From the NCBI RefSeq assembly GCF_905475395.1, contig NC_058342.1, forward strand, positions 8,679,140-8,743,139: 64,000 nt of DNA, read 5' to 3'. The first letter of the stretch is position 1. Every line of letters begins with the position of its first letter. The notes beneath the pieces were generated by a model, which was given only the letters and a program-made list of their open reading frames with translations, was not told where the DNA came from and ran no database searches. Position numbers and translations under genes: made by a program. This stretch comes from Chrysoperla carnea. Lineage: Eukaryota; Arthropoda; Insecta; Neuroptera; Chrysopidae. Positions 1 through 64,000 of the stretch are shown here, in pieces.

Positions 1-33
1 ATATCAAATATATATATATATATATATATATAA
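1..33. repeat. AT dinucleotide microsatellite at window edge
   Basis: The window opens in a run of alternating T and A. Comparable runs occur at about 1731-1745, 1960-1985, 2333-2345, 5385-5450 and 5523-5560. They are low-complexity and carry no gene. Confidence 0.9.
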
Positions 34-151
34 ATTTTCATGAAAAATCATATTGTACATTTTCATAAAACAAATTAACATAGATTCTGCTTTTCTTATT
101 AAAGTTTTTATACAAAATAATAAAATTCTATCACTGATTTTCAGTACGTCA

Positions 152-382
152 TTATAACATTTGTAATAATCTTTTTGGTAAAATTGTTTCTTCAACAGGA
201 GGATTCAATGTATCCGTTGCCATACAATAAAACATATCTGTTATTTTGTTCAATGATTCATTCATCTTTTTCTGTAAAATATTTTTTAAAAATAATAGAA
301 AACAACATCGAGTTGAAATCATCTCTTGGTAGGTAATTGGCAGCGGTCTTTTAGTCCACTCTTCATCTGTGATTTTATCCAT
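152..382 (-). CDS. Small hypothetical ORF, unrecognised
   Basis: A 76-codon minus-strand frame with an ordinary, non-repetitive amino-acid composition, rich in M, T, L and K, with a short hydrophobic stretch containing CCFLLFL. I do not recognise a family. It may be a terminal exon or an eroded transposon piece, because the frame could continue upstream (higher coordinates) before its first ATG. There is no repeat signature around it. Coding status is doubtful. Confidence 0.2.
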   Translation of the reverse strand: MDKITDEEWTKRPLPITYQEMISTRCCFLLFLKNILQKKMNESLNKITDMFYCMATDTLNPPVEETILPKRLLQML

Positions 383-1440
383 GTTTTCTCTTATTTCATC
401 TACATTGTTGACATTTTCAATTTGTTCGGTCCCATGTAACTGAATTTTTCCCTTTTTGTTTAGGTAGGCTCAAATTCTATCGAATTTGGGGGGGCGACTT
501 ATGTTAGGGACATTTCACAAGTTAGTGTTTTTATTTTTTTCTTTAGTGATTTTAATTAATGCTGAGTTGGTACCAACTGGCTTTGTCAAACATCCACCAA
601 TAACAGCCATCGTTATGCGGTAGTTGTTATTGTACTTATTTTTCAAATGGGTCGGCTTCGGAGCCGACCCAATGAGTTTATAACTCTTTACTTTTTTAAT
701 TATAATTAATTCGTTTCTTGATCTGAATAGATCATTTCTTTCGGTTGATTTAATTAATCAATCTAAAAATTTAATTTAAACATTGTCGAGTCAGTGATTC
801 TGTTTTCTTTTCAAAGTTTCAATTTCAAGGTTTTATTTTTCAATGTAGAAACGCGTGGTTTTCTACATTTAAATTTGCTATTTAACAATGTGTTAAAGTT
901 TAATTTCGAAATCGATATTTATCTTGATAATCAAGTTTAATTTTGGATTTAAATTCGAATAGTTCTCAGTGAACCATGTGTTTTTAGTGCAGTGCATTAA
1001 ACATTTTACATATTTTTCCCGCCATTGAGGGATTTAACGCATATTGCAATTTTCATCAATTAAAAGTCAATAACCAACAGCAAAAAAAGGCGTGAACAAA
1101 TTCAACGTAAAGGTTTGATAAATCATCCCAAATTCCCTTTTTCCTGAGTTTTATCCGATCAAACCTTTAAATAACAACTTCATTATCTGACTAGTGTCAA
1201 CCTGGAGAAAAAACTGGTGAGTACATATATTTTTTTTCATACAGTCCAACAGCTCTCAAACGTTCTTAAAATTCGCTAAGTGTTGGGAAATATTTTAGTT
1301 TTTTCTTAAACCAGCGACCATCGCCCCAACATAAGTATTTTATAGATATTTTTCTGGCGAATTTCTAATAAATAGTAAAATTGTAATAAGTATATTATGA
1401 GACTCTTAGACTCTTAATCTATGTTAAAATAGATAGTTAT
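383..1440. other. Unassigned AT-rich stretch upstream of gene 1
   Basis: No convincing coding region was seen on either strand. It contains a G-run (about 489-495), a perfect GC-rich hairpin (649-670) and a pyrimidine-rich block near 1228-1237. It may hold the 5' end and first exon(s) of the DUF4806-type gene whose recognisable exons begin near 1441, but I could not identify a first exon. Confidence 0.4.
649..670. repeat. Perfect GC-rich hairpin in AT-rich DNA
   Basis: The arms GGGTCGGCT and AGCCGACCC pair perfectly around a 4-nt loop (TCGG). It stands out because the surrounding kilobase is about 70% AT. It could be a fold-back transposon tip or an RNA stem-loop. No matching second copy was found in the window. 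Confidence 0.75.
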
Positions 1441-2345
1441 AACCAAGGACAAAGACGCTTAAATCGAGCGTTTACAACTGTGGATCTGAAGAGCACGGAC
1501 GACGAAAGTAATAAGTACGCCGACAGTGTAAAGCCAAAAATACTGAGTCACGTTGCAGTTGAAAAAGATCTACGTAGTATATTACCTATGCAAAATAATA
1601 CAAGTCGAATCTCTACTTCTCGTAAAGAAAAAAGTTCACTTGAGCAACTAAATTTTGGTACGGTATTTTTTGTATTAAAAAACAAAAAACAAAAAAAAAA
1701 AAACTCTGATTTTTTACATAAAAAAAAAAATATATATATATATAATTAAATTATTGGATAAAAATAATTAATCAAAACATGATTAACTTTGTTCATTATT
1801 AAAAAAGTAGTGTTTTAAATAAAAATTATTTAAATTATAAATATTTTACAGATGAATCACGGAATATAAATAACAATATATTGGGGCCAATTCATGAAAG
1901 TGATGAAGTATTTGATTTCTGTAAGATCGAATTTTAATCAAAATTTATTTATTAAATAAATATATATATATATATATATATATATTTTAAAGATACTTTT
2001 CTTTTTCTAGAATCTTTGAAGGTCTACTTGGACAAAAAGCTACGTGATTTAGATGATTCAATAAAACGTAATCTATTTAGCTTGCAATATGATTTGAAAA
2101 AAAATTTTGATGAATTAAAAAATACGTTGTTGGCTAATAATCTACCTGGAACTCCTCAACTTAGCCTATCTGATGCGAAAATGAAATTAGATGTGAAATT
2201 ACCCTTTACAGATCTGGAAAATTTTAAGAAATTTGATGACGACGTAAAAGAGTCAAATTCAAAAAAAGAAGCATTGGTAAAATTTACACTTAATTTAATA
2301 ACGATTTACACTATATTGATTTCACATAACTCATATATATATATA

Positions 2346-2367
2346 GGGGAGAGTTGGTTATATCGTA
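2346..2367. repeat. pogo left terminal inverted repeat
   Basis: 22 bp beginning GGGGAGAG. It pairs with 5330-5351 with a single mismatch at position 10 and is preceded by the TA target duplication. Confidence 0.95.
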
Positions 2368-2823
2368 ATCGTACTGGCATTTTAATCGTACCAGTTCTAA
2401 ATTTGCCACTTAATGAATTTATTTTTCTATACTGACAACACCAAATCGTGGCTCTGCACCACCCCTCGTCATCCGCCATTTGCAATCAACGTGAATTAGC
2501 AACTGTGCGTGTGAGTGAAAAAAACAATTTTTTGTGGTAATTAATGTAAATATTGCCGTACATTCGCAAGGATATAACTCGTAAACAAGGTAAGCTATAG
2601 TCATACAATTTTTTTTATTCTTTCACAATTGTATGCTAGATTATTGGCGGTTTTTGTTGCGTGTCAAAGTTTGGAGGTTATGTCCGATTTTTGTTTTTGT
2701 TTTTGAAATGACTTAGTTGGTTTAATCGTACCACTTGCAGTTGGTTAAATTGTACTGGTACGATTTACCCGACTACCAACAGCAAGTACCTATATTTTAC
2801 AGATTGTAGTTTTGTTCTTATAG

Positions 2824-4788
2824 ATGACGGAGCCTAAAGCTAAAATTAAATATTATAATTGGAACACAGAGGACCTAGAAAGAGCTATTGCGGCTTACGC
2901 AAATAAAGAATTAAGTTTAAACAAAATTTCAAAGACTTATTCTATTCCAAAACCAACAATTCTACGGCATATAAAAAATAAAAATAAGATTGCAGTTGAT
3001 ACCAAAATCCAAAAAGGGAGACCGGTTATATTAGATATCGAAACAGAAAATATGTTGGCTGAGCATATTCTTCATCTCGAAACACACATGTTTGGTCTAA
3101 CAATCAGCGATATTCGACGTCTCGCATTCGAAATTGCTGAAATCCATAACATTCAGAATAATTTCAATAAAGAAAAACGCATGGCTGGCAAAGCATGGTT
3201 CTACAAATTTATGAAAAGGCACCCACAGCTAAGTGTTCGACAACCTGAAAACACATCCTTGAATAGAATTAAAGGATTTAATAGAGAAAATGTGTTTCAC
3301 TTTTTTGATTTATTAGAGAAGATTGTAGATGAAAATGGCATAGAACCTACCAATATCTTCAATGTAGACGAAAGTGGATTTTCAACCGTCCAAAAGAAAG
3401 CTCAAAAAATTGTAGGACAAAAGGGAAAGAAGCAAATTGGTGCCGCTATTAGTGGAGAAAGAGGTGTCAATACCACGGCGGTATGCTGCGCTAGTGTTTC
3501 CGGCCAGTTTATTCCTCCAATGCTAATATTTAAAAGGGCAAGACAAAATCCAGAACTAGCAAATGATGCTCCTTTAGGCAGTATTGTTACTGTTTCTGAA
3601 AGCGGCTACATTAACTCTGCCCTCTTTGTGGAATGGTTGAAGCACTTTATTAAAATTGTGAAACCCACGCCTGAAAAGAAAGTTCTGGTACTTTTGGATG
3701 GGCATACGACACACTCAAAAAATCTCGAAGCTCTGTGTTTAGCAAAAGATAATGGAATAATACTGTTACAACTACCAGGTCATACGACAAACCGAATTCA
3801 GCCTCTTGACGTATCATTTTTCAAACCCCTGAGTACTTATTATATCCAGAGCACAGAAAAATGGTTGAGAACCAATCCTGGGCGACAAGTGACACAATAC
3901 CAGATTGCTCAATTATTTGGAGAAGCCTATGAAAGAGCCGCAGTGATTGGGAATATAGTAAATGGATTCAGAGCTAGTGGAATTTGGCCTATAAACCGAC
4001 ATGTTTTTCCAGAACATATGTTTGAGGCTGCTGACAATTTATTAGCCGCTGAAACAATGAATTCGAGCAATGAGAGTGTATCAGTGTTACAACATTTTAC
4101 AGAATCGGAAACAAAAGATGTCCTAAAGGAAAAAGAAAAGATAGAAGAAAAAGTTGAAAAGGAAAACCACGATAAAGAAAATGACAATAAAGAGAAAGGC
4201 GGTAAAGAAAATGACATTAATGAAAAAGAGCATTTGATTTCTTGTGTTGCTGAAATACATGCACAACCATCGACGCCGAAAAAAACACATATTCCACCAA
4301 ATACTACTCCTGCTGATATTAAAAAAACAATAAAAGTTTTATCACCACTGCCCAAAAACACATTGAAAAAAAAGAGAACTATACAAAAAGCTATTGAAAT
4401 CACATCAAGCCCATATAAAAATCAACTAGAAGAGAAGCAAAAGAAAGTCAAAGTAAAGAAAGAAAAGATTGGTAAACCAAAGAAACACCAAACGGTAAAA
4501 AAAGAAAATGAGGTAACAGCTGTACCCAAAGCCAAGTGCAAAAGTTACAAGAGGAAACGATCTCCTTCCATCACTAGTAGCGATGATTCAGGAGAGACAC
4601 TTGCTGTAGAACTAGATGATGATGATGACAGCGATGATGATCTTGAAAATATATGTGGAAAGTGCAATCGTTCTTACTACGATAAGAAAGGTCCAAAAGT
4701 TGATTGGATTCAATGCGTTCGCTGTAAACGGTGGCTTCATGAGACCTGTACTTCGAATCCAGACATTTGTGATGATTGTTTCCAATAA
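2824..4788 (+). CDS. pogo-type transposase with C-terminal PHD-like zinc finger
   Basis: A 654-residue DDE transposase of the CENP-B/pogo/jerky family, which would cut and paste the host element at TA sites in the nucleus. Visible in order: a Psq-like helix-turn-helix (about residues 14-55), a CENP-B-type HTH (about 65-140, containing KAWFYKFMKRHP), and a DDE_1 catalytic core with acidic residues D182 (VDESGF), D292 (LLDGHTTH) and D329 (QPLDVSFFKPL), i.e. the DDD arrangement usual for pogo. A long Lys/Glu-rich linker (about 430-590) and an acidic patch lead to a C4HC3-pattern finger (610-654, beginning ICGKC and ending CDDCFQ). The frame is uninterrupted. The ATG at 2824 is the first before the HTH. 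PHD-like fingers bind histone tails in other proteins, so this one could guide chromatin targeting, but that role is inferred. Confidence 0.93.
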   Translation: MTEPKAKIKYYNWNTEDLERAIAAYANKELSLNKISKTYSIPKPTILRHIKNKNKIAVDTKIQKGRPVILDIETENMLAEHILHLETHMFGLTISDIRRLAFEIAEIHNIQNNFNKEKRMAGKAWFYKFMKRHPQLSVRQPENTSLNRIKGFNRENVFHFFDLLEKIVDENGIEPTNIFNVDESGFSTVQKKAQKIVGQKGKKQIGAAISGERGVNTTAVCCASVSGQFIPPMLIFKRARQNPELANDAPLGSIVTVSESGYINSALFVEWLKHFIKIVKPTPEKKVLVLLDGHTTHSKNLEALCLAKDNGIILLQLPGHTTNRIQPLDVSFFKPLSTYYIQSTEKWLRTNPGRQVTQYQIAQLFGEAYERAAVIGNIVNGFRASGIWPINRHVFPEHMFEAADNLLAAETMNSSNESVSVLQHFTESETKDVLKEKEKIEEKVEKENHDKENDNKEKGGKENDINEKEHLISCVAEIHAQPSTPKKTHIPPNTTPADIKKTIKVLSPLPKNTLKKKRTIQKAIEITSSPYKNQLEEKQKKVKVKKEKIGKPKKHQTVKKENEVTAVPKAKCKSYKRKRSPSITSSDDSGETLAVELDDDDDSDDDLENICGKCNRSYYDKKGPKVDWIQCVRCKRWLHETCTSNPDICDDCFQ

Positions 4789-5329
4789 GAAATATGCACA
4801 ATAATTATATTACAAACAACATTCTTGTTAACTGTTACTTTATTACTATAGGTTACTGTTTTTATTTTATTTGAATACGGTTTCATTTTTATTAGTTATG
4901 TTGATTGATCTCATTATCATAGTATAATCATGTTATTTTAGTAAAAAAGCTTATAGTTCCTTGATATCACCAAAGAGTTAAAAATTATGTTTCTATTACC
5001 TAAGAGATATAAATAATGTTTCTTTATTACTTACCTAAGAGTTAAAAATAAATAATTTGATTGAGAATTTTAATGTCTTTCATTCAGTGGTACGACTTAA
5101 ACACCCATGGTACGATTTAAAAACATGGTGGTACGATTAAAACGACTAGTCGGCTAAATCGTACCGATGACAGTCCTTTATAAAAAAGCATTTATAACAA
5201 TGTTAGAGTAACCGCAGGGATCTGTTCTCTCCGTCTTAGCAAGGTAAAATATGCAACTTTATTTTACATATCTATTAATTATTATAAGACGTGTCAAAGT
5301 CGAAATATTTGAGTTAAAGTGAAAAGTGG

Positions 5330-5351
5330 TACGATATAACCGACTCTCCCC
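5330..5351. repeat. pogo right terminal inverted repeat
   Basis: 22 bp ending CTCTCCCC, the reverse complement of 2346-2367 except for one base, followed by TA. Confidence 0.95.
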
Positions 5352-5352
5352 T

Positions 5353-5379
5353 ATATATGATATATGCGAAATCAATATA

Positions 5380-5449
<70 letters not shown>

Positions 5450-5520
5450 TATATTGATTTCACATATATCATATATATATATATATATATAATATATATG
5501 ATTTATGTGAAATCAATATG

Positions 5521-5587
<67 letters not shown>
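5353..5587. repeat. Large AT palindrome and poly-T tract
   Basis: A GAAATCAATATAGTATATA arm near 5369-5387 is followed by a roughly 60-bp TA run and a near-perfect inverted arm (TATACTATATTGATTTC, about 5445-5461). Another inverted ATATGATTTATGTGAAATC copy lies near 5496-5514. A (TA)n run and about 27 T residues end just before the gene 1 acceptor CAG. A single ATATTGATTTCACATA copy also lies left of pogo (about 2314). The structure is cruciform-prone. The poly-T may serve as the polypyrimidine tract of the 5591 acceptor. Confidence 0.8.
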
Positions 5588-6607
5588 CAGATGGTACTTC
5601 GTGTTTTAATTTATGGACAGACTACTGCTAGAGGATGTATATGCAAAATGGCATCTGCTTTATTGACTAAAAGTGTTGAATCACACTACTCAGGGACAGG
5701 AAAAATAGTCAAAGGAGTTGGAAAACTCTACTTCAGTAGTACGGAAACTTATAAATGCATGGCAGGTATTGTAAAAATAATCAATGTTTATCAAAAGTGT
5801 TAAAAGTATCTAGAATTAAATTAAAAAATTTTTTTTATCACAGATGTAGTTACCGAAAAACTTGGTGATTCTGAGGAATGCAAAAATTTTGCCGGAAAAG
5901 TTGGGAAATGTCTGGTTGTAATGACCGAGAGCATGGACGAAAAGAAAGATCTCTCTCGGCCACGGACGTATATATAGATGGACAAGTAATATAAGTAGGC
6001 GTTTTATACAAAAATGCAAACTGTATGTAAGTCGCCACGATGTACCTTTCAAGGTCAAATTTAGATATGTTTGGATTTTATTAGGTGGTAACATAAGAAT
6101 TTTAAGTTGGTATTATGAATTTATTATTATCTGATTGGTTCATAGTTTGTACTGGTTTGTACAGTTTATCTAATACCTTGTTTGTTTACGGATATCCTAA
6201 CCAAATAGCTGTTGACGCTTTTAATATTTTTTAAATAAATAATTGTTTCGTGTTGCACGTGTTATATATTTTAAATAAAAAAATAATTTATATTTAATAT
6301 AAAATTAGTATCTATTAATTATTTATTAATTAATAATAACATGCCTACGTGTTTTGTACCGGGCTGTGGAAATAGTTCATCGAAAAAAAAATTTTTAAAA
6401 TCGCCATCATCGGATAGTTCATCTACCAAAAGAAGAAAAGTTAAACAAATTCATAATTATAGGTATGTATCCGATTAGCGTTATATATAATATAAAACAT
6501 TTCAAACGTTAGTTCGGGTTTATCTACAAACAAAAATTTCTCTATAAAATAATTTTGTATTCTTTAATGTGACGATGTTATTTGATCGATAAGAAGACAA
6601 AACAAAG

Positions 6608-6947
6608 TGTATGGACCTTCCTTATGGTACGGATCCCTTAACCATTCCTTTTACACTGGTGCCTACACAAACGCACAATGCGCAAATTATGTGCGTGATC
6701 TAGACACACCTTTAATCAATATACATTATTGATCATTGTGGTGTGTTAAAAAGCCAGTTTAATCAATATACGTTTTGATCGTTGAGTTAAAAACCAGTTT
6801 AAACAATATACGTGTTATATAAAGTTTTATGTGTTTTTATGGACGATATCGCGCCAATATAATAATTTAAATAAAGATATGTTTTCCAAGGAATAATAAT
6901 AAGGTAAGCACCAGCTAATTTTCCTAATTTGATTTTCGTACCCAACA
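6608..6947 (+). repeat. Bel/Pao 5' LTR
   Basis: 340 bp, TGTATGGACC...TACCCAACA. It contains a TATA-like TTATATAAAG about 205 bp in and an AATAAAG-type signal further downstream, consistent with a U3-R-U5 order. A TGG lies a few bases beyond the LTR (about 6952), a possible start of a tRNA primer-binding site that I could not match to a particular tRNA. Confidence 0.96.
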
Positions 6948-7269
6948 TTATTTGGTCCTGTCTGAGCCGAATCCCGTTCCCATTTTATTGTTATTCCCTG
7001 GGATACATTATTGCCATGCCAGAGTGAACATTTACTTAATTGTTTGGTTGCCATTAATTACCATTATTTAATTTGAAATTGAAATTGAATATTTTATTTT
7101 GAAATTTAATTTTTAAATTTATTTGAAACAAGTACAAAATACAAACATTATAAAACTTATTGGATTTGTTGACTCAAAATATGTTATACAATTGCTGTGT
7201 TGTTTTGATATCATTTTATTGCACAATCATGTCGAAATGAATTTCATTTGTTTTTTTTAACAAATTGAT

Positions 7270-7690
7270 GGATTAATTAATTAATTGATTTTTGATATTT
7301 TATAAATTTGCCTTATTAATTAATTAATTGTTTCGATATTTCATAAATTTGCCTTATTAATTAATTAATTGTTTTGATATTTCATAAATTTGCCTTATTA
7401 ATTAATTAGTTGCTTCGATATTTCATAAATTTGCCTTATTAATTAATTAATTGTTTGATATTTCATAAATTTGCCTTATTAATTAATTAATTGTTTCGAT
7501 ATTTCATAAATTTGCCTTATTAATTAATTAATTGTTTCGATATTTCATAAATTTGCCTTATTAATTAATTAATTGATTTTGATATTTCATAAATTTGCCT
7601 GATTAATTAATTAATTGATTTTTTATATTTTACGGATTTGCCTGATTAATTAATTGATTTATTTTGATATTTTATAAATTTGCCTGATTG
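7270..7690. repeat. 41-bp minisatellite in the Bel/Pao leader
   Basis: About ten head-to-tail copies of a unit containing CATAAATTTGCC followed by a TTAATTAATTAATTG block; the GCC of successive copies falls roughly every 40-43 bp. Divergence rises toward both edges. It lies between the LTR and the start codon, in the untranslated leader where packaging or translation signals would normally sit. Confidence 0.92.
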
Positions 7691-7942
7691 ATTGATTGAT
7701 TTGCATTTGAATAAGTGGTGGTTTTATTAAATCACTTTTGGATAAACCCTCTGTTTTCCAAACTTGTTAACAATTGATCGATTGAATGAGTAATTTATTA
7801 ATTTATATTTGTGATTTATTTATTTGATGGATTTGCTTGTTTAATTGATTGATTTTTGATAAATAGGTGGTTTGATTAAATTATTCTTGTTTAAACTTTG
7901 TTTTCCAAATTGTTTTGTTTTTTTTCCTTTTTTATTATCAAA

Positions 7943-10900
7943 ATGCCTACTAGTCAGGAAAAAGCGGCTTCCGATCTCCAGGTTTTAGTTGCCAGGCGGG
8001 AACGATATTTTCAAAGTATACAACAAGCGTTCGATTTAATTCCACGTTTGAATGATTTAAACATATGCAGGCAATTTAAAGCAAGATGTAAAACGTTGGA
8101 CAAAGCATATTCCGAATTCGATGCCGTTCAGAATAAAATATTAGAAACAAACGCCTTAGTAGCTGTAGAACATCGAATATCAGACGTTTTAGCATCCTCA
8201 CAGGCATTTGACGATTTGTTCTATGCTGTTAGAGCTGCGGAGGCTTCTTGGCCTGAACCACAAACCGTTTCAACTCCTTCCGCCCCAACAATCAAACCAA
8301 AATTGCCTCATATCACTCTGCCGACATTTGATGGGACTTATGAAAAGTTTGATTCATTTAAATCATTATTTGATACATTGATTCATAATCAAGGACATCT
8401 ATCAACCATTGAAAAGTATAGCTATCTACGTTCTTCCGTCTCCGGTACTGCTCTGACTGCCATACAAGGTCTACCATTTGCGGAAAATTCCTATGAAACT
8501 GCCTACAAAACTTTAGTCACTAGATTCACAAACAAAAGAGTTATTGCATCTAATGTGTGTCAGAAGCTATTTTCTGTGAAACCTTTTACGCAAGAAAGTC
8601 AACTTAAAGGATTTTTAGAAGATTTTAATGTTCAAGTGGAAGCTTTAAACAACCTTGCTTTAACTAGTGTTTCGGATTTTCTTATTTCGTTCATGGCTCT
8701 TAGGCTGCTTGATCCTCAAACACGTCAAGCTTTTGAGGATACAAGAGCTAACGATCCTACTGTACCAACTTATGCCGATATCCGTAAATTTGTAGAAGGG
8801 CGTATTGCTACATGTGAGGTAATTAACTCTTCGTCAGCAAAGACAAATTACCCTAAGCCGATGGGTTCTATGAAAGTTCCAGTTAAAAGAGCCATGGTTG
8901 CTCATGCTTCTCCTCCGCTGAAGCCTAGTGTGCAATCAACCTCTTCCAAGCCTGCAGATTTGAGCCACACCTGTCCATGTTGTGCTAAATCTCACCGAGT
9001 CGTAGAATGCAATCAGTTTGGTAATATGACTATTTCGCAACGCTATGAAGTTTTACGTAAAAAGCTTTTATGCTTTTCCTGTTTTGGACCACACGCTCGA
9101 TCGACATGTTCTTCTAAATTTTCATGCAGACATTGTGGTTCCAAAGCCCATCATACCATGCTTCATAATGATAGTAAAGCCAATATTCCTCTTATATCAT
9201 CTGCCAGTGAGCCTACCGTTGCACTGTCAGGTAATATTATGCCTTCGCCGTCTGTACATCAGCATAAGCAAATCCTATTGGGAACTGCTATAGTTAGTAT
9301 TCCTGATGTATTTGGTCATCATCATGATGTCCGAGTTTTAATCGATCCAGGAAGTATGATCAATATTATTTCCCAATCACTAAAGGATCGCCTTACTTTA
9401 CCAATGACAGCGTCTAACATTCGCATCTCGGGTATAGGATCCGGGAAACCCCAACCAGCCAAAGGTACTGTTGTTTGTACTGTCAACTCAAAACATAGTC
9501 CGTTCTCTATCACCGTTGAAGCGGCTGTGTTACCAACCATAGCAACTAAAATTCCTGCCGTCCCAGTTGTACAAAATATTGTCAATAAACTTTCTCAGCT
9601 ACAACTTGCCGATCCTCAGTTCTATAGCCCTGCTTCGGTTGAGATGCTCATCGGAGCACAACATTACGCCAACCTTCTGACTTCGGAACCTGTAGTTCCA
9701 GGTCATCCCTCTCTGGTTCCATCCATGTTCGGAACACTAGTTATGGGTGAATGTCCATCGATGTCATCGAATGAGTATCAATCATATTGGATAATGCACT
9801 CTGACACAGACCTTTCGTACCAGTTACAGAAGTTTTGGGAAGTTGAAGAATTGCCTGTCAAAACTCCGTTGAACCCAGAAGATGTTAAGTGTGAGGAACA
9901 CTTTGTCAAAACTCATCGCCGTGATTCTGATGGAGCTTATATTGTACGATTGCCATTTCGTAATGGTGAAGCTCCGGAGCTAGGTGATAACCGTGTCTCT
10001 GCACTAAATCGTCTAACTAAATTAGAAAAACGTTTAGAAAAACAGCCTACGTTTAAAGATTTGTACCATGCAAATCTTCAAGATTACCTCAGTTCTGGTC
10101 ACATGGTACTTGCCGAGAAGAACTCGTCTTATGTTTTGACCCATCATGGAGTTACGAAAGATAGCTCCACAACTAAAGTTAGAGTTGTATTTAACCCTGC
10201 TGAGAAAACCAATGCCACCTTCCCTTCTTTAAATGAGACTTTATTAGCCGGTCCTAAGCTTCAAAACAGTATTAACGATATTGTTTTGAATTTCCGCTTG
10301 CACCGAGTTGCTATCACAGGAGATGTAAAACAAATGTATAGAGCCATCAAATTGGATGCAAGGGATAGTAAATTTCAGCAGATATTGTGGCGTTTCGATC
10401 CCTCTCAACCTGTACAACAGTATGAAATAACCCGTGTTTGTTTTGGCATTACTAGCTCGCCTTACCATGCCCTCCGTGTGATGAAACAATTAATTCAAGA
10501 CGAAGGATTTAAATATCCGACTGCTGCTAAAGTTCTAGAAACTGACATGTATATCGATGATGTGTGTACCGGAGCTTCCTCCATTGCTGAAGCCCGTCAG
10601 CTACGTGCCGACTTATCTGCTTTATTATCGACGGCTGGGTTTGAGTTAAGAAAATGGGCAAGCTCTCATGCCGCCGTTCTAAGTGACCTACCTCACGAAT
10701 ATAAGGAAAAGCCTCACAAATTTGGTGACATTGAAACTATTCAAGTTCTTGGAATTCAATGGATATCTGAGGATGATGTATTTTGCTATCGAATTGAAAC
10801 CATCCCTAATTGCACCACTAAACGCCAAGTTTTATCACAAATTGCCCGTACCTATGATTTACCAGGATTTTTGGGACCTGTAGTTATCTGGATGAAGATA

Positions 10901-13102
10901 TTAATGCAAAAAATCTGGCTACAAGGAATCGACTGGGATGATCCTTTACCGTCTCGTATGATTGATCAATGGAGTCAGTTTGCCAAAGAAATGCCTTGCC
11001 TTCAAACCATCAAAATTCCACGTGATATTCTCGACACTTACATTCATCCACCCGAGCTTGTTGGGTTTTCTGATGCCTCTAGCTCTGCAATGGCTGCTGC
11101 TGTCTATTTGCGAGTCGTTTGTTCGGATAAACGCGTGTTGATAAGCTTGATCCGTGCTAAAACTAAAGTCGCTCCAGTAAAACCAGTCACTATTCCCCGC
11201 CTTGAGTTAAATGCCAGCTGCATGCTTGCTAAAATTATAGAATCTTTATTGCCACTCCGCGCTCGTCTTCATATAGAAAAGCTTTACCTATTTACAGATT
11301 CAATGGTAGTTTTGTCATGGCTACGAACCCCTGCTCATCTACTCAAGGTTTTCGTTGCTAATCGTGTTGTTAACATTTTAGATCGGACTTTACCATCTCA
11401 ATGGTTCCATGTTCCAACAGCTGATAACCCTGCCGATATTGCCAGTCGTGGCTGTATGCCAAGTCAGCTTGTAAATCATAAGTTGTGGTGGTCAGGTCCC
11501 GATTTTTTGCGCGAAGATTTTTCTTTATGGCCAAGCCAAGAAGTAGCCTCGGTTCCTGACCTGCCCGACCTAAAAGAGGTTGACCCATCATTGATAGGCC
11601 ATGTTACAGGTGAAGATGATGGTGTTGTTCTTCTTCTTGAACGTTTTTCAACTCTTGTTAGAGCCAAGCGAGTTATAGCATGGATGTTGAGATTTAAGAA
11701 AAACACTTCGCTTCCCAAGGAACAACGTAATTTCCAGTGTTTATCTGTCGCCGAGCTTCGAAACGCCGAAATAGTATTAATAAAAATCACTCAACATTTT
11801 TATTTGCCACACGAAATAGATTCTGTCCGTCAAGGAGTTCGATCTAAATCGTTTCCCTCTTTAACACCTTTTCTCGATAATGATCTCCTCAGGGTGGGGG
11901 GTCGTTTAGCCGAAGCTCCAGTGTCATATGATGCTCGCCATCCCTTTATCTTACCTGCCAAATGTCATCTTTCTAAGCTCATTGTGGAACATTTTCATAT
12001 TACCAGCCTACATGGTGGTAATAAAATTGTCCAGTGTCTTATCCAACAATCGTATTATATCCCTCGGGTGCGTGAACTTGTTCGTAAAATCATTTTCAAA
12101 TGTACTCGTTGTGTCCGTTTTATTGCCAAGCCTAATCAGCCATTTATGTCCAGTTTGCCTGCGTCACGTTTCGTTCAAGGTCGACCCTTTGTTCATACTG
12201 GGGTAGATCTAGCCGGACCATATCCCATAAAAGATGGATCTCGACGAAATAGTCCAATTAATAAGTGTTATTTTGCCCTTTTTGTGTGCTTCTCAACGAA
12301 AGCTATTCACCTTGAGCTATTATCATCTCTCTCTACCGACTGTTTTCTTGCCGCTCTAGATCGTTTTATTGCGAGAAGAGGTTTGCCCAAAACTATGTTT
12401 TCTGATCGAGGTACGAACTTTGTAGGTGCGTCACGAGTTCTGGAAGAAACTTTTCAATTTGTCAGAGAAAATAGTAAGATTTTTTCGGATTACCTTTTGG
12501 GACGGGAAATCGAGTGGGTTTTTAACTCTCCAGCCAACCCGTCAGCCGGTGGTTTGTGGGAAGCCGGGGTAAAGTCGGTTAAACACCACTTAAAACGTCT
12601 CTTATCTGATAGAGCCTTGCTATACGAAGAATTGTGTACCCTTCTTGCGCGCATCGAGGCCATCTTGAACTCACGTCCGTTAGGTATTTCTGCCTCTTGT
12701 CCCATTGACGATATTTCTTGCCTAACTCCTGGTCATTTTTTGATCGGAGCCCCGTTATTGTCTCGCCCTGAACCAGACATTACCAATGTACCCTCCAATC
12801 GTATCCCAAGGTGGGAACTATTGCGTCAAGTGTCCCAACATTTCTGGAAACGGTGGTCCCGTGAATATCTGCACACTTTAATTCAACGACAAAAGTGGTG
12901 GGATCACGTTGAGAATGTAAAAGTGGGTGATGTCGTGGTTATCATGGTCGAAAACCAGCCCCCGATCAAATGGCCATTGGCAAGAATTACTGCCCTGTTG
13001 CCGGCGAAAGATGGAGTAGTTCGCATCGTTAAATTGCGAACTAGTTCCGGCCATCTCACCCGACCCGTTCGTAAATTGTTGATACTCCCTGTCCTTCCGT
13101 AA
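7943..13102 (+). CDS. Bel/Pao Gag-Pol polyprotein
   Basis: A 1,719-codon frame from the first ATG; the frame is open further upstream but without ATG. Domains in order, numbered from this ATG: an N-terminal coil and a Gag region (about 130-300, containing LPTFDGTYEKFDSFKSLFDT); Cys/His zinc knuckles (about 342-410); an aspartic protease-like region with DPGS at about 466; reverse transcriptase with YIDD at about 868; RNase H with GFSDASS (about 1040); the integrase zinc-binding region; the integrase core with VDLAGP (about 1416), SDRGTNF (about 1486) and WEAGVKSVK (about 1538); and a C-terminal Pao-type tail. It copies and integrates the element. The protease motif reads D-P-G rather than the usual D-S/T-G. 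No envelope gene is seen. The frame is uninterrupted. Confidence 0.96.
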   Translation: MPTSQEKAASDLQVLVARRERYFQSIQQAFDLIPRLNDLNICRQFKARCKTLDKAYSEFDAVQNKILETNALVAVEHRISDVLASSQAFDDLFYAVRAAEASWPEPQTVSTPSAPTIKPKLPHITLPTFDGTYEKFDSFKSLFDTLIHNQGHLSTIEKYSYLRSSVSGTALTAIQGLPFAENSYETAYKTLVTRFTNKRVIASNVCQKLFSVKPFTQESQLKGFLEDFNVQVEALNNLALTSVSDFLISFMALRLLDPQTRQAFEDTRANDPTVPTYADIRKFVEGRIATCEVINSSSAKTNYPKPMGSMKVPVKRAMVAHASPPLKPSVQSTSSKPADLSHTCPCCAKSHRVVECNQFGNMTISQRYEVLRKKLLCFSCFGPHARSTCSSKFSCRHCGSKAHHTMLHNDSKANIPLISSASEPTVALSGNIMPSPSVHQHKQILLGTAIVSIPDVFGHHHDVRVLIDPGSMINIISQSLKDRLTLPMTASNIRISGIGSGKPQPAKGTVVCTVNSKHSPFSITVEAAVLPTIATKIPAVPVVQNIVNKLSQLQLADPQFYSPASVEMLIGAQHYANLLTSEPVVPGHPSLVPSMFGTLVMGECPSMSSNEYQSYWIMHSDTDLSYQLQKFWEVEELPVKTPLNPEDVKCEEHFVKTHRRDSDGAYIVRLPFRNGEAPELGDNRVSALNRLTKLEKRLEKQPTFKDLYHANLQDYLSSGHMVLAEKNSSYVLTHHGVTKDSSTTKVRVVFNPAEKTNATFPSLNETLLAGPKLQNSINDIVLNFRLHRVAITGDVKQMYRAIKLDARDSKFQQILWRFDPSQPVQQYEITRVCFGITSSPYHALRVMKQLIQDEGFKYPTAAKVLETDMYIDDVCTGASSIAEARQLRADLSALLSTAGFELRKWASSHAAVLSDLPHEYKEKPHKFGDIETIQVLGIQWISEDDVFCYRIETIPNCTTKRQVLSQIARTYDLPGFLGPVVIWMKILMQKIWLQGIDWDDPLPSRMIDQWSQFAKEMPCLQTIKIPRDILDTYIHPPELVGFSDASSSAMAAAVYLRVVCSDKRVLISLIRAKTKVAPVKPVTIPRLELNASCMLAKIIESLLPLRARLHIEKLYLFTDSMVVLSWLRTPAHLLKVFVANRVVNILDRTLPSQWFHVPTADNPADIASRGCMPSQLVNHKLWWSGPDFLREDFSLWPSQEVASVPDLPDLKEVDPSLIGHVTGEDDGVVLLLERFSTLVRAKRVIAWMLRFKKNTSLPKEQRNFQCLSVAELRNAEIVLIKITQHFYLPHEIDSVRQGVRSKSFPSLTPFLDNDLLRVGGRLAEAPVSYDARHPFILPAKCHLSKLIVEHFHITSLHGGNKIVQCLIQQSYYIPRVRELVRKIIFKCTRCVRFIAKPNQPFMSSLPASRFVQGRPFVHTGVDLAGPYPIKDGSRRNSPINKCYFALFVCFSTKAIHLELLSSLSTDCFLAALDRFIARRGLPKTMFSDRGTNFVGASRVLEETFQFVRENSKIFSDYLLGREIEWVFNSPANPSAGGLWEAGVKSVKHHLKRLLSDRALLYEELCTLLARIEAILNSRPLGISASCPIDDISCLTPGHFLIGAPLLSRPEPDITNVPSNRIPRWELLRQVSQHFWKRWSREYLHTLIQRQKWWDHVENVKVGDVVVIMVENQPPIKWPLARITALLPAKDGVVRIVKLRTSSGHLTRPVRKLLILPVLP

Positions 13103-13321
13103 CCTTATACAGTCCACTTAGTGTTTCCTGTGTCCCGTTTCCTGTTAAATGTTGTCCCGTGCTTATTTTAATTTTAATTTCGAGTTTTGTAAAAGTGCCA
13201 AATGCTATCGCTATAGCATCTTTATTTGTATTTGTAATTGTTTTAAATATGGTTTGCCAATCGCCGATTTCACAATTGTCTAAATGGTTAAAGGTGCAAT
13301 CCATTGCAGTTGAAAAATGTT

Positions 13322-13339
13322 CATTTTGGTGGGGGGTAA
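13322..13339 (+). promoter_or_regulatory. Bel/Pao polypurine tract region
   Basis: A GGTGGGGGGTAA stretch directly abuts the right LTR, the position where plus-strand DNA synthesis is primed in LTR elements. Assigned by position and composition. Confidence 0.65.
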
Positions 13340-13679
13340 TGTATGGACCTTCCTTATGGTACGGATCCCTTAACCATTCCTTTTACACTGGTGCCTACAC
13401 AAACGCACAATGCGCAAATTATGTGCGTGATCTAGACACACCTTTAATCAATATACATTATTGATCATTGTGGTGTGTTAAAAAGCCAGTTTAATCAATA
13501 TACGTTTTGATCGTTGAGTTAAAAACCAGTTTAAACAATATACGTGTTATATAAAGTTTTATGTGTTTTTATGGACGATATCGCGCCAATATAATAATTT
13601 AAATAAAGATATGTTTTCCAAGGAATAATAATAAGGTAAGCACCAGCTAATTTTCCTAATTTGATTTTCGTACCCAACA
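13340..13679 (+). repeat. Bel/Pao 3' LTR
   Basis: 340 bp with no difference from the 5' LTR that I could find, followed by the TSD CAAAG at 13680-13684. The region between the end of the polyprotein (13102) and this LTR has no other gene. Confidence 0.96.
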
Positions 13680-16449
13680 CAAAGCTAAAATAAAGAATTT
13701 GCACTTTGTATAATCAGTGGTCTATTCGAATTCAGTAAAAACTAAATTTTACTACTTATTGATGGACACCCCCTGTAATTAGATATACTAAAATTAATAA
13801 CTTTTAATTTTCTTTACAAATATAAAACCTTATATTACCTTTTTGTTAAATCGATCAGAATTTTTTTTTTTTTTTTAATACAAAATAACCTCTGTATATT
13901 TAAGTAAAAAATATTTTAATAATTTTTTTTTTAAATTTTTAGTCTCAGTCCAACGCATTACTTAAAAGAACTAAATAAAAAAACACGAAAAACCGCTTAT
14001 TATAAAACCAAGTACTTCAATGCGTTACAAACCAACACTAGACGAAAAAGGAAAATCACGACCTTAAAAACAATTGTCAACACATTGAGGAAAAATGGCG
14101 ATCTATCGTCAAATGCGATTGCTACCCTTGAAAGTACGTTTGAAGGAGTACCATTGGCATTAATGAGAAGGATGATTGACAATAAAGGGAAATTGACAAG
14201 AAAAAAATATTCAAAGGAATTAAAAGCTTTTGCCATGACGCTGCAATTTTATAGCTATAAAGCTTATGAGTTTGTGAGAAAAACTTTTGATTTATCGTTA
14301 CCAGCCCCTTCAACAATATCAAAATGGTTGTCAAAAGTAACTGTAGTCCCGGATATTCGAAACCTAGCTTAGATGCTCTTAAGATTAAAGCTGAAGAATA
14401 TTTCAAGAAGAACAACAGACAATTATTATGTTCTTTAATGGTAGATGAAATGGCTATTAAAAAAGAAATTGTTAACGAAAAATATAGCCAAAAAATTTGG
14501 GGCTATATTGATTATGGGACAGGGATACAATTTTCTAATGATTTAGAACTAGCAACGGAGGCAACAGTTTTGATGGTAGTGGCAGTAAACGACCATTTTA
14601 AATTGCCAATAGCTTATTTCTTTACAAATAAAATAACTGGGATAGAAAAAGCTAATATAATTCGTGAAGCTCTTCGTCTATTACATTCGACTGGAATTAA
14701 AATATTGTCCATTACTTGCGACGGACCTCATTTTCATTTTAAAATGATGGAAGAATTAGGATGCAAAGTGGTCAACCCAATTAAATTGCAAACGCATTTC
14801 CCTCATCCAGTTGATGGACAAAAAGTTTATGCAATTTTTGACGTGTGTCATATGCTAAAATTAGTAAGAAATAATTGGGCAAATGCGGGCAAATTTTTAG
14901 ATCCCGAAAATAATATAATTAATTGGGAATTTATTTTAAAACTGTATAGGATTCAAGAAAATGAAGGGTTATTCTTAGGAAATAAATTACGAGCAAAACA
15001 CATAGAATGGAGAAAGGCAATCATGAAGGTAACATAAAATTGAAAATTTGCTATTTAATACATATTTTCCATATTTTAACCTCTATGATTTTAATTTCTA
15101 GGTTAATTTAGCTGCCCAAACGCTAAGTAGTAGTATTGCCGACGCTTTAGAATTTTTATGCGTAGATATGGAATTGGAAGAATTTAAGGATGTCAAACCG
15201 ACCGTAAAATTTATAAGAATTTTGATAAGTTATTTGACATTTTAAATTCAAGAAATCCTTGGGGAAAAAACATGAAAGCCCCATTGCGACCTGAAAACGA
15301 AGCGTCCTGGAAACCTTTCATTACAGAATCGATTAATTACATATTATCTTGCAAAAATATGAATGGAAATTTATTATGCAGTACTGTAAGAAAAGTACCT
15401 TTTATTGGCTTCGCTGTGTCCGCAATTTCCTTACTAAACATATTTAACGAGCAAGTACTGGAAAATAAAACATAAAATTATGTTTTGACATATAAATTCA
15501 GCCAAGATCATTTGGAATTATTTTTTTGTAGTATAAGGTAAATATATAAAAAAATATTATTTAATACATTTAAGCGATGATGATACTTAAATTGAATCCA
15601 ATCATGGAATACTTGCTATAATTTCGTCCTTAAATTGCACCTTTCTTGTTATTCTTTTAAATTGAAATTCATTTTTTTTACTTACTTTTCAGATCCAGGA
15701 ATGGTTGGAATAACAATCCAAATTGTTTGCAATTTATGCATACATATAAAAGATTATTAATGCATCAAACGACACTGGGAATTGTATTGCGCAAGATCAA
15801 ACGCAAATACTAACCATTTCTAATACACACGTACCTTTAAATATTACAGATGTTAATTTAAACAAAATATTTGAAGAACGAGGTGCCAAACAACTTGATA
15901 AAAAAAATTGACATTTTTCTGCCAATCAATTTAAGTGAATTCGCAGAAAATATCATCGCTTATATCAGCGGATTTGTAATTAGAGTGGTCGAAAGAAAAA
16001 TTAAATGCCCGGTGTGCCTGGAAGCCTTAAGATTTACGGAGGATTACGACTATGCAGACAGAGAATTGAAATTGATAAATAGGAAGTCAAACGGAGGACT
16101 TTTATTACCATCTAAAAGTTTAAGGGACGTTTGCAAAGTAGTGGAAAAGAAAATTCAAATAGTGTGGAAGGTAGAACGTCAAATTCCACAAAAATCCATT
16201 TTAATAAATTTATTGTTAAGGCAAGTCGATAGTTTAACACTCAACGACAATATATTTGCAGTTTTAAATGACCATGTGTATGACTCAAATATATTTGAAT
16301 CACTACATAAGAAAACACTTATTTTAGAAATAGTAAAGGCATATTCTTCGATTCGAATACATAGTTTAGCAAATCAAATTAATGAAACTATCTCAGGAGA
16401 GAAAATAAGAAAAAAATTAAATAAATTAATTTTATTCAAACATCAATAA

Positions 16450-16770
16450 AATTTTTTATTTTAGTTTCAAATAATTAGTTTTTTAATTTTGTGTTTCGCC
16501 AAAATTCATTATTTTTCCATTTAAATTAATAAAAATGTTCCAATTTTATAATTAATAAAAAGTTAGATCAATTAAATTTGTTTCTTAGTATCATTTTTTT
16601 TGTTTCCTTTATTTCACTTTTTAGTGTATAGTACATACAATTTCAAATGTAAATAATTTATATTTAAAACTTCCCACATTAAAATCATACAATATGATTG
16701 GATTTCAAGACAGCCAATGAAATTTAGTCACAACATGTCAGCTTACATACGGTATGCATTTTTTATAATG
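16450..16770. other. P element 3' untranslated region
   Basis: AT-rich sequence between the last transposase codon and the right terminal repeat. No coding potential was seen. Confidence 0.6.
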
Positions 16771-16800
16771 GTATTACTTGTCCATATATATACGTCCGTG

Positions 16801-16980
16801 CTCTCGGCATAATTTTTATTTATTTATTTTTTTTTTTGATTTTTTAAATTTAAAACTTAATAAACTTATTTTAAACTTGTGCAAATATAAAGTCGATGTT
16901 CATAATGTATACATTTTGATAAGAATTATCTAGAATAATAAAAATTTGAGTGCAAACAGGCAGTTAAATTTTTATGCAGT
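16801..16980. other. Gene 1 remnant and spacer
   Basis: Starts with the P-element target duplication and so continues the gene 1 exon interrupted at 5960. It soon becomes T-rich, low-complexity sequence resembling a 3' UTR. The putative CACTA-like element begins at 16981. Confidence 0.45.
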
Positions 16981-17149
16981 CCCGAGTAGAAATGATTCAG
17001 GGCAAACTCAAAGGTGTTCAGGCCCATATCAGGCTACAGCAGGGTATACCGTATTACGTTTTACCATATGTGGCCCTGATCAGTACCTAGTAACAAATTC
17101 CCTGTTAGTGAATCCCCATGTTGACTTTGTCAGGTCCGGAAGAAATGAG

Positions 17150-17830
17150 CCCTAAAAGCTGCCCTAAATGGAAACCCCCTGCCGAAAATTAACCGGCCCT
17201 GATTGTACTGCCGTATGCCACCCCTAATATAAAATTCCCAACAAAATTTTCCCGGCCCGAATGCGGTCCGCCCTATGCAATCCCTATTACGGGCAACCCA
17301 GTTAAAAATTAGCGGGTCCTGATTTAAATGTCCTAACTTACCCCTAATACGGAATACCCGACAAATATTTTCCGGCCCGAATTTGATCAACCCTATAAAA
17401 TCTCTACTAGGGAAAACCTAGTTAAAAAATAGCGGGCCCTGATTTAAATTCCCAGAGTTTCCCCTCATACTAAATGCCCTACAAATATTTTCCGGTCCGA
17501 ATGCGATCAGCCCTCTCAAATCACTATTACGGGCAACCCAGTTAAAAATTAGCGGGTCCTGATTTAAATGTCCTAACTTACCCCTAATACGGAATACCCG
17601 ACAAATATTTTCCGGCCCGAATTTGATCAACCCTATAAAATCCCTACTAGGGAAAACCCAGTTAAAAAATAGCGGGCCCTGATTTAAATTCCCAGAGTTT
17701 CCCCTCATACTAAACGGCCTACAAATATTTTCCGGCCCGAAGCCGTTTAAAATCCCTATTACGGATAGTCTGGTTAAAAATTAGCAGGCCCTGATTTGAA
17801 TGCCCTGAGTTACTCCTAAATTATAATCCG
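17150..17830. repeat. About 120/240-bp tandem repeat (left subterminal region)
   Basis: Copies of a CAGTTAAAAATTAGCGGG-type block recur about every 120 bp (near 17300, 17420, 17540, 17660 and 17775). Alternate copies are more alike, giving a 240-bp higher-order period: the GGGTCCTGATTTAAATGTCC form appears near 17310 and 17550. Because 120 is a multiple of three, the minus strand stays open through several copies. I read that as chance, not coding. Confidence 0.88.
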
Positions 17831-18137
17831 ACCTTAAACTTATGCCCTATGTTTACCGAAATACAAGTAATAGATCTTGTTCAAAATTGTCAGAGGTTTA
17901 TACCGTTAAATGCATTACGTCACATATGTATATGTACTGTTCCTGACTACATTCACTATGTATGCTCCCTATTCTTTTATAGTTAATTCAGCATTTCACC
18001 GGTTATTTTTTATAGTTATAGTGTTGCATTTGTTTCATATTTCAATATTTCTTGTGAATTGGTTTAGGCCATTGTGTTTTTACTTTTTCTCAATATTAAT
18101 TAAACATACATATATTGATTTATACTGGTTTATAATA
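17831..18137. other. Spacer before the CACTA-like transposase
   Basis: AT-rich and open in the plus frame leading into the ATG at 18138, with a hydrophobic conceptual translation that looks like chance. Probably a 5' UTR or promoter region. Confidence 0.4.
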
Positions 18138-20254
18138 ATGAATTACACAGAAAAAAATCGAAGAAAACGTGAAGCTACACGGTTGAGAGTGCAACGATTT
18201 CGAAAACAGCAGAAAGATCAAGTAACAGAGAAGTCTGAGTTAATACCACCTCAATTAGGTAGTGCAAACAGCATTAGCGATTTTTCCAACATAGTTCAAG
18301 GGAACAGTGCTTCATCTGTTGAAGAATTTTTTGGAGACAAAGTAGTAGTAAATGACATTGTGGATCCTTATCTCAACAATATTTATAATGAATCTGTATC
18401 ATCAATAACTAATGAATGCAGTGATAGAGAACTGTACAAAGAAAATCAAAGTGATGACGAAATGAATGTATCTGTTAATAGTGAAGAAGATTGTTCTGCA
18501 ATATTAGTAATAGTTGTAATGAAATCGAAGATCTTCGTCAGTGGGCCGCAATGTCCAATATTCCCCACACAAAAATTGATGACTTACTGAATATTTTACG
18601 CCGGCGTCTATTACCGGATCTTCCTAGAACAGCTAAAACATTTTTAAAAACAACTTCTGCATTTTACGACATAGAAAACTTTGATGAAACGTCAGAATAT
18701 GTTTATTTTGGTGTGGCTAATTATCTTCAACAGGCTATAAATCCATTGTGTCATTCTGACGAGCGGGAATTAAATCTTTTAATCAATATTGACGGAATTC
18801 CTGTTTATAAATCTTCATCAAAGCAGTTTTGGCCGATTCTTTGTCTAGTATATCATAAATCTATCAAATATAGACCTTATCCAATTGCCATTTATCTGGG
18901 TGATAAAAAACCTAGTGATGTATTCAAATATTTAAAACAATTCATTGATGAAATGAATGAATTACAACATAACGGATTAACCATCAAAAATCAATTTTTC
19001 AATATTCGTATAAAAGCATTCGTTTGTGACCGACCAGCTCGTTCTTTCATTAAGTGTATTAAAAATCATAATGCTTATTGGGCTTGTGAGAGGTGTATAG
19101 TGGATGGAACATGGAAAGATAAGCGTGTAACATACTGTGAGACAACCTGTGAGTTGAGAACTCATCAAAGTTTTTGTCGTCAAGAAAATCCAGAACACCA
19201 CACGGGAATATCGCCGCTTACAAATTTAGATAATTGCGACATGATTAATATGTTTTTATTAGACTTTATGCACCTTGCTTGCCTAGGTGTTATGAAAAAA
19301 CTGTTTGTCGATTATTGGTTAGAAAATAAATCCGCTGCCAAATTAAGCTATGCTAACAAATGTAAACTATCTCAACTAGTACTTTCTTTACGTTATCAAA
19401 TTCCCGAAGATTTTCAGCGTACAACAAGAGATATAAATGATATTTCAAAATGGAAAGCTACAGAATTTAGATTTTTCTTACTGTATGCTGGGTCTGTTAT
19501 ATTGAAATACTGTTTACCTAAAATACTATTTGAACATTTTTTACTTTTTTCTGTGGCGTGTCGTATATTATCATCAGATTCAGCACTACAATACAATAAA
19601 CAAGCAAAAAAATTTTTAACACGTTTTGTTACAATGGCTCCGAATTTATATGGGCAATCTATTAATATTTCAAATGTACATAGCTTAATTCATTTAGCCG
19701 ATGATGTGAAATATTTACAATCACCTATCAGTGACTTTACAGCATTTCCCTTCGAAAATGCATTGGGTTATATTAAAAAACTTTTAAGAAGTGGCAAGTA
19801 TCCTTTAGCACAAGTATGCCGACGTTTATATGAAAGATCATTAGTTGATACGGAAAATATTACAATAAATTCCGAAGTAAAAATACTAAGTAAAAAAAAT
19901 CCAAATGAAAATGGCAAAATAATTATTAAAAAGTTAAAATTTAAAAATATGATTTTAAGTTCTACTAAACCAAATAACACAGTAATGTTATACGATAAGA
20001 CAATTTTACAAATCCAAGAAATATTCATGCTTTCCAATGAAACTACAATTAATATTGCAGGAATAATATTGGAAAAAGATAAGCCAACGTTTAAAATTCC
20101 ATGTAAATCAGATATTTTAAATATGTGGAGAGTTCATACAACCAAAAATCGTTTTATTAGACAATTACAAATGGTGTTACAGAAAATGTTTACGATGACA
20201 ATTAATGAAAATGATCAAATTAAAACATACTCTATGCCATTACTGCATATATGA
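18138..20254 (+). pseudogene. CACTA-like (Tnp2-like) transposase, one frameshift
   Basis: The most complete transposase copy. The ATG at 18138 opens a strongly basic N-terminus (RKREATRLRVQRFRKQQK) and an acidic linker. The reading frame changes between about 18485 and 18535, then runs to 20254 (frame from 18491). The main part contains LPDLPRTAKTFLKT, NIDGIPVYKSSSKQFWPIL, CDRPARSFIK, a WACERC zinc-type pair, LDFMHLACLGVMKKLF (which I align with the LDVMHIEKNV block of plant CACTA Tnp2) and FPFENALGYIKKLLR (similar to the DUF4218 segment following Tnp2). A Lys-rich tail ends the protein. The superfamily call rests on remembered motif likeness. One base change would separate it from an open gene. 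Its 3' half is the source of the downstream tandem copies. Confidence 0.75.
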
Positions 20255-20599
20255 ACAATTTAAAAAAAAAAAAAAAACATTATTTATTAGATATTATAAT
20301 GATTATTAAAAAGAATGTCTCTATTTTATTTTATTTTAATCTAGGTTTTTATCGTTTATTTATCCTTGATTGGTTGCTTACGCGGGGTGGTGATTTATTT
20401 GTGTAGTTACTACACTGTAGCTGTAGTACTTAAAACGTTGTGTATTTTTGAATTTTGTGAATAAACAGTAAACATGTTTGTGTTTGTGCAGTTTTATCTA
20501 TGAGCTTGCGTGGTAGGTACACGTACTTAGCATAACTATAACAGTTAATACAATTATCATACAAACAGTCGTTTCAAATTGCACGCTTTTGTCAACGAA
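20255..20599 (+). promoter_or_regulatory. Intergenic/promoter stretch of gene 2 (unit 1 copy)
   Basis: About 345 bp between the transposase stop and the DUF4806 start codon, starting with a poly-A run. It contains an inverted CCAAT (GATTGGTTG) and a GTAGTTACTACACTGTAGCTGTAGTAC inverted-repeat patch near 20403-20429. Repeated with little change in every unit. The promoter role is inferred from position. Confidence 0.4.
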
Positions 20600-21256
20600 A
20601 TGTGCGAAAAAAGATATTCTTTAATAGTTTTTTTGGACGAAAAAGAAATTGAGAGGAGCGAAACTGTCCAAGTAGACATTGTGCCAACCAAATGGATATT
20701 TTGTGATGACCATAACAAACTTGTATGCCCATTTATAAATGAATCTACTAAAGATAAAATTAATCTATTACATAAATTAGTTCGTGAAAACAAACCAGCA
20801 GATTCCAGTTGGAATAATTATAGAGTGGAAGTTAGAGGAACAGCAGTTAGCAGCAGTTAGTAAAATATTTTTTATTAATCAAAAAAATAAAAATATACTA
20901 AATAAAATTTCATTTCACAAAAAATATTTTGTTAGTCTGAGCACGTCAGCCATCTTATTGTTTTTGCTCACCGCAAACACTTTTTTCGCTAAACCTTCAG
21001 AAATTTTATAAATAATAATTATTTTTCTGATTTTTTTTGTAATCTTTCAAAAATTAATTTTTTAACAGAATTTGTATTTTCGAAAGTCATGTTTTTATTT
21101 TATTTTTTGTTTTTTTGTAAATAGACACGTACAAAGAAGGACTCGAAAAGTTGAAAATTTTACGTACTCAAGCGTACGCATTTTCTACTGATAACGAACA
21201 AAATATTTTAAAGAAGCAAGATTCAATAAAAAAACAATGCCGATTAAAAGGCATAT
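20600..21256 (+). pseudogene. DUF4806 gene 5' fragment, unit 1
   Basis: Exon 1 starts at ATG 20600 (MCEKRYSLIVFLDEKEIE) and is followed by intron 1 and the first part of exon 2, cut at the unit junction. This copy differs from the others at the splice donor: a duplicated CAGCAGTTAG replaces the CAG/GTTAGT donor, so splicing is probably impaired. Exon 2 meets transposase sequence and would soon stop in frame. Confidence 0.8.
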
Positions 21257-22379
21257 ATACTGTGAGACAACCTGTGAGTTGAGAACTCATCAAAGTTTTT
21301 GTCGTCAAGAAAATCCAGAACACCACACGGGAATATCGCAGCTTACAAATTTAGATAATTGCGACATGATTAATATGTTTTTATTAGACTTTATGCACCT
21401 TGCTTGCCTAGGTGTTATGAAAAAACTGTTTGTCGATTATTGGTTAGAAAATAAATCCGCTGCCAAATTAAGCTATGCTAACAAATGTAAACTATCTCAA
21501 CTAGTACTTTCTTTACGTTATCAAATTCCCGAAGATTTTCAGCGTACAACAAGAGATATAAATGATATTTCAAAATGGAAAGCTACAGAATTTAGATTTT
21601 TCTTACTGTATGCTGGGTCTGTTATATTGAAATACTGTTTACCTAAAATACTATTTGAACATTTTTTACTTTTTTCTGTGGCGTGTCGTATATTATCATC
21701 AGATTCAGCACTACAATACAATAAACAAGCAAAAAAATTTTTAACACGTTTTGTTACAATGGCTCCGAATTTATATGGGCAATCTATTAATATTTCAAAT
21801 GTACATAGCTTAATTCATTTAGCCGATGATGTGAAATATTTACAATCACCTATCAGTGACTTTACAGCATTTCCCTTCGAAAATGCATTGGGTTATATTA
21901 AAAAACTTTTAAGAAGTGGCAAGTATCCTTTAGCACAAGTATGCCGACGTTTATATGAAAGATCATTAGTTGATACGGAAAATATTACAATAAATTCCGA
22001 AGTAAAAATACTAAGTACAAAAAATCCAAATGAAAATGGCAAAATAATTATTAAAAAGTTAAAATTTAAAAATATAATTTTAAGTTCTACTAAACCAAAT
22101 AACACAGTAATGTTATACGATAAGACAATTTTACAAATCCAAGAAATATTCATGCTTTCCAATGAAACTACAATTAATATTGCAGGAATAATATTGGAAA
22201 AAGATAAGCCAACGTTTAAAATTCCATGTAAATCAGATATTTTAAATATGTGGAGAGTTCATACAACCAAAAATCGTTTTATTAGACAATTACAAATGGT
22301 GTTACAGAAAATGTTTACGATGACAATTAATGAAAATGATCAAATTAAAACATACTCTATGCCATTACTGCATATATGA
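21237..22379 (+). pseudogene. Truncated transposase copy, unit 2 (380-codon chimeric ORF)
   Basis: The open frame begins at an ATG that belongs, out of frame, to DUF4806 exon 2 (MPIKRHIY) and crosses the array junction into the C-terminal half of the CACTA-like transposase, including LDFMHLACLGVM and FPFENALGYIKK. The N-terminal half is absent, so it is unlikely to catalyse transposition. Variants STKNP and KNIILSS match unit 4. Confidence 0.85.
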
Positions 22380-22722
22380 ACAATTTAAAAAAAAAAAAAA
22401 CATTATTTATTAGATATTATAATGATTATTAAAAAGAATGTCTCTATTTTATTTTATATTAATCTAGGTTTTTATCGTTTATTTATCCTTGATTGGTTGC
22501 TTACGCGGGGTGGTGATTTATTTGTGTAGTTACTACACTGTAGCTGTAGTACTTAAAACGTTGTGTATTTTTGAATTTTGTGAATAAACAGTAAACATGT
22601 TTGTGTTTGTGCAGTTTTATCTATGAGCTTGCGTGGTAGGTACACGTACTTAGCATAACTATAACAGTTAATACAATTATCATACAAACAGTCGTTTCAA
22701 ATTGCACGCTTTTGTCAACGAA

Positions 22723-23369
22723 ATGTGCGAAAAAAGATATTCTTTAATAGTTTTTTTGGACGAAAAAGAAATTGAGAGGAGCGAAACTGTCCAAGTAGAC
22801 ATTGTGCCAACCAAATGGATATTTTGTGATGACCATAACAAACTTGTATGCCCATTTATAAATGAATCTACTAAAGATAAAATTAATCTATTACATAAAT
22901 TAGTTCGTGAAAACAAACCAGCAGATTCCAGTTGGAATAATTATAGAGTGGAAGTTAGAGGAACAGCAGGTTAGTAAAATATTTTTTATCAATCAAAAAA
23001 ATAAAAATATACTAAATAAAATTTCATTTCACAAAAAATATTTTGTTAGTCTGAGCACGTCAGCCATCTTATTGTTTTTGCTCACCGCAAACACTTTTTT
23101 CGCTAAACCTTCAGAAATTTTATAAATAATAATTATTTTTCTGATTTTTTTGTAATCTTTCAAAAATTAATTTTTTAACAGAATTTGTATTTTCGAAAGT
23201 CATGTTTTTATTTTATTTTTTGTTTTTTTGTAAATAGACACGTACAAAGAAGGACTCGAAAAGTTGAAAATTTTACGTACTCAAGCGTACGCATTTTCTA
23301 CTGATAACGAACAACATATTTTAAAGAAGCAAGATTCAATAAAAAAACAATGCCGATTAAAAGGCATAT
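22723..23369 (+). pseudogene. DUF4806 gene 5' fragment, unit 2
   Basis: Exon 1 from ATG near 22723 to the intact donor CAG/GTTAGT, intron 1, and truncated exon 2 ending at the junction. Nearly identical to the functional exons at 26953-27598. Confidence 0.8.
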
Positions 23370-24492
23370 ATACTGTGAGACAACCTGTGAGTTGAGAACT
23401 CATCAAAGTTTTTGTCGTCAAGAAAATCCAGAACACCACACGGGAATATCGCAGCTTACAAATTTAGATAATTGCGACATGATTAATATGTTTTTATTAG
23501 ACTTTATGCACCTTGCTTGCCTAGGTGTTATGAAAAAACTGTTTGTCGATTATTGGTTAGAAAATAAATCCGCTGCCAAATTAAGCTATGCTAACAAATG
23601 TAAACTATCTCAACTAGTACTTTCTTTACGTTATCAAATTCCCGAAGATTTTCAGCGTACAACAAGAGATATAAATGATATTTCAAAATGGAAAGCTACA
23701 GAATTTAGATTTTTCTTACTGTATGCTGGGTCTGTTATATTGAAATACTGTTTACCTAAAATACTATTTGAACATTTTTTACTTTTTTCTGTGGCGTGTC
23801 GTATATTATCATCAGATTCAGCACTACAATACAATAAACAAGCAAAAAAATTTTTAACACGTTTTGTTACAATGGCTCCGAATTTATATGGGCAATCTAT
23901 TAATATTTCAAATGTACATAGCTTAATTCATTTAGCCGATGATGTGAAATATTTACAATCACCTATCAGTGACTTTACAGCATTTCCCTTCGAAAATGCA
24001 TTGGGTTATATTAAAAAACTTTTAAGAAGTGGCAAGTATCCTTTAGCACAAGTATGCCGACGTTTATATGAAAGATCATTAGTTGATACGGAAAATATTA
24101 CAATAAATTCCGAAGTAAAAATACTAAGTAAAAAAAATCCAAATGAAAATGGCAAAATAATTATTAAAAAGTTAAAATTTAAAAATATGATTTTAAGTTC
24201 TACTAAACCAAATAACACAGTAATGTTATACGATAAGACAATTTTACAAATCCAAGAAATATTCATGCTTTCCAATGAAACTACAATTAATATTGCAGGA
24301 ATAATATTGGAAAAAGATAAGCCAACGTTTAAAATTCCATGTAAATCAGATATTTTAAATATGTGGAGAGTTCATACAACCAAAAATCGTTTTATTAGAC
24401 AATTACAAATGGTGTTACAGAAAATGTTTACGATGACAATTAATGAAAATGATCAAATTAAAACATACTCTATGCCATTACTGCATATATGA
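23350..24492 (+). pseudogene. Truncated transposase copy, unit 3 (380-codon chimeric ORF)
   Basis: Same structure as the unit 2 copy. It carries the SKKNP and KNMILSS variants of the full-length unit 1 copy. Confidence 0.85.
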
Positions 24493-24836
24493 ACAATTAA
24501 AAAAAAAAAAAAAACATTATTTATTAGATATTATAATGATTATTAAAAAGAATGTCTCTATTTTATTTTATATTAATCTAGGTTTTTATCGTTTATTTAT
24601 CCTTGATTGGTTGCTTACGCGGGGTGGTGATTTATTTGTGTAGTTACTACACTGTAGCTGTAGTACTTAAAACGTTGTGTATTTTTGAATTTTGTGAATA
24701 AACAGTAAACATGTTTGTGTTTGTGCAGTTTTATCTATGAGCTTGCGTGGTAGGTACACGTACTTAGCATAACTATAACAGTTAATACAATTATCATACA
24801 AACAGTCGTTTCAAATTGCACGCTTTTGTCAACGAA

Positions 24837-25484
24837 ATGTGCGAAAAAAGATATTCTTTAATAGTTTTTTTGGACGAAAAAGAAATTGAGAGGAGCGAAA
24901 CTGTCCAAGTAGACATTGTGCCAACCAAATGGATATTTTGTGATGACCATAACAAACTTGTATGCCCATTTATAAATGAATCTACTAAAGATAAAATTAA
25001 TCTATTACATAAATTAGTTCGTGAAAACAAACCAGCAGATTCCAGTTGGAATAATTATAGAGTGGAAGTTAGAGGAACAGCAGGTTAGTAAAATATTTTT
25101 TATTAATCAAAAAAATAAAAATATACTAAATAAAATTTCATTTCACAAAAAATATTTTGTTAGTCTGAGCACGTCAGCCATCTTATTGTTTTTGCTCACC
25201 GCAAACACTTTTTTCGCTAAACCTTCAGAAATTTTATAAATAATAATTATTTTTCTGATTTTTTTTGTAATCTTTCAAAAATTAATTTTTTAACAGAATT
25301 TGTATTTTCGAAAGTCATGTTTTTATTTTATTTTTTGTTTTTTTGTAAATAGACACGTACAAAGAAGGACTCGAAAAGTTGAAAATTTTACGTACTCAAG
25401 CGTACGCATTTTCTACTGATAACGAACAAAATATTTTAAAGAAGCAAGATTCAATAAAAAAACAATGCCGATTAAAAGGCATAT
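24837..25484 (+). pseudogene. DUF4806 gene 5' fragment, unit 3
   Basis: Exon 1 with intact donor, intron 1 and truncated exon 2. It shares the GAACAAAATATTTT variant of unit 1 where units 2 and 4 read GAACAACATATTTT. Confidence 0.8.
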
Positions 25485-26607
25485 ATACTGTGAGACAACC
25501 TGTGAGTTGAGAACTCATCAAAGTTTTTGTCGTCAAGAAAATCCAGAACACCACACGGGAATATCGCAGCTTACAAATTTAGATAATTGCGACATGATTA
25601 ATATGTTTTTATTAGACTTTATGCACCTTGCTTGCCTAGGTGTTATGAAAAAACTGTTTGTCGATTATTGGTTAGAAAATAAATCCGCTGCCAAATTAAG
25701 CTATGCTAACAAATGTAAACTATCTCAACTAGTACTTTCTTTACGTTATCAAATTCCCGAAGATTTTCAGCGTACAACAAGAGATATAAATGATATTTCA
25801 AAATGGAAAGCTACAGAATTTAGATTTTTCTTACTGTATGCTGGGTCTGTTATATTGAAATACTGTTTACCTAAAATACTATTTGAACATTTTTTACTTT
25901 TTTCTGTGGCGTGTCGTATATTATCATCAGATTCAGCACTACAATACAATAAACAAGCAAAAAAATTTTTAACACGTTTTGTTACAATGGCTCCGAATTT
26001 ATATGGGCAATCTATTAATATTTCAAATGTACATAGCTTAATTCATTTAGCCGATGATGTGAAATATTTACAATCACCTATCAGTGACTTTACAGCATTT
26101 CCCTTCGAAAATGCATTGGGTTATATTAAAAAACTTTTAAGAAGTGGCAAGTATCCTTTAGCACAAGTATGCCGACGTTTATATGAAAGATCATTAGTTG
26201 ATACGGAAAATATTACAATAAATTCCGAAGTAAAAATACTAAGTACAAAAAATCCAAATGAAAATGGCAAAATAATTATTAAAAAGTTAAAATTTAAAAA
26301 TATAATTTTAAGTTCTACTAAACCAAATAACACAGTAATGTTATACGATAAGACAATTTTACAAATCCAAGAAATATTCATGCTTTCCAATGAAACTACA
26401 ATTAATATTGCAGGAATAATATTGGAAAAAGATAAGCCAACGTTTAAAATTCCATGTAAATCAGATATTTTAAATATGTGGAGAGTTCATACAACCAAAA
26501 ATCGTTTTATTAGACAATTACAAATGGTGTTACAGAAAATGTTTACGATGACAATTAATGAAAATGATCAAATTAAAACATACTCTATGCCATTACTGCA
26601 TATATGA
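25465..26607 (+). pseudogene. Truncated transposase copy, unit 4 (380-codon chimeric ORF)
   Basis: Same structure as the other truncated copies, with the STKNP/KNIILSS variants of unit 2. It lies directly upstream of the intact gene 2. Confidence 0.85.
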
Positions 26608-26952
26608 ACAATTTAAAAAAAAAAAAAAAACATTATTTATTAGATATTATAATGATTATTAAAAAGAATGTCTCTATTTTATTTTATTTTAATCTAGGTT
26701 TTTATCGTTTATTTATCCTTGATTGGTTGCTTACGCGGGGTGGTGATTTATTTGTGTAGTTACTACACTGTAGCTGTAGTACTTAAAACGTTGTGTATTT
26801 TTGAATTTTGTGAATAAACAGTAAACATGTTTGTGTTTGTGCAGTTTTATCTATGAGCTTGCGTGGTAGGTACACGTACTTAGCATAACTATAACAGTTA
26901 ATACAATTATCATACAAACAGTCGTTTCAAATTGCACGCTTTTGTCAACGAA

Positions 26953-29900
26953 ATGTGCGAAAAAAGATATTCTTTAATAGTTTTTTTGGACGAAAAAGAA
27001 ATTGAGAGGAGCGAAACTGTCCAAGTAGACATTGTGCCAACCAAATGGATATTTTGTGATGACCATAACAAACTTGTATGCCCATTTATAAATGAATCTA
27101 CTAAAGATAAAATTAATCTATTACATAAATTAGTTCGTGAAAACAAACCAGCAGATTCCAGTTGGAATAATTATAGAGTGGAAGTTAGAGGAACAGCAGG
27201 TTAGTAAAATATTTTTTATTAATCAAAAAAATAAATATATACTAAATAAAATTTCATTTCACAAAAAATATTTTGTTAGTCTGAGCACGTCAGCCATCTT
27301 ATTGTTTTTGCTCACCGCAAACACTTTTTTCGCTAAACCTTCAGAAATTTTATAAATAATAATTATTTTTCTGATTTTTTTTGTAATCTTTCAAAAATTA
27401 ATTTTTTAACAGAATTTGTATTTTCGAAAGTCATGTTTTTATTTTATTTTTTGTTTTTTTGTAAATAGACACGTACAAAGAAGGACTCGAAAAGTTGAAA
27501 ATTTTACGTACTCAAGCGTACGCATTTTCTACTGATAACGAACAACATATTTTAAAGAAGCAAGATTCAATAAAAAAACAATGCCGATTAAAAGGCATGG
27601 CAAAGAAAAAAATTAAAAACAAATCGTTAGAAGACGTCGGAACCTTTGATTTGTCGACAGATGATGAAATGGGTAACTCAAGTGAGTAATTTATATTGTT
27701 TTTTTCCTCTTCTTACATGACTTATTCACAATGATTATAATCATATTTCATTTTTAATCCATAATTCAAATAAAAATAGAAAAATCAAAACTATTTTTAT
27801 TCATCTACAATTTTTATACAAGGTATATTTGAAATAAACGAAGGTTTTCTAAGTTTAGTCCCAACTTTGTAACGCTTAAAAATATTAATATCATGAACAA
27901 AATTTTGGTAAAGATGTTCATAAAATCATCTAATTAGTCCATTTTTTGTTGTCTATCTGTCTGTCGTCTGTGTGTCCATCTGTCATCACGATTAGTCAAA
28001 TTTTATAACGTGCTGAGGACGTGAAAAGTCAGATCAAGTTCGTAAATGAGCAACATAGGTCAATTGGGTCTTGTGGAACCCATCTTGTAAATCGTTAGAG
28101 ATAGAACAAAAGTTTAAATGTGAAAAATGTTCCTGATAAAAAAATTAACAACATTTTTTGAAACATTTTTTCGTAAACATTACTGTTTATCCGTGAGAGC
28201 GCAAATTATTTAGTATGTATGTTCAGGCTGTATCAGTTATTTAGGTGTGACATGTATGTATGTGTAATGTGACAGAGTAAACAACACTGTCTATACATGG
28301 TGTTTCAACAATTAACTCAGTCAATTGTTTACTTTTACTTGTTTTTTTCTTGCAGTATCTTCTCAAATATTGGCTGATAGTGACGACAACTCATCATCGA
28401 ATGCGTTGTCAAAAAAAAGTACAACGTCTTCCGGTAATTATACTTTTTGAATTAGCTAATTCAGTTTATTCTAGAATAAACTTTTTAATTATGAATTTAC
28501 GATAAACATCTGAATTTTTTGAAAAATTACCAAAATTTGATATAGATTTTCCTAAAGTGGACAAAATTTTTTCATAAACTTTTAAACGTTTTACAAATTA
28601 GTTTCGGAGCTTTTTTAACAAACAATTTTCATGGCTCTTTGTAGTAGATTGAGTTATTGGTTTTTTTATTAATATCTACAAAAAATGAATTTTATTGTAT
28701 TTTTTTTTATTATTCGCAAAACTAAGATTAACTTTAAGTAATTTTTATTCCATGTTTATGAAATATACTAAGGTATATTTAGTTTAGTCCCAAGTTTGTA
28801 ACGCTTAAAAATATTCATGCTATAAAAAAAATTTTGGTACATGTCTTCATCAAATCATCTAATTAGTCCATTTCCGTATGTCTGTCTGTCGTCTGTCATC
28901 ACGATTGCTCAAAAACGAACAGAGATATCAAGCTGAAAATTTTATTGCGTGCTAAGAACGTAAAAAGTGAGGTCAAGTTCGTAAATGAACAACATAGGTC
29001 AATTGGGTCTTGGGTCCGTAGTACCCATCTTTTAAACCGTTAGAGATATAACAAAAGTTTAAATGTAAAAAATGTTCCTTTTAAAAAAATAAACAACTTT
29101 TGTTTGAAACATTTTTTCGTAAACGTCACTGTTTACTCGCGAAAGCGCATATCATGCGCAAATGTATGGTATTTTATAGGTAAATCAGTTATATGTATAT
29201 GTGGGACATGTATGTATAATCAACACTGTCTATATATGCTATTTCAACAATTAACTCAGTCAATTGTTTGTTTTCACTTCTTTTTTATTTATTTCTACAG
29301 ACGTGCAGTCTTATCTACAAAACCCATTACCTTCTTGGTTAAAGCAATCATTTGATAAACTAACTTATCAAATTGGAACCAAACAAAGTGAATTAATAAT
29401 TATCAAGGAAGAATTAGCTGAAATAAAAGAAATAAGAACTAGTGTCGTAAGACAGGTCAAAGAAAAACAGAAGAAACATGATTTAAATCTTCCCTTCAAC
29501 GCCTTAAACGATTTTCTGTTATTCGACGAAAATTTAAAAACGGACAAAAGTTTACGTGAAGAAGTTGTAAGTTTCATTAAATATTTAAATTAATGTTAAA
29601 TACTTATAAGCTTTCACATAATAAAATTAACTGTTGACAGATTTCTATGATCTTACCTTTAATTTCTGCACGTGAAAAAATTTCAAAATCGCTAACTACT
29701 GTAATGACTAAATTTTTAACTCGAAATGTTACCCTCGAATTCACTGCACTAAAGCAGATAAAAGGAAAGCATATTTTTAAACAAACGTCTTTCTGTGCTT
29801 GTTTGCTAGGTTTGCATAATTTATTATTTACATTTTTTATGTTTAATATTTGGTAAACTAAAACTTTCCATTGAAGAACAAATGATGGATCACTTTTAAC

Positions 29901-30373
29901 TCTTTATTGAATACAAATTTAAACTTGAAAATTGAATAAACAAAATATATATGTATATATATATATATATAAATTTGCATTAGTTTCAAATGAAAAAATA
30001 AATATTTAATTATGAAATTTGTTGAAGTGTTCATAATTGAGACATTGTTCTTAATGGAAACCTTTATCTTTGAGTGGTGCTGTAAAAGTAACACATATTA
30101 CCTAATAAATTTCAATTTGTAAGAATTTATGTCAGTTGTTCAATCAATTTTTAATGTTTTTCAGAAACTATTCAATTAGAGTACACAAATTCAAAAAAAG
30201 CTGATATTTTTAAAGAAAAAGATTTTTATGGTGCAGTTGGTATTGTTCTTAATAATTCTCGAGATTGGCATGGGTATAGAGAAAAAAGAAAATTGCAAAA
30301 TCAAGAAAAATTGGATAAGAATCAAGAAGAAAACACTGAAAACCCCACTAATTCTAACGAAGAGATGCTGTAA
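26953..30373 (+). CDS. Gene 2: DUF4806-type protein, six exons, intact
   Basis: Exons 26953-27199, 27469-27681, 28356-28433, 29301-29566, 29641-29809 and 30165-30373 all have GT donors and AG acceptors and join without a frame break to TAA at 30371-30373, giving 393 codons. Exon 1 encodes a small N-terminal module (VPTKWIF, VCPFIN, SSWNNYRVEV) seen at the front of many insect DUF4806 proteins. Exons 2-3 encode an acidic/Ser-rich linker. Exon 4 is a charged helix followed by LNLPFNALNDFLLFDENL, where the DUF4806 domain starts; it continues through exons 5-6 (RNVTLEFTALKQIKGKHIF). The C-terminus is polar. The family's function is unknown; the domain layout suggests nucleic-acid or protein binding, which is a guess. 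The first 646 bp lie in repeat unit 4. Confidence 0.85.
27838..28331. repeat. Dispersed repeat copy in intron 2 of gene 2
   Basis: Starts near TTTAGTCCCAACTTTGTAACG, includes TCTGTCTGTCGTCTGT and AACATAGGTCAATTGGGTC, and ends with CAATTAACTCAGTCAATTG just upstream of the exon 3 acceptor. A second copy lies in intron 3. It looks like a common insect interspersed repeat. Confidence 0.85.
28770..29275. repeat. Dispersed repeat copy in intron 3 of gene 2
   Basis: Same order of blocks as 27838-28331, with point differences and small indels, again ending in CAATTAACTCAGTCAATTG shortly before an acceptor (29300). Confidence 0.85.
29941..29970. repeat. AT microsatellite in intron 5 of gene 2
   Basis: A short TA run inside the last intron. 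No other function is seen. Confidence 0.8.
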
Positions 30374-31879
30374 ACAAAACAAAAAATTCTTCTAGATCAG
30401 GTCTATTAGTATGTTTTAATTTAACTTCAATGACAAAATTTTATTTGGGTAGTAGAAATAGAGTAACAATATATATCATAAAAATTCATGTGATCATTTA
30501 CATTAAAAAAAAATTATTAATGGGTTGCAATAGCTCTGTTTTAAATGAAATATAGTACGGGAGACGGTACCTATAAGGTCGAACTTCACCCATCTGATAA
30601 CCATACGAGGGGGATTCCATCAAAGATTTTTTTCTTTTCAATTTAATTATTATTTTTAAAACTTTCATTAATAATATTTAAGTGTTTTGTGAACTCTCAA
30701 TTTCAATTTATAAAAATAATAAACAGAATTTAATGGAGAAAAAATTTTATTTAGTTTTTGGCTGGATAAAACTTAAAAAGAAAAGTCCGATAAATTTGGT
30801 TTCATCATAACACCGTCAATTTTTTATGCAAAATCTTTTTTCATTTTCGAGGTGTTTTTCAGTGTATATTTCAATCACCAAGTACTCGGGAAGTATTGAC
30901 TTTTCGAAATTTGTTTCAATGACACTTTTTGTTTAGAATTTATTCCTATTGTCATTTTTAGCAAAAATTTTTCCAACCTCGGCAGGGGGTCCCACCCTCT
31001 GGGCAAGATCGCACAAATTTTTGTTTTTAAGTCAGCTTCAAAGCAGCTCACAGTTTTTATAAAGATTTATTGACTTTCCCAGGATTCCGAAATTTGATAA
31101 TGTAAATCATAAAATTGGTTGAAGTTCTACCTTATTCCGTCTCTTTATGACTATTATATTACATTTAGTTAAAAGCAGCTTAGGATATTATCGTTAAGTG
31201 TTCTAATGTTCCTCTCAATTTCAATTCATTTATTCTTTATTTAAAAAAAAACTTAATTCGATAAGAAATTAAATAATTTTAATCAATTTTCTTCTTGAAT
31301 TGTTTTTTTGTGGATAAGCCTATACCATTATTTTTACAATTAAATTATATTTTTTTGATACCATTTTCGATAGGGTGGCAGATTGGTGTAAATCTGTTCA
31401 TACCTTTTATTAAAAAGGATATATACATATATTTTTTAAATTATTTTTTATTAAAATTCTCTTTTATTAATGATTGATTACATTTGATTTAGTGAAGTAA
31501 ATGATTTTTTTTTTTTTAAGTATCATTATTAAGAATTGTTCAAATTCATATTAATTTATTACTCTTATTATTATTTATTTAATTAAAACCAGTAAAAAGG
31601 ATATTCTATTTTTTTTGGATCAATTATTATTTAGATCGATTATAAAAATACAGATTAAAATTACTTTTTTTTTAGTTAATTCCATCAAAGAATTTTTTTT
31701 TTCAATTATAATTTTTAAAATTTTCATTAATATATTTAAATTTTCATTAGTTTATTTAATATATTTAAGTGTTTTGTGATTTAATGTCAATTTATAAAAA
31801 TTTAAAAGAAATTAATAAACAGAATTTATTGCAGATAAAATTTTATTTCATTTCTTACCAGAGTTTTTGCAAATAAATT
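30374..31879. other. AT-rich 3' region with a duplicated block of about 160-190 bp
   Basis: No supported gene. A block starting ATTCCATCAAAGA and passing through TTAAGTGTTTTGTGA to AATAAACAGAATTTA is present at about 30614-30764 and again, diverged, at about 31679-31868. The stretch between includes GGCAGGGGGTCCCACCC and a GTAGAACTTCAACC-like segment echoing 30570-30590 in inverse orientation. Probably the non-coding interior of the composite element. Confidence 0.6.
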
Positions 31880-32442
31880 CATGATCCGGGCCTAACATAA
31901 TTCCCTAATAGGGGGCAGAACAGAGTTTTCTGTTTGGGGCCATATGAACTCCCGAACGGGACCTGATCATATGGTCTTATCCGGACCCTATAAAATTCTC
32001 TGGTAGGGGCCAGACAAATTTTCCTGTTTGGGACCATATGCCTATTTTCTGATAGGGGCCAAAATCTTTTATTTGATCAGGACCAATTCTTGCATACTGT
32101 TTTGGCCCGGATGATTTAAGGCGTTACATTTCTGACCTGGCGCGGATGAAATAAATTGATTGGGGCCTGACAAGATTTCGTATTTAGGCCATATGTCTAC
32201 TATCTAGGGGCCAAATTGGGCCCAAATCATATTTTTTGAGCCGGGCCCAATAAAATTTTCTGATAGGGGCCAAACACTAGGATTGGGTCAGGGCCAACTC
32301 CGGTGTGTTGTTCAGGTCCTGATGATTTGAGGCGTTACATTTCTAGTCCGGAGCGGATCAAATGTGCCTTAATACGGCCCTATAATAAATTGGGCTTGCC
32401 GGTTATGGGCCGGGCTGCAACCCTTAAAAATTTCTACTCGGG
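31880..32442. repeat. GGGCC-rich degenerate repeats (right subterminal region)
   Basis: Repeated GGGGCCA/GGGACC words with CCCTATAAAATT, TCTGATAGGGGCC and GATGATTTRAGGCGTTACA units; the last recurs near 32110 and 32320, about 210 bp apart. The composition and CCCTATAAAAT word match the left array at 17150-17830. The region ends in the inverted terminus at 32442. Confidence 0.75.
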
Positions 32443-32954
32443 GTTATCAAACAACTATTCTAATTAAGTAATTAAATTATTCCGCAAAAAGTTATTAATA
32501 ATGTAGTTTATAAATAAATATAATAATAATAATAATATAAAAATATTCTAAAATAAAAACAATGATAATATAAAAATATTCTAAAAAAAAAAAATCATAA
32601 TATTATTATTATTTTTTATGATTTTCTGTTCATTTGTCGTTGACGGGCCAATATTTGTTGGAATAATCGGCCGATAATAAAAAATTATTAATGGGCCGAT
32701 AATTTAAATAGTTCATGGCCCATTGCTGGGGCATTAAAGTTAGTCAGCCGGCGATGGGCCATTAAAAGACGCCAACGTCCGGCCGTTAATTTTCATCCTT
32801 CGCCCGGCGATGGGCCATCCAAGGGCCGGTTTTCAAACTTCGTATGGGCGTAACTCTTTTTTGGAGTTTTTCCAAACATTAAACTGTTAATATCTCGAAA
32901 ACGAAGAAGTTTACGAAAAATCACAAAGAGCCTTTTTGAAGTTAAATGACCCAT
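32443..32954. other. AT-rich then GGCC-rich low-order repeats, no gene
   Basis: An (AAT)n-like run (about 32518-32545) is followed near 32640-32835 by repeated GGGCCGATAAT and CGGCGATGGGCCAT words. The last 90 bp include TAATATCTCGAAAACG, a motif common in insect repeats. No coding frame was seen. Confidence 0.6.
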
Positions 32955-34738
32955 AGTGAAACACAATCAAATATTACCTTTCGCTAAGACTCCAATCATT
33001 AGTTTAATAATTACTTTACCGATGCACAGATGTCAGATAAATATATATATAAGTTAAATTAATTTTCTTAAAAATATCCTTATAATGATATGTTATGAAA
33101 AATATTAATATTTTCTGTTTTCATTTTTAATTTCTGAAATATTAAAAATACTTACAGTATTTTTATATGTATGAATTTTTCATAAAAAGGAAAAAAACAA
33201 GTAATTGTTGGACAAGGAAAGATGTATACATAGCTAACATATAAATTATAGAAACAGCTATTTAAATTCATATATAAAAGCTAGTCACTGTATACAGTCA
33301 GTTAGTGTACGCAGAACCAAAAAATCAACAACATGGAATAAAGGAAACTATATATACATCTTTCTTCGAGCAACAAGGATATGTATAAACATCATTTAAT
33401 TTAATATTCAATTTCAAAATGTTCTGGTGAGAAATAAAAAACATGCATTAAATATTTTAATTTCATTTTGAACTTTATCTTATTTCTTTAATAAATTTGA
33501 TACTTGTTCTTTTAATTCAATCTGAGTGCTAAATGACAATCAAATAAGATTATTTTATTGAATTGTAAACAACTTTAGATAGATGATATAAAAATATTAT
33601 TTTATATAGTATTGGAATGATTTATGTAACTTTTTTGGGAAGTTCATGTGTTCTTGGTGTGTGATGAATTTAACACTCCAGAACATAGTTTAACATGAAC
33701 CTTTTTTGTTGTTATATTGTTTTTTCTAAATGAAAAAATTGTAACTAATTACTTTTTTTTTGTTGCATAAATCATCCGTGCTAATTTTTTTTTGAAACAT
33801 TTTGTTTCTTTTAGATATGACTAACTCATTATTTTAGACTATGTCATTTATATATTTATTCTTTTTTTAAAGTTTATTAAGTAAACTTTTTGGATTCTTC
33901 TAATCCGTTTATTATATGGTTAACTCTCTTTATAGAGACGATATCATTTTATATTATTCGACCATGTCGTTAGTCTGTATTTATTTCTTCTAAAGTTTAG
34001 TAAATAAACTTTTGGATTTTTTTATCCATTTAATATATGGTTAACTCTCTTTATAGAGACGATATCATTTTGTATTTTTGACAATGTCATTAATATTTAA
34101 TATTTTATAGAGTTTATTAAGTAAACTTAGGATTATTTTTTAATCCTTTTAAAATATGATTAACTCTCCTTTATAGGGACTATATCATTTTGTATAAACT
34201 AAAACGGTCGCTTGGTTTGACAAATTGTGGTATGCATTCATTGTAATATGTTTTTGTTTTTTTTTACTTCACTATTTTTGAACTTATAGAATGCGGTACG
34301 CAATTTGTCGAATCAAGTCACTTGTATATATAATTCTGTTATTTGCTTTTGTATGGACTATTTTTTTTTTGAATTATTGTGAAAGAATATTGGTTACGAA
34401 ATTGAATTTAATCTTTTTTATTAGTAAAGAATAAAACTCGAATTTATCAAAAATTTAAATACTGATTTCATTATTTTCTCTTAATTCAGATTTATATTTC
34501 AGATTAATTAATTTTCACGCTTCCACGTAAACATTTATGAATGAATTGAACTTGTTACATATATGAGATTGAGTACGGTTAACTCGTGGCTAGAATAATC
34601 TAGTTCGAGAGAATATCTCGGTTAACAACCATTCTTATTAGTACTTGTTCATTTCACCCTAATACAACGTTACAATATCAGTTAACTATAAAATTGCGTT
34701 TCAATTTTTATCAAACTCTTGTTTTCTTTGTATCAATA
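32955..34738 (+). repeat. gypsy 5' LTR
   Basis: Unusually long (1.78 kb) and AT-rich. It contains about three tandem copies of a roughly 120-bp block with GGTTAACTCTCTTTATAGAG and GTTTATTAAGTAAACTT (about 33835-34195). The exact 3' border is uncertain by one base because the neighbouring sequences share it. Confidence 0.9.
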
Positions 34739-34843
34739 TTGGTAGCAGACAGAACAAGATTTACACCTCTGAAATTCGTAACATTTTCTTTCATAATTTT
34801 TCTTAAACCTTAACAGGGTATTTAGACTATTGTTCACAGATTT

Positions 34844-35908
34844 ATGAACTCAGATTCAGATAATAGTGTTGAGGAATTTTATGGATTTTCTCCTGAAGAA
34901 CAAAGGGACATCCAGTATAGATTCAAACAACTATTTAAAATCACAATGGACAAAGAAACTTTGGATGAATTATGGACAAATTTAGGAGCACAATTGGAAG
35001 GAACCTCAAATTTGATCCAGGAAACCAATGTGGTATTAAATCAAATTTCCGAAGCAACACTTCATAACACCAATCAAATTTCGGAGCTAAGTACCAAAAT
35101 TACTTAAAAAAATTCTATAGATGACAAATTTCAAAAAATTGACTTAAATATAATTACCAAAGACATACCAGTATTAAACTTATTCTACCCTGACAGTACA
35201 GTTAGCTTCACTCTTGAAACTGACAATCTAGCAAAATTAAATCTCGTTTCAGAACATTTTCTTTTAAAATTTTTATTTACTAAAATACATAAAAATGCAA
35301 AAGATTTTTGGGCAAATTATTTAGAACAAGCAAGAACTTGGAACTTTATAAAAAAAGATTTAATTGAAAACTATTTATCAACTTCTCAATTAACAATAGC
35401 AAAAGATCGTTTTGTTAACAGACGACAAAAAGATGATGAAACCTTCTCATCATTTATTACTGATATTACAAAATACGCAAAACTTTTACAACCTGAATCT
35501 ACTGATTCTAGTATAATTAATATAATCTTTGCACATGTAAACGCCCAAACATTTGAATTAATAAAATTAATGGATACACCCGATTCAATCGTAAAGTTAA
35601 ATGAGTTAGGAAGAAAAATTTCTGAAATCACAGCTAGATCAAAGTTTTATAAAAATCAAAAATCAAATTTACATAATTCTATTACAAATCAACAAAACAC
35701 ACAAAAAACAAACACCAATAATGGTGATAAACTAAAGCATAAAAGTCAGTATAACTGTACTCACTGTAAAAAATCAGGGCATACAATTAAATATTGTTCT
35801 TTACTAAAAAATCAAAAAGTAAAAACTGAAAATACTAACCCCTTTGTAAATAATATCACTACCCAAGCTGATATTAACAATTACGAATCTGACATTTCAA
35901 AAAACTAG
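34844..35908 (+). pseudogene. gypsy gag, one in-frame stop
   Basis: One frame runs from ATG 34844 to TAG 35906-35908 except for TAA at 35105-35107. It encodes an acidic N-terminus, a helical capsid-like middle (FVNRRQKDDETFSSFITDI) and a CCHC knuckle near 35757-35800 (CTHCKKSGHTIKYC), the usual nucleocapsid motif that binds the RNA genome. The internal stop would remove most of the protein unless read through. The gag stop is overlapped by a frameshift heptamer. Confidence 0.85.
35899..35905 (+). promoter_or_regulatory. Canonical -1 ribosomal frameshift heptamer AAAAAAC
   Basis: The heptamer A AAA AAC is in the gag phase and ends one base before the gag TAG. Slipping back one base enters the protease frame (CTA GTA AAT...), which contains LVDSGSS. 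This is the X XXY YYZ pattern used by many gypsy-type elements and retroviruses for Gag-Pol. I did not resolve a downstream stem or pseudoknot. Confidence 0.8.
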
Positions 35909-38900
35909 TAAATCTCACCAAACATTTGCCTGTTATAAACATTAACATCGGTAACTTTAAATTTCATGCATTAGTAGACTCAGGTAGTTCAATTAATGCT
36001 ATTACAAAAAAGGCCTACAATAAAATTAAAAAAATTTTCGCAATTAAAATTATAAATTCACCCTTAACAGCATCTTTGCCAGGATCTAATAGTTTAAAAT
36101 AAAAATACATAATAAAATTAATTTATCTTTTAAAATTGATCATCTAACTTGGAAACAAGATTTTTACATCATTGATTCATTACCGTATGATATTCTTTTG
36201 GGTATACCAACACTACATAAGTGTGGAATTTTATTGAATTTCAATAATAATTCATTATCATTTCATCACTTTAATTATCTTAATATTCCATTCATTGATA
36301 CTGAACCTAAGATTACCTTTAATACAATATGCGAAATTCAAATAAATTTAGATAAATTAAATCAAGATAAATTAAATGCATTATTAAATAAATATAAAAT
36401 AGTTTTAACAAAAACACCGGGACGTGCGCGTAATTTTGAATACACTATATTTATTAAAGACAAGGAACCAATTCATAAGACTCCGTATTATCTACCACCA
36501 GATAAAGAAATATTACTTAAAAATCATATTAATGAACTGGTAAATCTAGATATTCTTAAACCAGCGCAATCTCCTTGGGCAAGTCCGGTATTTTTTGTAA
36601 AAAAAAAAACTAATAATGAATTTAGAATGGTATCCGACTATCGTTTCTTGAACAAAAAGATTGTTTTTGACCCAATAAGTAATGTATCAATTAATCATAT
36701 ATTTTCAAACTTAGGAAACGCCACAGTTTATAGTTTAATTGATATGTCAAATGCATTCTACCAAGTGCCATTGGATGATAGCAGCAAACCTTATACGGCT
36801 ATCATAACACAATTTGGTCAATTTATCTTTAATGTTATTCCGTATGGTCTCAGTATTTCAAGTCAAGCCCTTTGTAGGCTCTTACTAAAAGAATTTGCGG
36901 ACTTAATAAATAAAATTATGGTAATCTATTATGATGATATTATTATTTTTTCGGAAAATATTCAAGAACATCACAAACATTTACGCAACGTTTGAAAATC
37001 TTAGGACACGTAATTTCTTCCGAAGGTAGGATACCTAATCCTGAAAAAGTAGAAGCAATTAGAACTATGCCTATTCCTAAAAACCTTAAGGAATTACAAT
37101 CATTTCTTGGAATGACAGCCTTCTTCGCTAGATATATACAGAATTTTAGTACTATAGTGGCACCTTTAAATGCCTTAAAAAAGAAAGATGCTAAATTCAT
37201 TATAACGCAAACACATGTGGATGCTATTAATAAACTTAAAACAGTGCTCACTACGGCACCAATTTTACGATTCCCTATTTTTGATGACAAACATCCTTTC
37301 ATAGTAACTACAGATGCAAGTTCTATAGGTGTAGGTGCTTGTCTAATGCAAAAATTTGAAAACAAACTACATCCAATTGAATACTGTTCGCGAAAACTTA
37401 ATCCAGCAGAATCAAAATACCCAGTATACCAACTGGAATTATTGGCTGTTTTACATGCATTAAATACATTTAAAGACTACCTTTTAGATCGAAAATTTAT
37501 ATTACGTACTGATTGCAACGCTTTGGTGTATTTATTTAATACACCACAACGTTTTAATAAACTTTCCAGATGGTTATTAACTATCTCGAAATTTAATTTT
37601 ACTACAGAACATATTAGAGGCACAGAAAATGTAGTAGCCGATTGTTTAAGTAGATTATTTTGTGAAAATGAAACAAATATTGAGGAAAATATTCAATCAA
37701 AAAACATAGAACCAATTACACTTCTTAATCAGATATTAACTGACCCCAAAGGTTTTTTATCTATAAAAAAGGAACAAAAAGCTTCTCCAGATTGTAGACA
37801 CATTTACCAATTAATTAAATCAGGTTCAAATGTACAAAATTTTGCAATTCGCGATGGCTTATTAGTTCGTTTTGTTGGGCGCAATAGAAATAAACGTATT
37901 GTTCTCACAGATTCTTTATTGGACTATGTATTAGATTACTTTCATTCCTCAGTATTTGGATGTCATTCAGGCGTCACGAAAACATATCGTGAGATAGCCA
38001 AAAGATTTACATATCCTGACTTATATAAAAAAACTGTAGATTATGTTAAAAAGTGTAGTGTTTGTGCTACCTGTAAACCAATAAACTACAAAATCTCAGC
38101 ACCTGATGCATAAATTAGTGAAAAAAATATATATAACAAATTATATGTGGACTTTATTGGACCCCTAATACCTTCTGCAGATAATGGCTTCAAATATATT
38201 TTTGTTATTACAGATGCTTATAGCAAGTTTTGTTGGGCCTACCCCACTAGGAAAGCAACGTCAGCAGTGGTAATTAAAATTTTACATCAACTCTTCATGG
38301 TATTTGGATTTCCAAAAGTTTTAATTAGCGATAATGCTAAAAGCTTCAAGTCTAATAAATATACACAATTTTATTATTAAATGGAATTCGCATTGGATAT
38401 ACCTCGCCTTACCGTCCTCAAGGTAATATCACAGAAAGAATAAACAGAAATATAAAAATAAATTTAACCTGCGTAATCAAACAATACCAAATGAAACATA
38501 AGGACTGGAATAAAATATTGCCATTTATAATATTCAATTTCAATTCGACATATCACTCAATTATTAAAGCTTCACCAGCAGCAGTTTTTTTGGGGTCGAA
38601 CTTGGAATCAACCATTGGATTTATTACTAAATACCACCGATATTTTGGCTATGGAAAAACCTCCTAGTGTGGATATGGTCCAGCAGGCACTGCATAAAGC
38701 TACTGTAATGCGAAAAGCACGACAACATCAAGCTCCAACTGATGTTAAATTCCACGTTAATCAACTTGTACGGGTTAGACTACCACCTACAGCATCAAAC
38801 ATCAACGAAGACAGAAAATTTTCACCTCGATTCAGCGATGTTAAAAGAATCGTCCGTTTTACAACTCCAGTTAGTGTAGAATTAATTGATCCAAAAACTA

Positions 38901-38953
38901 ACGAATTAACTAGAACACATGTCACACACTTGAAACGTGCTGAAGTGTTATAA
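35905..38953 (+). pseudogene. gypsy pol: protease, RT, RNase H and integrase, broken
   Basis: Protease with LVDSGSSINAI (near 35975) in the -1 frame is cut by a one-base frameshift near 36098. RT (about 36198-36995) has SPWASPVFFVKKK, FRMVSDYRFLN and YYDDIIIF but loses a segment and its frame near 36990. Connection and RNase H (36992-38113) contain KILGHVIS, TDASSIGVGACL and an integrase HHCC region with CSVCATC. An in-frame TAA at 38111 precedes the integrase core (YVDFIGPL, LISDNAKSF). Further frame changes near 38370 and 38610 precede the C-terminal segment 38615-38953. RT and integrase catalytic words survive but no continuous enzyme can be made. Confidence 0.88.
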
Positions 38954-38977
38954 GATGAACTTTTTTTAGAGGTGGTG

Positions 38978-40759
38978 AGTGAAACACAATCAAATATTAC
39001 CTTTAGCTAAGACTCCAATCATTAGTTTAATAATTACTTTACCGATGCACAGATGTCGGATAAATATATATATAAGTTAAATTAATTTTCTTAAAAAAAT
39101 CCTTATAATGATATGTTATGAAAAATATTAATATTTTCTATTTTCATTTTTAATTTCTGAAATATTAAAAATACTTACAGTATTTTTATATGTATGAATT
39201 TTTCATAAAAAGGAAAAAACAAGTAATTGTTGGACAAGGAAAGATGTATACATAGCTAACATATAAATTATAGAAACAGCTATTTAAATTCATATATAAA
39301 AGCTAGTCACTGTATACAGTCAGTTAGTGTACGCAGAACCAAAAAATCAACAACATGGAATAAAGGAAACTATATATACATCTTTCTTCGAGCAACAAGG
39401 ATATGTATAAACATCATTTAATTTAATATTCAATTTCAAAATGTTCTGGTGAGAAATAAAAAACATGCATTAAATATTTTAATTTCATTTTGAACTTTAT
39501 CTTATTTCTTTAATAAATTTGATACTTGTTCTTTTAATTCAATCTGAGTGCTAAATGACAATCAAATAAGATTATTTTATTGAATTGTAAACAACTTTAG
39601 ATAGATGATATAAAAATATTATTTTATATAGTATTGGAATGATTTATGTAACTTGTTGGGAAGTTCATGTGTTCTTGGTGTGTGATGAATTTAACACTCC
39701 AGAACATAGTTTAACATGAACCTTTTTTGTTGTTATATTGTTTTTTCTAAATGAAAAAATTGTAACTAATTACTTTTTTTTTGTTGCATAAATCATCCGT
39801 GCTAATTTTTTTTTGAAACATTTTGTTTCTTTTAGATATGACTAACTCATTATTTTAGACTATGTCATTTATATATTTATTCTTTTTTTAAAGTTTATTA
39901 AGTAAACTTTTTGGATTCTTCTAATCCGTTTATTATATGGTTAACTCTCTTTATAGAGACGATATCATTTTATATTATTCGACCATGTCGTTAGTATGTA
40001 TTTATTTCTTCTAAAGTTTAGTAAATAAACTTTTGGATTTTTTTATCCATTTAATATATGGTTAACTCTCTTTATAGAGACGATATCATTTTGTATTTTT
40101 GACAATGTCATTAATATTTAATATTTTATAGAGTTTATTAAGTAAACTTAGGATTATTTTTTAATCCTTTTAAAATATGATTAACTCTCCTTTATAGGGA
40201 CTATATCATTTTGTATAAACTAAAACGGTCGCTTGGTTTGACAAATTGTGGTATGCATTCATTGTAATATGTTTTTGTTTTTTTTTACTTCACTATTTTT
40301 GAACTTATAGAATGCGGTACGCAATTTGTCGAATCAAGTCACTTGTATATATAATTCTGTTATTTGCTTTTGTATGGACTATTTTTTTTTTGAATTATTG
40401 TGAAAGAATATTGGTTACGAAATTGAATTTAATCTTTTTTATTAGTGAAGAATAAAACTCGAATTTATTAAAAATTTAAATACTGATTTCATTATTTTCT
40501 CTTAATTCAGATTTATATTTCAGATTAATTAATTTTCACGCTTCCACGTAAACATTTATGAATGAATTGAACTTGTTACATATATGAGATTGAGTACGGT
40601 TAACTCGTGGCTAGAATAATCTAGTTCGAGAGAATATCTCGGTTAACAACCATTCTTATTAGTACTTGTTCATTTCACCCTAATACAACGTTACAATATC
40701 AGTTAACTATAAAATTGCGTTTCAATTTTTATCAAACTCTTGTTTTCTTTGTATCAATA
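38978..40759 (+). repeat. gypsy 3' LTR
   Basis: 1,782 bp. Visible differences from the 5' LTR include TTTAGCTAAG for TTTCGCTAAG, GTCGG for GTCAG and ACTTGTTGGG for ACTTTTTTGGG, about 0.5% overall by eye. Confidence 0.92.
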
Positions 40760-41388
40760 GAACCTGGAGTAACTTTTACTTGATTCAAAATAAAAATCAT
40801 TTAACTGTTTCTATGGAGGGAAAAATTGGACCAATGGGGTTTCTGGCAAGATCCAGAATATTAAGCTTTTCTGATAAAGAATCAATTGACAAAATGCGGT
40901 ACTCATATTTTGCACACTCAACCCCATCCAGAGCCTGCACTAATGTTTTAAAAACGAAAATCCAGAGAGTTGTACCATTTTTTACAGAATAATATGCAAA
41001 GGCTTACAAGAAGGCAGTTTCAGTTTTCGAATAATATCGGAAAAATTTCGTTGCAATAATTATTTCAAAAGATACAGGATTTTAAATCCAGAAGTATCAT
41101 TTTTGTTCGGAAAGCGAATATCTTGGTCCGAAAAGCTGGCACGGAAACTTTTTTTAGCCCATTTTTAAGAAAAATAAACATATTTGCGAGTGGCCTAAAA
41201 AAATTTATTTGAAAAAATAATTTTTAAAATTTAGGTATGCTTCTAAACTTGATATAAAATTTATTGATAACATTTCTCACCCTTTCCACCATCCTTTCAA
41301 AGCTGCAAGGGCCGATAAAAATTTTTACTAATGCAATTTCAGACTACAAAATACAAATTTTCGGAATAAATTCTCGAACATAGTTCTT
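40760..41388. other. Unassigned sequence right of the gypsy element
   Basis: Contains a 70-codon plus-strand frame (40780-40992, ending in KTKIQRVVPFFTE) that I do not recognise. It may be an exon-like relic of gene A or its neighbour. A TTTTCAG that could act as a splice acceptor lies at about 41412-41418, just before the first recognisable gene A block. Confidence 0.35.
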
Positions 41389-42780
41389 TTGGTTTTTTCA
41401 TATTTCTGCATTTTCAGATGTAAGAGCAAACTCTTACAACGTCATCTTGTTCAGAACAAGAAAATTGTGTACAATACAGACATCGACGTTTCTGCAATGG
41501 CAAACAATTACAAATTTCTGGAGACAAGACATGGTTATGAGTTTGAAAATGCTGCATATTATTTGAGAAGCTGCATTAAAAATATAGATGCTCATCCGCT
41601 TCCTCGCAACGTAACTGCTTATGACATCATTCATGGAGAATGCAGCATTCCTGAGCAATTAATTGATTTTATGCGAAATCTTGTTAAAGGACCTAATTTT
41701 TCTAATGACGATTCAGACAAACTGAACGTAAAAATAACTTCAATATGTAGTGATATTATTTATGCTATCACTAGAGATGCATATAAGTTTAATCCGGCAA
41801 GTAATCACGATACTAATTAGGTATGGCCATATGATTGGATATAATTTGCCAGAACAATTGGAAACCAAAATGACATACACCGATCCTAGACAACAAAGTT
41901 ATACCAAAAGGCATCACTGCAGCAAATGGACACAGCACTCACGAAGCGTTCGACAATTTCGACCGCTTCGTTGACAAAACTTCTGGAAAGGACACAATGC
42001 CCGACGCAGTTGGACTTGTTTACTAATTCTCTAGTAATGGAACTGATTATTTTGATGATGTTGAAGCTACAACTTCATCAACGCCTCAAATTCCACATAG
42101 GCCCTTCTACATTTTCTCCTCAACGAAAATGTAGAAGGGTCTATCCCTAAGGTGTTTCATTGAAATATCACGAGAAATTCGACCATATTATTCTAAACCT
42201 AAGGCAAGTATGCAGCTGATTACTATAGATTCGTTTACCAATACAATAGAGTTATGCAAAGGTGCTACAGAAATAGCAACAGATAAGGATTTATTATGGG
42301 TAATGTCGTTGTCAAAAATTGATTCTGTTCCTTTGTGGTTGGGTTATAAGTGTATGATATCAAGTAACCACAGTGAGAAGCAAAAGATTGAGTATTTGCT
42401 TCTCATAAATTGTTCACCAATGAAACATTAAACATAGCTAAAGAAATCGCTGAGAAATATCAGCAGCCAGAAATTATTGTGACATATGATTAAGAGATAG
42501 CAAAAATGGCAATGCAAATTCAAGAACAAGAAAAACCGCCATACAATAAGATTTTTGTTAACTTGGGAGCGTTCCACACAGAGATGGCATTTTTTAAAGC
42601 CATCGGAAAATACAATGGCTGCAGTGGTTTAGTAAAAATACTGGTGCAAGCAGAAGTATTAGCTGGCTCCATGAAAAGCTTTTTAGACAGCAAGCATTTC
42701 AGTCGTTGCAAGCGCTTACATTCATTGACTGTTTGTTTGTCGTGTTACGTAGTCAACCGCATATTTTATTCAAGATAAGT
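41389..42780 (+). pseudogene. Gene A, first part: relative of gene B, degenerate
   Basis: Fragments in changing frames align in order with the gene B protein: HPLPRNVTAYDIIHGECSIPEQLIDF with its YPPSDEFLKNPGTMPQSLTF region; a translated AFDNFDRFVDKTSGKDTM near 41935-41990 with FDNVDFNVCTIDGLNTL; DLLWVMSLSKI (about 42288) with DVLWFVAKKLNI; EIIVTYD (about 42471) with RVIITFDQP; and NLGAFHTEMAFFKAIGKY (about 42557) with RLGGFHLLMSFLGSIGYF. Several frameshifts and stops interrupt it, for example TAG at 41818 and TAA after the VTYD block. The family is widespread in arthropod genomes but, as far as I recall, has no named function. The gene is cut off by the LINE downstream. Confidence 0.75.
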
Positions 42781-42856
42781 ACTTAGTTTTAATTTCAATA
42801 AACTTTATTTAATATTTTTAATTATAAATTTTCTGTTTTTATATTTTAAAAACAGA

Positions 42857-44206
42857 ATGAAGAAATGTACTTTTCCGATTTTACGACATTCAAGAAGTGC
42901 CATTAAATCCTCCACACAGCCGGCTCCAGATAATAAATTAAACAATAGTTATAGTACTATTATTATTGAAGACGATGCAGATGGTAGATTAATAAAACAT
43001 GACGAAGTTGTAATGGATCTTCGAAATAAATTAGTTCAAGTGCAAAATTCGAATAAGGAGTGTGAACAGAAAATAATGGACTTAGAAGCCATAATAAAAG
43101 AGAAAAATTCAACTATTGAATTTTTAGATAAAAAACTTGATTTGTATTTAAATAGTAAAGTAACTGTAAGTAGTGTAGGTTCTCAAACGGAGGAAATTCA
43201 GAGAATTTGTGCTGCTACGCAATCTGAGATCAGGGAATTGCAGATGGTAGACTCATTCATGCAAACTGAAATAAATATAGTAAACAATGTAATTGACGTG
43301 TGCCCTCAGTTTGATGTTTCTAACGACAGCATTCTTTCGAAAAATGTTGAAACGCAACCATTAGAAGTACTTTACCAGGTTGATAATAATGAAAGTGGCT
43401 CTAGCTCAGTCAATATTCATAACATAGAACAAAAAAATAACAAAACAAAATTTATTAAAAAATCGAAAATATCTTTGAAAAGAGCAAAAAGAAGTATCTT
43501 ATCATCTTCAAATATGACGAATGAAGTCTCTCATTCAAGTACTAATGTTACCCCTCGAATTACCCCGCGTGTATTAATTGTATCTGACCAAATTGGTAAA
43601 CAAATGTCTATTTGTTTGAGAGAATTGTTGCCTAACAACTTTTCGGTTTCCGTTTTGATTAAAAATCATGATACTCATGAAAATATTATTAAAGCCGTAA
43701 AAGAACAAGTAAATAGTTTTACGACATCGGATCACATAATTGTTATGCTTAGCTCATACCAAGTGGCTTCAAACAATGAAAACGACATTGGTATTAAATA
43801 CTTGAAAAAAAATTTACTTGAACTATTGAATATCACGAAAAATACAAATCTTATTCTGTCCACACTGCCTTTTAGAAAAGACATAAACGAATTCAATGAT
43901 ATGATTTTCAATATTAATCAGTTTATGGAAAATGAATTATTTAGATGCACCGATACTTTAACTTTATACACTAACAAACTTTTGATTTTAAATACTGACT
44001 TCCACAAAAATGGTAAAGATATAAACTATAGTGGTACACGTCGGTTAGCACGAACTATTAGAAAATACATTGCACAGGAATTGAGCGACGATCGTATACT
44101 CCCTCTAGTAGAAGCAAATGCCGTTAAAAAAATTCCTGACAAAAATATACCCCAGTTTCCTTCGACAACTGGTTGTACAAAAACTGTTTCTAAAAGAATA
44201 AATTAA
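42857..44206 (+). CDS. LINE ORF1 protein, esterase-like
   Basis: An open 449-codon frame. The N-terminal half has a coiled-coil stretch (about residues 50-95, LRNKLVQVQNSNKECEQKI) followed by a polar linker. The C-terminal half (about 240-425) begins PRVLIVSDQIGKQMSICL and has IVMLSSYQ, resembling the SGNH/GDSL-hydrolase-like ORF1 domain of CR1-type LINEs, although the usual catalytic GDS and DxxH residues are not clearly kept. ORF1 proteins bind the LINE RNA. This is the only undamaged reading frame of the element. Confidence 0.7.
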   Translation: MKKCTFPILRHSRSAIKSSTQPAPDNKLNNSYSTIIIEDDADGRLIKHDEVVMDLRNKLVQVQNSNKECEQKIMDLEAIIKEKNSTIEFLDKKLDLYLNSKVTVSSVGSQTEEIQRICAATQSEIRELQMVDSFMQTEINIVNNVIDVCPQFDVSNDSILSKNVETQPLEVLYQVDNNESGSSSVNIHNIEQKNNKTKFIKKSKISLKRAKRSILSSSNMTNEVSHSSTNVTPRITPRVLIVSDQIGKQMSICLRELLPNNFSVSVLIKNHDTHENIIKAVKEQVNSFTTSDHIIVMLSSYQVASNNENDIGIKYLKKNLLELLNITKNTNLILSTLPFRKDINEFNDMIFNINQFMENELFRCTDTLTLYTNKLLILNTDFHKNGKDINYSGTRRLARTIRKYIAQELSDDRILPLVEANAVKKIPDKNIPQFPSTTGCTKTVSKRIN

Positions 44207-44255
44207 AAGACTTACTAGACAAGCTTCTAAAAGTTCTCAAGTAGTAAATCCCAAC

Positions 44256-47087
44256 TTGCTATCAAGATCTATTTTGCACGTAAATATTCGTAGTTTGAGA
44301 GCCAATCATCTTCACTTAGAGGAATTTGTTGCGAATAAGTTCACTTTACAACCCAGTTTTGTCTGCTTAACAAAACACTGGCTAAATGAGGATGAATTGA
44401 GTTTTTATCAGATTAAGAATTATGCTCCCATATTATACTTTTGTAGAAAGGATTTTAAGAATGGCGGGTGTTTAATTTTAACTGCGAACAACTTTGTTGG
44501 AAAAATAAAAGTAAAAGAGAATCTGAATAATTTAAGCATTGAAAAAGTTTTTGAATGCGCAGCTATCGAAGCTTCTATTGACGATAAGTCAATTGTACTA
44601 GTTTGTATTTATAGACCACCTAGTGGTAATATTGAAACGTTTTTTATTAGATTGGAACAATGTCTTAATATTATTAAAAGTGAAAAAAAAACACTTTGTG
44701 TTTTGTAGTGATTTTAATATATATCAACTAGATATTCAGAATGAGAAGGTTAAGACATTAGTTAATTTGTTAACAACCTTTGACAGTAAATTGGCAATTA
44801 CTGATAAGCCAACAAGAATTACGACAAGCTCTTCCAGCTTGTTAGATGATTTTTTCGTTAATTTACCAAACTTCTGTGCTTATGTGGAAGATTGCGCATT
44901 TTCCGATCATGACGCCATTGTTCTGCAATTTAGTGCTTTGAAACCACAATCTAAGAAATGTAAAATAATTCAAAAGCGTCATATAACTCAGAAAAATCTT
45001 GTTAAACTCAATCGGCATTTGGAGACGGAAAAATGGGAGCTAATCTTTGAGAGTAAAGATAATAATAATAAATTTAATAGTTTTTTAAATACCTTCGTGT
45101 ACTACTATGATTTGACATGTCCTTCCTCAAATGTTAGAATTTTTAATTATTCCAGACCTGAATGGATCACCCCTGGTATCATAAAATCGTCCCAGAACTT
45201 GAAAGTACTCAATATTCGGAAAAAAACGGCAAAAAATAAAAATTTCTTAAATTATATCAAAAAGTACAAACAAATATACAAGCAAGTTATTACAATGGCC
45301 AAGAAAATTTCTTTGACCAAAAACTTAAAGAACACGAATAACAATCACAAAGTTGTATGGAACATTTTTAAAAATGAAACTTTAAACATATCTAGGGGCA
45401 TTAAAACACATAAGTATAAATAATATTGAAATATGCGACCCTATGTCCATGGTCGACACTTTAAATGAGTGTTTTATTAATTTGGGCTCTGCTATTGGTC
45501 AGGATAATAACGCCAAAAACATAATTGAAATAAAAAATTTTGAAAAAACTATTTTTATTGATGAAATTGATTCCCGTGACATAGAACAAATTATTGGAAA
45601 TATGAAATGCAAAGACTCCATGGACTACTTAGGCATTTCCAGTAATGTTTTAAAATCGGTTTCAAAAACCTTATTGGCTCCTTTAGTCGAAATTGTTAAT
45701 TGTATGTTGAGGGAGGTCTTTCCTGATCGTGGCAAATTACGAATAGTACCCCTTCAAAAGAAACCCAATAACATGGATTTCAGTAATTTTCGTCCGATAT
45801 CAAGTTTACCTATCTTCAGCAAAGTTCTAGAGAGAATTATATTTAATAAAATTTCAAATTTTCTAACTCGGTTCAACATATTGACACCCGATCAATTTGG
45901 ATATCGAGAGAATACAAGAACTACAAATGCAATTTTTGCCGTCACGGATCATCATTCACGAAAATTAATGAAGGTTTTAAAGTAGCCTCTTTATTTTTTG
46001 ATCTTTCTAAAGCCTTCGATCGTGTGAATCATAATTTACTCCTCTCCAAAATTTATGCATATGGTATTCGTGACCAATGTTATAAACTTATAGTCATATT
46101 TATCTAATAGAGCTCAATTTGTTGAATTAAACATAAACGGAAATACTTTCAAGTCAATTTGGGGTGCAATCAGGTCTGGAGTCCCACAAGGGTCTATTCT
46201 TGGGCCATTTCTGTTTCTCCTATTTATTAATGACTTACCAAATTCATTTAGTAAATTATTTTGTAAAGTTGCACTCTTTGCCGATGATACGACCATCGTT
46301 GTTTCACATATTAAAGATACCGATGAGCTTATGAAAGTCATTAACAATGTACTGGAATTAATGGACAGCTGGTGCCATGAAAACGATTTGCTTCTAAATC
46401 GTAACAAAACAGCAATTGTGTGTTTTGGTGGTGGAGTCACCTTTATGCATAATCTGTTTGTAAGTAAAACGACATTTCTAGGAGTTGAAATAGATTCTCA
46501 TATTGACGACACCTTATGTGTAAGATTGAGCAGAGTGTGCTTTCAATTAAGAGCGTTAAGATTAAAGAGTTGGCCAAAAGAGTTGGCCAAAAGACACTAC
46601 TGTCAGTTTACTATGCAAATTTTGCTTCAATTATTACATATGGCATAGTAATATGGGGTGCTTCAGTAAATGCCTCAAAAATATTTAAAATACAGAAAAG
46701 AGCCATTAGAATTATTTTTAACTTAAAAAAAACTGAAAGTTGTAAAATATTCTTTCTGAACAACAGAATACTGAAATTTCACTCTCATTATATTTTTGAA
46801 ATCTATAAATTTTTTATCCTAAATAAAAATGTGTTCGAAATTAATATAAATCAGAGCAATCGTTATATGATTCGAAATCCATCTGAATATGTTCATCCTA
46901 GGTGTAAATATTCATTTTAAAAAAAATACGAGGTAGCTTGCAATTCTTTTTATGGTAAAATCAGTAAAGGATCAACCGTTAATGACATTATGAGAGATAA
47001 CAGAATGGCTCCGATCAATTCAGTTCGTAGGTACCTGCAACAGCAGTGTTTCTATTCATTGGAGGAAGGACTAAAAAGTAATTTTTA
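44256..47087 (+). pseudogene. LINE ORF2: endonuclease and reverse transcriptase, frameshifted
   Basis: The APE-type endonuclease begins with HVNIRSLRANHLHLEEFV and includes CIYRPPSGN. The frame shifts in a poly-A run near 44690-44700 and resumes with SDFNIYQLD and SDHDAIVLQF. RT blocks include FRPISSLPIFSKVLE (about 45790), FFDLSKAFDRVNHNLL (about 46000), SGVPQGSILGPFLFLLFINDL (about 46170) and LFADDTTIVV (about 46275), with frame changes near 45425, 45985 and 46090. A 13-bp tandem duplication at 46568-46593 causes one more shift before the C-terminal GIVIWGASVNASKIFKIQKRA block. A stop at 46918 precedes residual coding to about 47087. Confidence 0.85.
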
Positions 47088-47099
47088 AACTTAATATAT

Positions 47100-47560
47100 G
47101 TATTAAGTAATTGTATTTATAATTTTTAATTTCTGACACTTTCCGTGTTGATCTTTAATCACCGGAATTCGATAATTTTATATTAATTTATTTATTTATT
47201 TATTTTTTAATGAAATGACATTTACCGTGGAAATTTTTTATACACCGGTAATCAATTTTTTTTCTTTTTTATTATATAACATAAACCGTGGAAATTTGAT
47301 ACACCGGTATCAATATTTATTTTTTTTAATAATATTTGAAACTTTCCGGTAGATTTTTTTTATCACCGGAAAAAGAAATTTCATTAATATATTATTTTTT
47401 GTTTTTAGGTAAACAAATTTCATATTTATTTATTTTAGAGATTCTTACTTTTAAGGATGTCAGCTATCCTACTCGTGAGTTTTTATGGTTTTCCACGATG
47501 TTTAAGGTGAATACCGGGATAGTCTACGAAAAGTCGGCCATCACCGCATTATCTTTTATT
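47100..47560. repeat. LINE 3' UTR with spaced ACCGTGG/CACCGGT repeats
   Basis: Four to five loosely repeated units, each a CTTTCCG/ACCGTGGAAATTT word followed 15-20 bases later by CACCGG. They lie near 47137-47166, 47218-47250, 47283-47312, 47340-47370 and, weaker, 47510-47545. The paired words (CCGGT/ACCGG) could form successive short hairpins. Confidence 0.7.
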
Positions 47561-47659
47561 ACTTTTTTTACATGATTTTTTTTTTTTGACGAATTCTATG
47601 TATATTGTATATCGAAAGAGAACGAATAAAATATTATTATTATTATTATTATTATTCTC

Positions 47660-48054
47660 TAACCGGTGTAGCATTACAAATATAACATTTTGTACATTAT
47701 TCAATCACAACCATAAAACACTTGAGGCGATGGGTGAACTGCTGCAAACGCAAATGCAGAATGCATCAAATCAGACTTTGTATGACGTCAACGAAATAAT
47801 TGAGTTACCAGATTTATTGAGTCGTATTTTGAATGGTTTAAAAAGAATTCAGCAATCGGACTTTGATAGGAGAAAATGGGAAAACTGCTCAATTTTATTA
47901 CCAATACTGTGAGTTACTAAATTTATACCATCGGTTTTCCAGAAGTATGCGCACCAGTAACTTTGAATTGTACTTGGACTTAATTTTCAACATATCTGAT
48001 ATATTTTTTGCGTTAAACCATCCCAATTATGCCAAGTGGTCCTTGTAATATTTG
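47660..48054 (+). pseudogene. Gene A, second part between LINE and hAT
   Basis: Two overlapping frames (to about 47880, then from 47863). The second reads FYQYCELLNLYHRFSRSMRT and FALNHPNYAKWS, which lines up with WIQYFNMVNLVKEYIHAERSG and FHASGHFPYAKS at the end of the gene B segment visible in this window. It therefore continues the gene broken at 42780. The hAT element follows immediately, with the duplicated AATATTTG at 48047-48054. Confidence 0.72.
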
Positions 48055-48197
48055 CAGGGCCGTGCCTGACGGGCGTTCATTGCGTGCACCGCACGCAGGC
48101 GGCCGAAATTAAGAGGCGGCCAAATCGTTACAAGTTGTTTACTGGGCAAAAATACAATCGGTTTGTTTTCATTAAGATACGAAGTAAAAACTGTATT

Positions 48198-48244
48198 ATA
48201 CATACAGTTATATGTATATATTATATACATATAACTGTATGTAT
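48198..48244. repeat. Perfect 23-bp-arm palindrome
   Basis: ATACATACAGTTATATGTATATA and its exact complement are separated by one base. It lies in the hAT 5' region. Probably cruciform-forming; it may also be a binding site. Confidence 0.95.
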
Positions 48245-48601
48245 AAAAACTGATTAGGTCGTTGACTCGTTGTAGTATTTATATACCTAGTCATGCAGCG
48301 AATCCGAATTTTTCGAACATTGCACGAGCGACGAGCCGAAATAGTTTTTTCAATTGACCGGCGTCGCGTAAGCGGTCTTATTCGTCTTATTAGTCGTATT
48401 AGTCTATAGACTAGCGAGGATAAATCGTTATTTGTGTCCTGTGTGTGATCCGATATTATTAAAGTCTTTAATTTAACGAATAAAAATAAATTGCTTAATT
48501 CCTGAAAACTTTTAGTTGTGTGTTCGTGTGGTGAAATTTAATAAAAAGTTTATTTACTCGACAAAGACTGAAAAAGGTAATACACAAAAAATGTAAAATT
48601 T

Positions 48602-49381
48602 GGGTAGACTTTCACTTTTTGGGCCCGGGAAATTTTGGCGGGTCTTTTTGGAGGGAAAAGGCCTTTTGATATGAAATTCTTAAATAAATATTAAAAAATA
48701 TTTAATAATATTAAAAAAAATTAAAAAAAAAATTAAATAATAATTAAAATAAATAATAAAATAGTGCAATTTAATATTAAATTACTTAAAATCTTCCTTA
48801 ATTTATACTAAAAAATGAATATCTTTCTCATTTTGAATGCATTTATATAATAATTAAAAGTTGTTTGTTTGCATACCAGATTCTCTGTTTAAATCGCTCA
48901 CAACCCGCCGATGGAAAATCAAGCATTTGAACTTGTGTAGCCGAAAGCAACTCTTTAAATTAAGCTTATGATTCCTTTTTATAATAGCAATGTTATTGTT
49001 ATTAAATGGAAGAAATTTACCTGACATTGAACTAGAAAACAGTTATATGTGGTTGAATTTTCCTCTCCGTTTTCATTTTCAAAATAAATCTTGACATATT
49101 TATGTTTAAAAATATGTTTTACTTAAAAAGCTTATAAATGATTTTCTTATCGTGTCATCCTATGCGCATTAAAATATACATTAATTATAGATTTTAAGTA
49201 ATTTAATATTAAATTGCGCTATTTTATTATTTATTTTAATTATTATTTAATTTTTTTTTTAATTTTTTTTAATATTATTAAATATTTTTTAATATTTATT
49301 TAAGAATTTCATATCAAAAGGCCTTTTCCCTCCAAAAAGACCCGCCAAAATTTCCCGGGCCCAAAAAGTGAAAGTCTACCC
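48602..49381. mobile_element. MITE with about 193-bp terminal inverted repeats
   Basis: Left arm 48602-48794 and right arm 49189-49381 are near-perfect inverted copies, starting GGGTAGACTTTCACTTTTTG. TAAAATTT lies on both sides (48594-48601 and 49382-49389), an 8-bp TSD. No coding capacity. The 394-bp centre is unique, AT-rich DNA. It is nested in the 5' region of the hAT, 45 bp before the transposase ATG. The TSD length suggests mobilisation by a hAT-type enzyme. Confidence 0.95.
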
Positions 49382-49426
49382 TAAAATTTAATATCACTGC
49401 TCATTTACATTTTTAAAGGCCTACGA

Positions 49427-51960
49427 ATGTCTGAAAGGAAAACGAAAAGATTGTCTGGAGCGCAATATAAAAGAAAGCGAGAGGAAAAGCAAAATGAAGC
49501 TAAAAAAATGTTTGGCTCATTAACAAAGTTTTTAGTAAAATCGCCAGAACCGGAAAGTAGTTGTAGTAGCCAATTAAATCCAATTGATGATTTGTTTTGC
49601 GATAAAAATGAAAATGAATTATCTGTCGAAAATGAAAAGGCTAATGACAATACTAGTAGTACCGACGAAATGGAAACAGAAGATAATAAGGATATCGATC
49701 TATACAATACCGATACCGCTGAAATTGATAAAGCATATTTTGCTATGTGTATGGATTTAAATGATCCAGCTTGCTGGCCTTTAACAATTACCACTAAAAT
49801 ATTGGATATATTAATCGAAAAAGGACCCATACAAAATAAACAATCTACATATCCAATTAATGAATTGGAAAGATCATTTTCATCAACTTATTTCTATAGA
49901 AAAATGCCAAATGGTGAAAAATTTAATCGTGAGTGGTTAATCTATTCTCCAAAAACGGATTCCATATTTTGCTTCTGTTGTAAATTATTTGGCAAACAAG
50001 AAATAAAATTAGTTAATGAAGGCTTCAATGATTGGCAACACACATCTGATAATTTATCTCGTCATGAAAAACATCGCTGCATATCGGAAATTGCACCAAT
50101 TGGAAAAATTTGGAATTAAATTTAAAAAACAAAGCTACAATTGATAAAAATTTGCAACGGTATTATGACGCAGAGAAAAAAAGATGGTATCAAATTGTCG
50201 TACGCATGATATCTGTGGTACAATTTCTGGCAGTACAGGGTTTAGCGTTTAGAGGTAGCTCGAGCAGATTGTATGAAAACAATAATGGAAATTTTCTAAA
50301 AGCAATTGAAATGATAGGAAAATTTGATGATGTTATGGCAGATCACATAAATCGCATTCAACAATCAGTTGCTTTAAAGAACCATATGCCACATTATGCG
50401 GGAAATCGCTTCCAAAATGAAATAATTAGTATCCTTGCAGCGCAAATTCAAAAATATATTTTGTCAGCAATAAAAGACGCCAAATATTTTTCAGTAATTT
50501 TGGATTGTACGCCGGACATGGGACATGTCGAGCAAATTACAATAATTTTGAGATATGTGCATATTCAAAATGACGAAGTAGAAGTGAGAGAAAATTTCGT
50601 TGGTTTTTCTCCAGCTCAAAAAAGTACTGGAGAAGCTTTTTACGACTTTTTAATTGAAAAATTAAGCTCTCTTAAATTAAATGTTAACGATATGAGAGGC
50701 CAGGGGTATGATAATGGATCAAATATGGCTGGAAAACATATTGGATTGCAGAAACGAATTTTGGACAATTATCCACGAGCTTTGTTTATGCCATGCAACG
50801 CGCATACATTAAATTTGGTCGTCAATGATGCAGCGAAAGTTTCTTTTTCAACTGTGGATTTTTTTAGTAATGTGTCAGCAATATACAATTACTTTTCCGG
50901 ATCACCTTTTCGATGGCAAATTTTAAAAAAACATGTAAAATCGTTAACAGTAAAACAAGTTAGCGTAACCCGGTGGGAATCAAGGATTAAGGCGATTAGA
51001 CCACTGCGTCATGAATTAGGTGAAATTTATGACAGCCTAATAGAACTAGCGGAAGAATGTTCAACACCAATAGGTCAACATGAAGCTAAATGTTTGGCAA
51101 TGAAAATTAAATCGTACAAATTTATTTGTTCCACAGTAATATGGTACGAAATCTTAGAAAAAGTAAATATTATTAGTAAAATGATGCAGACCGTTTCTTG
51201 GAATCTTACTTCATGTGCTGAATCTATTAATAATATTTTAATTTTTTTCCAAAGTATTAGAAATGATGAAAATTTCGAAAAGTATTTGAAAATTGCTGAT
51301 GAATTATGTGAATCACTTGAAATACAACCGGAATTTCCTGTTGAAATTAATCTACGTCGACGCCATAAGCAAAAACAATTTGACTATGAAGGAGATGAGG
51401 ATATTCAGTTAACTGCTAAAGAAAATTTCAAAATTAATTTTTTCTATGTAATATTGGATACAGCCAATTCATCTGTTACTACCCGATTTGAAACATTATC
51501 CAATTTCGAACAGTCTTTCGGATTTTTATATAAATTTGTTGAAATAGGAGAGGACGACATAAAAAAAAGTTGCTTCGACTTTCATAATAAATTCAAGGAT
51601 GGCGAATCGTGCGACATAAACGGAGCAGAATTATACGAAGAGTTAATTTCATTGAAAATAATTATAAAAGATAGGAAACAACCCGAAGAACTCCTAAAGT
51701 ATTTGTACAAACACAATTTACAAAATTCATTTCCAAATGTATCTACAAGCTTAAAACTATTATTGACCATGCCTGTATCAGTTGCGTCTGGAGAACGTAG
51801 TTTTTCTAAATTGAAAATCATAAAAAATTACCTACGTACTTCCATGACGCAAGAACGTATGAGCAATCTTTTTAATTATCGCGATTGAAAGTGAAATTGC
51901 TGAATCTTTAAATATTCACGAAGCAATTGACGATTTTGTCAGTAAAAAATCCCGTAGGAT
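49427..51960 (+). pseudogene. hAT transposase (ZMYM1/DUF4371 type), two frameshifts
   Basis: The first frame (49427-50119) starts MSERKTKRLSGAQYKRKREE and contains a TTF-type zinc region (FCFCCKLFGKQ, NLSRHEKHR). After a one-base shift near 50105, the second frame (to 51888) holds the catalytic region with FSVILDCTPDMGHVEQ (first Asp), GQGYDNGSNMAGKH (second), MPCNAHTLNLVV, and the C-terminal hAT dimerisation region (MPVSVASGERSFSKLKIIK). A further shift near 51870 moves the last about 30 codons (ESEIAESLNIHEAIDDFV, ending at 51970) out of frame. The protein would have moved the element and similar short copies. Only small indels separate it from an open gene. Confidence 0.9.
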
Positions 51961-52041
51961 TAACTTTTAATATGTACTTTATTTAATAATTGCTTCGTGA
52001 AGATTCAGCAATTTCACTTTCAATCGCGATAATTGAAAGAT
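51864..52041. repeat. Inverted copy of the transposase 3' end
   Basis: Bases 51987-52041 are the reverse complement of 51864-51930 (the last codons of the hAT transposase), with an 8-nt gap and a few differences. The two arms flank about 56 bp containing the stop codon, so the transcript would end in a long hairpin. Confidence 0.88.
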
Positions 52042-52740
52042 TGAAAGATTTCCCTAATTAACCGGTAACCTAACCGAAATAATTTTATGAAACCGGTTAA
52101 TTAACCAAAAACCTTTACTATTTTCAATATCAATAAATAATACGTAAGATTTGATTTTTTAAAATCAAATAATTTTAAATTGTCACTGAGCGACACCTAG
52201 GATTTTAAATTATCGTATTCCTATGTTCTTTATGTTTGATAATTTTGTCTGTGATTATAATACCAATACCATAATTACTTTTTTTCATGTTATTATTAAA
52301 GTAAGTAAATTAATTCTATTTTGTATACCTCCCAAGTTGCAAGTCAGCCCAGATCTGCCATTGGCCACTGAGCTTTGTTATCCTAATATGTTAGTATAGA
52401 TTTAAGGGTTATTCCTTGTTCTTTATGTTTGATAATTTTGTCTGTGATTATAAAACCAATACCATAATTTTTTTCATGTTATTATTTTTGTTTAAATTTT
52501 AAATAAAAAAATGTTTATTTTGTGCATTTTTTTTTCTTAAATTTCATCCAAACATATAAATCTCATAAAACCGGTTTTTAGCCGGTTTTTCTTTTCAGAA
52601 ACCGGTTTTGGGAACAAAACCAATATTTTTTTTCGTTCTCGATTTCGGTTAACCAAAAACTGATTTTTTTCCCGGTTTGATGCCCTGTGTATAATAATAA
52701 ACATTAAAAATTAAAGTAGTTTTTTTTAATGTTATCCTGG
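52042..52740. repeat. hAT 3' non-coding region with direct repeat
   Basis: TTCTTTATGTTTGATAATTT...CCAATACCATAATT occurs at about 52227-52285 and again about 204 bp later. AACCGGTTT words in both orientations recur between 52060 and 52680. No gene. Confidence 0.8.
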
Positions 52741-52801
52741 GGGCGGCCATACAGACTGGCACGCAGGCGGCCATATACCCAGGCACGGCCCTGAATATTT
52801 G

Positions 52802-53790
52802 AGCAATTAAATCAATTTGTATACTAATAATTCATCTTTGGTAGCTGAACCTCAGCAAAACGACCATTTGGCAACAATAAAACAAAACAAAACAAAAACT
52901 TTTTAACCGTCAACCATCAACCATCAAATTCAGGAAAATTCCGTAAAAAAAAAAATGAAGAAACTAATTATAAATATGTCATCACGAAGAGACAGATACA
53001 AGGACTATTGTTCAACCTGGCTTAAGAATTTTAATTAAAGTCTCTGATACTGACGTTTTGATTGTTTTTTTTTTTTTTAGGAAATATGCACAAACTAAGG
53101 GAATCTGAATTTTGGCTTGCCAGTTCAGCAACAAAAAAAAAACTAATAATCAACCTGTTGATTGCATCAATTGCACCGATTTAGCGTTGAAGTTAGGAAT
53201 CAAATTATGCCAAAGACTTCTCTCCTTCCATGCATTTACAGGATGTGATTACACGGTAGAATTCTATAATAAAGGAAAAGTAAAACCTTTTCAGATTCAA
53301 AAAATAAAAAATTGAAAAATATCAAACAATTTTTGCAACATTAACAGATGCTGCTGATATTATCATTGATGAAAAAATGAACACCGTTCAAGAATTAACA
53401 GCCAGTATAGTATGTATGGTATCAAGAACTGCACTAGAGTGAATGATGCGGGATATCTCATTTTTATGAATATTACTCTGCTAAAGAAGATACCGTACAG
53501 TTCTTGAAAAAAATAAAACGCTTTCACTCCAACTCCATACCACCATGCTGGATATCATTGACTCAAAAAATTTTACTATTTTCGTAAATTCCATATGGCT
53601 TAATGCAACGAATTCATCATGCGTGAAACTTCAATCTGAGAACTGCGATTGGTTCTAAGATAAATATTTAAAACCAATAGGATTCATTGGGGATCATCTC
53701 TCAGTCGCAAAAATTCACTCGCAGCAATATTTTACTTCAAAATTCGCCAATCAGAATTCGGGACAGATTTTTCGCAGGCAACCTTATACC
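52802..53790 (+). pseudogene. Gene A, third part: C-terminal segment
   Basis: Gene A sequence resumes after the hAT. Visible blocks: VSDTDVLI (about 53042-53065), then after a T-run GNMHKLRESEFWLASS (about 53080-53130), CQRLLSFHAFTGCDYT (about 53207-53255) with YNKGKVKPFQ, and PPCWISLTQKI (about 53541). Frameshifts and stops are common. The DTDV...FHAFTGCDxT order with a following Gly-Lys is a hallmark I recall from the C-termini of this arthropod family. It resembles the acidic motifs of FEN/XPG (PIN-like) nucleases. Homology erodes after about 53700. Confidence 0.65.
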
Positions 53791-54379
53791 ACCGTGTATG
53801 TAATAAAATAAACTTTATTTTCATTTAACTTTAATTTAATAATCAGACCGGTGCAAAATCGATTTACCTGTTTATACCTGGCTACCCGAGATTTGTGACT
53901 TCAAAAGAACAGGCAACCTAACGTTTGCTTATTCTATGGGCTTCATACTTTTGATTGGTATGGAATTTGTCTAATAGTCAAACCGGTGAAATGTTAACAA
54001 AAAAATTTCTAATTATTAATTAATCATACTGAACTAGGACTGAAATTTTATAGGCAATCTATATACAATATATTTATTGGCATATTAAATTTAATATAAA
54101 ATACGTTTTATTAAATTAACATCTCGATGAAGGTCGATCTACATCGGGATCTTAGACTATGAACTTGATAATGCTGTAAATAAAACAATCGATAAAAGCA
54201 TTCTGTTGCGGATTAAATATGATAAACTGCAATGGCAAATTTGCGGGGATTTGAAAATCGTAGCTCTGCTGCTTGGACTACAATTAGAATACACGAAATT
54301 TTGTTGCTTTATTTTGGGATAGTCGTGATAGAAAAAAGCATTATAAAAAAAAGTTGTGGTCCTGGACACTTAAACCTGG
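53791..54379. other. Unassigned sequence
   Basis: AT-rich with an AATAAACTTTATTTT word near 53808. Small frames near 54157-54369 are not convincing. Possibly the 3' UTR of gene A and the degraded start of the next fragment. Confidence 0.3.
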
Positions 54380-54900
54380 ACAAACTTTCGGGAGCCAAAA
54401 AGTGTTACTTCTGCCATTACACATTAAACTAGGACTGACGAAAAATTTCGTAAAAGCAATGAACAAAAATGGAGCTGCTTTTCAATATCTCCATCAGAAA
54501 TTTCTAAGATGAAGTGATTTGTAGGTCAAGGAAGGTATATTCGTAGATCTTCAAATAAGAAATTCATTTGAAGATGATAACTTTAACTCGGTTCTAGACG
54601 GTACAGAAACAAAAACTTGGGATGATTTTCGCCTTGTTGCAAAAAACTTCTTAGGAAATAAAAAGTGATAACTGGCTTGTAATATGTCCTTGAAAATCCA
54701 CTGTTCACATTGTCACTTGGACTTCTTTCCGTATAATTGTAGGGCTTTCAGCAATGAACATGGGGAGCGCTTTCATCAGGATATTACAAATATGGAAAAA
54801 CAATATCAAGGTCATTGGAATGTTTCAATGTGGTCGAATTATTGCGGGTTACTGTGGTTGGACTCTGTAGAAATATTAGAGAAGTAGAATATAAAAGGGT
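54380..54900 (+). pseudogene. Fragment of a second arthropod repeat-gene family
   Basis: In changing frames: LLPLHIKLGL..KNFVKAMNKNG (about 54405-54470), FQYLHQKF, then NFNSVLDGTE and FRLVAKNFLGNKK (about 54580-54668), then MSLKIHCSHCHLDFFP and HGERFHQDI with MEKQYQGHWNVSMW (54684-54887). I recognise this succession (LHIKLGL...FLGN...SLKIH..HSHLDFFP...GERFHQDI...YQG.W) as the 3' end of a repetitive gene family found in many arthropods, probably transposon-derived and without a defined function. A 5' part is missing and frames are broken. Confidence 0.65.
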
Positions 54901-55412
54901 AGCGAGAAAACCACCTCGAAATTCCACTTATGATTAAAAAACTGTATAGTTTCTGTAAATTTTTTTTAAATCTTTTTTTTCTAAAAAAGGTTAACTTATT
55001 TTAATATTTATTAATTATTTTTGTATTCAATACGTGAAATATATGTCAATAAAAAAAATTGTCTTCAAAAGAAGAATACCTTTTGAAAGTCAAAATTTTA
55101 TATCGAGCGCAATCGGTTGAAACCTTCAAGAAATTCGTTTAATGTTCGATGTTTGATAAAATCACTGAATAATTTATAAAATATCAAAGGAATAATTTTA
55201 ATGTCTATCAAGTATGATGATTGTACTAAAGTTATATTCATTAATAAGTTGAAATTTACATTAAATATTGGTAACAGCAATGGAATGAATCAATCAAAAG
55301 TATTAAAATATAATTGATTTTTTTACTTTTCATCTTTAATAACTTCAAATTAATAAGATAAAATTTTTCGGTTAAAACAAGTGGTGTGTGCTACTGTACA
55401 AACAAATTGAAA
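54901..55412. other. AT-rich spacer before LINE 2
   Basis: No supported gene. The last about 40 bp (GTGGTGTGTGCTACTG) before ATG 55413 may be the LINE 5' UTR. Confidence 0.4.
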
Positions 55413-56264
55413 ATGAGTGATAAAAAGTTGGATGAAATAAATACTAACATGCAGTTATTGATATCGAAAATGGAATTATTAGACAAAAAATAGATAAAGT
55501 TGAACAAAATATGATACACATAACAGCTGAATGTGAAAGTTACAGAACTTACGACCGAAGTTATGGAACTTAAGAAAGAAAATATTGAATTAAAACGAAC
55601 AGTTGATAATCAAAAGCAATTATTTAAGAATATAGATTCTAAGCAACGTATGAAGAATATTATTGTATTTGGTATACCAGAAGAAAATGACGAAGACGTA
55701 GAGAAAAAATTTATTACTGTAATTCAGGAAAAACTACAAATAAATGTTGACGCTAATGAAATTGATGACATATTCCGTCTGGGTAAAAGGATTGAGTTAT
55801 ACAAGAAACATATTAGTAACCCTTAGTATGAAAAAGAAGGAAATAATTATGGAGAAAGCTTATTAATTAAAAATGATACAATTCATATAAAAAACGATTT
55901 ATCACAGGAAATGCGTGAAAGGCGCCGTAGGTTGGGTCCGTGGATGCGAACCAAAATTGAACAAGGAGAACATGTGACAATAAGAGGAGATAAACTGTTC
56001 TGTAACGGTAAATATTACACCCTAGAAGAATTAGAATTTGTAAACAAAACTAAACGACTCAGGAGTGATGATGATGTTCCGCCTAGTAAAAACGAAAACC
56101 AAGAGCCGCACACTTCACATTCAAAACGAACAGCAGTAGAACCAAGAAACCCAAGAAAAAATTCGATCCCAAATATGTTTTCAAAAAGGCAAGAGGAAGA
56201 AAGGTCAAAATCAAATTTTTTAATAATGAAAAACCTACAACCATTAAATTATGCTGTTGGAACA
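55413..56264 (+). pseudogene. LINE 2 ORF1, frameshifted
   Basis: Starts MSDKKLDEINTNMQLLISK and stops at TAG about 55491. Other frames continue with a coiled coil (ELKKENIELKRTVDNQKQLF) and MKNIIVFGIPEENDED, then after a stop with RERRRRLGPWMR and IRGDKLFCNGKYY, a typical RNA-binding ORF1 arrangement. At least two frameshifts. Confidence 0.7.
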
Positions 56265-59200
56265 TAGAAGGTATTAAATCGAAAATAGAAGATAAAGAAA
56301 TTTTAGCTTATTTAGGGAACTTTGATATCGTTATGCTTGAGGAAAATTGGTTAAGCTTTGATGATTATGATAAACAATTTTTACCTTGTTTTGTGGGCTT
56401 TCATAAATGTAAATTAAAAACAAATAAAATGGGAAGACAACCAGGCGGTGTTGCGATTTACGTAAACAAAAAGTTACTGTCAAAGGTAATGGTCATTGAA
56501 AATGAGTAGGAAGAAGTTCTTTGGTTAAAAGTCGAAACATCTGACGTATTGCACATATTTGGTGCGTGTTATAACCAACCGGAGTATACAAAATACGCAA
56601 ACAATAACTTCTTCAACGAACTAGAAAATGAATTACTTAGAATTAATAATATTTACCCTTCAGCAAAACTAAGCTTGATTGGAGACAGTAATGCACGTAC
56701 AGGCAATTTGGACGAACTACTTGAGATCCCAGAGAAATATTTTGGTATAGATATAAATACGTCCCTTGGGTGTGCACTTACAAATAATAAATATAATCGT
56801 GATGGCTACGTCAATAATTATGGTAAGAAGCTAATAGATTTTTGTAAAAATAATGATATGGTAATAGTAAATGGCAGGTCAACTAAAGACCGGGAAGGCG
56901 AATTTACATATATTTCGCAAAACGGTAGCAGTACAATAGATTATTTGATAGTACAACGAGACCATTTTCAAAATTATTTGGATTTTGAAGTAAGCAGCGA
57001 GAGGTGCGAATCATCGCATATGCCAATTGTTTTCCAGTCAATTATGAATTAAAATGTTATTTATAACGATACTATCCAGAATAATACAGGTATCATTACA
57101 GCCAAATATAAATGGAATAATGAATACTTTGAATGTTTTAAAAACCCTTTGAATGACAAAGGCTCGGTTCTTATAAAAACTGGAATTGACCATTTTGTCG
57201 AAAATAATCGAAGTGACGAAGCATTTTCGTTGCTAGAAACATACGTAAAGCGCGCAGGGGAAAATATGCGAATCGATATTCCGCGGAGGAATAGTCATCA
57301 CATACACGATCGGCAAGAGATAGCTTATGTGAATAGTGAATGCTATACAATTAGAAAGGATTGCAGAGCAATTTTGAGGATGTACCGTAGAAGCTTGGAC
57401 AAACATTCAAAGGAAATATTATTACAAGAATATTTGAGGAAGAAATTACAATTAAATAATTTACGTAGAATGAAAGGAAAAGAGTACCAAATGAAGTACT
57501 TGGAAAATATACAGAGCATTTTAAGAAGCAAGGGCTCCAAAGAATTTTGGAACTTCTTCCGGAACAAAAGAACGGCAATTGATGGGTCTTCAATTAACGA
57601 TGAGACATGGATAGAGTATTACAAGAAAGTACTTAATTCGCTACAAGTATGGTATGAGATGAATTTTACCTTAATTTACAATATCTGCGAACATAATAAC
57701 ATACTGGATGGTGACTTTTCACTTAATGAAATAGAATGGACGTTAAACTCCATGAAAGATAAAAAATCTCCCGGAGAAAACGGAATTCCAGCCGAATTTT
57801 ACAAAAAGATTATCATTGACAGTGTTGGAGACTTAGAAATGTTAGCGAAATTCTTTAATATAATATTTAACATCAAGATAATCCCAAAGAATTGGAGAAT
57901 TGGTACCATATGCAATTTATACAAAGGAAAAGGGGAAATAACAAATCGTAAGAATTTCAGACCCGTTACATTACTCGATACATGTGGGAAAATTTACAGT
58001 AAACGACTTGCTGAGAGGTTGCAAAACTGGGCAGAAGATAATAATAAACTGTCAGAGTTTCAAGCTGGTTTCAGACATGGATATTCCTGTGTTGACAACT
58101 TATTCGTTATGAACTGTTTAATCGAAGATACTTTCAAAATTAAAAAAATTAAATTATTATTATACACTTGTTTTGTAGACCTACGAGCAGCTTTTGATTC
58201 AATTAATAGAGAAGCTATGCTGTACATTTTGAAAAAAAAGGGAGTGTCATACAATTTTATAAAAGCTATCGAAGATATATACAAGGAAACGTACGTACGA
58301 ATAAGACTTGGGAACTCTCTTTCTGAACCAATTAAAACTACAACCGGACTACGACAAGGATGCCAGCTTTCAACAATCATTTTCAATCTTTTTATTGACG
58401 ACATAGTGGAATACCTAAATCATACAGACACACATGCACCTAGTATCAATGGTAAGGAGATTAAAATACTGCTATTTGCCGACGATATGGTCGTATTCGC
58501 ACAGTCAGTAGGCCTGCAACGTGCATTAAATGAAATTGATAAAAACAAAAATCGTAGTATTTCGAAAAGGTTATAAAATGAAAAATAATTTTAAATGGAA
58601 AATAAATGGTGAAAATATTGAAGTGATTGATAACTTCGTATACTTAGGAGTCATGTTAAACTAGAATGACAGTGTGGCTATACATACAAAATGGAAGATT
58701 GCACAAGCTAGAAAGGCATACCATGTCTTACGCAAAAGCCTACACGATAAACATTTTATACCCATAAAAACTAAACTAGAAGTCTTTAACACTATGGTGG
58801 ATCAGATCGTTAGGTATGGATGTGAAATATGGGGTATATATAGCGATGAAAAGGAAATAAATAAAATATGCCTCGACTACTGCAAGTGGATTCTCCAAAT
58901 TCGTAGAACAGCACCAAACTGTGCTACATTAATAGAAACAGGATGTGTACCTACCTCAGTAAAAATTAAAGCTACGTACATAAAATATTTTTATAAGTTG
59001 TGGAAATGGACATTGTTACGCTATCAGGTTAAGAAGGCTTACTACAGTTGCTGGGCGAAAAAGTACCTAAAAATAATTGAAAATTTAAAATTGATGTACC
59101 TGTTAGAAGATGATACACCCATTCACCTACATCAAACAATAGAAGATGCAGTCCTTGCCGAATTTTACGAATCCAGTTTTGCTACGATGAGAAATATGAA

Positions 59201-59558
59201 AACTTTACATCTCTACCAAAATCTTGAACACTATCAGAATGGTGCCAAATACCTCCAAATCTTGGACAAAAATACAAGGAGACCTATAACACAATTCCGC
59301 TTAGAGACATGGATAAGGGAGAATCGACTAGGTACAGCAATGAGGCCTGGAATGTATGTTTTGTGCGGACAGGAAGAATCTCCAGACCATTTTTTCACTA
59401 CATGTCAAGGTTTGGATGACATACGAAGGCAACATCTGGTAGGTTTCGATGATTCAAGTGGTTTGGTAACCTTATTGAATGCTTCCGATACTAAAACATT
59501 GCTAAAACTAAGTAGTTTTATTGAATTGGTGTTAACTATGCGTAGAAATAAAATTTGA
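56250..59558 (+). pseudogene. LINE 2 ORF2: endonuclease-RT
   Basis: Endonuclease from CCWNIEGIKSKIEDKEIL (about 56250) through GACYNQPEY and LIGDSNARTG to SSHMPIVF, with in-frame TAG at 56507 and TAA at 57050. RT (57149-58576) has SPGENGIPAEFYKKI, FRPVTLLDTCGKIYSKRL, FVDLRAAFDSINREA, GLRQGCQLSTIIFNLFIDDI and LLFADDMVVFA. A frameshift or deletion at about 58560-58580 and a TAG near 58661 precede the C-terminal part (58674-59558) with YGCEIWGIYS and a Cys/His cluster ending CGQEESPDHFFTTC. It cannot make a full enzyme. Confidence 0.85.
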
Positions 59559-59640
59559 AACTTTATTTAGGTATTTCTGAGAGAATGACGATATATAATA
59601 GCTGGAGAGCTAGTGAACCCTGGGAGTAACGGTCTCCCTG

Positions 59641-61350
59641 TAAGGTTAGAAATTTTTATACTGACGATTTATGGCATGCTAAGAGCAATAGCCATGACCT
59701 GGCAGGCGTCAGTCCTGCACGTCATCAGCCCCTTTATTTTTCGAACTGTTAAGTAAATGGGGTTTCAAAACTTGTTCCTGTAAGTTTGAAAATTTAATAG
59801 AATAAAGTTTATTTATTGTACATCTTAAAAAAAAATTGACAGGCGATTACAATAAGCAGAAGTAAACGCACAGTTGATGAGGTAAAATAAACTTTATCCT
59901 GTATACTTGAAATTTTTATATGTTTTCAAATAGACTTCTTAGAGTAAGTATGTACAATGCCAGGCGGTTTTGAACAGCATAAGACCTTGACAGGCGAGGG
60001 GACAGCTGCTAAGGGCGTGCGAGTAAGAGGTGTTGCGTGAATGCCATTAGTGCGAGTGAGACCATTTATCTAATACGAAGGGACGTATACCTGCTCTCGA
60101 GCAACAATGTACAGAGAAGAATTTCGTCAGTTGTGTCAACGATTTTGACTTGGGTGGATGCTTTGAGCTATAGCATTCCTTACGTTAAGTGATTTCGAAT
60201 TTTTTAAAAATCAAACTTCATATTGTTATCAATTGTGCAGTGATATTGTGTATCGTTGTACTTTATTTCTTCAAATCAAAACTTCTTCAAATCTACCTAG
60301 TCCAGTCAATAAATGACCCAAAATGAGGTGTAGAGTGCGTGAGCAGGTAACTAAGCGATTCCTTCAGAAACTTGTTCAGGGGGCTTAGGTTGTTAACATA
60401 CCAAAAGTCCTGACTCCTAGGTGATGAGCGGGGGGGAGGAGGGGGGGCTAAATGTACGAATTTTGGGTTTTTCGCTTATATCTCGAAAACGGTGCATCGG
60501 AGAGAAATATTTTTAGATAATAAAATGGAGTTCTTAAAATTATCTAAAACTTTTATATCATATGTTTTTTTCTAATTCCTAACCGTTTTCGAGCTATACC
60601 CTCGGAAAAAGTTGAAATTTACAAAAAAAATCAATTTACGTCAAAATATTCATAAACATTGCATCATATTGTCTAAACCTATTCATAAACGAAAAGTATG
60701 AATAGGAAAGAAGTTGTAGATTTTTAAATTCCCTTTTAGAATATATATACATATGCTGATTAATGTCCAACCCGCCTAAAGTTACAGCTATTTTAAAACT
60801 TGTATAGCATTTTGCAATTTTCAGAAAATTAGTTTGTATATCATATTCTTAACCCACAACCTTTGTTCGTGTATTTTGTTTAAATTACAGATAACAATAT
60901 CAGCAATTTGTTAGTCAATTGAATTTAATACTTGAAAACAACATTAAAAGAGCCGTATGCAATAGAACGCCGATTAACCGAATCGCCAATTATCCGTATC
61001 GGTCCTAAGCGTTATATAAAAAATTAAAACTAAGTAATTTTTCAATAAAAACAAGTTCAATAATAATTATTTTTTTGACTGGCCCAAAATATTCTTTGTT
61101 ATATACTGATTTAAAAAATATATACTTTTATAATGTTATGTCACTTTATTGCGTGGTAACAAATCAAATGAAAATTAGTTTCCATGGTTTTACGCTGCTG
61201 TGAGGGTCAACTTTCACTAGTTTGCTTGTCCGAATGACAAACATCTCATACAGTAATAATAGTTTTAATGCTTATAACTTTTAGGTTGGTAACACTGATT
61301 TCCTTGTCTTCTGTTAATGGACTGTCAGCTGGTTCTTGTTACCCTTACTT
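59641..61350. other. Unassigned spacer with repeat-like patches
   Basis: No coding region supported. Notable: CAGGCG words near 59701, 59841, 59961 and 59991; a G-rich run at about 60428-60450; TATCTCGAAAACGGT near 60479 with an inverted partner near 60586; and GATTAACCGAATCG near 60973. It looks like eroded repeat DNA. Confidence 0.4.
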
Positions 61351-61357
61351 TATAAAG
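61351..61357 (+). promoter_or_regulatory. Possible TATA box of gene B
   Basis: TATAAAG about 255 bp upstream of the gene B start codon, followed about 25 bp later by TTAGTTTTG. Position and sequence only; introns in the 5' UTR cannot be excluded. Confidence 0.3.
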
Positions 61358-61571
61358 GTTAGTGTTAGTTTTGTTTACAAACATTTTGAAGTGTAAACAA
61401 TACCTAAGTTTTCACCTTTTCAGTTTTGTGCTATGTTTTATCCTTAGTTATGATTATATCCTAAGTTAGTTTAGTTTAGTGTGTGTCAAATGTGCCTAGG
61501 ATCAAGAAATTTAATATTAAACATACATTTAGGGGAAACAGGTTTTTAAAACCTACAACAAACCATGATAT

Positions 61572-61613
61572 ATGAGTACTACTAAGTGTCCTGTGTGCCT
61601 GAAACTGCAATGA
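61572..61613 (+). CDS. 13-codon upstream ORF overlapping the gene B start
   Basis: ATG at 61572 opens MSTTKCPVCLKLQ and stops at TGA 61611-61613, which overlaps the gene B ATG (61610-61612) as ATGA. The first 29 bases are an exact copy of the gene B start at 61610-61638, so this uORF is a duplicated, truncated start. It could restrain or re-initiate translation of gene B; that is inference. Confidence 0.6.
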   Translation: MSTTKCPVCLKLQ

Positions 61614-64000
61614 GTACTACTAAGTGTCCTGTGTGCCTTAAGGACGTTTTAAGCGGAAGTGAAGATGTCTCTGAAGTCAAAGAAAAGGGTATACTGGGCC
61701 TTGTTAAAGCAAGTAAGGAACGGAAAGACAACAAGCATGAAAGTTTCCGTGATTTGTCATCCCTTTTAATTCACACAAGCTGTCGTAAAAATTACACCCG
61801 GACTGACACGATAAAAAAATATGTTAGGGAGGCATCCACATCCAAGGAAGAGACAGGGCCGACTAAGCTCCGGTCTTCAGTTCCTAAATTCAATTTTAAG
61901 AGTAATTGTTTGTTCTGTGGGCTTTGCGCAAAAGAAGAAACAAAAAAGCCTTTGGCGAAAAGGAAAATTGTGCATTCAGTTGAGACTTTAACTGTTCAAA
62001 ATCGAATCAGGGAGCTGTGTTCTATGAGGAAGGATACCTTGGGCGATGAAGTTCTTCACCGCCTTTCCTCGATTAACGATCTTGTTGCTGAGGAAGCAGT
62101 ATACCACAAAGACTGCTACATTAATTTTTTGAAGCCCACGAGTTTACAAACTCCAAAAACAGAGATCCCCAGAGACAACCATGTTACAAAGGCTATGGAG
62201 GAGATTTTCAGCTACTTGGAGGGAAGCAGTGATTGTCAGTTCTCCAAAGATGAAATACTGGGTATCATATCAGAGACCAAACCCCAATGGCGGACAATCA
62301 AGGCTGAATTGGAGAGGAAATATGGAGATCGGATACTGATCACTCCAGGTGTCAACAGATTTAGTGTGCCAGTGGTATGTTTTAGAGACAGTGGGAACAA
62401 AATTCTCAATGAAGCGTGGTATGGAAACAGGGCCAAAAATGAAGAAGAAGAGAGGTTGAGAATTGTTGCTAAAGCTGTGGAAATTTTACGGCAAGATATT
62501 CAGAGTCAAGTGTACAGCACAGACACATACCCTCCGAGCGACGAATTTTTGAAGAATCCAGGTACAATGCCTCAATCCCTTACTTTTTTCCTTGAGGGTC
62601 TTTTATTGGCAAAGACAAAGAGAATAGAAGAAACAAAGAGAAAATGTGCTGCATTGGGAAATGCCATAATTGGGATTGTCAGACCTAGAACCTTCGTATC
62701 ACCTCTATTGTGCAGCCTATCATTGCTCATATACAGAAAGTATGCTTCAAGGCATTTAATTGATCTTCTTGCAAATTTGGGCTTCTGTGTATCGTATCAC
62801 GAAGCACAAAAGTTAGAAATGTCAGCAATAGACAGTGCGAAACCTGGTTTTATTGTAAAGAAAGGTGCTTTCAATCAATTTGTTTTCGACAACGTTGATT
62901 TCAACGTATGTACTATAGATGGGCTCAACACTCTTCATGCTATGGGTGGAATCAGGTGCATTACTCCCTCGAATTCCCTTGAAAAAGGTGCAGACATACC
63001 AAGATTGAAGAACATTCCCTTATCACATGATGTTGGCAAACTTGGCATAATTCCGCTGAAAACATTCCAGAAGAGCGCTAGCCTGGAAAGTGTAGTGGTC
63101 AAACGCATTAACGTACCCGAAGAAGTGGTTCACCCTCAACCATTAGATGTTCTCTGGTTTGTTGCAAAAAAACTAAACATCCCGCTGCCAGAATGGAAAG
63201 GGTACATGGCAACCATAACAACAGGGGATTTCAGTGAAAAAACTAAAGTTATAACCCTCCCCTTAATCAATGCGCCTCCAACAAACTATGACACGGTCTA
63301 TACGGCCTTGCAATATGCTTGCGAGTTGATCCAGCTTACCCAGAAAGACAATGAAAGTAACCAACTAAGAGTAATCATCACCTTTGACCAGCCACTATAC
63401 TGGAAGGCGCGGGAAATCATTGCTGCTGCACCTCTTGACTCTCAGATAACGAACTGTATAGTGCGCCTTGGTGGATTTCACTTACTGATGTCCTTTTTAG
63501 GCAGCATAGGCTACTTCATGGCTGGAAGTGGCCTAAAGGAACTGTTATGCACTACCCACGCTCCTCTATCTGTTGACAAAATGCTCCAGGGTCACGCGTT
63601 CGCTAGAGCAGTAAGAGGACATTTGCTTGCAACGACGGCATTGTCCAACAAAATACTGGACCAAATTATACTGACAGAAGAAGAGAAGTCTACTGTAACT
63701 GACATTTTGTCAGGTTTCCTTGATGAGCCACCTGCACTGAATGCCTTAAATAAAAACCCAATCATCAAAAAGTTGGCTGAGAAATTCGGTGATAAATTGG
63801 AACAGCTTAAAAACAATGGACCAACAGCTCAGCTATGGATCCAGTACTTCAACATGGTAAACCTAGTCAAGGAATATATACATGCAGAAAGATCTGGTAA
63901 TTGGGATTCACACCTGAACTGTGTCAAAAAAATGATACCGTACTTTCATGCATCTGGACACTTTCCCTACGCAAAGTCCTGCCAGTTGTATATTCAAGAT
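61610..64000 (+). CDS. Gene B: intact member of unnamed arthropod family, cut by window end
   Basis: 797 codons without a stop, running off the right edge. Two CxxC...HxxC sets (C6/C9 with H55/C58; C100/C103 with H166/C169) suggest zinc-binding modules at the N-terminus. The middle has WDNID-like FDNVDFNVCTIDGLNTLHAMGGI (about 425-448), a pattern I recall as diagnostic of a large repetitive arthropod/invertebrate gene family; then DVLWFVAKKLNI, IITFDQPLYW (about 588-598), RLGGFHLLMSFLGSIGYF and HASGHFPYAKSCQLYIQD at the edge. Full-length relatives continue for several hundred residues with a DTDV/TGCD segment, so the visible part is probably the first two thirds. Base composition is less AT-rich than the neighbours. 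It may be a young transposon-borne or domesticated gene. The ATG at 61610 is chosen over 61572 because the latter frame stops. Confidence 0.82.
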   Translation, partial: MSTTKCPVCLKDVLSGSEDVSEVKEKGILGLVKASKERKDNKHESFRDLSSLLIHTSCRKNYTRTDTIKKYVREASTSKEETGPTKLRSSVPKFNFKSNCLFCGLCAKEETKKPLAKRKIVHSVETLTVQNRIRELCSMRKDTLGDEVLHRLSSINDLVAEEAVYHKDCYINFLKPTSLQTPKTEIPRDNHVTKAMEEIFSYLEGSSDCQFSKDEILGIISETKPQWRTIKAELERKYGDRILITPGVNRFSVPVVCFRDSGNKILNEAWYGNRAKNEEEERLRIVAKAVEILRQDIQSQVYSTDTYPPSDEFLKNPGTMPQSLTFFLEGLLLAKTKRIEETKRKCAALGNAIIGIVRPRTFVSPLLCSLSLLIYRKYASRHLIDLLANLGFCVSYHEAQKLEMSAIDSAKPGFIVKKGAFNQFVFDNVDFNVCTIDGLNTLHAMGGIRCITPSNSLEKGADIPRLKNIPLSHDVGKLGIIPLKTFQKSASLESVVVKRINVPEEVVHPQPLDVLWFVAKKLNIPLPEWKGYMATITTGDFSEKTKVITLPLINAPPTNYDTVYTALQYACELIQLTQKDNESNQLRVIITFDQPLYWKAREIIAAAPLDSQITNCIVRLGGFHLLMSFLGSIGYFMAGSGLKELLCTTHAPLSVDKMLQGHAFARAVRGHLLATTALSNKILDQIILTEEEKSTVTDILSGFLDEPPALNALNKNPIIKKLAEKFGDKLEQLKNNGPTAQLWIQYFNMVNLVKEYIHAERSGNWDSHLNCVKKMIPYFHASGHFPYAKSCQLYIQD

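Follow-up and report, generated by a model that had tools for sequence, protein, structure and literature searches.

What kind of gene stands at the right edge of the window, the 64,000-nucleotide stretch of Chrysoperla carnea DNA analysed here (G000:C6:8679140-8743139)? An initial annotation described an undamaged 797-codon frame of an unnamed family without an assigned function, placed it among elements that are almost all broken, and suggested that it encodes a mobile-element enzyme or a domesticated product. We conclude, with a probability of roughly 0.88, that the frame belongs to an autonomous DNA transposon of the cut-and-paste type, in the AcademX lineage of the Academ superfamily, and is the one long gene of that transposon. 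The kind is already known but little studied; what is gained is a representative that is intact and very young, together with a structural interpretation of the Pfam family DUF6589.

The open reading frame and its start codon

The frame is opened by the ATG at 61610 on the forward strand and runs without a stop to base 64000, the edge of the window, as initially annotated. The chance of 797 open codons at the frame's own base composition is about 3e-23. When the contig was extended to the right, a check that the initial annotation had proposed, the frame continued to a stop after 1473 codons, adding C-terminal nuclease and CXC domains; the window holds the first 54% of the gene. The motifs named earlier (the CxxC/HxxC pairs, FDNVDFN, HAMGGI, TFDQ and RLGGFH) all lie within the frame, which keeps 153 of 157 conserved family positions. 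The annotated interval, 61610 to 64000, is a real frame, but it misses the left part of the element, which begins at 60298.

There is an in-frame GTG at 61586, but the relatives that possess the N terminus start like the ATG at 61610. This ATG lies in a tandem duplication, whose second copy (61610-61641) is 97% identical to the first (61572-61603). The first repeat copy starts a 13-codon upstream frame, the TGA of which overlaps the true ATG. Since the duplication is identical in all seven copies of the element, it did not block the spread of the element.

Copies, ends and age of the element

A search of the source genome (559,487,470 bases) with the 2391-bp query revealed seven copies, two of these with one mismatch. 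Four further matches are all short (70-176 bp) and 68-83% identical. The whole 1473-codon frame is present without an internal stop in all seven copies, and five of them are 6478 bp long. The left boundary lies 1312 bp upstream of the ATG, where the aligned copies begin to match and all seven flanks diverge; the copy in the window (L010) ends past the window edge at G000:C6:8745914. The inverted repeats are about 570 bp long, and the left one has 10 bp more than the right between the 549-bp block and the terminus (Table 1). Perfect 3-bp duplications flank all seven copies, each with its own sequence (GAT, ACC, TAA, ATA, TTA, ATT and ATG, the last being that of L015). Terminal repeats and target duplications around full-length copies, which the initial annotation had proposed to look for, are thus both present.

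Table 1. Features of the element, its gene and a decayed relative, in window coordinates
Feature	Position	Strand	Remarks
Decayed distant relative, pieces 42135-42428 and 42494-42775	42135..42775	+	Profile columns 477-561 and 597-678
Decayed relative, next piece	47842..48045	+	Profile columns 729-785, E 2.8e-10
Decayed relative, nuclease-domain piece, HAFTGCD	53109..53312	+	Profile columns 1215-1269, E 7.5e-7
Target-site duplication ACC, left copy, 3 bp	60295..60297	.	ACC directly after right end in L010
AcademX-type DNA transposon, left 3703 of 6478 bp	60298..64000	+	Identity to seven-copy element
Terminal 12 bp of inverted repeat, TAGTCCAGTCAA	60298..60309	+	Identical at both ends
Inner block of left inverted repeat, 549 bp	60322..60870	+	99.45% identical to right, 3 mismatches
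Tandem duplication at start codon, spacing 38 bp	61572..61641	+	
Transposase-nuclease gene, first 797 of 1473 codons	61610..64000	+	
First C2HC module (C6, C9, H55, C58)	61625..61783	+	
Second C2HC module (C100, C103, H166, C169)	61907..62116	+	
Winged-helix-like segment, residues 185-260	62162..62389	+	
RNase H-like transposase core with helical insertion, residues 415 onward	62852..64000	+	
D427 (DNVDFN), proposed first catalytic acid	62888..62890	+	First core strand
D593 (TFDQ), proposed second catalytic acid	63386..63388	+	Just after strand 588-592

Over the full 6478 bp, three copies (L009, L010 and L013) do not differ by a single base. The private changes number one each in L011 and L012 and two each in L014 and L015, which makes 6 over roughly 45 kb. 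Five more differences that L012 seems to show at the border of its right segment come from the poly-A of its insert. The insect mutation rate is near 3e-9 per site per generation, and with this rate the divergence of the copies corresponds, as a rough figure, to some tens of thousands of generations. The transposon moved very recently in the host genome. No copies of intermediate divergence were found in the genome among the best candidates scored, and therefore a recent arrival of the element by horizontal transfer is possible.

Two of the seven near-identical copies are interrupted by later insertions, both outside the frame. L012 holds in its right part a 383-bp insert that has a poly-A tail and a duplication of 13 bp. 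The right repeat of L015 is interrupted by about 2847 bp (from 7671 into L016), inserted at a TA site and bearing inverted-repeat-like ends. The presence of these young inserts indicates that other families moved after the AcademX-type element.

Architecture of the protein

Conservation was assessed in three alignments drawn from the first 128 proteins (A3, 79 rows; A4, 93 rows; A5, 32 rows), with the rows picked by eye and mainly fragments, near-duplicates and chimeras left out. In A3, the zinc-module residues C6, C9, H55 and C58 are conserved in 66/66, 66/68, 73/73 and 73/73 rows with letters, and C100, C103, H166 and C169 in 76/76 each. The best solved folds for the core, by structure prediction, are the P-element transposase (6pe2) and then Hermes (6dwz, hAT). 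D427 is an aspartate in 87/87 rows with letters in A4, and D430 is equally conserved; D593 is an aspartate in 91/91. The candidate third acid, E838, lies just past the window and is found in 92/92 rows with letters, with E760 nearly as conserved (91/93). We propose D427, D593 and E838 as a candidate DDE triad, which in the predicted model would sit on the expected elements of the RNase H fold.

Beyond the core, structure prediction, and this method only, places a FEN1/EXO1/XPG-type nuclease domain, whose seven acidic positions are each retained in 91-92 of 92 rows. The fold and these positions are common to FEN1, EXO1 and XPG, with the difference that the nuclease is here fused to a transposase; compared with the FEN1 residues, aspartate replaces glutamate at two of the positions. 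In the full frame the C-terminal CXC domain has nine cysteines; at these columns 29-31 rows of A5 have letters, and each cysteine is present in 29-30 of them.

Pfam, PDB-sequence and NCBIfam searches with the frame returned nothing firm, as did sequence searches with the XPG piece and with the profile of the family. A viral fold library gave no match to the 797-residue model at E<=0.001. The fold-match rows (VIA) mostly cover one or two domains per model, and other families could be missed by them.

Relatives in other species and in the same genome

Protein searches for relatives gave 9, 219 and 587 matches, the best 120 being listed for the last two. The named sources among the matches listed are mostly insects of several orders, together with one coral, Dendronephthya, in support of the repetitive arthropod family proposed at the outset. 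Of 191 relatives, 111 are 1400-1560 residues long, 77 are shorter and 3 longer. Several carry the source name 'Tesmin/TSO1-like CXC domain-containing protein', and one is called 'lin-54-like'. The closest relative, P0002, matches the full frame at 86% across 1259 aligned columns; it appears to be without the CXC domain. No relative was confirmed in the viral and prokaryote contigs scanned, nor in plasmids, and literature searches found no paper on the present transposase-nuclease family.

Pfam DUF6589 (PF20231), to which Pfam assigns no function, covers the same core region as the protein of the window. The weak match lies at residues 543-791, inside the RNase H-like core, and the full frame scores 15.3 bits, below the gathering cut-off of 27. 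The relative P0065 exceeds this cut-off with 32.7 bits; it was not reached by five relatives scanned alongside P0065, nor by any of six in a separate scan. DUF6589 is matched by 10 of the 32 A5 proteins at E<=0.1, and 9 relatives carry it among the 120 listed of 587. A tie of DUF6589 to AcademH via helicase domains was considered; none of the same 120 carries a helicase. DUF6589 gains a testable reading, as a P-element-like transposase core.

Within the genome, the full protein matches at least 34 places (32 of 840 candidates scored). A second AcademX-like family consists of four copies of 5.9 kb (L025-L028) with about 41% protein identity to the element of the window. These copies are 99.8-100% identical to L026, have a long stop-free frame each, and are bounded by inverted repeats of about 590 bp with ends TAGCCCAGTC. 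Among seven related loci examined, the duplications are 3 bp in L025-L028 (TAG, AAA, ATT and TAT, with L027 also fitting a shifted reading) and 4 bp in L024 (TGAA, with ends TAGTCCAGTC); at L029 three readings compete, and the single one at L030 is poor. A decayed distant relative lies in the window itself, its pieces standing in order with reverse-transcriptase and hAT-like frames in between (Table 1). The E values of its first two pieces against the family profile are 1.6e-5 and 4.9e-10.

Probable assignment to AcademX

The AcademX nuclease is said, in Repbase and by Kojima in 2020, to be XPG-like and to be accompanied by a Cys8 zinc finger, for which the nine-cysteine CXC domain is a candidate. 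Three of five listed AcademX features are present in the element of the window, namely a transposase gene joined to a nuclease, duplications of 3 or 4 bp and terminal inverted repeats, a likeness drawn from descriptions of the lineage rather than from direct sequence comparison to reference Academ proteins. One report gives duplications of 3 or 4 bp for AcademX and 9 or 10 bp for AcademH, and relates these lengths to the encoded nuclease and helicase, respectively (PMC10045372). The element sizes of 6478 bp and 5.9 kb are near the 5565-bp average of curated bivalve Academ elements stated in another (PMC10294476). As far as tested, the view of an unnamed family without an assigned function is not supported; the family fits the description of AcademX.

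The element could instead belong to another, or an unclassified, DNA-transposon superfamily and have no more in common with Academ than an XPG-like nuclease. In favour of this, the match to AcademX is by description, and an XPG-like nuclease as a mark of Academ has its textual support in one statement, that AcademX encodes a nuclease and makes 3-4-bp duplications (PMC10045372). We consider this reading unlikely, as the nuclease, the 3-bp duplications at all seven copies and those of 3 or 4 bp at five related loci all fit AcademX. The folds of the core would also suit a transposon of the P-element or hAT superfamily that has additional domains. The target-site duplication of P and hAT elements is 8 bp, against 3 bp in seven of seven copies here, and the family profile has no match to the P-element and hAT fragments of the window. 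A C/DxxH motif between the second D and the last E is common to P and hAT, according to a further report (PMC9587614). No conserved column of this kind exists between D593 and E838 (at most 4/93 rows); the full frame has one unconserved CTTH at 647, and the likely site of the motif reads GxxH in 91/91 rows. Compared with 6pe2 and 6dwz, the protein has in addition the XPG-like and CXC domains, and membership of P or hAT is very improbable.

Domestication of a transposon as a host gene would agree with the intact frame and the conserved positions kept in it, and has next to no credit against seven copies at different sites, each with its own duplication and three of them byte-identical, with inverted repeats at both ends (the right one of L015 interrupted by the later insertion). 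Since the copies, repeats and separate duplications occur together, the gene belongs to a recently moved DNA transposon and not to a domesticated locus, and of the two products first suggested the mobile-element enzyme is the one supported.

Proposed cutting of the element ends

We know of no Academ element that has been shown experimentally to move. As a tentative proposal, which we hold to be possible but rather doubtful, the Academ element would still be mobile today, and its one protein would make the two cuts at each end with two unrelated active sites, the P-element-like core acting on the 3' strand and the FEN/XPG nuclease on the 5' strand. The zinc modules, winged helix and CXC domain would bind the element ends, as their fold and conservation suggest. 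The RNase H core (D427, D593, E838) would cut the 3' ends and join them, the stagger being 3 bp. For the opposite (5') strand, the FEN/XPG-type nuclease would act in one of two ways: it could cut during excision, in the manner of TnsA next to TnsB, or it could trim off the 5' flap formed by the former flanking DNA once strand transfer has taken place. A 5'-flap nuclease would suit a reaction that leaves the element with its former flanks as 5' flaps after the core has cut and joined the 3' ends.

Tn7 TnsA-TnsB consists of two proteins with one active site per strand, and its nuclease is restriction-enzyme-like. The Academ protein would, if the tentative proposal is right, be a eukaryotic one-chain counterpart, differing in being one polypeptide with an unrelated nuclease and resembling Tn7 in the proposed division of strands. 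Alternatively, the XPG-like domain may take no part in end cutting and may repair gaps or flaps after insertion, or be structural, which would be compatible with the AcademX classification. The relatives of FEN1 are repair enzymes, and the present results do not tell the roles of the nuclease apart; we regard this alternative as quite possible, at somewhat less than even odds. The retention of the seven acids makes a merely structural role unlikely. The near-identical copies, with frame, ends and duplications, are a good starting point for testing a transposase fused to a flap-type nuclease.

Other elements in the window

The statement that almost everything around the gene is broken was not borne out. 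The window contains an open 1735-codon Pao frame (7895-13099) and an open pogo/Tigger-like frame of 654 codons (2824-4785). The former lies in a BEL/Pao-type element (6608-13679) whose 340-bp flanking repeats are 100% identical. Rfam gave no match at gathering scores within the window. A broken P-element-like transposase at 14291-16449 has TNP-like RNase H, GTP-binding and THAP9 C-terminal domains. A head-to-tail array of four units of about 2.1 kb (19132-27538) is 99.2-99.7% identical between units, with an open 394-codon frame in three of the four; a frame at 18485-20251, with a weak DUF1258 match below the cut-off, overlaps the first unit. Gypsy-like retrotransposon pieces (33300-40759) lie between repeats that are 99.65% identical over at least 1439 bp and that each contain a 3-copy 121-bp tandem repeat. 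A hAT-like frame of 606 codons (50068-51885) stands between pieces of the decayed Academ relative.
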